Positions 1 through 64,000 of a DNA stretch of 64,000 nucleotides are shown one piece after another. This DNA comes from Anadara kagoshimensis. Its lineage: Eukaryota; Mollusca; Bivalvia; Arcoida; Arcidae. Within the stretch, counting starts at the first letter, position 1, and each line of letters starts with the position of its first letter. The stretch lies in contig CM037873.1 in assembly GCA_021292105.1 (NCBI GenBank), positions 16,348,551-16,412,550 on the forward strand, read 5' to 3'. Below the pieces are notes generated by a model that was not told the origin of the DNA, ran no database searches, and worked only from the letters and a program-made list of their open reading frames with translations. Made by a program: the position numbers and the translations under genes.

Positions 1-170
1 GACGGCCATTAAACCTTTTGAGGGCCTTCATAAGCCTAGGCTTGCATTATCCCTAAGTCAACAATTTATTTGCAAGAAACCTGCTTCGTTGTACAAAGTC
101 CCCGTAGTGGGAACAACCTCTACTATAGCGTTTTAATTAGGAAACAAGTACACCACAAGCAGGAGAAACA
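1..170 (-). repeat. Dispersed repeat family R1, copy at left edge
   Basis: This block is closely repeated at 5622-5790, in the same orientation, inside the neighbouring P450 gene. Related pieces recur at 44180-44250 and, inverted, at 49225-49300 and 56735-56830. The shared part reads as a motif around 'aagcctaggcttgca'. The unit continues off the window edge. I see no coding capacity and no clear terminal structure, so the element class is unknown. Confidence 0.6.
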
Positions 171-735
171 GGTATATTGCTGCATAGAAAAGGAAAATTG
201 ACAATAGAAAAATTGCAGTCATCACGTTTGTCATAAAGTTTCAAATGTAGCCTTTCGTGGGCGTCATAATTCAGGTTTAAGCCTAAATATGAAGCAGACT
301 TAATCTGCAAAATTTACTCGTTATCTGTGAATAGCTATAAAGTCACTGATGTGGTGTTAAAATTGTCAGTGTTATTGAAGGGATCTTGCTGCAACGGTTC
401 AAAACTATTAATGCAATATGTTTTTCTATTTACTAACAATAACTTAGTTTGTAACCATTCAACACATAAAGTAATAGTGGCATCAATATTCTGAATTAGG
501 AACTAAGGTAGGCCTATAAATTGTGCGATGTTTAGCAATGACCAAAGCAAAAACCGCAAACGAAAAATTAATGTCATTTCCACACTTACCGAAAATGTTC
601 TGAAATGGTATTAAGATCATATGTAAGTATGTATTTTTGCATTTTTAAATCAGTTACAGCCTGATGTAGAAATCCTATCTCAATCAAATCTGTTTATTAA
701 AACAAAAGAACGCATTATTATTGCAAATCGAACAA
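171..735. other. Non-coding; intron 1 of the left P450 copy
   Basis: No open frame of note. From about 300 to 700 the sequence aligns by eye with 7750-8130, which lies in intron 1 of the complete P450 gene. The two P450 copies were therefore duplicated together with intronic and flanking DNA. Confidence 0.6.
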
Positions 736-1105
736 GTATACACTGCTTCAGGGATTATGTGGTTAAATGTCACTTCGAAAGTGGGAGGTCTCAGGTTTGA
801 ACCCTGGGTGGGTCATGCGTAAGTCGCTGCTTCAATGCCTGGTAATCAGTATCAAGAGAACATCGACTGGATGACCTCGAGAAAGAGTAACGTGACTAGA
901 GGCCCGGTGTTCTTGACTGTGGCGTACTAACCGGCTTCAGCAATTTTTCAGCTAATATTTAGCGACGAAAGCAAGTTAACTAACATGGGCGCCAATAAAA
1001 TACACACATTATGCATGCACGATCTTGTCCTTAGATAGATCGATCAATCATTAGTAATTATTAAACTTACTGTTGTCGTTAGAAAAATTGCTGATGCCAC
1101 TTTAT
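736..1105 (+). repeat. Decayed tRNA-derived SINE
   Basis: A B-box-like string (ggtttgaaccc) sits near 794. It is followed by a body with 'gactagaggcccggtgttct' and a tail 'gaaaaattgctgatgcc'. Body and tail recur in the well-preserved SINE at 37544-37940. The paralogous position at 8190-8890 holds the same element split by an insertion, so it was present before the P450 duplication. Confidence 0.5.
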
Positions 1106-1147
1106 ACAAGCATGATCTCAACAACCTTTCAATGCATTAAAATTTAC

Positions 1148-1467
1148 CTCGGAATTTTGCAACTTCTCTGAAGACGAACATATCAGGTCTGTTTGAAAAA
1201 TATTCTGCATGTTTCACAAGAATGTCCTTTATTGTGGTTGGTCCATTTAACACAATGGCCAGGCGACTTCCCATCTTGAGACTGAATATATCACCATTCT
1301 GGTCCCGATATTTCCGTAGTGTCTGCAGAGCATGCTTTGGGTGCAGATCTGTCAAATCCAAAGATAGGAACGCATGAATTAGGTCCTGGAGGAAAGCCTT
1401 TTGGTCTACGGATAATCATCCAAAATAATAATGCTGTAATTACAATTAGTACTAGTGATAAAATCAT
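1148..1467 (-). pseudogene. CYP2-like cytochrome P450, exon 1 of a second copy (frame-broken)
   Basis: The minus strand encodes the N-terminal membrane anchor (MILSLVLIVITALLFWMIIR), the proline-rich hinge (PPGP) and the region through KHAEYFSNRPD, ending at a splice donor (G|gtaaat) at 1148/1147. It is near-identical to exon 1 of the complete gene at 9093-9414. Compared with that copy it lacks two bases near 1355-1360 (after VPIFG), which shifts the frame in mid-exon. An in-frame upstream ATG at 1491 would add eight residues. Later exons would lie left of the window. The start at 1467 is chosen by homology with the sister copy. It may be a pseudogene, or the 2-bp loss may be an assembly error. 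Confidence 0.75.
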
Positions 1468-1491
1468 TTTGATTTTCCTATTTTTAAACAT

Positions 1492-2063
1492 GAAATAGTA
1501 TCTTTTTGCATTAAATATTTTACAGCTTTTTGTTGCCTTTTTATAAACTCATTGAGAAGGAAATAGATACGTATAGCAACACGAGCAAAATATTGCCTAA
1601 TGCAGTCTAGTTTTTAACCACTAAGGGACACTTTTTACCTGGTTTTTTAAACCTTGGATATAATTATTTATTACGTCAAGTTTAGATGGTTGTTTAAAAC
1701 AAAAACACAAATGTTCAATACTTTAGTATTGGAAGACTGGTAAAATTTTCAAATAATTTTGAGTCGCCCATTGGATATATAAAATATATAAAATGGGGCT
1801 AAGTCTACACCACAAGTAGTAATCGCTGACTCCGTGTATTGTCCTTCTAGTTTTTCATTCTGCCAGCATAGAATTATAAACGTGACCTTTAATATAGTAA
1901 ATGTTACTATAATCACATAAAAAGCAAACAAACCATACTGCACTCAGATATGCAAAATTGATTCATTATGCAAACAAAAATTAAATGTAGAAAAACTGAG
2001 TTATTATACTAAAGATCAGGTATTTTCCTAGTCTTATACTAGCAATTATAACTTAAACAATGA

Positions 2064-2111
<48 letters not shown>

Positions 2112-4059
2112 ATTTATTCATTGTATTGTATTCAAATGTAGGACAAAAAGATTATATTTTTTATTTTAAGATTGAAGTTTGTTTATCGCTACAAAATGAA
2201 TATATATAAGTGGCAAATTCAAACATACATATGTACACAATCTACTCTGCACATTGCGCTGAGCAGACTGCAAATTCACTTATAGTGGGGAAGTCTCGAT
2301 TAAAGTGAAATATTCCTGACTGGGACGTAAAATTCAAATCAATCAATCAATCAAACACACGCACGTATAAAATCTTGGTTGACGGATCAAATCAGAAAGT
2401 TAGCAGTGCGGACATGGTGAAGCTTCCACTGTACCCCAATACTCATTGTTATTTTAACCACTACGTATGTCACTTCTAAGTTCATTACAGACCTGTCAAA
2501 CATTTTACACTGAGCTAACAAAAAGGACTTGAGGCTCAGCTTCCGATCGGCCTAAAATATTGAAAAATTGTGGCTCAAAGGCTCAAATGTCGCCGAGAAA
2601 TATATATAAAATTCCAAGTTATAGCTATCGAGGAACCAATATTATTTGCCGATTCGGACTGATGTTAACTTTTCATTAGGTCTGCACTGTATGAATACCC
2701 GTAGAACTATCAGAACCCGTTCCTAAAGGAACAAAGCATACTTTGTAGTGATACGCCCTATATATACTAATGATGTAACAGTAAAGTATACATGGACCCT
2801 TAACTGTATGTCATATGATGTGTTATGACATAATTTATAGATAGTACTATAAGATAACACCTTTATATTTAGACCAAGTGAATGCTCTACTATACCTAAA
2901 ACTTTTACTTGTTTACTAATTGTATATATCCATCACACAGTTGTCGTTTATTTTGCATTTTAAAGCTCTTATTCCATAATAAGTGATTGTATATATATAA
3001 TTATAAAACTCATACACAAGCCAATATAATGTGTATATAATATATATGCCTACAAAGTTGCATCAGGTTTTTTCCTATTTTTAAAATATACATTAATATA
3101 TCTATTGGCCTTGTTATCAAAACCAATATGGCTGATTTTATGCATCCACAGTTGTATTAGAAATATTTTAATTCTTTTTAGTTATGTTTTATTTACATAT
3201 AACTTAGTCATTCACAAGTTGTTGCTGATAATACAAAACTTAAAGCTTAAAATTCGAACAAAAAACTGCTATTATACAAAAAATATAAAATACTTTTATT
3301 GAGTCTATCATTACTTGTATGTACACAATATACCCATTACAGATCTGCCAAGTTACATATACTTATAGTCATTCACAAGTTGTTGCTGATATTACAAAAC
3401 TTAAAGCATAAAATTCGAACCAAAAACTGCTATTAAACAAAACATGTAATATACTTATATAAAGTCTACCATTACCTGTTTGTACATAATACTAGTATAC
3501 CCATTACAGATCTGTTCAGAAACAAAAACTAGCGGTTAAAATACTGAAACTGCCATACTTAATTTTTTAATTTCTTTTAAACAAATCGGCTCTAATTATC
3601 ATATTACAAGATACTAAATTTAAATTTCCTTAAAAAACAACATATCAAAACAACAACTGAATAAAACAAAGTTTCTGGTTTTTAATTTACGTTGGTCTAA
3701 CATTATCGATATTCTTCGAGATGACAAACCAGATTTGATCATCGGAATATACCAGACATAATCAGTAGTGCTGGGATTTGATACATACTACATATAATGA
3801 GAAATGATGAGATTTCACATAGGCGGTAATCAAACAAAATATTATAATACACATGATACAGAAATAGTTATAAAAAAATGCTACCAATTTGTAATACTGA
3901 CAAAAGTTGTAAAATATAATAGCTATAGGGATGTGACACAAAAAATAACAATTTTATTATGCTTATTTACTGCAGATCTATAACTTTCGGCGATTAAAGT
4001 CAACAAGTTTCCGAGATCTATCATGTTATTGACATTCAAAAACAAATATCTGCAAATTT

Positions 4060-4094
<35 letters not shown>

Positions 4095-4791
4095 TTTGTT
4101 AATTGTTTTTGCAAGATAATAAGAAACAACTCGGATAAGTTATCATATTTGTGGATTTGGGTTAATATTAATTACAAAATATGCTAAAACGAAACCTTTC
4201 TTCAGCGACAATGCGTATTTACATATCTCAAATGATTTTATTCTTTTTCACTTTGAAATAACTTGTAGAATATTGCAAAGTCAATAGTTGTAATTTCAAC
4301 ATTATTCAAACGGTAGTTTAAAAGTAGTAGTATTGATACTGTAAATTCTGAACAATATTCTTCTAGAATAATTTTCAATCTTAAAACGGCTCTTAGGAAA
4401 CCACAGACAACACAAAAATAATAATTGTGTGCAAAGGTGCAAAATTAAGTCAATGAATTTATATCTAGTAAAGAAAGTGCCTCTTATCTATAAAAATACC
4501 CCTAATGGTTGAACAGGTGTAAGCTAAGTATATAGAATCGCAGTTTTTAACTCTGTGTTATGGGTGTTTTGAAACCGCCAAATTACGTGACCTCCACCAA
4601 GAAAGTGAGATCGGAATAATCGGAACTGTTTAGCAAGTTGCACGTGTCACGTGTGTAATTACAATTGAGAATGAAATGTACTGTGGGACGTCAACTATAT
4701 CAAGGGTAATTTTGGATTAAGTAAGATTATATTTAATAGAAAATATCAATTCTACTATGTCTAGCACTACAGTAGATAAGTTGTACACATT
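1492..4791. other. Intergenic stretch between P450 copies, repeats only
   Basis: 1492-1890 matches 9430-9840, the 5' flank of the sister P450. A (TG)n microsatellite lies at about 2065-2110. A dispersed SINE-like repeat lies at about 2160-2365, ending 'caatcaatcaatcaa'. A 161-bp tandem duplication occupies about 3205-3511. A T-run lies at about 4062-4092, and part of repeat family R1 at 4590-4700. I see no credible gene. Confidence 0.6.
3205..3511. repeat. 161-bp tandem duplication
   Basis: Two head-to-tail copies start with 'gtcattcacaagttgttgct' near 3208 and 3370. They continue with matching text through 'cccattacagatctg'. Divergence is a few percent plus small indels. Function unknown. 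Confidence 0.7.
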
Positions 4792-7700
4792 CTATGAATG
4801 TAAGATTGCACGAAACTTGTATGGATGAGGCGAACGCGTGACTCCTAATAGGCACTCGAGTGTTGGCGCTTCCATTCCCTCCTCCGGTAAGAATTTAAAT
4901 CGCTGTACCATTGATGTAATGAACAAGAACAACTCCATCCTAGCAAGGCTTCTCCCAAACAAACTCTTCTACCTAGAATAAAAATAAATAATCGGTAAAA
5001 ATTCTTGCTTAGCGACCCCTTGACAGGTTTTGAGTCACATCACATAATCATTTGTTACGTTATGTACTTGAAATCAAGATCAATTGAAATTAATGTCAAT
5101 ATCGCCTTTGTTAAAATTAAATTACTTGTATCGAAACATCAAGCAAGATTATCCATTGATAACTATATTCAGAGTCGACAGTGTGACAGTAAAACCTTTC
5201 CATAATCGATTCTTCAACATAGTTTGCTATATATTTAAGTTAAACGTATTCTGATTTGAAGATGAACCGGTATGTCTGTGTGTTTGATTTCAACTGTTGT
5301 GTCTAGTTTGCTATATGGTTTTGATTGTAGCAACGTCTTTTTGTTCTTTTTTGCTTTTGCTGCTATCGTCTTTATGTTCGTTTTAAGTGGATGTTTTAAC
5401 ACATTTCCATAAGCAAATCTGAATTTACAAGTTTAGGTAAAAACAATTCAGTTAATCATGTTGCTAATCAAACACAAACGTACTAATCCATGTTCAAACT
5501 ATAATCTATTGTTTGACTAGCTACACCCGCTACTTGTGTAATCAAAATTGAGAATGAACGGAACATGGGCCTATATATCAGAGATAATACAGAAACATCA
5601 TACTTGTCAACAATATTGTGGTGACATCCATAAAACGTTTTGAGGGCCTTGATAAGCCTGGACTTGCAATATCCTTTGTCAACAAGTTCCTTTGTAAGAA
5701 ATTTGCTTCGTTATATAAATTTCCCGTAGTGGAGATAAGGTTTATCATAGCATATTAATTATGAAACAAATACACCATAAGCAAGAGAAGATTTAAATTT
5801 TGACGAAAAGACACTAGAAACAAAACAAAACAAGAAAGAAATCAATAGTCGCAGTTTATAATGAAACGAAAATGTTGCTACCTTGGTTGTTTATATGCTC
5901 AAACGTGTTGTATATGTCCGCATACTATGAAGGAACCTTGAAGGACATGGTGTAATTAGCAATGTAAAAGATAACATACACTGACCTTTTAAGGAACCTT
6001 GAAGGATCAGACGAAATTGCTGTATAAAAGTAAACATACCTGCTGAAAATACAATAACATTTTCTTGTCCACAGAGCTTCCCCTCACTATCGAGAAATCT
6101 TGAAGGATTGAATTTCTCCGGTTCTGGAAACAATGTAGGGTCTGACATTACGGAATCAAGGTTTGGTATGATGATAGCGTTTTTTGGAATTGTGTATCCT
6201 TTGTATATCATATCCTTATCGCATGCATGGGCAATAGAAAGCGGGGCAATGTCTCCACAGCGAAGTATTTCCGTTATAGTAGCCTCACAATATGGTAACT
6301 TCGAACGGTCATCCATACAAGGAAATCGAGAATCTCCTACGATTTCTTCTATTTCAAGTCTCATCTTCTCTTGAACTTCTGGGTTATGGAGGAAATACAG
6401 GATTGCCCATCTGATTGTTGTAGCTGTGGTCTCGGTTCCGGCAACAAACAGGTCAGACACAGATCGTAGAAGCTGTTCATCTTTAACAGAAAAATAAAAT
6501 AAATGGATCACACAAAGCACGATAGAATTTAAAAATACATGTGAGCTTACCGTTTTCAGGGGTTATGCATACAGGGGACAAATTAGTATAATACGTGGCT
6601 AGAGTTTACCACTGACCCCACAAGGAATAAAAGATCGGATATCTAGTGGTATAGATATGGGCAGCTAGTGATAGATGAAAGAGATAGGTAGCAGCTGCAA
6701 AAAGCTTATTATATTTGCCTGATTTGTGTCTTGGTTGATTTGATGCTTTCTGTTCTCCTTGCTAAGTTTTGTTCCTGATATCAGGTATACCTTTGGTAAA
6801 TATAAGTCACCAATGATTATTTTCTTTTTTTCTATTACATTATATTATTTCAGAATTACCTGTGAATGTATTGATTTGTTCTGTTTCTTGACTCTTCATT
6901 TGTTTCAGATATGCATCTACATAATTATGTTGTTTTCGTCATATGATTCTTTGTGTTCGTTGATTAAATCTCGCACCATATCTAGCACGTAATCAACATT
7001 TTTAAGTGTCTTTTTGGCTTTGAACAAATCTCCAGGGAGGTATTTCAAGAAGGGAATAAAGTTAAGTACGCCAGCAAATCCAGCATTTTTGAAATTTTCG
7101 TCAATGGTTTTGATAATATTGACAAATCTTTGGTCAGTGTGTTCAAAGCGTTTTCCAAAAACCAAAGCACATGTTACATTCGATATATTTGCATGTATCA
7201 AGTTTTGTATATCATATGGTTTTCCGTTTGTTTCTTCTAAAACTTGCAAGCACACTTTGATTTCTTCTCTGACATCTGCCTCTAAACTTTTCTTCCCGAA
7301 TCCAAATAGTCTAAGAGTGCTGAGTGCAAAAGTACGATGCTCCTTCCATAAAGCTCCAGAACTTCCGACTAAACCTATCAAATCGAAAAAGTAAAAGCAA
7401 ATTTAACAGAAATTTTCAACTATTCACAGCTGGTTGACGCATTATTGACCATCACAGTGATATCGTCCGTCTTGAAAGCGAGAGATCGTGGGTTCCAGTC
7501 CCGACCGTCACATACATTAGACTTTAAAATCTTAATCAGACACTCGAAATTAAGATTACATGGTGTCGACTTGTTCATATTGTGTCACGATAATCATAAA
7601 TGTGACTGGAGGGGTGGCATGCTTGTGTTTCGTTCACTGACTGTGTTAGCAGTATAAAGTAACCATAAGTGCTTGATAGAACAAACCAATCAATAAAACA

Positions 7701-9414
7701 CTCGCAAACCTCGCGCATACATGAAATTGATTATCTTTAAATAATAATAAAGTAACTGATAGCTGTAAATAGCTATAAAATTACAGGTGTGGTGTTAAAA
7801 TTGTCCTTATTATTTAAATGATCTTACTGCAATGGTTCAGTGCTATTAATTCGATATGCAATTTCGTTTTTTAACACAAACTTAGTTTGTAAGCATTAAA
7901 ACATAAATTAACAGTAACGTTAAATTTCTAAATTAAGAACCACGGTAGGTCTAGATACGTTGTATGATGTGTTTTACATTGGCCAAAGTAAAAACCGCAA
8001 ACTCAAAATTAATGTCATTTTCAACGCTTAACAGAAGTGTTCTGAAATGATATTAAGGTTTTAAAACTGTTGCAGCCTGATATATATAAATTAAAAATCT
8101 TATTTTAATCATATCTTATTAAGACAAAAACTAGCATGCATTAAAATTGTAGGTCGAACACCTATGCATGCACTGCCTCAGGGGTTCAGTGGCAAATTGT
8201 TCTAGAGCGGGCGGTCTCGAGTTCCAACCCCGCATATGGGTCATGCGCAAGACGCTGCTTCCATGTCTGGTATTATTATATAATCTACTCAATAATCCAT
8301 GTAATACGGTCATACAATAAAAATCGTATTGAATGAGTGTGACGTCATAAAAGCATAAAAGTCATTCATTCATTGACGTCACACAATTGACCTAGTTCAC
8401 AGTTGTTTGTTTCATTTGACACTGTTTGTTGATTCCAATTTAAGCTGATACTTTTGTACTTTTCTTCTAAAAAGAAGATACATTGTATTTAAATTGAAAA
8501 TGTTTGTTTTGTTTTTGTATCATGCGGACAGACTATTGTTTACTTTTAATATTTCAGCAGGATTACTTTTGGCGCATGTACACAGTTACGTGAATTTGTT
8601 GTGTTTCGCAGTGAATCAGCTGTTTTCTTATAATGAGAAGACTAGTTTTAAATCTATGAAAACCCAGTTTTTATGGGATTACATAATAAATAGAATCTTG
8701 CATTCATGTTTATGGAATATTGAATTCAATATTACATATACACTCATGCAAGATCCTCTATTTATGTATCTAGAAGACAGTGTAGCGACAAGTTGACCTG
8801 GTGTTAAAATAATGTGCTTGTCTGTGATGTACTACCTTTGTGAGCTGGCATCAGCAGTTTTTCATCTAAAAGCGACGAGGGCAAATTCATTATTTTCTAA
8901 TGATTACGCTCAGTACATGGGGGCCCATAAAATACCACGGACATGCATATCATGCATATACGAACTTGTACTTAGATAGACCGATTCATAATTAGAAATT
9001 AATAAAGTTGTTCTTGTCGCTAATAGTTTAAAATTTGAAAAATGCCACTTTAAACAACCATAATTTCAACAAAATTGTATGCATAAAATTACCTTGGAAT
9101 TTTGAAACTTCTCTGAAGACGAACAAATCAGGTCTGTTTGAAAAATATTCTGCATGTTTCACAAGAATGTCCTTTATTGTGGTTGGTCCATTTAACACAA
9201 TGGCCAGGCGACTTCCCATCTTAAGACTGAATATATCGCCATACTGGTCCCGATATTTCCGTAGTGTCTGCAGTGCATGCTTTGGGTCCAGATCTGTCAA
9301 ATTTCCAAGGATAGGAACGTATGAAATAGGTCCTGGAGGAACACCTTTTGGTCTACGAATAATCATCCAAAATAGTAATACTGTAATTACAATTAGTACT
9401 AGTGATAAAATCAT
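4792..9414 (-). CDS. CYP2-like cytochrome P450, four exons, two single-base frame breaks
   Basis: A haem-thiolate monooxygenase expected on the ER membrane; substrate unknown. Exons in transcript order are 9414-9093, 7374-6860, 6480-6040 and 4972-4792, all with GT-AG borders and matching phases. Exon 1 gives the membrane anchor and PPGP hinge. Exon 2 gives WKEHR (helix C). Exon 3 gives the I-helix AGTETT, the ExxR motif (EILR) and the PEKFNPSRF region. The exon 3/4 junction builds the haem loop FSAGRRVCLGE with the axial Cys. Two frame breaks remain. In exon 2 (about 6921-6932) one base appears lost between DENNI and NYVDAYLKQ. In exon 4 (about 4942-4947) one G appears lost just after the haem loop; read literally, the protein ends about 35 codons later instead of at 4792. 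Replacing one base at each site gives 1461 nt (486 aa), the usual CYP2-clan length. I infer either assembly error or a very young pseudogene. Confidence 0.85.
5520..5790 (-). repeat. Dispersed repeat family R1 in P450 intron 3
   Basis: Matches 1-170 over its second half and 4620-4700 / 44075-44140 over its first half ('cacttgtgtaatcaaaattg'-type text). It lies between P450 exons 3 and 4. Confidence 0.6.
7440..7725 (+). repeat. tRNA-derived SINE in P450 intron 1
   Basis: A B-box-like string (gggttccagtccc, near 7491) is preceded by text resembling a tRNA 5' half. The 3' part ends in 'aaccaatcaataaaac'. No matching target duplication was found by eye. Confidence 0.45.
8180..8900 (+). repeat. 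SINE interrupted by a ~0.5-kb insertion
   Basis: 8190-8275 and 8815-8900 correspond to the continuous SINE at 780-950 in the sister P450 block. The 8280-8800 stretch is therefore an insertion that postdates the duplication. It contains the inverted pair 'gtgacgtca' / 'tgacgtcac' at about 8338 and 8378. It also holds a 100-codon open frame (8494-8796), hydrophobic and unrecognised, which I do not call a gene. Confidence 0.5.
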
Positions 9415-9970
9415 TTTTAATTTTCCTATTTTTAAACATCAAATAGTATCTTTTTGCATTAAATATAAACCACCTTTATGTTGCTTGTTTATATACTGAA
9501 CGAGGCGGAAATAGATACGTATGGCAAGATGAGCAAATAATTTCGTCATACAGTCTAGATTTTGACCTCCTCTACGCGACACTTTTTACCTGGTTTTTGA
9601 CCTTTGACATTATTATTTATTGTGTCATATTTAGATGGGTATTTAGAAGCAAAAAACACAAATGTTCAACATATTGAGATTGAAAGGCTTTTAAAATTTT
9701 CATATTATTTTGAGTCGCCCGTATGATATATAAAATATACCTAATAAGGCTATGTCTGCACCACAAGTAGTAATGGCGGATTCCGTATATTGTCGTTCTA
9801 GTTTTTCACTCTGCCAGCATGGAACTATAAACGTGGCCTTAAATGCCGGGGTGACCTATTTTAATATCTGTATGGTTTAAAAAGGCGTTACTAAAGCAAT
9901 AGATTTCAAAATAAAGCCACATGGTTTAAATATTGTTTGTAAACACATGAAATATGTCAAGTTAAATGTC
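9415..9970. other. 5' flank of the P450 gene
   Basis: Non-coding. To about 9840 it is homologous to 1475-1890, which marks the right end of the duplicated block. The P450 promoter should lie here, but I recognise no individual site. Confidence 0.5.
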
Positions 9971-10031
9971 CTGTCATGTGCTACTTTTGAATTATATTAT
10001 TTCATAAAAACTCAAAAGTAGCACATGACAG
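9971..10031. mobile_element. 61-bp palindromic mini-MITE
   Basis: Near-perfect 20-bp inverted repeats (ctgtcatgtgctacttttga and its complement) flank a 21-bp centre. A related palindrome lies at 23907-23965, and a related half-site at 58302-58370. It can fold into one long hairpin. Confidence 0.75.
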
Positions 10032-10084
10032 TCCGATCACATTGTTTGTATACTGTATAGAGTATATTTATCCTAATATTGATG

Positions 10085-10088
10085 TGAA

Positions 10089-10123
<35 letters not shown>

Positions 10124-10126
10124 ATT
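10085..10126. repeat. (AAAT)n microsatellite
   Basis: About ten AAAT units. Confidence 0.9.
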
Positions 10127-10302
10127 TATAGTTACTACAGTTCCTAATAAGTAATTTTAACAATTTGGTCTTTGGAATAAACTGTTAATATTTTTATTCC
10201 AAATGTTTTCACGAAATTTATAAGTTCTAGATTTATAATTTTTCCCACGTTTACTTTTTGGGGCCCGGGGATCGGCTGTCCAGACTAATGTGAAATGTCT
10301 GA

Positions 10303-10740
10303 TCACACTTCCATTCCACATGCTAACAACAAGCTGTGATCTTCATCTGGAGTGGTCATCTGTGAATTATATCCTTTTATCTTGGAATACATTATAACAT
10401 TGTTGAAACTTTCAACATAAAACGTATCTTTAGCAAGTACAGAATCGTCCGGGTATTTATAAATAACAGATTCCTCGATGGCTTTTCTCAGCAAATATTT
10501 TATCAGTAATAATTTTTCCTTTTGGCTCATAATTTAGATCTTTTTTTAATCTGGAGTATTTAGTTCAAGAACTATGATTGTTTTGTAGTGGTCTATAATA
10601 TTGATTGAACTGTTTCTTAAAATTTGAGGATCGTTATTACAGTACTTTATACACCAGTGGAAATGAATTACAACAGGTTCTTCTTTGTCGGAAAATTGCT
10701 CAGACCATAAAACTCCCTTATATTTTAAGGGTCCTGGTCC
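10303..10740 (-). pseudogene. Broken fragment of an uncharacterised, possibly transposon-borne protein
   Basis: Two minus-strand open pieces read as one protein with a disruption at about 10530-10550. The first (10740-10546) contains HFHWCIKYCNNDPQILRNS and IIDHYK. The second (10530-10303) contains AIEESVIYKYPDD and KDTFYVESFNNVI. The combination of paired Cys/His residues and a YVESFNN motif resembles, from memory, a repeated uncharacterised protein family of marine invertebrates. I cannot name it. A MITE at 10739 cuts off the N-terminal side. Confidence 0.4.
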
Positions 10741-11238
10741 CGGTTTCACAATCATTCCTTAGCTAAGATATACTTAAATTTAGCAAATTTTTGTAATCTC
10801 TTTTTGGAACTACTGGTGAATATTTTTGTCAAAACTAAATGCAAATGTTTTAATATAGAAGTGATCTTAAAAATGACACCTTAAAATTTTAATTATCTTG
10901 AAAATTAACAAATTTATAAAGATTTAAAATTTTGCAAGATTTAAGTTAAGGAAAATCTCAGCTAAGGAATGGTTGTGAAACCGGAGCCAGGTCCCGGTTT
11001 CACAATCATTCCTTAGCTAAGATATACTTAACTTTAGCAAATTTTTGTAATCTCTTTTTGGAACTACTGGTGAATATTTTTGTCAAAACTAAATGCAAAT
11101 GTTTTAATCTAGAAGTGATCTTAAAAATGACACCTTAAAATTTTAAATATCTTGAACATTAACAAATTTATAAAGATTTAAAATTTTGCAAGATTTAAGT
11201 TAAGGAAAATTTTATCTAAGGAATGATTGTGAAACCGG
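10739..11238. mobile_element. Two head-to-tail copies of a ~246-bp TIR MITE
   Basis: Copies at 10739-10984 and 10993-11238 are joined by an 8-bp linker. Each begins 'cccggtttcacaatcattcc' and ends with the inverse complement, with about 35 bp of inverted repeat. The copies differ at only a few positions, which suggests recent tandem amplification. Relatives lie at 28926-29130 and at the ends of 25867-28912. Confidence 0.8.
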
Positions 11239-12179
11239 AGTCTGAACTTATAGACTGTATTTTTGGTTTCAATTTTTCACACCGTGCCAGGTGCCATTTT
11301 GGTTTAAAGTCTGCTACTAAAGGATTTTATTTTACATATGTATCTATTGCCATATTTTTGTCATGACGGTGAGTTTTAATATTCACTGTTTCTTTTTCTA
11401 AATTTTAATAAAGTTTTATAGTTCCGATTATCTCATGCCTTTGTGATATGTTGTCATCTGATTTTGTTACATGAATTATATCGATCACTTTATGAGTCTC
11501 TCCTCCTATCGTGTCTACACTAGTGTCTTTTGTATTCCTCCTACATCAGTTAGGATGTTAATACTGTAGAATTACTTTTTTATCGCGAGAGATTAATTGA
11601 CGCGTAATTTCGCGAATTCTCGGTCCTGCATTCATATATCACGGGAATATTCCAAGAATCGCGGAAAAGCCAAATATCTGCAATAGACTATGACCGTAGA
11701 AGTAACAACGTCTTAAAAAGGGAGGCAATTGTCTATTGATCACGAATATTAATATTTATATTGTGGTCGCTAGTTTACATATTCACGAAATAACGCAAGG
11801 GGTCAGCACGCGAAATGTGATACTCGCGAATTCAAAGTTATCTAAAATACCGTTCAATGTTTTGTAACTACCAATTTCTTCAAGCAATGCTGTGTGTATA
11901 GAATCAACGACTCGGAAGAAATGACATCTTTGTCTTTTAAAAACTTTTCATTCCAATTCCAGAAAAAGAGCAAACCCTTGCGTAGTGTGATGGCAACATA
12001 CCGCTACAATCAAATGCACGATTTATTATTTTATTTATAAACAAATCCATTTGGTAAATAAGGCGATGACGACCATGAATATTTATATGGTTCTGCTGAT
12101 AAAAACACTGTCATTTAAGTGCACTGACATGTCCCTTGTGCGTGTTCCTTAATACTTTTAATTTGGCATTAAATCTTAC
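11239..12179. other. Intergenic; CGCGAA-rich dispersed repeat
   Basis: No gene seen. About 11575-11850 is rich in 'cgcgaa'-type words (for example atttcgcgaattctcgg), a texture typical of a dispersed invertebrate repeat. The flanks are plain AT-rich sequence. Confidence 0.4.
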
Positions 12180-12430
12180 CATGTGCACTTGCAATATCAA
12201 CAAGTTTGATAAGTGATTTCTGAGTGGTAACAAATAATTTATGATTGACATCGTGCTTTTTAACTTTCAAATATGTGCTGCCATTACTATGTCTAGCTTG
12301 GTTTTCTTGACAATTTGCGTCAATCCATTTATCCAGAACTGTTTCCACTATTTGACGGTTGTTCACTGGGTGTTGACTTCATCCCACAAGTACATCCCTA
12401 ATTTTACGCATTATCTCCATTATCATTTCC
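12180..12430 (-). pseudogene. Exon-like fragment of an unrecognised protein, one in-frame stop
   Basis: The minus strand reads NNRQIVETVLDKWIDANCQE, then continues through TYLKVKKHDVNHKLFVTTQK and ends at a good donor (CATG|gtaagattt, boundary 12180/12179). Upstream coding text (EIMRKIRDVLVG) is separated from it by a single TGA near 12389. The composition is clearly protein-like. I do not recognise the family. It could be a decayed exon or a coding exon with one base error. Confidence 0.4.
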
Positions 12431-12719
12431 TTGTTTGTTTCATCTGCTGGTATTTCCAATTTAAAAGAGGTTCGTCTTTGATGGTTGTTTTAACTTTCCA
12501 GATTTTTCTGTCATTGTGAAATGTGTTTGTTAAAATTTAAAATTCAGAATCTGGTCACTTTGTAAACTGAAATACGGTAAGTAACATACCTATAAGATGG
12601 TAAGATCCAAGTCATGGAAGGTTTGATGCCGTTATTATGTAAAAGCTGGTTTACCGGCATTTTATTCATAAAATTACAGTTTTAACATTTTTATTCTTTT
12701 TAATGCAATTGTTTTCAAA

Positions 12720-12885
12720 GCCATTTGGGCTTTGCACGAGAAAGAACCCTGCTGTATAATGCCATCAGCGCAACGCACAGGCAAAATTTATGCACCTTTG
12801 CCTATAGCTGGTGACGTCTCGATATAAGTGAAATATTCTTGACTGGGACGTTAAACACCATTACTCAACTCTACTCTCAACTCTA
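12720..12885 (+). repeat. Dispersed SINE-like repeat, 3' part
   Basis: Contains 'gacgtctcgatataagtgaa' and 'gactgggacgttaaacac'. The same signature occurs at 2290-2335 and, inverted, at 24890-24945. Degenerate traces appear near 19665 and 23255. Confidence 0.6.
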
Positions 12886-12938
12886 TAAATGATAACTTTA
12901 TTGGATGTAATACTAGTTAAAAGAAAATAGATTCAAAT

Positions 12939-13835
12939 GTTGAATAAGTAACAATCATTCGGTACTAAGTTGAATAGGTAACAATCACTCGGTACTAAGT
13001 TGAATAAGTAACAATCACTCGGTACAAAGTTGAATATGTAACAATCACTTGGTACTAAGTTGAATAAGTAACAATCACTCGGTACTAAGTTGAATAAGTA
13101 ACAATCACTCGGTACTAAGTTGAATATGTAACAATCACTCGGTAATAAGTTGAATAAGTAACAATCACTCGGTACTAAGTTGAATAAGTAACAATCACTC
13201 GGTACTAAGTTGAATAAGTTACAATCACTCGGTAATAAGTTGAATATGTAACAATCACTCGGTACTAAGTTGAATAAGTAACAATCACTCGGTACTAAGT
13301 TGAATATGTAACAATCACTCGGTAATAAGTTGACTAAGTAACAATCACTCGGTACTAAGTTGAGTATGTAACAATCACTCGGTACTAAGTTGAATAAATA
13401 ACAATCACTCGGTACTAAGTTGAGTATGTAACAATCACTCGGTACTAAGTTGAGTATGTAACAATCACTCGGTACTAAGTTGAGTATGTAACAATCACTC
13501 GGTACTAAGTTGAGTATGTAACAATCACTTGGTACTAAGTTGAATATGTAACAATCACTCGGTACTAAGTTGAGTATGTAACAATCACTCGGTACTAAGT
13601 TGAGTATGTAACAATCACTCGGTACTAAGTTGAGTATGTAACAATCACTCGGTACTAAGTTGAATAAATAACAATCACTCGGTACTAAGTTGAATAAGTA
13701 ACAATCACTCGGTACTAAGTTGAATAAGTAACAATCACTCGGTACTAAGTTGAATAAATAACAATCACTCGGTACTAAGTTGAATAAGTAACAATCACTC
13801 GGTACTAAGTTGAGTATGTAACAATCACTCGGTAC
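12939..13835. repeat. 30-bp satellite A, left arm (~30 units)
   Basis: Perfectly phased 30-bp monomers, each with 'ggtactaagttga' and 'taacaatcactc', and diagnostic variants (aataag/aatatg/gtatg). Because 30 is a multiple of three, one minus frame stays open with the decapeptide SDCYLFNLVP. I regard that frame as non-coding. The array is continued at 15215 after a transposon insertion. Confidence 0.95.
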
Positions 13836-15214
13836 CAGGCATGGGGTAATGCTAATTTGTAATTGTAATGCCCTGTAATGCATTACATTTTCTCAAAGTA
13901 ATGCATGTAATGTGTAATGCCCTAATTTTTGCATTACATGTAATTGTAATGTAATGCATTACATAGACAAAAATGCATGTAATTTAAGCATTGCATGGCA
14001 TTACATAGCATTACTTCTCTGTATTAAATGTTAGATATTATTACCATTACAATCCAGGGCTAGTAAGTACCTACATGCTACTTTTTTCCCTAATGTCATA
14101 TACCATTTTTTTATATTTAATCATAAAATACATTAAAAAAATGGTATATGACATTTTTTGAATGTATTTTATGATTAAATTAAAAAATGGTATATGACAC
14201 TAATATAAAATATGAAAATCAATGTCTACAAAAATTGTAACTGTGAACTGTTGTCAAACTAATGATTTATTTGATTCAACCTTAATACTAAAACTATATA
14301 AAATGCTAAAAAGTTAGTATACTTCAGATCATTTTGTATTTCCAACAAATGTAAAGGATAATACATTTTAAAGCAAAATGCAAATGTTGTTTTTAGTACT
14401 ATCGAGAAGTCTAAAGACCACATCAAAATTTGCAACATATCTAAATATAAGTCTACAATAATTTGTAATTTTGCTTTAACTGATAACCTGTGATGAAAAC
14501 AATTTTATTTTTACCAGAAATTGTTTTTTTTTTTGTAATCCTTTTTATATGCTATTAAGGTAACCTATCTTTAATGATTAAAGAAGTTATTTGTTAAGTA
14601 TGGTTTAAAAATTACACCTGACAATACCACTAATTAGTTTGTATACCTATCAACTCCCTTTACTGTTTTGATTTAATGGTAATTAAGAAACATTCAGTGA
14701 ATAGAATAAATAAAAAATAAAAACATATAATATGAAAAAATTCCTTACAGCATCTGTTTTTTTCTAATTAATTTTTAGAGTAAAACAGAAATGTATATTT
14801 GGATAATAAAAAACCTGACATAGATGAACAATCAACTTGACAAATTTTGTAAAACCTACTGGTAAACAGCAGAAATATCAGTTTAATAACACAAAGCAAA
14901 AAGAATCTATACATGCACTTATTGACTATATATACTCCTGTTTTCAACAGTTGAAAATCAAAACAAAAGAACTTTATAGAAAAAGAACACAAAATTTAAA
15001 TTTCAAATTTTGAATCGGAAACATCTCGCATTTATATGTTTGGATTCTTTATGAAATGTAATGTGTAATATAATGCATTACTTTGGTAAAGTAATTGTAA
15101 TGTAATGCATTACTTTCCAAAATACATGTAATTGTAATTGTGATATAATGCTACTTTTGTCAAAGTAATTGTAATGTAATGCATTACATTGCAATGTAAT
15201 TCGCCCCATGCCTG
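13836..15214. mobile_element. Non-autonomous hAT-type element (1379 bp) with 8-bp TSD
   Basis: Ends are 'caggcatgggg...' and '...ccccatgcctg', continuing as a long imperfect inverted repeat rich in 'taatgcattac'. The flanking 8 bp 'ctcggtac' occurs directly at 13828-13835 and again at 15215-15222. An 8-bp target duplication with CAG-type ends is the hallmark of the hAT superfamily. No transposase is encoded. A nested palindromic element sits at 14094-14199. Confidence 0.85.
14094..14199. mobile_element. Palindromic mini-element, nested
   Basis: 'tgtcatataccattttt' and its complement occur three times in alternating orientation around a 'taatcataaaatacatt' core. The same modules appear at 35232-35318 and 36229-36286. 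Confidence 0.75.
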
Positions 15215-16102
15215 CTCGGTACTAAGTTGTATAAGTAACAATCACTCGGTACTAAGCTGAGTATGTAACAATCACTTGGTACTAAGTTGAATAAGTAACA
15301 ATCACTTGGTACTAAGTTGAATATGTAACAATCACTCGGTACTAAGTTGAGTATGTAACAATCACTCGGTACTAAGTTGAATAAGTAACAATCACTCGGT
15401 ACTAAGTTGAATAAGTAACAATCACTTGGTACTAAGTTGAATATGTAACAATCACTCGGTACTAAGTTGAATAAGTAACAATCACTCGGTACTAAGTTGA
15501 ATAGGTAACAATCACTCGGTACTAAGTTGAATAGGTAACAATCACTCGGTACTAAGTTGAATAAGTAACAATCACTCGGTACAAAGTTGAATATGTAACA
15601 ATCACTTGGTACTAAGTTGTATAAGTAACAATCACTCGGTACTAAGTTGAATATGTAACAATCACTCGGTAATAAGTTGAATATGTAACAATCACTCGGT
15701 AATAAGTTGAATATGTAACAATCACTCGGTAATAAGTTGAATATGTAACAATCACTCGGTACTAAGTTGAATAGGTAACAATCACTCGGTACTAAGTTGA
15801 ATAAGTAACAATCACTCGGTACAAAGTTGAATATGTAACAATCACTTGGTACTAAGTTGTATAAGTAACAATCACTCGGTACTAAGTTGAATATGTAACA
15901 ATCACTCGGTAATAAGTTGAATATGTAACAATCACTCGGTAATAAGTTGAATATGTAACAATCACTCGGTAATAAGTTGAATATGTAACAATCACTCGGT
16001 ACTAAGTTGAATATGTAACAATCACTCGGTACTAAGTTGAATATGTAACAATCACTCGGTAATAAGTTGAATATGTAACAATCACTCGGTAATAAGTTGA
16101 AT
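15215..16102. repeat. 30-bp satellite A, right arm, with 240-bp higher-order repeat
   Basis: The same monomer as 12939-13835. The variant pattern over 15541-15780 is repeated over 15781-16020, a 240-bp (8-unit) higher-order unit. The array stops at about 16102. Confidence 0.95.
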
Positions 16103-17632
16103 TACTTACTTCAGATAACTGCAGGTGCATTAAAACTAAAGTGGTACTATTTTAAACATTTTAAAATTTATTTAAATTGCGACTCAGTATTGGATTAGCA
16201 GATAACATTAAAATAAATAAATTACTTATTGATATTTGCTGTAACAGATAGATAAAATGATTTTTTGAAAGCCGGATTTCAGTGCGTCACATTTAAGGAG
16301 GCTCGAGTGAAAAAAAGTTTAATTACCATCATTGTGAATTTTATACATTTTGTAGAACAAAATGTGAAGATTTGAAAAATGAAAAATTTAGTATAGGTCA
16401 CCGGACTCCCTTTTTCTGTATCTGGCTTTAAAAATAGCGGAAATTACCCAGTTTTATGCCTTTTTAAAGGATTTTTATTGGTCTCCATAAGTTTAAGAGT
16501 GAATAATTTGTTACAGTGTTTAAACATTTAAATGGTGATAAATCCATGTATTTTCCAAGACAGTTGAAAGACATAAATCTACTCTTTTGATTCAAGGAGA
16601 TTTGAACAGTAACAAACTAAAACAAATACACAATTTAATAATAATTGTGTGGGCATTAGAGATTTATCAGGGTAATATTTAGCACTATTTTCAGATAAAA
16701 GTAGGAACAAAAAATGGAATATTTTTAATAAGCAAATTACCAAGAGTTTCAAAATCTCCATGAATATAGCTCGACATATATTTGATAAAATAAGATATTA
16801 AAAAATATGGGTCACCGGATTCGTTTACTGTACAGTCGCTATGGTAACAACCCTACCCCATCTTTATTTAGTTATTTTGGGGGATTTTTTAGTTGAATTT
16901 TAAAGTAAGTGATACTTTTGGTGCAAAAGGTAATAAAAACGATTATTTACATTATAAATTAACATTTTAGCCCAAGATGAATGAAAATCTACGATACATT
17001 ATCAATATTTTAGCAAAACCGACGACATATATTTGTAGTATAGTATGTGTTGCTAAGAGTTACTTTAACTGCTCAAGCGGTTTATCAAATTTGTGTTGCG
17101 AGTTTGAAAAAATATAAATAAAATTTTGGTCATGACTTTTTAAATTGTACATTTAAAAATATTTTGTCATTTAGGTTGTCTTAGTTCAATGCTAATGCTA
17201 TCAAAAGTAAAATCTTGATGCAACCATGAATGATCGGACGTTAATTTCCGGGATTCCGTTACGTGTCCATTTTGTTTTTTATAACCTTTAACTTTATTCC
17301 GTGTCACATATTTTGCAATGAAGACATGCACAGAACTTAACGACAGAAACAAAGATGTTAAAAGATCGAATACAGTAGGTATATTCTTTTCAATATGTTT
17401 ATTAAAAAGCATATAATTTTGTTTTGAACATCGTGAATACACGGTAATATTATTTAGACATTTCAACTTGGACACATGTGCAGTGCCGGAGTGTGTCTGT
17501 CCAGTGCAGTTGGGGTGTTTTTTTTATTCAATTGCTAAATCTATCATGTGAAATTAAAAGTTATGCATGGAAAACTTTTCATCCAATATTCAATGGAGGG
17601 GGAGGAGTGGTGAGTTGAAATACTGAAAAAAA

Positions 17633-17735
17633 ATGCAACAGCCAAACCAGGACAAGAACCAGGGACCTTCTAAATACTTGCGGGAGGCTTTACCCACTGA
17701 GCTACCAAGCCACCTGTCCAGTCCCTTACGCCACA
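17633..17735 (-). repeat. tRNA-like SINE head
   Basis: The minus strand reads 'ggtagctcagtgggtaaagc' (A-box region) and 'ggttcttgtcc' (degenerate B box) at tRNA-like spacing. It ends against other repeat text, so I take it as SINE-derived and not a tRNA gene. Confidence 0.5.
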
Positions 17736-17877
17736 TCCTATCTTCTTTTTTGGGAATCAACTCCACTGAGTCAAAACCACCAGGTTCCACCAAGACCAAC
17801 CTATTGGTCTGCCACTTCCCAGGGTGGGGTGAGTCCCAAATGTAAGAGAAAAGGAAAAAATATAGCAGCCAATATGA

Positions 17878-17945
17878 GACTCTAACCTAGGACCTTCCAA
17901 ATACTAGCGAGATGCTCTACCCATTGTACTACCTGGTCTGCCACA
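17878..17945 (-). repeat. Second tRNA-like SINE head
   Basis: The minus strand shows 'gggtagagcatctcgctag' followed by 'taggttagagtctc', A- and B-box-like. It lies 150 bp from a similar head in the same orientation. It cannot form a full acceptor stem by eye. Confidence 0.45.
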
Positions 17946-17984
17946 TTACTAAATAAACTGTTAATAGGTATGCTAATAGCTGCA

Positions 17985-18150
17985 CATGTGGCAGGTGTAG
18001 CTAGCTAAACAGGGGGTGTTTACCCTTTCGGAGCACCCGGCCTCACTTCCCTGGTGGAAATTCATGTGTCTAACCCAACTTGTCAGTTCCAAAGTTTTTA
18101 CTTTGCTTCTGGATTGTGATTTGGACATGGATTAGTATGTTTTTGATTAT
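17985..18150 (+). repeat. Dispersed repeat family R1
   Basis: Contains 'gtagctagctaaacaggggg' and 'gtttaccctttcggagcacc'. Recurs at 35335-35460, 46925-47075, 49370-49560, 49720-49840 and 55160-55330. Confidence 0.7.
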
Positions 18151-19168
18151 AGAAAGATAATAGTCAGCAGTTAACCATGTTAGTCATTTTATATTATTCT
18201 AGGAAATTTACATGTGCATGTATGATGTAGCAGGACTGAGCTAGTCGTGTTGTTGTAGTGTTGTATATAGTAGATATAATAGAGTGCTTTCTGGTCCAGA
18301 TATTTTAGCATTGTGGTAGAATACTCGCTATTCACAGGGGAGGGGGGGGGCAATACTCAGTAAGGGCACTTGGTGTGTTACATATAATGATATATTACAG
18401 CAACAGAAATTATGTAAACTATGTAACAAATCAGTAAGGTGAAAGAACAAGATTTTGACTTTTTGAGATGCATGAATAAGTGCTATCATGCAAAGTGTAA
18501 ATAGGTAAACATTTATTTGCTAAATGTGTGGTGATAATACAGTACAGGCAATTTATGTGACATTGTTTATGCTTTTAACAATCTATTTGTTCATCAGCAC
18601 ATTCAAGACAGCACAATGTAATTTTCCCCAGTACTAGTTCATTTTGGTGACAATTATGATATACTTTTATATGCACCAGTGTATTCAGTGTTCAATTCAG
18701 AAGGGGTTCTGGTTGTTTGGCCCCAAAATAATATTTATGTCTCATAATAATACTGTCTGTGAACCAACACCGACCCATCTTTTAGCTTAGTTTTGAATAA
18801 ATCCAGTTTCAACTTTTTCTTATTTATATTTTTTGACATAATGCTGATTATCAATTTGCATTAAGTTGTGATATCATGCCCATGAAATAATTGAAACCAT
18901 AGACCTTTTTTTAAGGCCTGGAACAGGATGACCCCAATCATTAGTAATGAGTACAATACTGATAGGATTATTGTTTATTTTCTTATAATAATAATATAAA
19001 ATATACTCTATTAATTACCAGTAGACAAAATTGTATACTTACAATTCAATTTAGCAGTACAATTTATGTTGTAATACATTTTAGTGTGTTGTATTTTGTG
19101 GTGTGTTTGATCTTTTTACTTACATTTTGTCACAATTCTTATAAAGTATGTTCTTTTTATTTTTTAGG
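18151..19168. other. No gene seen; interior of the TTAA element
   Basis: AT-rich sequence without convincing coding frames. A G-run lies at about 18340-18350. Confidence 0.4.
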
Positions 19169-19268
19169 TATAGCAGGATCTCATCCACCATTTCTTAGAT
19201 ATAAACAAAGCAGCAGACCAACTCCAGTTTCTGGGCATCATATGAATGGACTTGTCACATATATATGA
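19169..19268 (+). CDS. Possible terminal exon of an unrecognised gene
   Basis: A strong acceptor (tttttattttttag) precedes a phase-1 frame containing SHPPFLRYKQSSRPTPVSGH and ending at a TGA at 19266-19268. An AATAAA lies near 19579. The peptide is proline/serine rich and unlike its AT-biased surroundings. No upstream exons were found, and it sits inside a TTAA-bounded element. It could be a captured gene fragment or chance. Confidence 0.3.
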
Positions 19269-20594
19269 TACTTTGATATACGAATATAATTTATATTACA
19301 ATACAGGGATAGTTGATCATGTTTATAGGAGTTTGATGACATCTTTAATTGTCATGCTTGGATTAATTTATAAACAATTTATGTGTGCTTATTTGAGGAT
19401 GTATGACAAGTGTATATTTTTGAATTACAGCAATACATGTGGATAAGAGATACTCATATTCATGTATGTTTCAAAACATTATACTTTACATATTTCAAAT
19501 GTGACATTTGTTGATAGTGAAAGAGATCATTTGTTAAAATGTAAATAACTGCAGTTGTGATTAAATATCAGATTTGCAATAAATATGTGAATGTGCTGTC
19601 ATTTATTCAAAGTAATTATGAGAGTTATTCCTGCTATTAATTTGATTGGTACAATTGGGCATCTGAGTTAGGTTATGTCACTTATATTGAGGTGTTGCCA
19701 GCTAAATAAGTTGTAGATTTTTAAACCCATGCAATATGTTTGTTGCAGTGACCGAGGGTTCCATATCATGGCATTGTGAGTAGGCGTTCATCTTGATTGC
19801 TTGGTTCAATTCACTATCCTTCCTTCAGATCTTGATCATGCCTAGTCAACATTGCAATAAAAATAAAAAATTAACCTAATATATACTACATATATATGTA
19901 AAAAAAACACCACGCACGATGCATGTGGAACTGAGCAGCTCCCATAGGTGCTACTTCAGTACAAAACACACAAACATAACTGGCTGTGACCCAAAATATT
20001 AGACGTCACAGGCACAAGTAAATATCCAATAAAACGTATGCACGCGACATCTTACTAGATTTGTTTGTCTGCATACTTCGTACAGTGTTAGCTAAATAAC
20101 TTGCTAGCCTAAGTATAACACTCTGCCTGTACTGAGCCAGATGACGGAAAGTTGTGACCATCGACGGTCGGTGCGTTTTGATGTCACTGATGTCGGCGTT
20201 ACAAGGAAAACCGCGGCAGATAAATCCGATGTAGCACAAACGTATGATTAAATAGATTTTAAGTACCATTCCTTGTTGATCTTCGGCATTTTGGTTGTGT
20301 ATTTAATCATTGTATGTTTCTTTCTCATGTTTAGGTTAGCTGCTGTTTTGATGTATTAATGCCGTAAAACGTCATATGTCGTAAACGTATGTGACGTTAT
20401 CATCGTTATTTTAAATAAAGGTTCAGTACCATATTTTACGAATGGTTTTGAACAAATATCAGAATATTAACTCAAATATGTGTTTTATTTACTGATTAAA
20501 ATAGCAGATATCAAAAAACATTTTACGTCATCATGTTTGGTGACGGGACCCAGTCTAGCGACTCACTTCTAAAATTTATTTCACTCGAGCCTCC

Positions 20595-21075
20595 TTAATT
20601 AAACACTGAAATATCACTGTTGTAGTTCTGATAAAGACATGATGGTGCAGGCCTCCAATATTATATCAGTGATCAGGATACGAAAATGGAATTTTCCTTA
20701 GGGTAACCATGCCACATTAGCTTTAACCACACTGAAAAGGGTTTTTTGAAAACCGCCTTTCAATGAGTCATATTTTCGTGCTCTACTGACAATGTTTTGA
20801 TAAAGTCGAGATAGTTAATCCAATTGTTGGTGTAGAGCTTCAATATAAGATGAATTAAAGATGGATTTCTGAAAATGCGAGTGCAAATATATAAATATAC
20901 CAAATAAGGTATTTATTCAGTTAAATTATTGTTCTCTGAATAGCTAGAGAAAAAAACTAGTTTTAAGCTCACCTTACGAACGTCGTTTAACATCTATTTT
21001 CGACTTTTCCTCTGAAACTACCTGAAAGATTTCAATGAAACTTGGTCAGAAGTATATATGGACGGGTGCAATTCA
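20595..21075. other. Intergenic, old repeats
   Basis: No gene. 'ttttttgaaaaccgcctttc' at about 20743 resembles 16261-16282, left of the TTAA element. 20965-21075 begins a repeat with 'gatttcaatgaaacttggtc', typical of a dispersed family also present at 26641-28014. Confidence 0.4.
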
Positions 21076-21077
21076 GG

Positions 21078-21841
21078 GTCCTGTTTTACGAAGCTATCCT
21101 AAATTTTGTCTTAAGATATGTCCTAGGATAAATTTTAGGACTAGGCTAGGATAATGTTAGGATAATCATAACCGGTTTTTCGAAGGTGTCTCAGCTCGGT
21201 CGTATCTAGGATATCCTATTTTGTATCCTAAGTTTAGATTTATACATGTTGTCAGTACAAATAGACTTTCTAACGCAGAATTCAAGTGTTAAAAAAAATC
21301 TAAATTAAGATTATAGATATTAAGATATGTGATATTAATTAAGAAATATATTCAACAGAAATTTTAAAAAATGTGAAATCACTGTGAATGATTGTTTTTT
21401 TTAATTTGTATTGTCTCGTAAGACTTTTCTGTTGAAAGTATGTATATAAGTGTATATATTTAATTCTCACAGGCAGTAACCGATATATACATTAAAATCA
21501 TGCTTCATGTAGAAGTTCATTATTTCTCAGGGGTCATAGGGTAAAATCATGCAATAACATACATAAGATATATAAATACTGGGCATTTGAGTTAGTCATG
21601 TAATAAACCCCGTGCTTTAGAGAGTGATTCGATAAACGTCCATACATATATCGCATGATACATTCCTATACAGGGACAATATAAGAAGCTTAAACGCACA
21701 ATAACATTTTCAGGAAATCTAGCATGAGTTTTTAACCATATTATAAACGTTTAATTTTGATTACATGTATTTTCAAAATATAGTGAGTCTTAAAATTTTT
21801 TATTTGTGTATTTTCTTTCAGTTATCCCTAAGGGAGACCTT

Positions 21842-21915
<74 letters not shown>

Positions 21916-21975
21916 AATGTGTTTCTAATGTGATTTATGTAATTTTAGATTCCCTAAATGATTCCGACTCCGATA

Positions 21976-22013
<38 letters not shown>

Positions 22014-22303
22014 AATGGATTGTCTCTGTCTTAAAAACTATTTCGACGTATGTTTTGATATCTTTGTTGTCTCGCATGTAAATAAACAGCTGCCATCTTG
22101 ATTTATTTAGAATATCCTAAAACTAGGATTGCCCTAAGATGGTCTTAGGACACCTATATACCTGTCCTAAGTTTAGGATCATATTTAGGACTGTCTCAAA
22201 TTGCGACACCTTCGACAAACCGACTTAGGACGAAAAAATTGTCTTAGGACCAGGTTAGGACAAATTTTAGTCTTAGGATAGCTTCGAAAAACCGGCCCCA
22301 GAT
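21078..22303. mobile_element. TIR element inside another repeat
   Basis: Left end 'gggtcctgttttacgaagct' and right end (complement) 'ggggccggtttttcgaagct' are imperfect TIRs, continued by inverted blocks of 'taggat' words. It interrupts the repeat begun at 20965, which resumes at 22306. Inside are a (GA)n run at about 21847-21914 and an A-run at about 21979-22010. No transposase. I could not define a target duplication. Confidence 0.65.
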
Positions 22304-23116
22304 TTGTTCGTTGCGTTGCCATTGCTACCATAACTTGCTAGGTCAAAAATCTGATGTAATATTTGGCTGTTTCTAGGGTTTTAAACCTATATTTTGTTCA
22401 TTTCGTGAAAAACGGACAAAAAATAAGTTATGCAATTTTTCTGGATGGGGGGGGGGGGGTAAATCGTAAAATAGCTTCAAATTGTTATAACTCGACTATT
22501 GATTATCGATCAGGATAATTACATATGCAGTTTTGACATGTTCTTGTAATTACCTTCAAAATGGAGTCAAGGTCAATATGGTAGCCATGACCTAATTTTG
22601 ACCTTTCTGATTGTATTTATTATCTGGAAAACTATAAACTTTTTTATATAGGCATGATCACAGCTAGTAGTGCGATTTACTGATATACAAATTAATTTAA
22701 ACTTGGAAAAGACAAACACAATAAGAGTTATTAAATGCAGAACAATCCATCTGCACTAAAGAGTGTGTGGGTGTGTGTCTTTCATGCATTTTCGAAAAAC
22801 GCCACATTCCATTCATCAGCTAATCCTTCCCCTACTTGGTTGACACGCGTTACGGAGAAACCATGTCAAGTTAAAGCGAGAAAACTACTAGGTGGGGATA
22901 ACATCAAGGCATTTTCTGAAAATGTGTATCTTTGTTTTCCACGTGACCAAGTGATCAGAGATTCATTGGTGGTTTAACTGGTGAAATATTCTTCACGTAC
23001 AGACTGGCAGGTCCAACAGAGATAACGCCGATTCAGGACACCTGTAAACACCACATTCATTTTATATACATTTTTTCTCGAATTTTAAGTTTAAAACACA
23101 ACCAAGGGAATCAAGT
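22304..23116. other. Flank and presumed promoter region of the Shisa-like gene
   Basis: To about 22650 this continues the dispersed repeat around the preceding TIR element; a G-run lies at about 22447-22459. 22700-23116 is unique-looking and precedes the start codon. 'tatata' near 23064 is the only TATA-like string and is unproven. I reject the 80-codon frame at 22735-22977 as a gene. Confidence 0.35.
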
Positions 23117-23865
23117 ATGTCCAAGTTAATTCCAAGCAGTCTCTTTTGCCTATTTATATTCCTCAGTTTGGGTAAGTATCATGTTATTTTACTATATTTC
23201 ACATTTCCATCTAAAATTTGAGTAAGTGGGATTGCAAGGCCCGGTAGAAGTGGAATCATTAAATGGCGTTTTACGCCCCTGTCAAGATTATTTCACTTAA
23301 CCGAGTCGGTCAGTTCTTGTATGATGGAAGAAACCGAAGTGAACAGAGAAACCATTAGACAAGCGAATTTACAAACATTTCTCACATTAGAATCATTCCT
23401 AAGTGAATTCGAACAAAGGCGGTGAAAAAACGTTTTAAGGCGCAATTTTTCTAAAAGTATCAAGTGTCCATCCACTGTTTTTGGGTCATTGTATGAGTTA
23501 TGTTCACATAAGACTTTTCAGTGGGATATGCACACCTTGAACAAAGGGTATGGCAAGGGTACAAAATAGTTTTTAAAATGGCTTCTTATATAATTAGTTA
23601 TACTATAGGACACAGTTTTGTCCATATGTAAAGTGTGCGTTCGGTAAACTTTGTATGTACATGAAGGTAATGGAATAAAAAATATTTGCGATCGAGACCA
23701 AGTTTATTGAGGCTAGGATTTATTGGTTTTATCAACTGATTAGCTTATTTATTTATTTATTTATTTATTCATTTATTTATTCATTTATTTATTCATTTAT
23801 TTCATTATTTATTTATTTTGTTTAAAACTACTGGTTTTTATTATCATTATTATTATTTATTTATT

Positions 23866-23908
<43 letters not shown>

Positions 23909-25500
23909 TCATGTGCTGTTTTTGAATGCATTATTTTAATAAAAATTCCCAAACAGCACATGACAATAATAATAATAAAATTATTATTATTATTATCAGA
24001 GGCGGATCCAGAATTTTAGAAAGGGGGGGGGCGTATAATGTGAGAGCCGAAGGCTCGACCCTTCTAGGGGTGTCCGGGGGTATGCTCCCCCTGGAAATTA
24101 AAAAAAAAATGGTGCAAAAATTCTTCATTCTGGTGCAATCTGAGCTGCATCAAAAAGGAAATCGAAAAATACATGTTGTTCATCAAAAAATCAATATGAA
24201 CTGTTTTAGAGCTGTCATTAATCCTTAATATTAGTTTAACTTGTCTAAAACTTGGACTAAAATTATCATTCATTATTTATTATTCATAATTTTTTGATAA
24301 TTTTAGTCCGGAAATTGTTAATTTAGTGGGTTTTTTTCTGGTTTATGTTCATTACATGTTTTGGTTAATGGTTTAAATAAAAAGCATTTCATAAACCAAT
24401 ACACATTCCAACGTTACGATTTTGATGAACATGTGATATTATTATAATGCATTATTTGCAGCGTTTTTTAACATAAAAAATAATTAAATAAATTTTAACA
24501 TCAAATTTCAAAACTTAGAATTTAAAGCCTTAAAATTTAAGGATATATTAAAATTGAAATAAGTAAAATAAATTACATGTAAAATAAAAGTAGTCTTTAT
24601 AGAATTATAATATACAGAAGCGTATTGCTGCCAACTAAAAAAAACAAATAAACAAGTCGTACGTAAGACTAAGTGCCTCGTGTGTAGCACATAATAATTT
24701 TTATAAGTTGACAACAATACGCTTTTGTTATAATCTTTAAGATTCAATGAACATTTTTGTTTTATGTTTTGTGATTTATTTACTCGCAGTACAATCAATA
24801 CGTGTTTTGTTTAAATCTGTTCATTTTTATCTGATAAAACGGTGTCTGATACAAAGTCACGTAATTTAAATAGATTAATTGTTGATTAAATTGGGTTTTA
24901 CGTCTCAGTCAAGAATATTTCACTTATATCGAGATGTCACCAGCTATAGATGAAGTAGCAATAGCATAGTTCACTTTTGCAGTGCCCTCAGGGCAATGTG
25001 CAGGAAGGGTTCTATAACGTGCTACGCCTGCAGTGACACGGGTCTTTGTAGGTCTCTTCGGAAGGACCCCGTGACTTTCATTTGTAAATACCGAGTGCTT
25101 GGCGAAAGAACAGTCACTACCTTCCCACTGTGAACGTCAAAAAATTCTACGACTTCACCTAAAGCTGTTGATGTTTCGATACGAGTGAAATATTTACTGC
25201 CACGTAAAACCCCATTCAATCAATCTTGATTGTAAACATAGAAAGAACCAATAAGTAGATTAATACCCTGTTTTCTTTTTCTCTTTTTTCTTTCACTTTG
25301 TCCAGCTGGTGGAGTAGATGGTGGGGAATGTTGTAAAGGGCATTATGATGCAGTACTGAACTGGCACGACGAGAAATGGTGTAGCGATTACTGTTGTTAT
25401 AAACTGTTCAAATATGATTGCTGTAGTGACATCACATTTCGAGCACCCGACGAGGAAATTGATGACTTTTGTTCAGACTGGTTTTCGGAGAATGCGTAAG

Positions 25501-25597
<97 letters not shown>

Positions 25598-28455
25598 CAC
25601 CATATATACATGTAATATCATATTTTATATGGGAACTTACAAAACTGTGTAGTAATTAAAATTCTGCAGGAACATTTTCTGCATGTGGCTTTAGAATTTA
25701 ATTTTTATATGTTATCTACAGAAGTTCGCGCAGTTTTTATAAATTTTAAATATTTCATTTTTTTAAAATGGATTTACTTTATTCGCCCCAGATAGATTAT
25801 TGTATATTTCACATTTCTATCAAATGCACTAGCGACCAAGGATTTCACATTAAAACTGTAACTGGTCCCAGTTTTACCATCGTTTCTTAACGTAGATTTT
25901 CCTTCATTTAAAATTTACAAATTTTAAATCTAAATAATTTTGTTAGTTTTCAAGCTGATAATGAATGAAGTTTAGATGTTATTCTGAAGATCAATTCAAA
26001 TGGTGACTTTCTTAGTTTTTTCCAATATGTTTATTTGTTTTTGCATAAGGATTGCCGGTCTGTTCATGATTGTCCCTTTCCTGAAAAACAGATATTCATT
26101 ATTGTCCCTTTCTGGGTTTGATGTGCTGTTCAAACAAACAATTATAGTCTATTCCAATTTTACCAGTAAGAATTTTACCTGGTGGACTTAATGGAATAAA
26201 AAAAATACTTATTCAAATGTTACTTTTTACTTGGAACAAATGAAATAAAAATAAATTACATTTATTAAAATTTTTAATTTGAAATTTTAGTATGTGTACG
26301 TTTCATTTTATTTTTCATTCTTAAATGTTATGGATTTATTTACTAAAAACAAATGAAATAACAAGAATTCCACGGAATTAGATGTAAACTTTTTTGAGAA
26401 AAAATACTGTTTTCAAATTTTGCATTATTCAACCAATAAGAACATGAAGAATAACAAGAATTCCATGAAGTTAGATTTATCGACTGGTAAACATTTTTAG
26501 AAGAAAATACTTTTTTTTCAAATTTTGCATTAATTCAACCAAGACTTACATAGTCTTTCCACTCCATATAAATGTTAAATTCCAACTACATTTACAACTT
26601 GAATACAGTAAAATTTAAATTAGTGGAAAAAATATCTGCCAAAGGCTCAGATGAGCTATTGCAATCTATCACCGTCCGTCGTCCGCCGTGCGTCGTGCGT
26701 CGTACGTAAACTTTACATTTTAATCTTCTCCTCCAAAACTACTGGGCCAAATTTGATGAAACTTGGTGATTATCCTGCCTGGGTAACAGCCTTTCAAAAT
26801 TGTGTTCGGGGTTTGGTCACGCCCAACAAGATGGCCGCTGTTACTAAAAATAGCAAAAAGACAAAAAATCTTCTTCTCTGAAAGCAAAAGGTGCAGGCAA
26901 ATTTTGATTGGATATTTGGATTCAGCATACCTAGGAACATCAAAATTGTGTTTTTCATAAAAATTAGATGAAAAATAGGTTACGCGTTTTTTGCGTAAAA
27001 TTACGTAATTTTTAAAATGAGACATTTATTGTTATAACTTCATAACGGCTGAAGATACTTGTATGGAGTTTTCACTGTTGATCTTGTCTTGCAATTTTCT
27101 TCCAATTGATGTCAAGGTCGAAGGTCAAGGTCATGTCCCAGTTTTTGACCTTTGATAAAAAATGCTATTTTTTCAACATTTCTTGTGATAATGGCTTAGG
27201 ATTTTCAGTTATTTGTAGGTATTGACATGACGATCATTTTGATACTTAGATCAGGGTCATGGGTTCAAAGGTCAAGGTCACAGATGTCCAAAAATACCAA
27301 AATAGTTAATTATCTGCAAAACTATGAATTTTTTGTATAGGCATGTATATCAGAATATTGTAGGTATTGTTTGATATATGAATGAAGTTCATAGGTTAAA
27401 TGGTTAATTATCTCAAAAACTAAACTTTTTGTATAGTCATGTATATTGGAATAAGGTACGTATTGGCCTAACATTCATTTTGATTAATGAATGAAGGTCA
27501 TAGGTTCAAAGGTCAAGGTCATAAACGCGAACGAATACTTAAATGGTTAATTATCTCAAAAACTATAAACTTTTTGTATAGGCATGTATATTGGAATATT
27601 GTAGGCATTTGCACAACAATCATTTTGATATATGAATGAAGGTCATTGGTTCAAAGGTCAAGGTCATAGATGCAAACAAATACTTAAATGGTTAATTATC
27701 TCAAAAACTATAAACTTTTTGTATAGGCATGTATATTGGAATATTGTAGGTATTGGCCTAATGCACATTTTAATATACAGATGTTTTAGCTGTTTATAAA
27801 TAATATATTGTAGCTAGACTTTAGATATGTTATATATAGCATACTTATGTAATAATTGTTATAATTAATTTGCAAAAATACTTGCATAGTATTGGCCCTT
27901 ACTGCTGAAAATTTTGATATTCTCTTTTATTAATGTCATTGACCATTGAACCTCTGCATAAGATATGTACTCTTCCTCAGGTGAGCGTTAAGGCCCATGG
28001 GCCTCTTGTTTATCAGAAATTTCGAGCTTATCCAAAGATTGAATTAAATGATAAGTAGATATTGCAATATTGCAAACTTTTTCCTCTAACATATCAAAAC
28101 AAAATGTAAATTGCATTACATAACATGTAGGTCAATTTCATAAAGGTTTAAAGGATATTTTGTTATTTATTTTTTGAAAGTTGTACTTTTTCCTCAAAAA
28201 TATCAAAACAAATATAAAATATTTTCAAAAAAAACGATAATAATAATAATAATAATAATTTTTATTTTAAAGTGTAACCCGATTTATACATTATTTCTAG
28301 TAATATTAGTTCCATATTGGTAGAAACTATATTTAAAAATTCAAGAAGAAACATGGAAAAATGTTCCTGTTAGACATTTTCTCAAAATTCACAGTAGTTT
28401 TCTCTAAAAATGCAATGTACCAGTATTATTTTTTACATGTATTTTGATTTTCATT

Positions 28456-28486
<31 letters not shown>

Positions 28487-28545
28487 TATGTGCATGTTTT
28501 ATTTGATTTTTTAAATGTTTTAATTTGATTTATTTAAAAATGTTT

Positions 28546-28604
<59 letters not shown>

Positions 28605-30534
28605 GATACATGTATTTGTGATTTTTCTAAGATTTATGAATGAATTTAAAGAATAAAACTCTGATAACGTAATATATATTTTTAATTCTTCTTTTACCTT
28701 CTTTTCTGGAATAAACTATACCCCAAGCTGAACTTAAGTCCTATTGTTCCCTATTTCGGTTGAATTCATGATTGTCCCTCTTTTTTTTAACCAAATTCTT
28801 ACCTGGATTTTCATAAAAAGGGACAATCATGAATAAACCGGATTGCCCTAATTTGTTAGATTTATTTTAAGGATTTAAGGAAAATGATAGTTAATGAACG
28901 ATTTGAAACTGGTATATTGAAGAATGGCACCAGTTTCACAAAGATTTCCCTTCACTTAAATTTAGCAAATTTTTGTCATTTTTTTTTAAAGTTAAGATAG
29001 TTGACGCTAGAACTGAACTACAAAATGACACCTTAAATTCCTAAAAGTTTTAAAACTATAGAGATTTTAAATTGAAAATCTAAGTTAATGAAAATCTTAG
29101 TTAAGGAAGTACATGCATTGTGAAACTGGGGTTGTAAACGTTTGGTTATACAGTAAATCAGATGACCCTTAATCAGCGTGCTCTGATGCTAACATTTTAA
29201 AGCCCGAGGAAAGGGTATAAATAGCATGGAGAGAAATTTAAATTTCTTTCAGCTTTCAGATGACAAGAGATTTTTAAAAATATCTCAATTAAGAATTGTT
29301 TTGTTTGTCAACCTTTAAGAACCATTCAAAGTGATTACGTTTCATTTCAGATGGGGTCCGGTTTTGATTGCCGTCTTTGGAGTTGCCAGTATAATTGGTT
29401 GTTGTGTATGTTGTTACAAGTGTTGTTGTGCCAGACCAAACACAACAGGCGTTATATTCCAACCAGCTGGTGGCTCTAATGGAGGTAGGTCCGTCTAGTG
29501 CTGTAAATATAAAACTGGTATAATATGTAATTTAAACCTCTGCTGGTGGCTGGTGCCCCGAGGAAATCACAAACTCAGTAGGCAATAATTTCGTATTATT
29601 GTCAGAAATATACTATAACTGTCTAAATTTCCTGCAATTAAAATTTGAAATTTCTCAAAAACTAAGGTATATTCCCTCATGCAAAGTATTTCCTTAGCTT
29701 AATTTGGTAAAATATATTTTGGTCCTTTGGGTAGCTGTTCAACATTTTCAAATTAATTTTGGTTTCATAATTTTGGTCCAAGCACTACTGATGAGGAATT
29801 GTATTCCGAAACGGCCGTCTAGTGCTGTAAATATAAAACTGGTATAATATGTAATTATAACACCAGGAGAATGGCATAGAAAAAGTTTTGAATTTTCTGA
29901 ATGAAATATTTTTTTGTAAATTGTCATGGTATAAACTGTCATTATTTTTTTTCTGAATGAAATATTTAAAAATTAAAAATAAATTTTTCAAAAATTTTCA
30001 TATAAAAACTGTTATATTATAATTTTTTGAATTTTCTGAATGAAATATTCAGATATTTGTAATATTTGTTTTTAAGATTCAGAAAATGTATTATGACAGT
30101 GGTACTTGGTACTCACTTTATCAGTTAAATACATGCTGATAACATTTTGTACTGTAGGTTATCACCATGACCTTAAACCCTTAAATCTATTTAGAACAGA
30201 TAAGACCCATTGAACTTGATTTTACTTCCTCTTTAATTATATCAAGACACCACCAGCTTTACTTAAAGTGCAGTGGGAGTCCTACCGCTACATGGCACCT
30301 CTCTCGGGAAGTTCAGAATGAACTGGGATAAAACCACTGACATCAGAGATTAGGTAAATGCCTACTAACACTTATTTAAAGTTCACAGATATGTAGTTAA
30401 ATGGGGTTTTTATTTCATTTTCAGGTGTAACTGTTGTCAGTACACAACAACAACAACAGCAGATGATGGCACCACAACCACAAATGTACGATCCATACAA
30501 AGCAGGATATGACCAGAGAAACATGCCTACCTAG
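23117..30534 (+). CDS. Shisa/CYYR1-like small type I membrane protein, four exons
   Basis: Exons are 23117-23171, 25306-25495, 29351-29484 and 30425-30534, all GT-AG with consistent phases, giving 489 nt (162 aa). Exon 1 is a signal peptide (MSKLIPSSLFCLFIFLSLG). Exon 2 is a Cys-rich ectodomain (ECCKG, then WCSDYCCYKLFKYDCC, then FCSDW). Exon 3 is one membrane helix (VLIAVFGVASIIG) followed by a juxtamembrane CCVCCYKCCC cluster, likely palmitoylated. Exon 4 is a Gln/Pro/Tyr tail with a Q6 run and PQMYDPYKAGY. This is the Shisa/CYYR1 layout; family members act as membrane adaptors, and the specific role here is unknown. An AATAAA lies at 30704. The frame is intact. Introns 2 and 3 carry nested transposons and a ribozyme-bearing repeat. 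The name is inferred from architecture. Confidence 0.8.
23740..23906. repeat. (TTTA)n and (TAA)n microsatellites
   Basis: TTTA/TTCA units at about 23745-23830, then TAA units at 23862-23906, inside intron 1. Confidence 0.9.
23907..23965. mobile_element. 59-bp palindromic mini-MITE inside a TAA microsatellite
   Basis: 'tgtcatgtgctgttttt' and its complement flank a short centre. TAA repeats lie on both sides, so the microsatellite was the insertion target. Related to 9971-10031. Confidence 0.75.
23998..24230 (+). repeat. Dispersed repeat with 'ggcggatccagaatttt' head
   Basis: Contains a G-run at about 24022-24030 and 'ggggtgtccgggggtatgc', a texture I know from widespread marine-invertebrate repeats. 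Open frames across it are not credible genes. Confidence 0.5.
24890..25235 (-). repeat. Dispersed SINE-like repeat
   Basis: 'tttcacttatatcgagatgt' at its start and 'cgatacgagtgaaatattt' near its end form an imperfect palindromic frame. The module is shared with 2290-2335 and 12820-12860. Confidence 0.55.
25502..25592. repeat. (AC)n followed by (GA)n
   Basis: Compound microsatellite starting seven bases after exon 2 of the Shisa-like gene (25495). Confidence 0.95.
26641..28014 (+). repeat. Dispersed invertebrate repeat, innermost level
   Basis: Starts 'aggctcagatgagctattgc', includes 'gggccaaatttgatgaaact' and several internal 'ggttcaaaggtcaaggtcat' modules, and ends 'aaggcccatgggcctcttg'. 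A diverged inverted relative lies at 38155-38480. Internal tandem near-copies of about 150 bp occur between 27240 and 27770. Confidence 0.65.
28450..28606. repeat. (TTTA)n microsatellites
   Basis: Two blocks, at about 28457-28487 and 28545-28605. Confidence 0.9.
28926..29130. mobile_element. TIR MITE, 10739 family
   Basis: Begins 'ggcaccagtttcacaaagat' and ends 'gcattgtgaaactggggt'. The interior shares 'aaatttagcaaatttttgtc' with 10739-11238. Confidence 0.7.
29491..29865 (+). mobile_element. Retrozyme-like unit (324-nt monomer between ribozyme junctions)
   Basis: The string 'ccgtctagtgctgtaaatat' occurs at 29491 and again at 29815, exactly 324 bp apart. The second is the 3' half of the hammerhead at 29781-29826; the first is the same 3' half without its 5' part. 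One full monomer (29496-29819) is thus bounded by two cleavage-site junctions, as in genomic retrozymes. It begins six bases after the splice donor of exon 3 of the Shisa-like gene. It encodes no protein and would need reverse transcriptase in trans. Confidence 0.75.
29781..29826 (+). ncRNA. Type I hammerhead self-cleaving ribozyme
   Basis: The elements read directly in order. Stem I 5' strand AGCACTA (29781-29787). Core CTGATGA (29788-29794). Stem II GGAAT/ATTCC with a TGT loop (29795-29807). Core GAA plus A15.1 (29808-29811). A minimal stem III (ACG/CGT around a two-base loop). The GTC cleavage triplet with scissile C at 29819. Stem I 3' strand TAGTGCT (29820-29826). All conserved hammerhead core bases are present and stem I pairs perfectly over 7 bp. 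Very short stem III is typical of metazoan retrozyme hammerheads, which often act as dimers. Activity is inferred. Confidence 0.85.
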
Positions 30535-31402
30535 TTTGATCAAAACAATATGTGATTTTTTATATTTATATATTTAGAAACATTTAAAATAACGTGTTTT
30601 GGTAGACAGTAAAAAATATGCACTGTTATAGTGACTATGGTATGCAACTTGAACAAAAAAAAAGTAAATGAATAAATTTAAAAAAAAAATGTGTTAATTT
30701 TTCAATAAATGTATTTTTTACGTTTGTTGTTTTGTTGTTTATGGTGGTTTTAAGTGTATTCGTAGATCTACGTTTCTGAATGCAAGTGATTCATAATTTT
30801 AACATCCCACGGGTTTGCTGTCCGATTTACGGGGTGCAGTAGAGTAATTTAGTTAGACGGTCCATCAAAATTTTCTTTCACTTATATCGAATGGGCCTAT
30901 TCTGGGATTTTAGAGAAAATCAGAATGCCCTTGGTGCGGGATTTGGTATATACCGACTTAAAAGTCGAGTCAACCTTGGACTGGTACCGTTTCAAAAGAA
31001 GAGTGTGGCCTTTAGGCCAATCTTCAGACCACCTTTTTATAATTGTTGGTGTACTGTTACGACATTACAAGTAATAACGGAGCAATACACATACATTTAG
31101 CTGACCATGACATCTTGGAACATCTTATCTGTTTCTAATGCCAATGATCATTGGAAAACTCGTGTTGAATGCCTATTTCATAAAATCTTATCAATAATAT
31201 GTTATATAAAGCAATTCTGACTCACATCTCACATTTAGAAACACGTGGGAAACTGTTTAAAGATTTGGAATTTTCTTTGGTTTTGACAAATTTAATTTTG
31301 AGAACAAACTGTGGACAGATAAAATAATTCAGGATGTTACATATAATATTTTTACAGGTAAGGGCTTTAGGGCACCTGTATTATTTTTCTTTTACTTTTT
31401 CT

Positions 31403-31437
<35 letters not shown>

Positions 31438-31888
31438 ATCATCTTCTATATTGATACTTTGAATTTTGATTTTTTGGACGGGTCAAGAATTTTTTAACGT
31501 CCATCGAGGCGATCAGTTAGGAAGGGTGAAGAAAACCGGGGTACCAAATGAGAAAAACCGACCTTCGGTAAGCGAACTAACAAACTTTCTCACAGAAGGA
31601 TATGCCTACGGGTTGGGTTCGAACCTAGGCAGTTAAAGGCGCTTTAAGCCACTCGGCCACCGAGGTCCTTACCAGATTGAAAGACATTGATTCGACTAAT
31701 TGATGGCTCTTAACAATTAAATAAAATAGATAATAAAATATTAGTAAACGTTTATTTCTTCAAAGTCCCAATTATGTAATTGGAATTGCTTGACTTGTTG
31801 CTATCTATCGGTTCTATTATTCTCCAGTTTTTCTTTGTAAAGTTTCAACATTACTTGCTATTTATATCCTGCTTCATATATGTAAGCC
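30535..31888. other. Intergenic between Shisa-like gene and satellite B
   Basis: 3' flank of the Shisa-like gene with AATAAA at about 30671 and 30704. A (CTT)n run lies at about 31400-31437. No gene was found; a 69-codon frame at 30891-31100 lacks gene-like features. Confidence 0.4.
31495..31675 (-). repeat. tRNA-Leu/Ser-like SINE
   Basis: The minus strand reads 'ggtggccgagtggcttaaag' (A box) and 'ggttcgaaccc' (B box), followed by a non-tRNA body. The head resembles tRNA-Leu/Ser. It lacks a paired acceptor stem, so I call it a SINE and not a tRNA gene. Confidence 0.6.
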
Positions 31889-32028
31889 TTGGAACTAAGC
31901 AACAATATCTCACTCATTGTGTCTGATAACGGACCATTTTATGATATTCTGACAACCATTAGTTTTTCGAATACAAAAAAGTGTTTTAGGCCCGTCATCA
32001 TGATGCTGTTGAAAAGGATGTTGTCTCT

Positions 32029-35000
32029 GTATCTAAACTTATACTGTAACCAGGCATTGTATCCAAACTTATCTTGTAACCAGGCATTGTATCCAAACTT
32101 ATCCTGTAACCAGGCATTGTATCTAAACTTATCCTGTAACCAGGCATTGTATCCAAACTTATCCTGTAACCAGGCATTGTATCCAAACTTATCCTGTAAC
32201 AAGGCATTGTATCTAAACTTATCCTGTAACCAGGCATTGTATCCAAACTTATCCTGTAACCAGGCATTGTATCCAAACTTATCCTGTAACCAGGCATTGT
32301 ATCCAAACTTATCCTGTAACCAGGCATTGTATCTAAACTTATCCTGTAACCAGGCATTGTATCCAAACTTATCCTGTAACCAGGCATTGTATCCAAACTT
32401 ATCCTGTAACCAGGCATTGTATCCAAACTTATCCTGTAACCAGGCATTGTATCCAAACTTATCCTGTAACCAGGCATTGTATCCAAACTTATCCTGTAAC
32501 CAGGCATTGTATCAAAACTTATCCTGTAACCAGGCATTGTATCCAAACTTATCCTGTAACCAGGCATTGTATCCAAACTTATCCTGTAACCAGGCATTGT
32601 ATCCAAACTTATCCTGTAACCAGGCATTGTATCCAAACTTATCCTGTAACCAGGCATTGTATCCAAACTTATCCTGTAACCAGGCAATGTTTCCAAACTT
32701 ATCCTGTAACCAGGCATTGTATCCAAACTTATCCTGTAACCAGGCATTGTATCCAAACTTATCCTGTAACCAGGCATTGTATCCAAACTTATCCTGTAAC
32801 CAGGCATTGTATCCAAACTTATCCTGTAACACGGCATTGTATCCAAACTTATTCTGTAACCAGTCATTGTATCCAAACTTATCCTGTAACCAGGCATTGT
32901 ATCCAAACTTATCCTGTAACCAGGCATTGTATCCAAACTTATCCTGTAATCAGGCATTGTATCCAAACTTATCCTGTAACCAGGCATTGTATCCAAACTT
33001 ATCCTGTAACCAGTCATTGTATCCAAACTTATCCTGTAACCAGGCATTGTATCCAAACTTATCCTGTAACCAGGCATTGCATCCAAACTTATCCTGTAAC
33101 CAGGCATTGTATCCAAACTTATCCTGTAACCAGGCATTGTATCTAAACTTATCCTGTAACCAGGCATTGTATCTAAACTTATCCTGTAACCAGGCATTGT
33201 ATCCAAACTTATCCTGTAACCAGGCATTGTATCTAAACTTATCCTGTAACCAGGCATTGTATCCAAACTTATCCTGTAACCAGGCATTGTATCCAAACTT
33301 ATCCTGTAACCAGGCATTGTATCCAAACTTATCCTGTAACCAGGCATTGTATCCAAACTTATCCTGTAACAAGGCATTGTATCTAAACTTATCCTGTAAC
33401 CAGGCATTGTATCCAAACTTATCCTGTAACCAGGCATTGTATCCAAACTTATCCTGTAACCAGGCATTGTATCCAAACTTATCCTGTAACCAGGCATTGT
33501 ATCTAAACTTATCCTGTAACCAGGCATTGTATCCAAACTTATCCTGTAACCAGGCATTGTATCCAAACTTATCCTGTAACCAGGCATTGTATCCAAACTT
33601 ATCCTGTAACCAGGCATTGTATCCAAACTTATCCTGTAACCAGGCATTGTATCAAAACTTATCCTGTAACCAGGCATTGTATCCAAACTTATCCTGTAAC
33701 CAGGCATTGTATCCAAACTTATCCTGTAACCAGGCATTGTATCCAAACTTATCCTGTAACCAGGCATTGTATCCAAACTTATCCTGTAACCAGGCATTGT
33801 ATCCAAACTTATCCTGTAACCAGGCAATGTTTCCAAACTTATCCTGTAACCAGGCATTGTATCCAAACTTATCCTGTAACCAGGCATTATATCCAAACTT
33901 ATCCTGTAACCAGGCATTGTATCCAAACTTATCCTGTAACACGGCATTGTATCCAAACTTATTCTGTAACCAGTCATTGTATCCAAACTTATCCTGTAAC
34001 CAGGCATTGTATCCAAACTTATCCTGTAACCAGGCATTGTATCCAAACTTATCCTGTAATCAGGCATTGTATCCAAACTTATCCTGTAACCAGGCATTGT
34101 ATCCAAACTTATCCTGTAACCAGTCATTGTATCCAAACTTATCCTGTAACCAGGCATTGTATCCAAACTTATCCTGTAACCAGGCATTGCATCCAAACTT
34201 ATCCTGTAACCAGGCATTGTATCCAAACTTATCCTGTAACCAGGCATTGTATCTAAACTTATCCTGTAACCAGGCATTGTATCCAAACTTATCCTGTAAC
34301 CAGGCATTGTATCCAAACTTATCCTGTAACCAGGCATTGTATCTAAACTTATCCTGTAACCAGGCATTGTATCCAAACTTATCCTGTAACCAGGCATTGT
34401 ATCCAAACTTATCCTGTAACCAGGCATTGTATCCAAACTTATCCTGTAACCAGGCATTGTATCCAAACTTATCCTGTAACCAGGCATTGTATCCAAACTT
34501 ATCCTGTAACCAGGCATTGTATCCAAACTTATCCTGTAACTAGGCATTGTATCCAAACTTATCCTGTAACCAGGTATTGTATCCAAACTTACCTGTAACC
34601 AGGCATTGTATCTAAACTTTTCCTGTAACCAGGCATTGTATCCAAACTTATCCTGTAACCAGGCATTGTATCCAAACTTATCCTGTAACCAGGCATTGTA
34701 TCCAAACTTATCCTGTAACCAGGCATTGTATCCAAACTTATCCTGTAACCAGGCATTGTATCCAAACTTATCCTGTAACCAGGCATTGTATCCAAACTTA
34801 TCCTGTAACCAGGCATTGTATCCAAACTTATCCTGTAACCAGGCATTGTATCCAAACTTATCCTGTAACCAGGCATTGTATCCAAACTTATCCTGTAACC
34901 AGGCATTGTATCCAAACTTATCCTGTAACCAGGCATTGTATCCAAACTTATCCTGTAACCAGGCATTGTATCCAAACTTATCCTGTAACCAGGCATTGTA

Positions 35001-35207
35001 TCCAAACTTATCCTGTAACCAGGCATTGTATCCAAACTTATCCTGTAACCAGGCATTGTATCCAAACTTATCCTGTAACCAGGCATTGTATCCAAACTTA
35101 TCCTGTAACCAGGCATTGTATCCAAACTTATCCTGTAACCAGGCATTGTATCCAAACTTATCCTGTAACCAGGCATTGTATCCAAACTTATCCTGTAACC
35201 AGGCATT
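32029..35207. repeat. 30-bp satellite B (~106 units) with higher-order duplication
   Basis: Monomer with 'tcctgtaaccaggcattgta' plus a variable 'tccaaactta'. Single-base variants reappear in the same order 1170, 1140 and 1110 bp later (for example 32201/33371, 32685/33825, 32831/33941, 33061/34171). A 37-39-unit segment was therefore duplicated and then lost single units. After a 29-bp unit near 34590 the remaining ~20 units are almost uniform, which suggests the newest expansion. Four of six frames stay open through the array because 30 is a multiple of three. I treat none as coding. Confidence 0.95.
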
Positions 35208-35231
35208 TTTGACATGTTCCTTTCATTCTTA

Positions 35232-35318
35232 ATTTGAATCATAAAATACATTCAAAATTGACACAATACTGATTTTTTGAATGTATTTTATGATTAAATT
35301 AAAAAATGGTATATGACA
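35232..35318. mobile_element. Palindromic mini-element
   Basis: 'aatcataaaatacattcaaa' followed by the inverted 'gaatgtattttatgatt' and 'ggtatatgacac'. Same family as 14094-14199 and 36229-36286. It abuts the end of satellite B. Confidence 0.7.
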
Positions 35319-35334
35319 CACGTGACGGACAGGA

Positions 35335-35460
35335 TGTGCTTACCCTTCCAAAGCACCTGGCCTCACTTACTTGGTGGACGTACATTTGCCTGTTTTCAAG
35401 GTTTTTACTTTGAGATGAATATGGACTGGTATAATTGTTATGATGATACAAAAATGAAAT
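35335..35460 (+). repeat. Dispersed repeat family R1
   Basis: 'gtgcttacccttccaaagca' and 'cctggcctcacttacttggt' match 46935-47000 and 18020-18060. Confidence 0.65.
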
Positions 35461-35526
35461 AAATTGGATAAACATTGACTGTTACATCGAGACAGGTGCT
35501 TATTAAACAACCTGTATATAAAATAC

Positions 35527-36875
35527 ATGACCTCTGTGTTTCAGGTACTGATTTCGGCGGCCTCCCAGGCATTCCTTGTGTCAAGTGAATGTATGAAACC
35601 TCCTGTAGCTTCTAATTTCCAAAACGAAAAATACCACGGTTTATGGTATGAGATCGGAAAAATCCAAACAGCTGGTGGAGCTTATTTCGAGAAGGACTGT
35701 GTGTGTACAACTATTGATGTGGAACCAGTTAAAGGAGCCACAAATGGTGACGCCACTGCTGTGAATAGCTGTAGAAAGTTATCTCCTAAAGGCGATTTTC
35801 TCAATGCAACAGGTAAATGTAGTAAATGTAGGAAAGCAGGTTCCTAACATGTAGACATGCAGTCATACTTTCCCCTATTCCCTCGTTATCCCTGCTCTAG
35901 TTTTCTAGTTACATACCTGGAGTGATAAGGAAGTTGTTTTTATTATTCAAGCACGTGGAATATAAACATGACTATAACCCAAAACCCAAGGTTTCAGCAC
36001 ACGTTGCTGCTAATGTCACTATATATTTTTGGAAACTCACATATGTACACGTTGGCTATTGGGAATGTTCGTCATCATAACTGACACCAAGTTATGTTTG
36101 ATAATACAGGATCCACTGGATTCTTTCTTATCGGCTTATTTTATTTTCTTCTTTTTAGGTTCTCTAACAAGTGAAAGCCCAGCAGGACATTGGCAAGAGG
36201 GATTTTTTCCACTCGCACCAAAGGTAATGTCATGAACCATTTTTTAAATTTAATCATAAAATACATTCAAAAATGGTATATGACAGTAAGACCAGGATAT
36301 TCGAACTTATTAACGTGTCATACAGACATATTCTCATTTGCCATTTAATTACAAATACCACGTGGTTACAGTACAGGCTTGTCAAAAGTTTAATGTCACC
36401 TACTTTTATTTTATTTTTTTTTCATTTTCAGACTAAATGTCTGTTATTTTAAATTTTGTTAAATTTCATATAACTTTTCTATTATTTTAAATTTTGTTTA
36501 AGTTCAGACTAAATGTCCCATGATTGTCACTTTTGTAAAATTCCAGACTAAATGCGTGGTATTTTAAGTTTCGTTAAATAACAGGCTATATCTAAATGCC
36601 CCATTGTTTTAAATTTTGTTAAATTTAAGTTAATTTCATTTAATTTTGTTCAATTTCAGGCTTCATACACCATAATCTACCTAGATGATAATTATGCTAT
36701 TGAATACGACTGTTCATCCTTCCTGTTCTTAACCAATTACTGCATACATTTGTTATCAAGAACACCAACGGCTGACAACGTTACCGTTCAAAAATTACTG
36801 GGTGTGGCAAACCGATTACAACTAAACACCCAGAACTTAAAGTATCAACAGACGCTTCAGGACGGGTGCTGGTGA
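35527..36875 (+). CDS. Apolipoprotein D-like lipocalin
   Basis: A secreted carrier of small hydrophobic ligands, judged from family knowledge. Exons seen are 35545-35812 (or from the ATG at 35527), 36159-36223 and 36660-36875, all GT-AG with matching phase. The lipocalin GxW motif appears as KYHGLWYEIGK. The strand-G/H region appears as ASYTIIYLDDNYAIEYDCS. The C-terminal helix ends ...TLQDGCW with a terminal Cys. Cysteines in ECMKPP, DCVCT, NSCRKL, YDCSS, NYCIH and DGCW suit the disulfides of ApoD-type lipocalins. The start is uncertain: an ATG at 35527 opens a weak signal peptide, but a perfect acceptor (tgtgtttcag) sits at 35544. A separate signal-peptide exon upstream, perhaps beyond satellite B, is equally possible. 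The frame is intact. Confidence 0.8.
36229..36286. mobile_element. 58-bp palindromic mini-element abutting a splice donor
   Basis: 'tgtcatgaaccatttttt' and its near-complement 'aaaaatggtatatgaca' flank a 'taatcataaaatacatt' core. It starts five bases into intron 2 of the lipocalin gene (exon end 36223). Confidence 0.75.
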
Positions 36876-37528
36876 TATCTCTAAGATTAACACTGTTTTA
36901 AATCTAAAATCTTAAATCTACGTCAAGATCCTCAGTGATAATAGAGTGATAGAGACCTATTTAAATGCTGCTCACAGTATCACACATCATAAATTATCAG
37001 TTATTTATTATGCGTCAAATTTATATTTTATGTAAAAAATGTTTTTGCGATAGACAAGTGATTACTGATTCTGTTTGTCAATGTGTATAATATTAGAATT
37101 TATTTTGAGCATTTTGCTGCACATCGTGGTGGCTTTTGTCTGACATTTAAGAGGCAGATTAATGAGATGTTGTTTTCATGTTACTGTGTTACTGTATATA
37201 TGTGTATACATCGTGTATGAAAGTAATGATTGTGGTTTTTTTAAATCTATTAAAATATAAAAAAAAATCATCTTTGTGTTATTAATATCGTAAAAATGAT
37301 TTCATTCTACTTATGCTTTTTGTGTTTTTCGTGTGTGTTGTTAACACAATTGCATTTAATGTGATTTATCAGTTACATATACTTTTGAGATTTTCACCAT
37401 TTCAAACATAAAAAATAAACTAACTTGATAAGCTTCAGATCAAACACGTAAAGTAAAGATAGAAGAGTTTTGTTTCAAATATGAACTATCCTATCCATTT
37501 GTTAGTCACAGCAAAATGATCGACGAGG
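36876..37528. other. 3' flank of the lipocalin gene
   Basis: Probable 3' UTR. 'attaaa' near 37249 precedes an A-rich stretch at about 37257-37267. No further gene. Confidence 0.45.
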
Positions 37529-37543
37529 CATTAGATGCACTCG

Positions 37544-37940
37544 GAGGCCGCGGTGGCCTAATGGATAAGACGCCTGTCTACAAACCCAGTGTCTCTCACC
37601 GCTGCAAGTTCGAGTCCCGCTCAGACCACATGTGGGGAAGTGAATTTTCCTTGCTGTTTGCCTTCACAGGTTCACCCAATGTCAGTATACCATGACTAGA
37701 GGAGGAGTGGAGCGCTTGTCTGTGGGGTACTAACTCGGTTAGCTAGCACCTTAAAGTCGCCCTGTGTGTGCGCCGGTACACAAGGCAGACAATAAAACAC
37801 ATTCTCACTTCACAAGGATACACGAATTTGTTGATAAATTAATAGATTAATCCATAGAGATAAATAAAAAAAAGTTCTCATCGCGACTGAATACCTGAAA
37901 AATTACTGATGCAACGTTAAGCAACATTCAACAACAACAA
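37544..37940 (+). mobile_element. tRNA-derived SINE with 15-bp target duplication
   Basis: The head 'ggtggcctaatggataagac' (A box) and 'agttcgagtcccgc' (B box) resembles tRNA-Arg. The body includes 'gactagaggaggagtggagc' and the 3' tail ends in CAA repeats. The 15 bp 'cattagatgcactcg' occurs at 37529-37543 and again at 37941-37955, a perfect target-site duplication that defines both ends. Confidence 0.9.
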
Positions 37941-38154
37941 CATTAGATGCACTCGCATAGGTCGGTGCACGCATGCGCAGTTCATACACTGTTTGATAAT
38001 CATAGCAACAGTAACTGTTCTAGACAAAAATGTTAATCTAACATTTTAGATCTTTACACAATAATTGTAAACTGATATCCCTAACGTGATAGTATTGATT
38101 ACAGGCATACAAGACCATGTTCAAATCAGAATCCAAAAAATAAAGTATAAACTT

Positions 38155-38480
38155 TACAAGTGGCCCAATGGACCTTAACGGTTACCTGGGATCAAGGCCA
38201 ATAAGCTTCGCAAACATGGTCTAGCTTTATATCCTGATGCAATATATGAAGTTTAAAAAATGACTTGAGGTTTTGATAATTTGGGTCACGGCGACCTTGA
38301 ATGCAGGAAAAGGTAATCAAGCTTCGTAAACTTGGTAGACCTTTTTGTCTTGAATATAGGTCAATGTCAACCATTTTGCAAACTTGAAAGGGTTTTGACC
38401 GAGGAACATCCATACCAAGTTTTTTACTATCACTAACTTACTGGTTCTGGAGAAGAAGTTGAAAATGTTTAATTGTTTAC
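38155..38480 (-). repeat. Dispersed repeat, diverged relative of 26641-28014
   Basis: 'caagtggcccaatggacctt' corresponds, inverted, to the 'aaggcccatgggcctcttg' end of the other copy. 'gacgcacggcgtc' near 38480 corresponds to the 'gtcgtccg' head. Confidence 0.5.
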
Positions 38481-41400
38481 GACGCACGGCGTCAAATTAA
38501 CTTAAGCATATGAACTCCCACGAAGGAAATGAGGTCAGGTCTTCATTGTTTGTTTATAATTATTATACTAAGGTTTCTTATTTCATTCGTTTTGTGTTTT
38601 ATTCTTTATTGTTTGGTTATTGACAGGCATTGTTTTCACTTTTATGGCTCTAGAAGACAAAGTTAGTTCATATTGGAATTTGTCCTACCAGTAAAGTTGT
38701 GGACAACGTGATGACGTCACAAACACCTGAGGATATCGAGTTCTATGATTAATTTCTAACACGGAATGCCTTTTGGGTTGAATACATAATTAAACTGTAT
38801 ATTTTTAAGGAAAAATATATCTACGTATATACTGGGTAAAACATCTAAATCTAATCAAATTTATGCAAAAACTTTATAATTTTTCGCTGTTCAAAATAAT
38901 GCACAGGAGGAGGCACGACATGAGTTCTATATGAGTCTTAAGTAGCATTTAGATTACTTTTGTGTACAGATTTTTTATATTTTGTAATTATGTAACCGGG
39001 GTTTCATAAGACTTGAAGATATAACACAATCCAGATATACAAATCTATATTTTATTTATGGAATGTTGATAATATTGACACGATTTGATGTGGTTCCGTT
39101 GTCCATATAATATACAGAAGTAAAATGCCTACAAATATACAAAATATACAAAACTTACTGAACGGATCGTACTGGATTAGGAAAACATAATATCATTTAA
39201 TTTTAAAAATAGAGAGTAATAAATATCACATTAATGATTTAGAAATATAATTACACATACCAGTAATTGTAGAAAAAGTAAATTCTACTCAGGACAGGCT
39301 ATATAATCAAAATATGTATCAACTATTTATGCCTCCGATTGTGACCAGCAGTGCAACCAAAGTGGCGGTAAAACTAATTAATATTATTGTTATTCATTTA
39401 GTGACCATCATGCAATGTCGGTAATGCCCGTAACCAGTTCCGATGTCTAGTATAAAGTCTAAAATTTGTAACAAAACACATACACGTGACAGCACATATA
39501 CAAACCCAAGTGGACATAACACTGACAATACAAACACACTGACATAATATTTACAGTATAAACAACACAAACACAACAGCTAGCGCATTTTGTGACCTGG
39601 GTTACAATTAAATATTTTAAAAAGATTATATACCATTTTAAAATACTTGTAAGCGAATAAGTATTTTAGTCATTTATTGTTTCCTCATCAAAGTCAGAAG
39701 GTTATGAAACGGCCAGCAGGAATCACAGTGTTTATCAAATCCGAAAATCTGAACGTTAACAAGTGGTGCTATGAAACTGTGTAAGTGTGTTTTGTGGTTA
39801 AAGGAAAATGATATTTACAACTTATTCATTGTAGTTAATGCCACACACCTAAAGTAGATGTATGGTTGTCCTGAGGAAAGTTGCATCTCTCTTCAACAGA
39901 TGTTTATTTCTTTTTTGATAGGGATATAATATATTCTTTATTTTTGAGGATATAGTAGCTTTAATAGCTGAAACATCATTTTAATTACCTGTGTCGGTGT
40001 TTTCATTTCAACTAGGAAAATCACAGGATATCCGTGACAGTTGCCATTAGCGGTGAAACGTAAGGTCGATTTTCTGAATATTTTCATAGACAGATAACTT
40101 TTTAAGTTAAATAAATATAATTTCATTTAACTTGTTACGGTTTGTCGTGCACAGTTTTAATCACAATGATAATAAGAGTTGTTTTTGTGAATCAATATAA
40201 ATACTATACCAAAAGACTCGATTCTGATAATGAAACTGTTTCTGGAAATTGAAATAATAAAAATGCATAAATGTATTGACAACATTTTGCACCTGTATAT
40301 TATTTCAGTTTTCTGGTAAAGTAATTTAAGTTAAGTTTAAAATACAATTTCACGGTCTACTCGCTGTCAAGGTTTTTAATTTATGATATATCCTATACAG
40401 TATAATATAGTGTTGTATGTTATTAAAAGCGTTGTCAGGTAGTTTTGTATTACGTTGTATCAATCGTCATAAATGCATGTTATATATATTAACCTCAAGT
40501 ACAACCTCCGGTTTGTAATATAATAAAGAACCTGTTCTTCAACAAACACTATAAATCATTAATCAAAAATAACTGAATTGCCATAAGGTATACGTGTATC
40601 TCCTGATGGATTATTTCCCTTTGTGACCTGTTTATCCTTAATACTGGGAAATCCAATGCCAACAGTGACACTGATATACGCCATATTGTACAGATATTTT
40701 CCTTCCTGGATCGAAGTTTTCAAGTTAAATTTGATATGTTACTAGTTCCTACAGTTTACGCCAACGAAGGTAACTTGAATCTTTTTTATAAAATAACAAA
40801 CTTTACACACACAAACACGCATACGTCACGATTATTTGACTAAGGCTAATCAGGACTATGTTATGCAGTACACATAAAAAGTACTTTGGCTTAAATATTG
40901 TGATTTTGGATCAGGCTTCATTTTGTTACTTGGGGCTTTGTCAAGTTGTTTTTAAATTAAATTTTATAGAAATGTCCAAAATCATTTTATTCAGCCACGT
41001 GTAGGTTTTCCGGTTTTAAAAGTACAGTATAAGGTATAACATGATTGTGCTCCAACTATCCGGCCACACTACATTATGCGACATAGGGTAAATATTGCGA
41101 TATGAATGCCAGTCGTTTTTTCACACGTCTCATTACTAGAACTTATGTGTAAACAGTTCACACAACTGTTTAAGTATATCTGCTTAGTCGCTAAGTATTT
41201 TCTGACAAAAAAGTGATTGTGCTTGCAAGAACCACGTATATATATTATGCTTTCAAGTATGTCTAACCTAGAATATCATTAATAGAGTACTGAATTCTTA
41301 AACGGCTTTTAATGAATAATATGACACAATTGTATCACAAACTAAAGAATCCAAAACAACATAAAATCAAGAGGAAGTCGTTCCTCATATGTAACCCCTC

Positions 41401-41938
41401 TCTAATTATTGTTTTGAAATCATGCGTTTGAGAGAGGGGGTTGAGGCAGAGAGAAAATCAAGATGAAGAATGCATATATTTGATTCTTCAGCTTGTTTGT
41501 GAATGGAATTTCGTTTAAACTAAAACAAACAGAATATTTAACGGGGTGGGGGGGGGGGGGGGTAGGGAGGTTCTTTTCTGGTAGATAAATATATATCCAT
41601 AATTTTGTAACATAAGAATTTGAAGTAATCTTTTGCGTTGACGTATGACAAAGGAGTACTAATTTGTTATCACCCATCACTACGAATGCCGCGCGAGAGT
41701 GGGTATATAGTTATCCCCCTCCTGAACGTGTGTGTGTGTGTGTCTAGGGGCGAGAGTACGGGTTTATTGAACTGTTGAAGTTGTATATCATTTGAGACAT
41801 TTTTTAACATTGCTACTGCCAGGGTAGTTTTGGTAACTTGTTATGAATGGTGCATGATCTAAACATGGGCATGATAATGTTTTGAATCTTTTTCTCAGTC
41901 AGTTTCTGCTAGCATTCTATTTACCCGGTCTATTTGTG
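38481..41938. other. Intergenic, no gene recognised
   Basis: AT-rich. A G-run lies at 41546-41562 and a short (TG)n at about 41730-41742. Short open frames (39394-39576, 39938-40126, 41420-41680) show no domain, splice or composition support. Confidence 0.4.
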
Positions 41939-41947
41939 GGTATAGCT

Positions 41948-42163
41948 TAGACTGGCACCAGTCCCTATCTTAAGTCATAATTTCAGTATTTTGTCCCTTT
42001 AAAATTATTACAGTGACTAAAAGTCAATTTACTACTAGTATTAAACCCCAGGAATTCCTGGTTCCTGATAGTAAATTGACTTTTGTCAGTTGATCACCGT
42101 AATAGTTTTAAAGGGACAAGATGCTAAAATTAATAACTTAATATAGGGACTGGTGCAAGTCTA
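41948..42163. mobile_element. 216-bp MULE-type MITE with 9-bp TSD
   Basis: Inverted repeats of about 95 bp (tagactggcaccagtcccta and its imperfect complement) occupy nearly the whole element. The 9-bp 'ggtatagct' occurs at 41939-41947 and 42164-42172. Long TIRs with a 9-bp duplication fit Mutator-like elements. It lies about 280 bp upstream of the HSPA12-like start codon. Confidence 0.8.
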
Positions 42164-42439
42164 GGTATAGCTAAGCATTTGGGAATACTAAATTATGTTA
42201 CATCAAGGCCTAGATTTACTTACATAAGCCGAGTCATTCTTATTGAAGACTAGTTTTTTTTCACAACCTTCCACGGACAGCACAACCAAACATGCCTATA
42301 AAGATGATCTTAGGAAACCAGTAAGAGGGGTCTTTGTGATCCTCATATATACAGATTTAAAAGATTAATAAAGAGTAAACGATTAATTTTTTTCAGCTTG
42401 ACATGAAGCACTTTATGTGAACCAGTTTATATTGACAAT

Positions 42440-45400
42440 ATGGCCGCGGCTAATCCTGATTGTGAAAAGAAAGAAGTAGTACTGGATAAAAAGCTACTTG
42501 TGGCTGCTATAGACTTCGGTACAACATATTCTGGGTTTGCCTACATGTCCTATAATGACTTCGCCGACAAATCGACGGCAAACAAAGACAAAAAAGTCAG
42601 TGCTCCAAAATGGTCTTCTGGCCAACTCCTGTCACAGAAAACCGCTACAGCACTTTTGCTGAAACCGGACAAATCCTTGCAAGTTTTGGATTTGACGCCG
42701 AAAAAAATATTCCTCACTGGCATCAGCAGAGGATGAAGAAGATGACCCAGACATCAAGCTAGGCGATCATACAAAATGGTACTTTTTTCGTCGATTTAAG
42801 ATGCTGCTTCATAACAATCCAGTAAGTTAATATACAGTTAAACCATAAGCCAAAGGCCAACGTAAATCTAATGGACCACCTTGTACACTTAAATTGGCGT
42901 CATTTTATCATCGCGAAAATCTCTAAAATTAGTCCAATGCTGGAATATAAGTTAACCTTAAAATTATAATTATCAATATTATGCTTTATATGTCTTTAAA
43001 ATTGTTTTCAATAATAACGATATCAACATTTTGACTAAATACATGTATAAACTTTGCTGGAGGATGCAAATAATTGTCACATCATGAATGAATAAAAAAA
43101 ATATAAAATGACAAAACTACTAGTAATTATAAATTTTTTGAATATTTTGTTTAGAAAATTTAAAATTTATAATGGCAATATGTCACTGTCCATAGAATAT
43201 AAAACCCGTATGTCATTATAACATATGCATTCAGATATGGCCAACCATTTTTTTTTCAAATAACCACTTGGCGCTAGTCTTCAAACACAAGGCGCCTCAC
43301 CGCTGTGGGTTCGACACCGTTGTATCGGAAGTAAGACTGGTGTTTTTCCTCGCCGTACGGTTCTACTAATTGACTGGTTAGTATAGTGGGTTGCGGACAA
43401 GTGTATTGTCGTCATAAGTAGGCATCAGTACAGGACAGATTAGAAATACTAGCGCAAAACTTATGCACCACATGCATTTATTAATAAATTCATCCTTAAA
43501 ATCAATAAGAAAAATTGTCGCGAATAACTGGAAACATGATGATGCCAGGTAAAACAACATTGAACCAACAATATAGTTGATGCTCCATAATCCAAAATAC
43601 CATCGCCGGTTTTATTGGAATTGTTCATCTAGTCAACCACTATGTAATCATCTTCAGAGTGTTTATATATTTTGTTCAATGTTTACAGGCACTGAGACGT
43701 GACACGAAGATTCTAGACGAAAGTAAAAAGCCGTTAAATGCAATGACGGTGTTCTCAGAGTGTATAAAATATCTAAAGAATGAAATTCATAAGCATGTCA
43801 ACAAACAGTTGTCCGGTGTCAAGACCACAGATATACGATATGTGTTAACTGTACCGGCTATATGGGACGAAGATTCTAAACAATTTATGGAGGAAGCCGC
43901 TGATCAGGTAATGATGCGTTCAAAAACATACATTCCCTTAAGTATCCAAATCACAATCCCAAAACTAAAGCTAACTTTGAAAAATGTCAAAATCAAGTTT
44001 AACATGCGAATTACCTATGTTGAAATGAGACCTGGTAGTCCGGAAGGATAAACACCTTCTGGTTTTGCTGGCTACAACCGCCACTTGTGAAATCAAAATT
44101 GAAATTCGGAATAGAACAGAGAACCGAGACATGAAATATATCCAGGAAAATTTTGGATATAGACAACAATACTTATCATTGATATCGGGATGACGGCCAT
44201 AAAACTAATAAGTCTAGACCTAATTATATCCCCGAATCAACAATTTATTAGAACAAATTAAATATTACAAGAATTTAGGTCATTTGATATTTATCTTTTC
44301 CTATGACCGCTTTTACATATTTATCTACATAGATTTATTTCAGACAGTCTGTCTCTGGTAATTTTAGGGTAGGGCTGATTAGTTTCAACACAATCCCATA
44401 TGCACAACATTCGTAAACGTGGAAAATATAAGTCAACAGGGACTAGGACTGGTTTGAATTTGGCTTATAGTGCATACCTGTTGGTCGGATGTCTACCGAA
44501 CAAACGTAAGGGTTCAAGGCTTGGCTGCTGAGTGAATAAGACATTTACATCTATAGTGGTCGAAAAGCCCAAAAACAAAAGGACCCGAACACCTTTCAAA
44601 TGACGATACTTGCGAAAATTAACTAACACGAACATTTTCAATTGACGTATATTATAAATATGAATGCCTAAAAAATTTGGAGTTGTTTAATTGGTCGTCT
44701 GAATGTGGGCTTGGTTGTATTTGCTATTGTCAAGAACATGTATGTTTTTCAGTAACACATTTCAATTTCACATTGTAGGCTGGTATACCTTTGGACCAAC
44801 TTTGTATTGCGCTAGAACCAGAAGCAGCTGCCATTTTATGTAAGGAGTTGGCACTAGAAAGAAATGAAGTTGATGGTGTTGCATCATTCTCTAAAACTAG
44901 AGCAGGAACAAAATTTATGGTAGCAGACCTAGGAGGTAACGTATACATACGATATTTGTTTCGTTTCGTTTAAATTTTTATATGACCGATCCTAGAAACT
45001 ACATGTAAAATGGTGATCTGTTGTGTGTCAGCAATAGTTTGTCCAGACTGCTGTTTGAACACTGTTGAAGATATTTTACTAAACATAGTATATCTGATTA
45101 CTAATTCCTGGTTACTGGCTCTTGTGTCGACCGATGTTGTTAAATGTAGCATATAGTATTAAAACTGTAAATAATTCGGCTAGTGACCATAGAGGACAAC
45201 TTTAATGCATGAAAAATACCTAATAAAAACTGCTAGAGATATTGGACCAGTACTTTGGGTGAGCAGTACTTCCCAAGGGACCTTGTTTAGTCATTGGTCT
45301 TATTATGAACATACATATACCTTGTTTTGTTATTCTATTATATTTGACATCCCATAATTCCATGTTCCTTTCATTCTGATTTCACACGTGAAAGTTTGAG

Positions 45401-46516
45401 CTAGTCACAAAAATAAAATATTTTATCATGTTTATTGCAGGAGGAACTGCAGATATCACTGTGTTTGAGAGACAAGAAGACGACAGTTTAGAAGAGATCA
45501 GTCCAGCCAGTGGGGGACCATGGGGCGGTACAAACATCGACTTAGAATTCGAGACTTGTTTAAAGTCACTATTAACACCAAAAGTCATGGATGCATTTCG
45601 AATGCAATCGAAAGGGGAATACATCGAATTTATGAACGAGTTTGAGATAAGAAAGAGAGAAGCCAAAGTAGACAAATCCAGCGTCACATTAGCGTTGCCT
45701 GTTTCTCTTGTCAATACAGTGTCTGCAAATACTAATGCCAAAAACATCCAAGAATTGATTGATCGATCACAATATCGAGAAGACGTGAAGTTGCTTAAAA
45801 GTAACAAATTAAAATTCCAGGGAAGTTTATTCAACAAACTGTTCAAAAACACAATTAATGGTATTGTGGATCATATCGATACAATATTGAAAACTGACGT
45901 AAAAGGAAACGTTGATAGAATTATAGTTGTAGGTGGTTTTGCAGATTGTGAACTTTTGCAAAAAGCAATACATGAGAAATTTCACAAGAAACAGGTAGTT
46001 ATTCCCCAAGAAGCTGGACTAGCTGTTTTGAAGGGAGCCGTGATTTATGGGCACATGCCGGAGGCCGTATCAGCCAGAACAGCTCGGTATACATACGGTA
46101 TTCAAAGTTGGCCGGAATTTGTTGAAGGCACTCATCCAAATAACAAACGAGTTCTGATGGATGGAGTTTATCGTTGCAAAGACGTGTTCTTCGTATTTAT
46201 CAGGAAAGGACAGAAAATAAAACCAAACTTTAGAAAATCCCAAGTTTTCCAAGCTTTAAAACCAGAGGAACAGTCACTGGAATGTACAGTTTATATATCT
46301 AAAGACGAATACCCAGAATTTATTACGGATTCCAGTTGTAAGGCATTAGGGATTCTACAAGTACCTCTGCCCGATTACCGTCCAGGAAGAAGTCTTCAGG
46401 TGGAGGAGACACTTATATTTGGTGGAACTTGTCTGCACGTGGAAGCTAGAGAACTTAATTCACCAAATGTATACAAAGCAAAATTTAATACGCTTGGTGT
46501 GTTTCACAAACACTAA
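42440..46516 (+). CDS. HSPA12: HSPA12-like Hsp70 family protein, four exons, two single-base frame breaks
   Basis: An atypical Hsp70 ATPase-domain protein; the family is expanded in bivalves and linked to stress and immune response. Exons are 42440-42821, 43689-43907, 44779-44935 and 45441-46516, all GT-AG in phase. Exon 1 has the phosphate-1 loop (AAIDFGTTYSGFAY). Exon 2 has TVPAIWDEDSKQFM. Exon 3 has LEPEAAAI and begins phosphate-2 (MVADLGG). Exon 4 continues GGTADITVFE, the adenosine motif (IIVVGGFADC) and the HSPA12 C-terminus without a canonical peptide-binding domain. Exon 1 leaves frame twice. One base seems missing near 42678 (ttgcaag, between KSL and ASFGFDAE). One A seems missing in the A-run at 42701-42707 (before YSSLASAEDE). 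With both restored the CDS is 1836 nt (611 aa), a normal HSPA12 length. I favour assembly error. Note that 43908-44051 reads on as open frame but is intron. Confidence 0.9.
43262..43567 (+). repeat. Decayed SINE in HSPA12 intron 1
   Basis: 'ctgtgggttcgacaccgt' is a B-box remnant in the same context as 37600-37620. The 3' end 'gataaaacaacattgaacc'-like text matches the tail of the 37544 SINE. Confidence 0.5.
44070..44250 (-). repeat. Dispersed repeat family R1 in HSPA12 intron 2
   Basis: 'cacttgtgaaatcaaaattg' and 'gacggccataaaactaataa' match 5540-5660 and 1-30. Confidence 0.55.
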
Positions 46517-47815
46517 TCGCATTCCATTTTGGAAACTCGACACATACCGTATAACTATGCAATGTGAACTATTAAATGATGTATGATAAGTTCAAATAGC
46601 TCAATTGAGCATTATATCATAAAACAATTTTAACTGTTTGGGGACCATATTTACCAGAATTGTTCAGAAAGATCTTTGTTGCAAAGGATATGTCACATTA
46701 TTATTTATGTCATGTTGGGTCAAGAAATAGGTCATCAGGGCACCTCATTGTTAATGTTAATATTAAGTAACTCAAATAGTTTGCCTTATTCCCATCAAAC
46801 TTGCCCAGAATCACGAATTGTATTTTTGTCGAAAGCTAGCCCAGATTACATACGAGTCATGTTCGATACAGCAAATACGTTTGCATTAAGTTTAAACTAT
46901 TGAAGAACTTTAAACTTTTTACTTATGCCTTTAGCTAATCAGGAGGTGCTTACCCTTCCAGAGTACCCAGCCTCGCTTCCCTGGAGGAAGTTCACGTGTC
47001 TAACCTAACTTGTCAGTTTCAAAGGTTTTACTCTGCTTCGGACATGGATTAGTTCGTTTGTTTTTGAATTATTCCAAAGTCGAGCATAAGTTTTTCTCGG
47101 ATGATCACCGAAGGCCTTCACGACCCTCTTTACTTATTTGAAATTGTTGTTGTAATGTTACTAGATGGATTTTTACGAAAAATTTCCATAGTACTGCAAT
47201 CTAATAACATCTTTGATTGCAGGTTCTTTTCAACCACTTAGAAATTTATTGACCCAATATTCGTTGCTTTCTTAAGGCTAAAGAAGATAAAATAAACATT
47301 GCAACTAAAAAGGTTCTTTATAAAATATTAGAAATAGTATATCAAATTTTATTTTTATTGGAAAGTATAAAGGATTTGAAATTTATGACTTTTTTCAACC
47401 ATGTTAGAAATTTTTTGACCAAATACTCTTTGTGTGTTCTTAATGAAAATTGTAGAATATTAGTAATAGTAAATGAAATTTATTTTTTGATGCACTAAAT
47501 TGCAAAATGAAAATGATCAAATAATCAGATTTTTTCACGTCTTTTCTTCATTAAATATTTATTATATATATTATATTTAGAGTGTTTTTTTAATTCTCTA
47601 GCAATCAATTTAGTAATAATGGTTTCATGATAAATTGTTTATGGAACCTTCGAATTTACTGTATACCTTTTAGTTGACACGGCAGTTTTATTGATGCTAT
47701 CTAAAAAGTGTGACCAAGTGGTCTAAAGCCAGTGCATACCAATCACAGTTATGAAGTTTAGGTATGCGTCACACTTCAACTTTCCTTTCAGTACTTATAA
47801 ACTTAAATAACAGAT
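46517..47815. other. 3' flank of the HSPA12-like gene, with an R1 copy
   Basis: A repeat R1 copy lies at about 46925-47075 ('gtgcttacccttccagagta'). The rest is AT-rich. A 75-codon frame at 46676-46903 has no support. Confidence 0.4.
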
Positions 47816-47819
47816 ATGT

Positions 47820-49095
47820 ATAAAACCTTCAGCAAATTAAAAGCTAGTGTTTATCACCACCGAGCCAGTATCTATGCTGATGGATGTTTCCCCAATGATA
47901 TCACAAACTCAGTAGGCAATAAGTGTGTATTATTGTCAGAAATATGCTATTGTCTAAATTTACTGCAAGTTAAAATAGGTATGGCGGGATTGATGGGATT
48001 TTATCCTTAATACTAGTAGACCGTTTGGGTTTTTTAAAAAAATAAACGTCAAAATATTGTTGCACTTAAATAAAAAAAGCAATATTTTATGCGAGTTTTC
48101 AGGTTTTGGCTAATACACAGGTTTATTTTGCAGGCATTTGTCTTAGTAATATAATCTTTGTGCTCATTATGCTTAAATATAAAAAATGAGGGGGGGGGGT
48201 CCCGTCTTGAATAATTATTTTCATGTTCTCCTCGGAAGACTAACTTTTACGTACTTGTTTCTTAAAATATTTTTAAGAGCTTTACGAGTTTTCAAAAAAT
48301 TTGGTCCTCTTACGAAAAAATTGTCAATTTTTAAAAAAAATTATGAAAAACTTGCCACTGCACATATAACTGATGTTATATTTTAACGGCGCTAACACTA
48401 AGTGCTATGGTTAGCTCAGTGCGTAGCGAGTACGCTTTGTAACCTGTACGAAATGATATAAAGTCCTATTCGTTTTCTTTTTTAAAAATACTATTGTTAA
48501 ATTTAGCCGTTTGTAGAAATATCTGCTTTTAAAAATGATCATTTTCTTCTTTTAAATCAAAATTCCTACTAGCAGATCAAGCCATGTCATATTTTTATAC
48601 AATCAATACACATATACACATATCACCCGTGAATTCTTACTGAAGCATTATGCTAGTAATTATTTTTTGTTCTAGTCATATTTTAATCATATATACATGA
48701 AATATTAAGATTTTGGATGTTTAGGTTTGTTCAATATTCTTGGCTCTTCAAGAAAAACAAGTTTACAAAAAACGAAGCGCCTGTTGTTTATAGACTTGGT
48801 CTAATTATAGAGTTCGAAATCCTCGGATTTTTAAAAATGCATGTACATCATTATGTCATTCATCCGTTTTAGCAGGGGCAATGTAAAATGCGTCTATCAG
48901 ACCCGCCATACATTTTGAAAATTCTCAGATTTATTCCCATATACAAAGTAGTTCCTTAGCTAAATTTGGTAAATATATTATGGTCCTTTTAATTATTTTC
49001 TCAACACCTTGAGATACAAATGGTTTCATAATTTTGGTCCAAGCACTACTGATAAAGAATTGTGCTGTAAAATTAAAACTGGTATAATACATAAT
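47820..49095 (+). mobile_element. Decayed retrozyme copy split by a TIR insertion
   Basis: 47890-47975 matches 29560-29635 ('atcacaaactcagtaggcaa'). 48912-49095 matches 29650-29865. Between them lies an element of about 930 bp (47979-48911) with 10-bp ends gtatggcggg/cccgccatac. The hammerhead at 49043-49068 keeps the stem I 5' strand but has lost the 3' core and cleavage site through a deletion. Confidence 0.65.
48400..48470 (+). repeat. tRNA-like fragment inside the 47979 insertion
   Basis: 'ggttagctcagtgcgtagcg' resembles a tRNA A-box region. No B box or acceptor stem was found, so I treat it as a SINE remnant or chance. Confidence 0.25.
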
Positions 49096-49224
49096 TCTAT
49101 ACTATAAGTCAAATGTTACTTACTTGAACGGATGCCGGACAACGATATACTTTAAAATATCTACGATAATTTTCTACACCGAAGAAAGACAAGCTGCTTA
49201 CAAATAACTCCTGACACATGGACA

Positions 49225-49840
49225 TTGTAAACCTAGGCCTATTTAGGTTTTACTACCTTCATCACAATATTATTGAGTATGATGTCTCTGTATCGGAAAT
49301 TACCCTGGAAAGACGCCCCATCGTTCCATGTTCTTTTCATTCTCGATTGAGATAATACAAGTGGTGGATGTAGCTGAGATAAAGGTGCTTACCCTTTTGG
49401 AACATTTGTTCTCACTTCTCTGATAAAATTTTACATGTTTAACTTTATTTGCCAGATTCAATCATTTTCATAACCTCTCATCGAACATTGACGGGTATGT
49501 TTGTTCTTGATTGATACAAAAACTCCAGTATATTGAGTCAACTTCCATATTGTAACAATAAAACGAATAAAGTGATTTAGTGTTAAAATACTTTTAACAA
49601 CATTCATCGAGTCAGTCTAATTCACGGCCATTGCAATAATGTTTCATTATCGTATCATTTATTTGAACAAAATTCAATATAAATATTATTCTAAAATAAC
49701 ATGACAAATAACATCCAAGGTGCACCCAGTTTCACTTACCTGGTGGATGTTCGTGTGTTTAATTCAATTTAATTCAAAGTTTTTGTTTTTTGGATTGTGA
49801 TTTGATCATGGACCAGTATGTTTGTGTTTGATTGCGCATG
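49225..49840 (+). repeat. Two copies of dispersed repeat family R1
   Basis: Copies at about 49225-49560 and 49720-49840 share 'gcttaccctt' and 'cttacctggtggatgttcgt'-type text with 55060-55330 and 35335-35460. Confidence 0.6.
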
Positions 49841-51798
49841 TGTTGAATCGCACTCTGGAAAAAATGTGTACGATAACAATCATTTGAATTAGACAGATTC
49901 AAAGTAAAACTATAAAACTCATTTTATTTATTAGTGTATAATAAAAATAATAATAAACAATAAAATCTAGATAAAGAAACATGTAAAATTGTCGTCCAAA
50001 CTCCAATACTCTCTGAAATTAATGTTCAATTCACACTGGTATAATATGTAATTATATTGTTAGCACATCTCCCTTATTACGTGTAGAATTGAAATCTTTA
50101 AAACACTCCGTATAACAAATTACTCAGAGAAATATCTTCTGTTTGAAACCAAATTTTCTCTCATATAACAGATCTTTAAATATTGTATATTGTACCAAAT
50201 TAAGTATGATTGAATTCTCTCCCTCTTTTCCTTCGCCCAATCTACATATTTTATTTTTATATTTCACTGGATTGTTCATGTTACCTAATTTAAACTAATT
50301 TTCCTTTATTTGCACCTGAAAATTTCGTTTAAACTTTAATTGAACCTTTAATTTATGTTTTGAAACCCAAATCAGCCCTAAATTTCTCCTTTTTTTACTT
50401 TGAAAAATTCCTATGTTCGGAAAGATTTAATTCACCAATAACATAATTATTTGTCATATTTTCTCTCTAAATAACTAATTTAGTCAACGCACATGGTTCA
50501 TCTTTCATTTATTGCACCTTTCTATGCTTTTGCATAGATAATATTTTCTTAAACATTATGATGATGCCAGCACCATCTCAAATAAATTTAAAAAAACGTA
50601 TTACACTATACACATCGTTGACAGTTATTCTTTAGCAAATGTCATGTCCCACTATCTGCTTCTTGCTGTTACGACAGCCCTATATATACAACCAAATTTT
50701 GTCTAACCACACCCACTCCTCACTTTGTATACATCACACAGATTTACATATAATCAACTACTGAGTATCAACTATAAAAACAAAAACAAAACACGTGTAC
50801 ATTTGATTAAACAATGTCTATCATCTAACCATAGTAAAGTTTTAGCAATTTAATTCTATTCATATGTAATCGATACACAAAAAGAAAATGCACATTTTCA
50901 CACTAAAAGCCAACATTTTCTAATAAATCTATACACACCATTGAATAGAATTATCTCAATATATCTTTAAAGTTTTTTAAATCGAGCAACCCTACCTAGC
51001 AGGTCTGAGAAAGAGAACTAAAATGCACAAACATAATAAGATGGCATAAATTGTTTTGTTACACAACCAGCTGAATTGCCAATTATAAACTCAATTCACA
51101 TTTTACGTAGATCATATAGAAACACATCAATATAGAATTCAATGTCATATGATAAACTTCACATTGTATTTACAATGCTAACTGATCTCCTACAAAAACT
51201 CTGTTTAAAATTCATTCGTTCTTAGATTATGACGCAATGTGCGTTGATAATAAGAATCACGCGTCTTTTAAGTTGTACAAAATGACGCATGAAAACGTTT
51301 TCTATGGCGTCTAATAGTTAAATTATATCCGGATGACAATTAGTATTTTTGCGGTTGTATGGTAATTAGTCTCTTTTATCTTAAAGAATGATTAAAATGT
51401 TTAGTAAATTATAATCAACATTGAATTTGCCACACACTTTTATGTTTCTTTGACTGGTACAAAACTACGATGTCTGTAGATTTGGTGGATCGACTCCTCC
51501 TGGTTTTTGATTTACAGACGATAAAGATAATTTCAGTGCTTGAAAGAGTATTTATTTTACCATAACCTTAAATGTTATTTCGGAGTTATTTTTAAAAGAT
51601 ATTGTCAATATAAGATTCGACGGACATTTTAATCCTGGTTTATCAACTGCGTCGCAGTTCATCAGATTTATTTCCTAGTTTTAAGACCTGGTTCATTACT
51701 TGATGTACCAGGAAAAATTACAATCAATTTGAAAATAAATGCGACTAATTTTCCGAACCGAATTAAAGTTTCGGAAGTGCGTACATGTGACACATAGA
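49841..51798. other. Intergenic and 3' UTR of the nSTAND-like gene
   Basis: AT-rich with many short A/T runs. No gene on either strand. The part from about 51200 to 51798 may be 3' UTR of the minus-strand gene that follows. Confidence 0.4.
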
Positions 51799-54700
51799 TC
51801 AAGATAAGTCAGTTTTATCGAGAAGACTCATGATATATTTGCCTTCTTGAATATACTTGTTCATATGTCGTGCCAAGTAGCGACGAATTTCTTGCTTCAT
51901 TGTGTAGTCCAATATTTTCAAATTATCTTTCAAAAGGAGTTTTAGACTTTTCAAGTCACCGCGTTGTGCAAATCCCAATATGATATCTTTCACACTATTC
52001 ACTGACTTGTCCTTGCCAATTGTTCCATTATCACCAGAATTTAATGAACTGTTTTTTGTTTTTGTTTCATCATCTGGTTTTAAGGCTTCCGAATCTGGAT
52101 TTCCAATATCGATGATATTTTCTTTTCCAAATATATCCATGTAATTTTTCAACAAATCAACATATTCGTCAAAAACTTCGTGCGTTGTTGTAATAATTAC
52201 TTTTGTGTTCCATTCGGTTATACAACTTAAAAGAACGTCCAGCTGTGGCATCCATTCTTCAAACTTGTGGCGGCTTTCTATGAATCTTCCAAATATATCT
52301 TCAATAAACAACAATTGTTCCTTGTAAAAATCTACTACCTCGATGAAATCCTGGACAGATCCTATGGAGTATTTACTTTCAAACTTCTGGGACATGCTGG
52401 CAAACAATCTCTTACCAAATAAGGTTTTTCGACTAATATTTTGCCTTCGTATAATCACAATATTGCTTCTATCGAGTAGGGATAAAGCGCGCTGGTAATC
52501 CAACTCTTCATCGGCATTTACCTTGGTCCCATTATGTTTTTTAATTATAGAGTTTGTCGAATCTGTAAAATAAGAAAAATGAATGGTTACCAACTGTACA
52601 TTGCTTTTCCATAAACGTATCGTAAATACACTGCTTGTTTTAAAATATTAACTGTTAAGCAATACATGTATCCATGTTCAATCTAACAGTTTGCAATTGG
52701 AGCCCACCTTAGATATAGCTTTGAATTTAACACCAGGTTTTTCAACTATAACAAAAAAAAATCATTTTTTCATTGATGTTTTGAATATTCATTAAAACAG
52801 TTCACTCTAGCAGTATGACTTGATATGTCGTCATACAAACTTAATAACATGTTGAGTAATTTGCAATCAAGCAACTGCTTTTGAATCGTTTAAAGGGTGG
52901 TAAATGCTAAACCTTTAGTTTGCCTCATGTAGATAGATATTTCTATTCGACAAAAGATAACTTAGTTACAAGAAAAATTTAAAGGAGATTTCCAAACATT
53001 TTGGTTGGTACTGTAGATGTGCTCTTCCGCGTAAGTGAGGAACTTTATAATGTAATTACTTACGAATTATAGATTGTCTTCTTTTTTCATGACCTGCAAT
53101 GCGAAAGTACGTTAATTGGGGTCTACTAAGCAAAACTACAAATAAGCTTATTTATTGATGATTGCGTTTCTTTAATTAGAAAAGGCGGCCGTGGTGCTAT
53201 AACTTTAACTGTCATGAAAATGAAATTAAACAAGATTGGTTCACATAACAATTTGTTCCTCGTCGTTGAAATTAAGTGGATAAAGTATAACAAAAGAAGA
53301 TGCTTTCTGTTAAAATTGTATGGAAATTGCGTACACAAGATGTTTCGATGTTAAATAATACTAAACATGGTCCAAGTCCCATAACTCCTATCAAAATTGA
53401 CAATCAATACAGATATAGTACACATATTCACACCATAGCAATAAATCCTATTAAATATCAACTCAACCAGAAACATACTACACCAGAAACATACTACTCA
53501 TACTGATCAATACTCAGGGTACAAGGCCCAAGGCATGTACAACTGGTTTATTCAGTATTCAGTGTGCTCTTGATCCCTTTGGTGTTTTCAAATTATGTGC
53601 TTTCCAGCTTTGAATGATTCATACCTAAAACTATTGTGTTTTCTTTTCCAGATTGCAGGTTCACCTTGGCACCAACGGTTCCCCTCAGATCAACATAAGA
53701 TGCTGATTTAGCAATCTTCTTGTTTACATTATCTTCATATGCAAAAGAAATATATTTTTCAAAGTCCTTAGTGTTTATTTAAACAACAACTCATTTTATC
53801 TTTTTTTCCTTTCAACACCTAGAAAACATTTGGTTTCACAATTTTGATACAAGCACTACTAATGAGCAATTGTGTTCTCCTGAAACGGCCGTCTAGTGTG
53901 TAGTGTACAGTTAATACTGGCATTATATATGTACTTTTTCATGTGCAGTTGCAATACATGCTCATATAACGACATGACCCGCAAATTGTGGACAATCCTT
54001 TGCTGTTTTAATGAAAACCTCAACAACTGTGTATACTCCCTCATGCAAAGTATTTTCTTATTACATTTAATATTAAATATATTTTTGTCCATTGGTTATT
54101 TTTTCAACCCCTTAAAATTTTGGTTTCAAAATTTTGGCCCAAGCACTATTGATTAGGAATTGTATTCTAGCTTCTGCTGTAAAATTAAAATTAGTATAAT
54201 TTGTAATTTGATAAATGATGTCAAACACATAAATTTTACTTGTTATACAATTAAAAATGGTCTTTGTCCATGAAATTTTGACAATTTTCCCCTTAGACGC
54301 AGCGGAGTAATGGAGTTTTACACCAGAGTCAATATTCGTCTTTAGGTTAGCTTTTCAACATCTTGTAAAAAGAATTTGGTCCAAGCACTACTGATGAGAA
54401 AATGTATTCAGAAACGACCGTCTAGTGCTGTAAAATTAACACTGGTACAATATGTAATGACAACGAATATTACCTGATTGCTGTACTATTGTTTCGTTGC
54501 CGTCGTCAAACACAGAATATTCACATGCACCTTCCGTATCTGCCGTTAAATAGCCACTGCTTAAGGATAGTTCAGAAACATTTCTACTACCTGTGAACAT
54601 AATAAAGTCTTATTTAAATTATTTTTAATTATTTTATCTTTTTAATTGGGTTTTAACTATCGATCTCAAAACAGAATAATGAGAAAATACAGTAATTATA

Positions 54701-56632
54701 ATAAAATTTAAAGTAGTGTTACCAGTAGTAATATCTAGGTTTATCTTGTTTTGTTTTTAATGTACCTCGTATCATCTAGATTCAAGCTACTATCGTAAAG
54801 TACATACATTGTATTTGTAAGCTTCAGAAATTACTCCAGTGATTCCGACTAATAAATTTCGACTAACACAGTACAGACACGTGGAAGGTTGTGGCACTAA
54901 CGTTTTCAAACATATTATTCCAAGTATAACACAATTTTGAGAATGTTCACCATTTTTAGGTTGATAAAATTTTACTATATATTTTTGTTACATATTTTTT
55001 CATAGATTTGGAATAGATAGCTATCATTTTTTTAAAGCCGTCAAAAGGTTTACTGTAATACTGTTGATAAGTATGAAGTCTCTGTATCAAAAATTTATTT
55101 GAATAAATTTCACGTCTCATAGATCGATGTTCGTTTAATTTCCAATTTTAATTATACATGTGGCGGATGTAGCTATAGCTAAACAGGAAATGTTTACCCT
55201 TTTGGAGCACCCGACCTTACTTCCATGGTGGAAGTTCATGTGTTTAACCTAATTTGCCAGCTTCAATATTTTTTCTTTGCTTTGAGAATATGATTTTGGC
55301 ATGGATCGGTATGTTTGTCTTTGATTGGTACAAATTACAAACGTAAAGATTGCCTAATGATTGTGTATTGTTTTAAGCGACATCAATAATAATAGGTAAT
55401 TACAACCAATTACCTTTTTATAAATCTCCAGGATTTACCTCAAATAAATAACCCAATTCATGTGATGTGGGATTCGTGAGTTTATGGTGATGTATTGAGT
55501 GCAAGAGTCATTGCATTAGTCAAAAATGTCGCAGAATAACGACACCATTTAATTTTTAGACTTGTAGTGGACCCATAAGTACGGCCTTACAACAAGGATT
55601 TTTTTCGTTTAAAAGAAATGTCGTTACCTCTGGATCAACGCGGTTTCTAGACGGCAACTAAGATATACAGAACAAATATATTTAAAATTGTAGTTTAAAC
55701 ACCATCAAACAAATACCTAAAACCATCAATAATAAATACCTTTAAACAGTACAAAGCTAAAAAAAACACCCCCCCAAAAAAGAAATTCTTTCAAGAGTCC
55801 ACTGATTATGAAATCCTAACATTTCCAAAGAATTACATATGATGAAATGTTACCGAATTTCTGTTTACTTGGGTTACATTCCGACAATGAAGACGTCTGT
55901 GTTTCTGTTCTGTTTGCTCTCGTGTCTGTTACTGATGTAGATTTGATATTAGAACTGGCTGATAAAAGAAAAGGTATGCAATGTTATCAATCAATATGGA
56001 TATGTTTACAAACAGCAAAGTTCTGCCTAACAACTAAATCAAATTAAAACATTTCTCGCCTAACCTTACCTTCGATCAGAAGAGGATCGAATATGATGTT
56101 TGACCTTGTTCGGTTTTGATTATAAATATTTTTGTTTTACTCTGATTTTGAAGATCATTACAAACTCTGGTACTTACGTTTGAACTCGGTAAAACAAGTC
56201 GCCCTGTAATGAAGAAATCACCATATGCGTCTTGACCATTCAAGTAACGTATAAATAGGAGTTTTCTGAAGAGGACGTGAAGAATTGTGCGAGATTTTCC
56301 TTCTAACAATGCCAAATCTTGCCGAATCGTGGAGAAAATTCTGATTTGTCCATTTATAGTGGATGATAATAAACGTTGCAATTTTGTTTTAAATATTTAT
56401 GTCTTTTGTTTATTTTTGCAACCCCTTAGAATTGTTTCACAATATTGGTTCACACACTACTATTGAGAAATTGTATGCCGAAATATTCTAGTGCTGTTTT
56501 AACACTGGTATAAAATTAATTTCCTACAATTGACTTTATTGAAGTATTTTTAATTTATAAAAAACACACCTTGTTTTATTTCTTGTGGCTCGAAAACTTT
56601 CCTCAGCTTCTTAACTCTCTCACCGCAGCGCC
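51799..56632 (-). CDS. 3' portion of a gene ending in a degenerate nSTAND-like NTPase domain
   Basis: Six exons are supported in transcript order: 56632-56570, 55958-55854, 54590-54474, 53732-53625, 53093-53064 (30 nt) and 52562-51799. All have GT-AG borders, start and end in phase 1, and the internal ones are multiples of three; together they encode about 394 residues. The first exon is basic (GERVKKLRKVF), as after a membrane segment. Exons two to five are Ser/Thr-rich linker. The last exon resembles the nSTAND3 family: beta-1 SNIVIIRR, a Walker A position reduced to RRQNISRKT, Walker B-like QLLFIEDIFGRF, and KVIITTTHEVF where nSTAND3 proteins usually keep an Arg. Loss of the P-loop glycines predicts a non-hydrolysing pseudo-NTPase. 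The 5' end (possibly a receptor ectodomain) was not found and may lie beyond 64000. Family assignment is inference; splicing of the small exons is moderately certain. Confidence 0.65.
52563..53063. other. Intron of the nSTAND-like gene
   Basis: No feature beyond AT-rich intron sequence. Confidence 0.4.
53064..53093 (-). CDS. 30-nt microexon of the nSTAND-like gene
   Basis: Acceptor 'ctttcgcattgcag' and a consensus donor 'gtaagtaatt' bound 30 nt reading GHEKRRQSII in the phase required by both neighbours. Length and symmetric phase make it skippable. Needs transcript support. Confidence 0.5.
53790..54460 (+). mobile_element. Cluster of three decayed retrozyme copies in an intron
   Basis: Hammerhead remnants lie at 53853-53899, 54143-54180 and 54385-54428, about 290 and 242 bp apart, all antisense to the host gene. 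The third keeps CTGATGA, GAAAC, the GTC site and a perfect stem I, but stem II pairing is lost. The first has CTAATGA in place of CTGATGA. The second lost its 3' core. The bodies share 'actccctcatgcaaagtatt' and 'ttttggcccaagcac'-type text with 29670-29785. All three are probably inactive. Confidence 0.7.
55060..55330 (+). repeat. Dispersed repeat family R1, long copy
   Basis: One of the fullest copies, from 'aagtatgaagtctctgtatc' through 'cttttggagcacccgacctt' to 'catggatcggtatgtttgtc'. It lies in an intron of the nSTAND-like gene. Confidence 0.65.
56410..56520 (+). mobile_element. Retrozyme 3' remnant
   Basis: Stem I halves 'cacta' (56455) and 'tagtgc' (56489) survive around a mutated core (ctattga, cgaaat), followed by 'taacactggtataaaatt', the usual downstream text. 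Confidence 0.55.
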
Positions 56633-56734
56633 CTTAAATGAATATCGAAAAAAGTATTAATGTAATAATGCATCATTATAGATAAGACAATCGCTATTGA
56701 TCTTTCTTTAGGACATGTGGTCAATATAATGGCA

Positions 56735-56960
56735 TAAATACGTTTACCCAGGGATATTGTCAGCCTAGGCTTATGAAGGTCTTTAAAGTTTAAAGGCCGT
56801 TTTTATCACAGTATTGCTAATAAGTTTGATGTCTCTGTGTCCAGGATTGCCCTGGACATATGTTCAATGTTCCTTTCACACAATTTTTATTACACACGTG
56901 GTGGGTGAAGCTAGCTAAACAGGAAGTAATTAAATTTTCGGAGTTTGTTTGTTTTTGTTT
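56735..56960 (+). repeat. Dispersed repeat family R1
   Basis: 'cagcctaggcttatgaaggt' and 'gaagctagctaaacaggaag' match the family. It ends about 140 bp before the ORF1-like frame. Confidence 0.6.
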
Positions 56961-57103
56961 ATTCATGCAAAGAAATAGATATATATTATATAGTTTAGAG
57001 TTGATATCTCGCCCTATCCTGTCCCACTTATAACCCCTGGAATAATTGGCATTTAAATTACATTTCAAATACACATAAATACATATAAGGTTCGGGGAAG
57101 GGG

Positions 57104-57829
57104 ATGTTGCGGGAATGGGACATCATGTGGACAATCCAAAGGGTTTTTTCCCCTTTTTTGCATGCTACTATATTTTGCGATTATACCAAAAAAGAAAACG
57201 TGTTACAAACATATAAAACAAAGAAAGATAACGGGTCAAAATTTTCATTTCACCTTACACCACAATCACCAACAGAAGTATTAGAACGACGTCGAATGTT
57301 GTACGATCTACAAAAAACCTATAACGAACAGAATGTAAAAACGCGTGTTCTTGGTAACAAGCTTGTTTTTGAAAATGGGTCCGTATACAGAGATAAGGTC
57401 AAAACACCAAAAGCTGAACAGATATTGAACACGGAAGAACCGGAACGACAGCTGTTGGAAAAAATTCCATGTATAACAGCAAAACCGATTATTGACGCAG
57501 GAAACGAGTTCTGGGGCAGCGGTACTAAAGTGTCATGTTTCAATGACATTAGGAATTTCAGCAAAATGATCTTGCAAAATCCTGTAAACGCGAGTGCGAC
57601 ACACAATATTGTAGTGTACAGATTTTACGACCAGAGTGGACAATTACACGAAGGATTTGATGATGATGGAGAGATCGGAGCAGGACGACAATTAATAAAT
57701 CATATGAGACAATATACAATGGACAACTTTGCGGCAGTAATTACCCGAAAGGCTAGCCACAGGAGGTTAGGTCCAAAGCGTTTTGCTTACATGCAAGACA
57801 TCGTCCAAAATCTGATAACACAACTATAG
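57104..57829 (+). CDS. LINE ORF1p-like protein fused to an IMPACT/UPF0029-type domain (241 aa)
   Basis: Residues about 20-110 follow the ORF1p RRM/C-terminal-domain pattern of L1-like elements: HATIFCDYTKKENVLQ, then FSFHLTPQSPTEVLERRRML, then NKLVFENGSVYRDKV. Residues about 145-240 match the IMPACT/YigZ (UPF0029) fold: SATHNIVVYRFYD, GFDDDGEIGAGRQL, and LGPKRFAYMQDIV, in the order and spacing of the family. ORF1p is a nucleic-acid chaperone in known LINEs. IMPACT domains in cellular proteins bind GCN1; the function here is unknown. The ATG at 57104 is the first available, but no N-terminal coiled coil precedes it, so the protein is probably 5'-truncated. It lies 1.3 kb upstream of an ORF2 on the same strand. 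Whether they form one element is unproven. Confidence 0.7.
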   Translation: MLREWDIMWTIQRVFSPFLHATIFCDYTKKENVLQTYKTKKDNGSKFSFHLTPQSPTEVLERRRMLYDLQKTYNEQNVKTRVLGNKLVFENGSVYRDKVKTPKAEQILNTEEPERQLLEKIPCITAKPIIDAGNEFWGSGTKVSCFNDIRNFSKMILQNPVNASATHNIVVYRFYDQSGQLHEGFDDDGEIGAGRQLINHMRQYTMDNFAAVITRKASHRRLGPKRFAYMQDIVQNLITQL

Positions 57830-57915
57830 ACACAATGATACACAGTATTCACAAATTGAAACTTTGTACTACTTATGTAAAAATATATATTTATACTTAT
57901 TTATGATGCTTTAAA

Positions 57916-57987
<72 letters not shown>

Positions 57988-58255
57988 CTATCTTTACCCT
58001 TCTTCTGGGTTCTTGTACTGTGTCTATGCGCGTTTTTTTTTCTCTCATATAAAGGTGTATTATACTTTTTAGAACTATTATGCTATTATTTGTATTCTGT
58101 AATACACTTATGATGTACAATGTTTAGTAATAATACATGTATCTGAGTTGATCATAACAGTACAAGTGTACTTATAATCCCGGAAAATACATTGCATGGA
58201 CACTAATTAAGTGCAAGCGCTATTATACATTATTTTGTATATTCCTTATATACTT

Positions 58256-58600
58256 TTTTTCCCTCTTCATATGCAACTATCAATTTATCTATCATAATTG
58301 TTATGTGCTACTTTTGTACTATTTTGTAAATATTCAAAATTTGCACATACAAAAGATAGTACTACACTAAAAAGGATAGAGTAATATCGGCCCGAAATGC
58401 GCGCGCACATGTACGTTGCGGTTTTTTAATATTGTTTTTTTTCCCTCTTCATATACAAATATCAATTTATCTATCATAATTGTTATGTGCTACTTTTGTA
58501 CTATTTTGTAAATATTCAAAATTTGCACATACAAAAGATAGTACTACACAAAAAAGGATAGAGTAATATCGGCCCGAAATGCGCGTACACATACACATAC
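58256..58600. repeat. 182-bp tandem duplication
   Basis: The copies start with 'ccctcttcata' at 58261 and 58443 and run through 'gtaatatcggcccgaaatgc'. They are nearly identical. Each contains the inverted pair 'gtgctacttttgt' / 'acaaaagatagtac'. Confidence 0.85.
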
Positions 58601-58915
58601 GCGCACTCACACACATACACTCGCGCACACAAGTGTATGTATATAGGTATATGTATACATTTATTGTTTTCTTGAAGTACGAGTATATCATAATAGGTTA
58701 TATAATAAGTAATACTTACTGTAATACTTGTATCAAGTATTCACTGATTTACCCTTTGTTATGTTATCCTTGCGGCCGAAATGACATGATTTTGTTAGTA
58801 TAGATATTTTACTTGTATATAAGCACACTATCAAATACTTAATGTATCCCGTTATTCTAGGGAAAGGCGCCTGTATTAGCAACACCTTATTGTTAATACA
58901 ATTCTTCCACTTCCA

Positions 58916-58918
<3 letters not shown>

Positions 58919-58979
<61 letters not shown>
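58919..58979. repeat. (CT)n microsatellite
   Basis: About 30 CT units, 140 bp before ORF2. Confidence 0.95.
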
Positions 58980-58984
<5 letters not shown>

Positions 58985-59117
58985 AATGCAAGCAAACATG
59001 AATAGTCAAATACGTAGTTGTATTTTTGTAAATAAGTTATCTTTCATACTGCATGTAGAATATATGTATAAGTTTTTGTTATATATTACAACGCATTGTT
59101 ATTATATCATTTAAATC

Positions 59118-62100
59118 ATGAGTGTAGATAAAAGCGATGATAAAACGTTTGACACTGTAATTAGAATATTGTCTTATAATTGTAGAGGTTTATCCGATTT
59201 TAAGAAACGGCACGATGTTTTTAGTTACCTTAAAGATATGAATTGTCATATTTATTGCTTACAAGATGTACATTTTTCGAATGCAATTGAAAATACAGTA
59301 AAAAGTCAATGGGATGGTAAAAGCTTTTTTTCCGCATATACATCAAACGCTAGGGGTGTTTGTATTCTTTTTCAAAAGGGTTCAGATGTTAAAATACATA
59401 AAGAAATAACAGATACCGATGGTAATTTTTTAATATTAGATGTAGAAATGAATAATTTCAGGTTTAATTTACTGAATTTATATGGCCCTAATAATGATTC
59501 ACCTGATTTTTATACAAAATTAGTTAGCCATATAGAAACACTTAGTTGCACAACAAATATTATATGTGGAGATTTTAATTTGATACAAGAACCTGATCTT
59601 GATATGGATAAATATAAAAATATAAATAACCCAAGGGCTAGGAAAAAGGTTTTGGAAATTAAAGATACGTACAATTTGACTGATCCTTTTAGAAAACTGT
59701 ATCCTAATTTAAAAAGGTATACATGGAGAAGAAGTAAACCTCTTAAACAATCTCGATTGGACTTTTTTCTAATAAGTGACAGTATATTTAATCAAGTATG
59801 TAAAGTTCAAATTGAACCCAGCTATAGGTCGGATCATTCTATGGTAATCTTGTCTCTTAAGCCAAATAATTTTGTTAAGGGTAGGGGCCTTTGGAAATTT
59901 AACGCCAACTTATTACGCGATCAGGTGTTCATTGATAAAATTAAACGATGTATAAAAGATACTGTTAAACAATACATGGTACCTTTATATAACTTAGATA
60001 ATTTAAATAATATAGATAATATACAGTTTACAATATCTGACCAACTATTCCTAGAAACACTTTTAATGGAAATCCGAGGAAAATGTATTGCACACTCATC
60101 TTTCATTAAAAAGGAAAAAAATAAAGTAGAAACTAATTTAAAAAATCAAATATTAAAGTTAGAAAATAAAAATAATTTAAACCAAGAAGACCTATCGGTG
60201 TTGCAGGATTTAAAAGAAAATTTGGAAACCGTTAGAAATGAAAAATTAAAAGGTAGTATAATAAGATCAAGAGTGCAGTGGATCGAGGAAGGGGAAAAAC
60301 CAAATAAATACTTTCTTAATTTGGAAAATCATAATTTCGAAAATAAAACGATTAGTAGACTAATAGATAAAAGTGGAAACGAAATAACTAATCAAAAAGA
60401 AATTCTTAATGAAGTTAAATCATTTTATGCAAATCTCTATGAAGAAAAAAAGACAGAAAAAATAGATTTAAAAAATGAATTTAAACTGATAGATATAAAT
60501 AAACTAAACCAAAATGATAATTTAAAACTGGAGGGAGAAATAAGTAATAATGAAGTATTGTCTGTATTAAAGAAAATGAAAAATAACAAGAGTCCGGGGT
60601 CTGATGGGTTTACGGTAGAATTTTTTAAATTTTTTTGGAAAGATTTGGGAATATATGTACTAAGGTCAATAAATGAAGGTTACATAAAGGGGGAATTGTC
60701 TATAACTCAGAAACAAGGAATTATTATGTGTATACCCAAAGGAGATAAGCCGAGAGAATATTTACAAAACTGGAGACCGATCACTTTATTAAATGTTGTA
60801 TATAAAATAGCTTCTGGTTGTATAGCAGAACGTTTTAAATCTGTCTTAAATAAAATAATATCAGAGGACCAAACTGGTTTTTTAAGTGGTAGACACATAG
60901 CTGAAAATATTAGGCTAATCGCTGATATAATGACATATACTGAAAACCATAACATACCTGGTATGTTATATTTGATTGATTTTCAAAAAGCATATGATTC
61001 GGTATCGTGGGATTTTTTATTCGAGGTTCTTGATTTTTTCAATTTTGGGGAGTCTATTAAAAGATGGATAAAAATCTTATATACAAACATTTCTTCTGCA
61101 GTAGTGCAAAACAACATTGTCTCAGAATTTTTTGCGGTAGGCAGGGGAGTGAGACAAGGGGACCCAATTTCAAGTTACCTTTTTTTAATATGTGCCGAAA
61201 TACTAAGTATTATGATAAAAAATAATAAAGAAATCAAAGGTATTACAATAAATAAAGAAGAATTTAAAATTTCACAATTTGCTGATGACACATCTCTTAT
61301 TTTAGATGGGTCTTATAAATCTATAGATGAATCTTTAAAAACTTTAAATTTCTTTGCCAACATTTCTGGATTGAATACCAATATAAATAAATGTAAAACA
61401 GTTTGGATAGGTTGCAAAAAATTTTCTGGAGAAACATTTAATCATCGATTAAAGCTGGAGTGGGGACATACTTTTACCTTATTAGGAATAAAATTTCATG
61501 TAGATTTAGATAAAATGATATCTTTAAACTATGATGGAAAAGTTAAACAAGCAGAAAAATTAATTCAAATGGAAAACGAGAAGTTTGACACCACTCGGTA
61601 AAATTACTTTAATAAAATCGCTTGTTATTTCAAAATTCAATCACTTATTCATAAGTTTACCTAATCCTACAAATGAGTTAATATATAAATTAAACACTCT
61701 ATTTTATGACTTTATCTGGAACAATAAAATTGACAGAATCAAAAGAGATATAATAATTCAAAATTATCAGAAGGGAGGGTTAAAAATGATCGATCTTACA
61801 TCTTTCATCAAAGCCTTAAAAATGACCTGGATACGAAGACTCTTACAAAGTGATTCTAAATGTTTAAGGTTATCTAGAAGTTTTAATTTTCAAAGTAATG
61901 ACATTGCCACTATGGGAGTGGAATATTTAAATAAGAAAATACATAATATTAAAAATACATTTTGGAAAGATGTTTTGGAAGCATGGTCTATTTTACAAAT
62001 AAAAATCAGTCCTCAAAACTGGAACGACATTGAATCTTCGTGCATATGGTGTAATATAAATATAAAAATAAACAATGAAACAATACTTTATAAAGAATAT

Positions 62101-62929
62101 TTGAAAAATAATATCGTTTTCATAAAAGATTTAATAGATGAAAACCAACAATTACTGAATTATGAAACTTTTAAACTAAAATACAACATCAAAACAAATT
62201 TTCTAGAGTATAAAAGTCTTATAAATTCAATTAAAGAGTATATAAAAACACTTAAGATACACCCCAACAACATTAAAACAATAACCGTTTATACCGTTTC
62301 ACTTAAAAATAATTTTTAAATCTAAAAAAGGCGCTAAAGACATGTACTTATGTTTAATTAAGACAAACAAAATACAGACAAGTGAAATGAAATGGAAATT
62401 AGAGTTTAACATTGGAGATAAAGAATGGAAAATTTACAATAGTATACCTTTTTATACAACCAAAAATACTTATCTCCAATGGTTTCAGTATAGAATAAAT
62501 AATAACATTTTAGCAACAAATAGTTATCTGAAAAAAATTGGAATAAGAACAGATGATAAATGTAAATTTTGTAACACATTTGCGGAAAATATAGTACATT
62601 TGTTTTGGGAGTGTCAACATGTTTATAATCTTTGGGAGAAATTAGAAAATTTATTTGAAAATAATGGAATAAATTTAGAAATAAATCCTAAAACGGCTAT
62701 TTTCGGTAACCCATACATTTCGGAAAAATTAAAACCTTTAAACTTCATATTTATCCTAGTAAGAAATTATATATACAACGCCAGATCAAATGATAGCAAA
62801 TTAAATTTTAACAGTTTAAAAACAAAATTGAACTATAATATAGCATTAGAAAGAATAAGATTAAGCAATTTGGGAAAATTGGAAATTTTTGATAGGTTTT
62901 GGAAATATATTTACAGTGTTCTAATCTAA
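59118..62929 (+). pseudogene. ORF2: L1/Tx1-like non-LTR retrotransposon ORF2, two frameshifts
   Basis: Three overlapping or adjacent frames make one protein: 59118-61601, 61585-62319 and 62342-62929. The N-terminal ~240 residues are an apurinic-type endonuclease (ILSYNCRGL, CLQDVHF, CGDFN, RLDFFLIS, YRSDHS). The reverse transcriptase follows (NNKSPGSDGFTVEFFKFFW, WRPITLLN, LIDFQKAYDSVSW, GVRQGDPISSYLF, QFADDTSLILDG). The C-terminus has a Cys/His knuckle (CKFCNTFAENIVHLFWEC). The first frame is lost near 61575-61600, just before the TPLGKITLIKS motif. The second is lost near 62280-62300, before IIFKSKKGAKDMY. Motifs and order fit the L1/Tx1 group. The endonuclease is complete, so 5' truncation, if any, affects only upstream parts. 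The frameshifts make it inactive as read, unless they are sequence errors. Confidence 0.9.
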
Positions 62930-63082
62930 TTTTTTTTCACTATTTACAAGTATTGAATAACCATGCAGAAAATCTGTATATTGTATATATTGTATTATGA
63001 TTGTATATAACAATTATGTAGAACTATGATATTTCATGTTTGCTTTACAAAAATAAAAAAAATATAAAAAAAAAAAATATTT
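62930..63082 (+). other. LINE 3' UTR ending in an A-rich tail
   Basis: From the ORF2 stop to an 'aaaaataaaaaaaataaaa' tail at about 63051-63078. No clear target duplication with the 5' flank was seen. Confidence 0.55.
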
Positions 63083-64000
63083 TGCGATAGGTTTATAAAT
63101 GTCCCGAACATAAAGGACCTCCTTTGATTGTTAATCTAATACAGCTTTAACATGAGGTAAATCGGATAATAATAATAATAATAATAATAAGAAGAAGAAG
63201 AAGAAGAAGAAGAAGCAAACACGATAAAGCTCCAAACTTAAATTCGTTTAATAATTATGGCGACGTTTTGTTTGAAAGATGGATTTTAAAGGTCACTGTT
63301 TTTTTCATTAAGGTCAATTGCAGTCTAGTCGTTGAAGACTGAACCATGAGATCACGGTTATGTCTTCTACATTGAAGTCTCGGTTGGTCATAGCAAAAAA
63401 AATATCTTTTTCAGCTGAAAGTAGCTTATTTAAAAGTGTCGGTTCCTAAACAGGTTGACATGTGTAGCAAATTGTAGATTAAATATCAATCGTATCCGCG
63501 CTTCATTCAATATTTAAATTCTTTAAGCGTGATAGATATGCAACTCTCAATATTTTTGAAACCAGACTTTGACTTGGTAATCCCGGAGGCTTTACATTTC
63601 AAATATGAAACGCCTACTCTAAACAAACAATTCTTATTGAATGTGTTCCAGTAACCCGTATGCTAAACCCCTGATTTTTTTTAACGTCACAGTTCTGTGT
63701 AATTATATAACTGCGTAATCTTTATAATCATCATTTAAGGTGTAAATATATCGTGTTATTTTATCTATCAGTTAGAGAAAATGTTATCTTAAAGAGGAAT
63801 GCCGTGTATTCGAAATATATTGCGCTATGCAAAAGTATTTACTTTGTTGTTATCCATTAAATCCATTACAATATCAGGATTACATCATCTATATGGTTTT
63901 GTGGTTTACAGTTTTGATAATAAGACAGTGTGTGAATAATGTAAAATAAAATAAAAATAAATCAATACAAATAGTTGAATATTTATTAATGAATAAAAGT
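63083..64000. other. Intergenic, no gene recognised
   Basis: A compound (AAT)n/(AAG)n microsatellite lies at about 63167-63216. The rest is AT-rich without coding signals or exon-like frames that extend the minus-strand nSTAND-like gene. Confidence 0.45.

Follow-up and report, generated by a model that had tools for sequence, protein, structure and literature searches.

The 64,000-nucleotide stretch of the Anadara kagoshimensis genome analyzed here (hereinafter the window) contains, at positions 29491 to 29856 of the plus strand, a 366-nt insertion that carries a type I hammerhead ribozyme motif and most probably arose from a bivalve family of non-autonomous, non-LTR retrozymes. This insertion, denoted copy A, consists of a 324-nt unit (29496 to 29819, plus strand), flanked by the two predicted cleavage sites, and a 42-nt terminal repeat; six additional, partial copies of the same repeat are found in the window, and those that retain the tail share the 3' end of copy A.

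The hammerhead itself occupies positions 29781 to 29826 (plus strand) and, as proposed in the initial annotation, is complete, with a minimal stem III: all parts can be read at this position. An open, 7-bp stem I (AGCACTA/TAGTGCT) adjoins the core CTGATGA, followed by a 5-bp stem II (GGAAT/ATTCC) with a 3-nt loop (TGT), GAA, ACGGCCGT, the C after which cleavage is predicted (C29819), and TAGTGCT. The motif thus combines the conserved core with three helices, stem I being open as in type I hammerheads, an assignment that is based on the core and the pairing rather than on Rfam. Within a single strand, stem III is limited to 2 bp (A-U and C-G), with the palindromic GGCC as the loop, because any further pairing would shrink the loop to 2 or 0 nt.

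By itself, the core CTGATGA-N(8-30)-GAAA is no rarity (4 occurrences compared to 1.0 expected) and can be due to chance. A descriptor that requires stems of 7, 5 and 2 bp matches once in the window (both strands) and in none of 300 dinucleotide shuffles, in agreement with the original claim that a chance occurrence is unlikely. Relaxed versions do match shuffled sequences (1 in 300 with stems of 6, 4 and 2 bp; 7 in 300 with 4, 3 and 1 bp), and an earlier, looser descriptor gave 3 matches in 30 first-order random sequences. The motif at 29781-29826 is confirmed as real and beyond chance expectation.

Comparison with the Rfam model of the type I hammerhead, the check suggested along with the original prediction, supports the motif in part. 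In a scan of 58 bases against RF00163 (Hammerhead_1), all model positions (1-45 of 45) are aligned, with a score of 28.1 bits and an E-value of 8.8e-06 that applies to a short stretch picked on account of the motif; the score is below the gathering score of this model, 34 bits. Wide scans do not include the hammerhead: there is no match at the gathering score when the whole window is compared to Rfam, and no hammerhead row in a scan of 1101 bases with E-values up to 10.

In folding predictions, the energies of which exclude tertiary contacts, the minimum fold of the isolated 46-mer (-12.3 kcal/mol) is different from the hammerhead (-7.8 kcal/mol with the 2-bp stem III), and the lowest-energy fold of a 48-mer of the motif is likewise not a hammerhead. 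When two motifs are co-folded, they form a double hammerhead at -34.5 kcal/mol, compared to -12.3 kcal/mol for the single motif, with the palindromic ACGGCCGU as an 8-bp stem III; the co-fold energies agree with a predicted action of the hammerhead as a dimer. Action as dimers has been described for axolotl hammerheads in which stem III is short (PMC7229834). In particular, the description of HHR_Amex2 (PMC7229834) resembles the present case in the scale of the unit (330-350 bp), a stem III of 2 pairs with a tetraloop, and more efficient cleavage by dimers; it differs in the vertebrate host and in a stem II mismatch that is absent from the hammerhead described here. Mytilus hammerheads are described as lacking most of the conserved bases for contacts between loops 1 and 2 (PMC7229834).

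The two copies of the terminal repeat of copy A, at 29491-29532 and 29815-29856 (both plus strand), are identical (0 differences in 42 positions) and are spaced by 324 nt; the 5' copy starts with the substrate half of the hammerhead, CCGTC^TAGTGCT, and the 3' copy stops at the common 3' end, TAATT. This spacing matches the junction between 29819 and 29496 that had been proposed for a putative circular RNA. Copy A accordingly amounts to 1.13 units, and no full second tandem unit was found in the 64-kb window. Copy A starts 5 nt upstream of the predicted cleavage site, which is not expected from a cleaved linear monomer; this 5-nt lead could also be due to chance, for which a simple count gives a probability of roughly 1 in 1000. 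The GC content of the unit (33%) is close to that of the window (32%), and the longest stop-free frame is 53 codons, that is, the unit contains no ORF. Behind copy A, an AT-rich stretch at 29886-30100 includes three instances of a 25-nt motif and a 47-nt imperfect inverted repeat, possibly another small element.

With copy A as the BLAST query, six further partial copies were detected in the window at E-values of 3.2e-13 or lower, all on the plus strand; rows weaker than an E-value of 1e-3, on both strands, were discarded as chance. All six were recovered in a second BLAST comparison. Copy H (47872 to 47976) is a body fragment only (unit positions 43-149; 84% identity, E 2.4e-27). In copy B (48914 to 49096; E 7e-28), a deletion destroyed the hammerhead; in copy D (53829 to 53928; E 1.2e-18; 11.5 bits with Hammerhead_1), a core base is changed; copies E (54019 to 54208; E 2e-34) and G (56434 to 56522; E 3.2e-13) have a changed core as well; and copy F (54375 to 54459; E 5.7e-29; 22.1 bits with Hammerhead_1) keeps the core but has a mispaired stem II. 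Copy C (50035 to 50056, plus strand), a 22-nt match to the tail (E 1.3e-5), is doubtful: it is missing from the second BLAST comparison, and its alignment score, 45, is below the shuffle maximum of 54. Copy A alone contains an intact hammerhead; the other copies in the window fail the descriptor even with stems of 4, 3 and 1 bp. The six clear copies (B and D-H) lie within 9 kb (47872-56522), in the same orientation as copy A. Two words of the retrozyme family had 0 matches in viral contigs. Candidates retrieved with a general hammerhead pattern (L001) or, from genome contigs, with a family-like core pattern (L002-L005) contain no hammerhead at the Rfam gathering score and were rejected as chance or unrelated matches.

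All five further copies that retain the tail (B, D, E, F and G) have BLAST alignments that end at unit positions 355-362, that is, 31-38 nt 3' of the predicted cleavage site. Over the 20 bases that precede this end, the copies are on average 86% identical in pairwise comparison, a value that falls to 27% over the following 20, compared to 28% for random pairs (15 pairs from A, B, C, E, F and the internal repeat of A; D and G, with indels in the tail, and H, without a tail, were left aside). When the doubtful copy C is removed, the values for the remaining 10 pairs are 84% before the common end and 27% after it. Because the BLAST ends are shared and the identity drops to the baseline, the family has a defined 3' end that is located within the unit sequence. 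At the opposite side, the BLAST alignments start near unit positions 149-167 (B and E) or 263-277 (D, F and G), in two groups without scatter. In a laxer alignment, all old copies run upstream into AT-rich sequence, so that their 5' ends are poorly placed; the regions in that alignment had been trimmed to the 3' ends already known and carry no evidence on the latter. These patterns suggest 5' truncation of the old copies.

An alternative that we regard as unlikely is that the repeats are a truncated tandem satellite that carries a hammerhead by chance and spread as DNA, without reverse transcription, through unequal crossing over or through rolling-circle or segmental duplication. Six clear copies in 9 kb in one orientation would be expected from local duplication, and no target-site duplication above chance was found in copies A, B, C, E, F and G, the 5' ends of which are uncertain: the longest flank matches of these copies are 5-7 nt, a length that between 80 and 419 of 500 random pairs also attain. 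However, B, D, E, F and G have a common end inside the unit and differing flanks, with identity at the baseline, which is not expected from a duplicated tandem array, and copy A is located 18 kb away from the cluster.

The surroundings of copy A are compatible, by eye, with an intron: an exon-like frame at approximately 29351-29484 is followed by a splice donor, GTAGGT (29485-29490), with copy A directly after it, and an acceptor at approximately 30424 precedes another exon-like frame, which would make the intron approximately 940 nt long. According to the initial annotation, the hammerhead is transcribed in sense with a Shisa-like gene and lies in intron 3. The sense intron is plausible; the label 'Shisa-like' is weak because the frame at 25242-25496 matches Shisa_N with only 13.7 bits (E 0.066), under the cut-off of 22, and the other two exon-like frames have no domain match. 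The additional proposal that the hammerhead cuts the host pre-mRNA intron found no support, as the motif is carried by a dispersed repeat that has six further clear copies in the window. More generally, a ribozyme retained in the intron for the host gene, where it would cut the pre-mRNA or the intron, appears extremely improbable: the motif is intact, in sense to the exon-like frames and located in the putative 940-nt intron, but it belongs to the dispersed repeat, and its intactness is accounted for by recent insertion, as indicated by the lack of differences between the terminal repeats. Because the motif lies within a dispersed repeat, the locus is best read as a transposable-element insertion and not as a part of the gene.

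Type I hammerheads in animal repeats of about 170-400 nt have been described as non-LTR retrozymes that make circular RNAs (PMC7229834), and the unit size, GC content of 33%, hammerhead type and absence of an ORF of the Anadara repeat fit this class (about 170-400 nt), as do the multiple genomic copies (copy A and six clear ones in 64 kb). The closest comparison is with Mytilus galloprovincialis, in which about 5000 hammerheads have been reported in repeats of approximately 350-390 bp (Cervera and de la Pena 2020, PMC7229834). Compared by description, the two share the type I hammerhead, a short, low-GC, non-coding unit, multiple copies and a bivalve host; in Anadara, however, the unit is 324 nt, and the repeat is present as partial copies plus a single insertion (1.13 units) instead of full tandem dimers. 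The Anadara repeat departs from the class in its predicted folding: published retrozyme circles are described as highly self-paired, whereas the predicted 324-nt circle folds at -58.0 kcal/mol, compared to -55.4 +/- 4.6 kcal/mol for shuffled sequences (z -0.58; 53 of 200 shuffles fold as low), so that no unusual structure is predicted. The missing second tandem unit, the lack of target-site duplications above chance and the Rfam score below the gathering value may also count against the retrozyme reading.

Penelope-like elements are described as only a strong candidate for retrozyme mobilization (PMC7229834). For the Penelope-like protein of the anole (Poseidon), reverse transcription is described to begin inside the RNA, which matches the tail of 30-40 bp in genomic copies, and the hammerhead of the element is reported as dispensable for insertion in vitro (PMC11167929). 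The Anadara insertion and Poseidon, as described, are alike in that a hammerhead lies close to the insertion end and is followed downstream by a fixed end; the retrozyme differs in that it has no coding capacity, and the likeness, which is by description, is one of shape only. A further possibility is that copy A is a remnant of an autonomous Penelope-like element, with its hammerhead-bearing terminal repeat, rather than a retrozyme; this seems very unlikely. The hammerhead is indeed close to the fixed 3' end, as in the tails of Penelope-like copies (PMC11167929), but the unit joins back to its own start after 324 nt and has no ORF, no Penelope-like domain was detected in the 10 ORFs scanned out of 29 with a length of at least 120 aa, and neither the unit nor these 10 ORFs include a reverse transcriptase and GIY-YIG endonuclease ORF of the Penelope type.

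Under the retrozyme interpretation, we infer the following cycle. Tandem or terminally redundant copies would be transcribed, and the type I hammerhead would cut these transcripts, possibly in a dimeric form that is joined through the palindromic segment in stem III; the resulting RNA of about 324 nt would be circularized by a host ligase. The reverse transcriptase of another element would then initiate at a constant position, some 37 nt beyond the cleavage site, and run round the circle, and the cDNA would be inserted. The common 3' end suggests such a fixed internal start of reverse transcription, similar to that described for a Penelope-like element (PMC11167929). In the case of copy A, 366 nt would have been copied, just over one lap, and inserted directly 3' of the splice donor, the excess of 42 nt over one lap resulting in the 42-nt terminal repeat; such an excess is expected from a circular or multimeric template.

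The release of a circle from the copy A locus itself would require two cuts, and the upstream repeat contains the substrate half only, without a second ribozyme; the second cut could come from a split hammerhead. The substrate half in the 5' repeat (CCGUC^UAGUGCU) could pair with the downstream catalytic strand, forming a 7-bp stem I and a 4-bp stem III with type III topology and a loop of about 280 nt, so that one ribozyme could cut both ends and no tandem array would be required. Initiation at a constant internal site some 37 nt beyond the cleavage site, through Penelope-like priming, followed by a copy of just over one lap, would then yield a complete circle factory. We consider this extension of the model, which is based on one intact copy, unlikely. 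When enforced in the element transcript, the split fold (-67.3 kcal/mol) is lower in energy than the type I fold (-64.9 kcal/mol), but the unconstrained minimum (-70.7 kcal/mol) is 3.4 kcal/mol below the split fold and has a mispaired core; with two separate strands, a mispaired fold is also preferred.

Apart from the retrozyme copies, the window contains three large arrays of tandem repeats with a 30-bp period, at 12939-13835 and 15215-16102 (about 30 copies each) and 32028-35207 (about 106 copies); as this period is divisible by 3, long repetitive open frames persist, and in the largest array they do so on both strands. Four other tandem arrays, with approximately 2-2.5 copies each, are located at 3193-3491 (period of 161 bp), 10736-11240 (254 bp), 27396-27761 (145 bp) and 58254-58592 (182 bp); the hammerhead descriptor matches nothing in these retrozyme-sized repeats. 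A LINE with endonuclease and reverse transcriptase domains is present at 59115-62929, with more frames downstream, and may be broken. No named bivalve is among the best 120 of its 903 protein matches; one of the listed matches, P0128, is a LINE-type reverse transcriptase labelled as a metagenome-assembled genome (MAG) of Candidatus Thiodiazotropha, a bivalve symbiont, and looks like host DNA inside a bacterial bin. In addition, among the best 120 of 212 matches of an HSPA12-like frame, the highest-ranking one with a species name is from Mytilus galloprovincialis (46%), below others of up to 95%. An IMPACT-like frame (6 matches) has one from Tegillarca granosa (82%, covering 34% of the query) and another of 37% that covers 89%. 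These protein matches point to a bivalve host, perhaps nearer to ark clams than to Mytilus, the latter suggestion being based on the one short match to Tegillarca granosa.

None of the literature matches listed on bivalves reports a retrozyme or hammerhead of an ark clam, which does not prove that there is no such report. Copy A is mainly a further example of a type of element known from mussels and other animals, and it adds a bivalve retrozyme family with an intact hammerhead. The common 3' end of this family bears on the identity of the reverse transcriptase that mobilizes animal retrozymes and on the site at which copying starts; a fixed start on a circular template, if true, would be testable in vitro.
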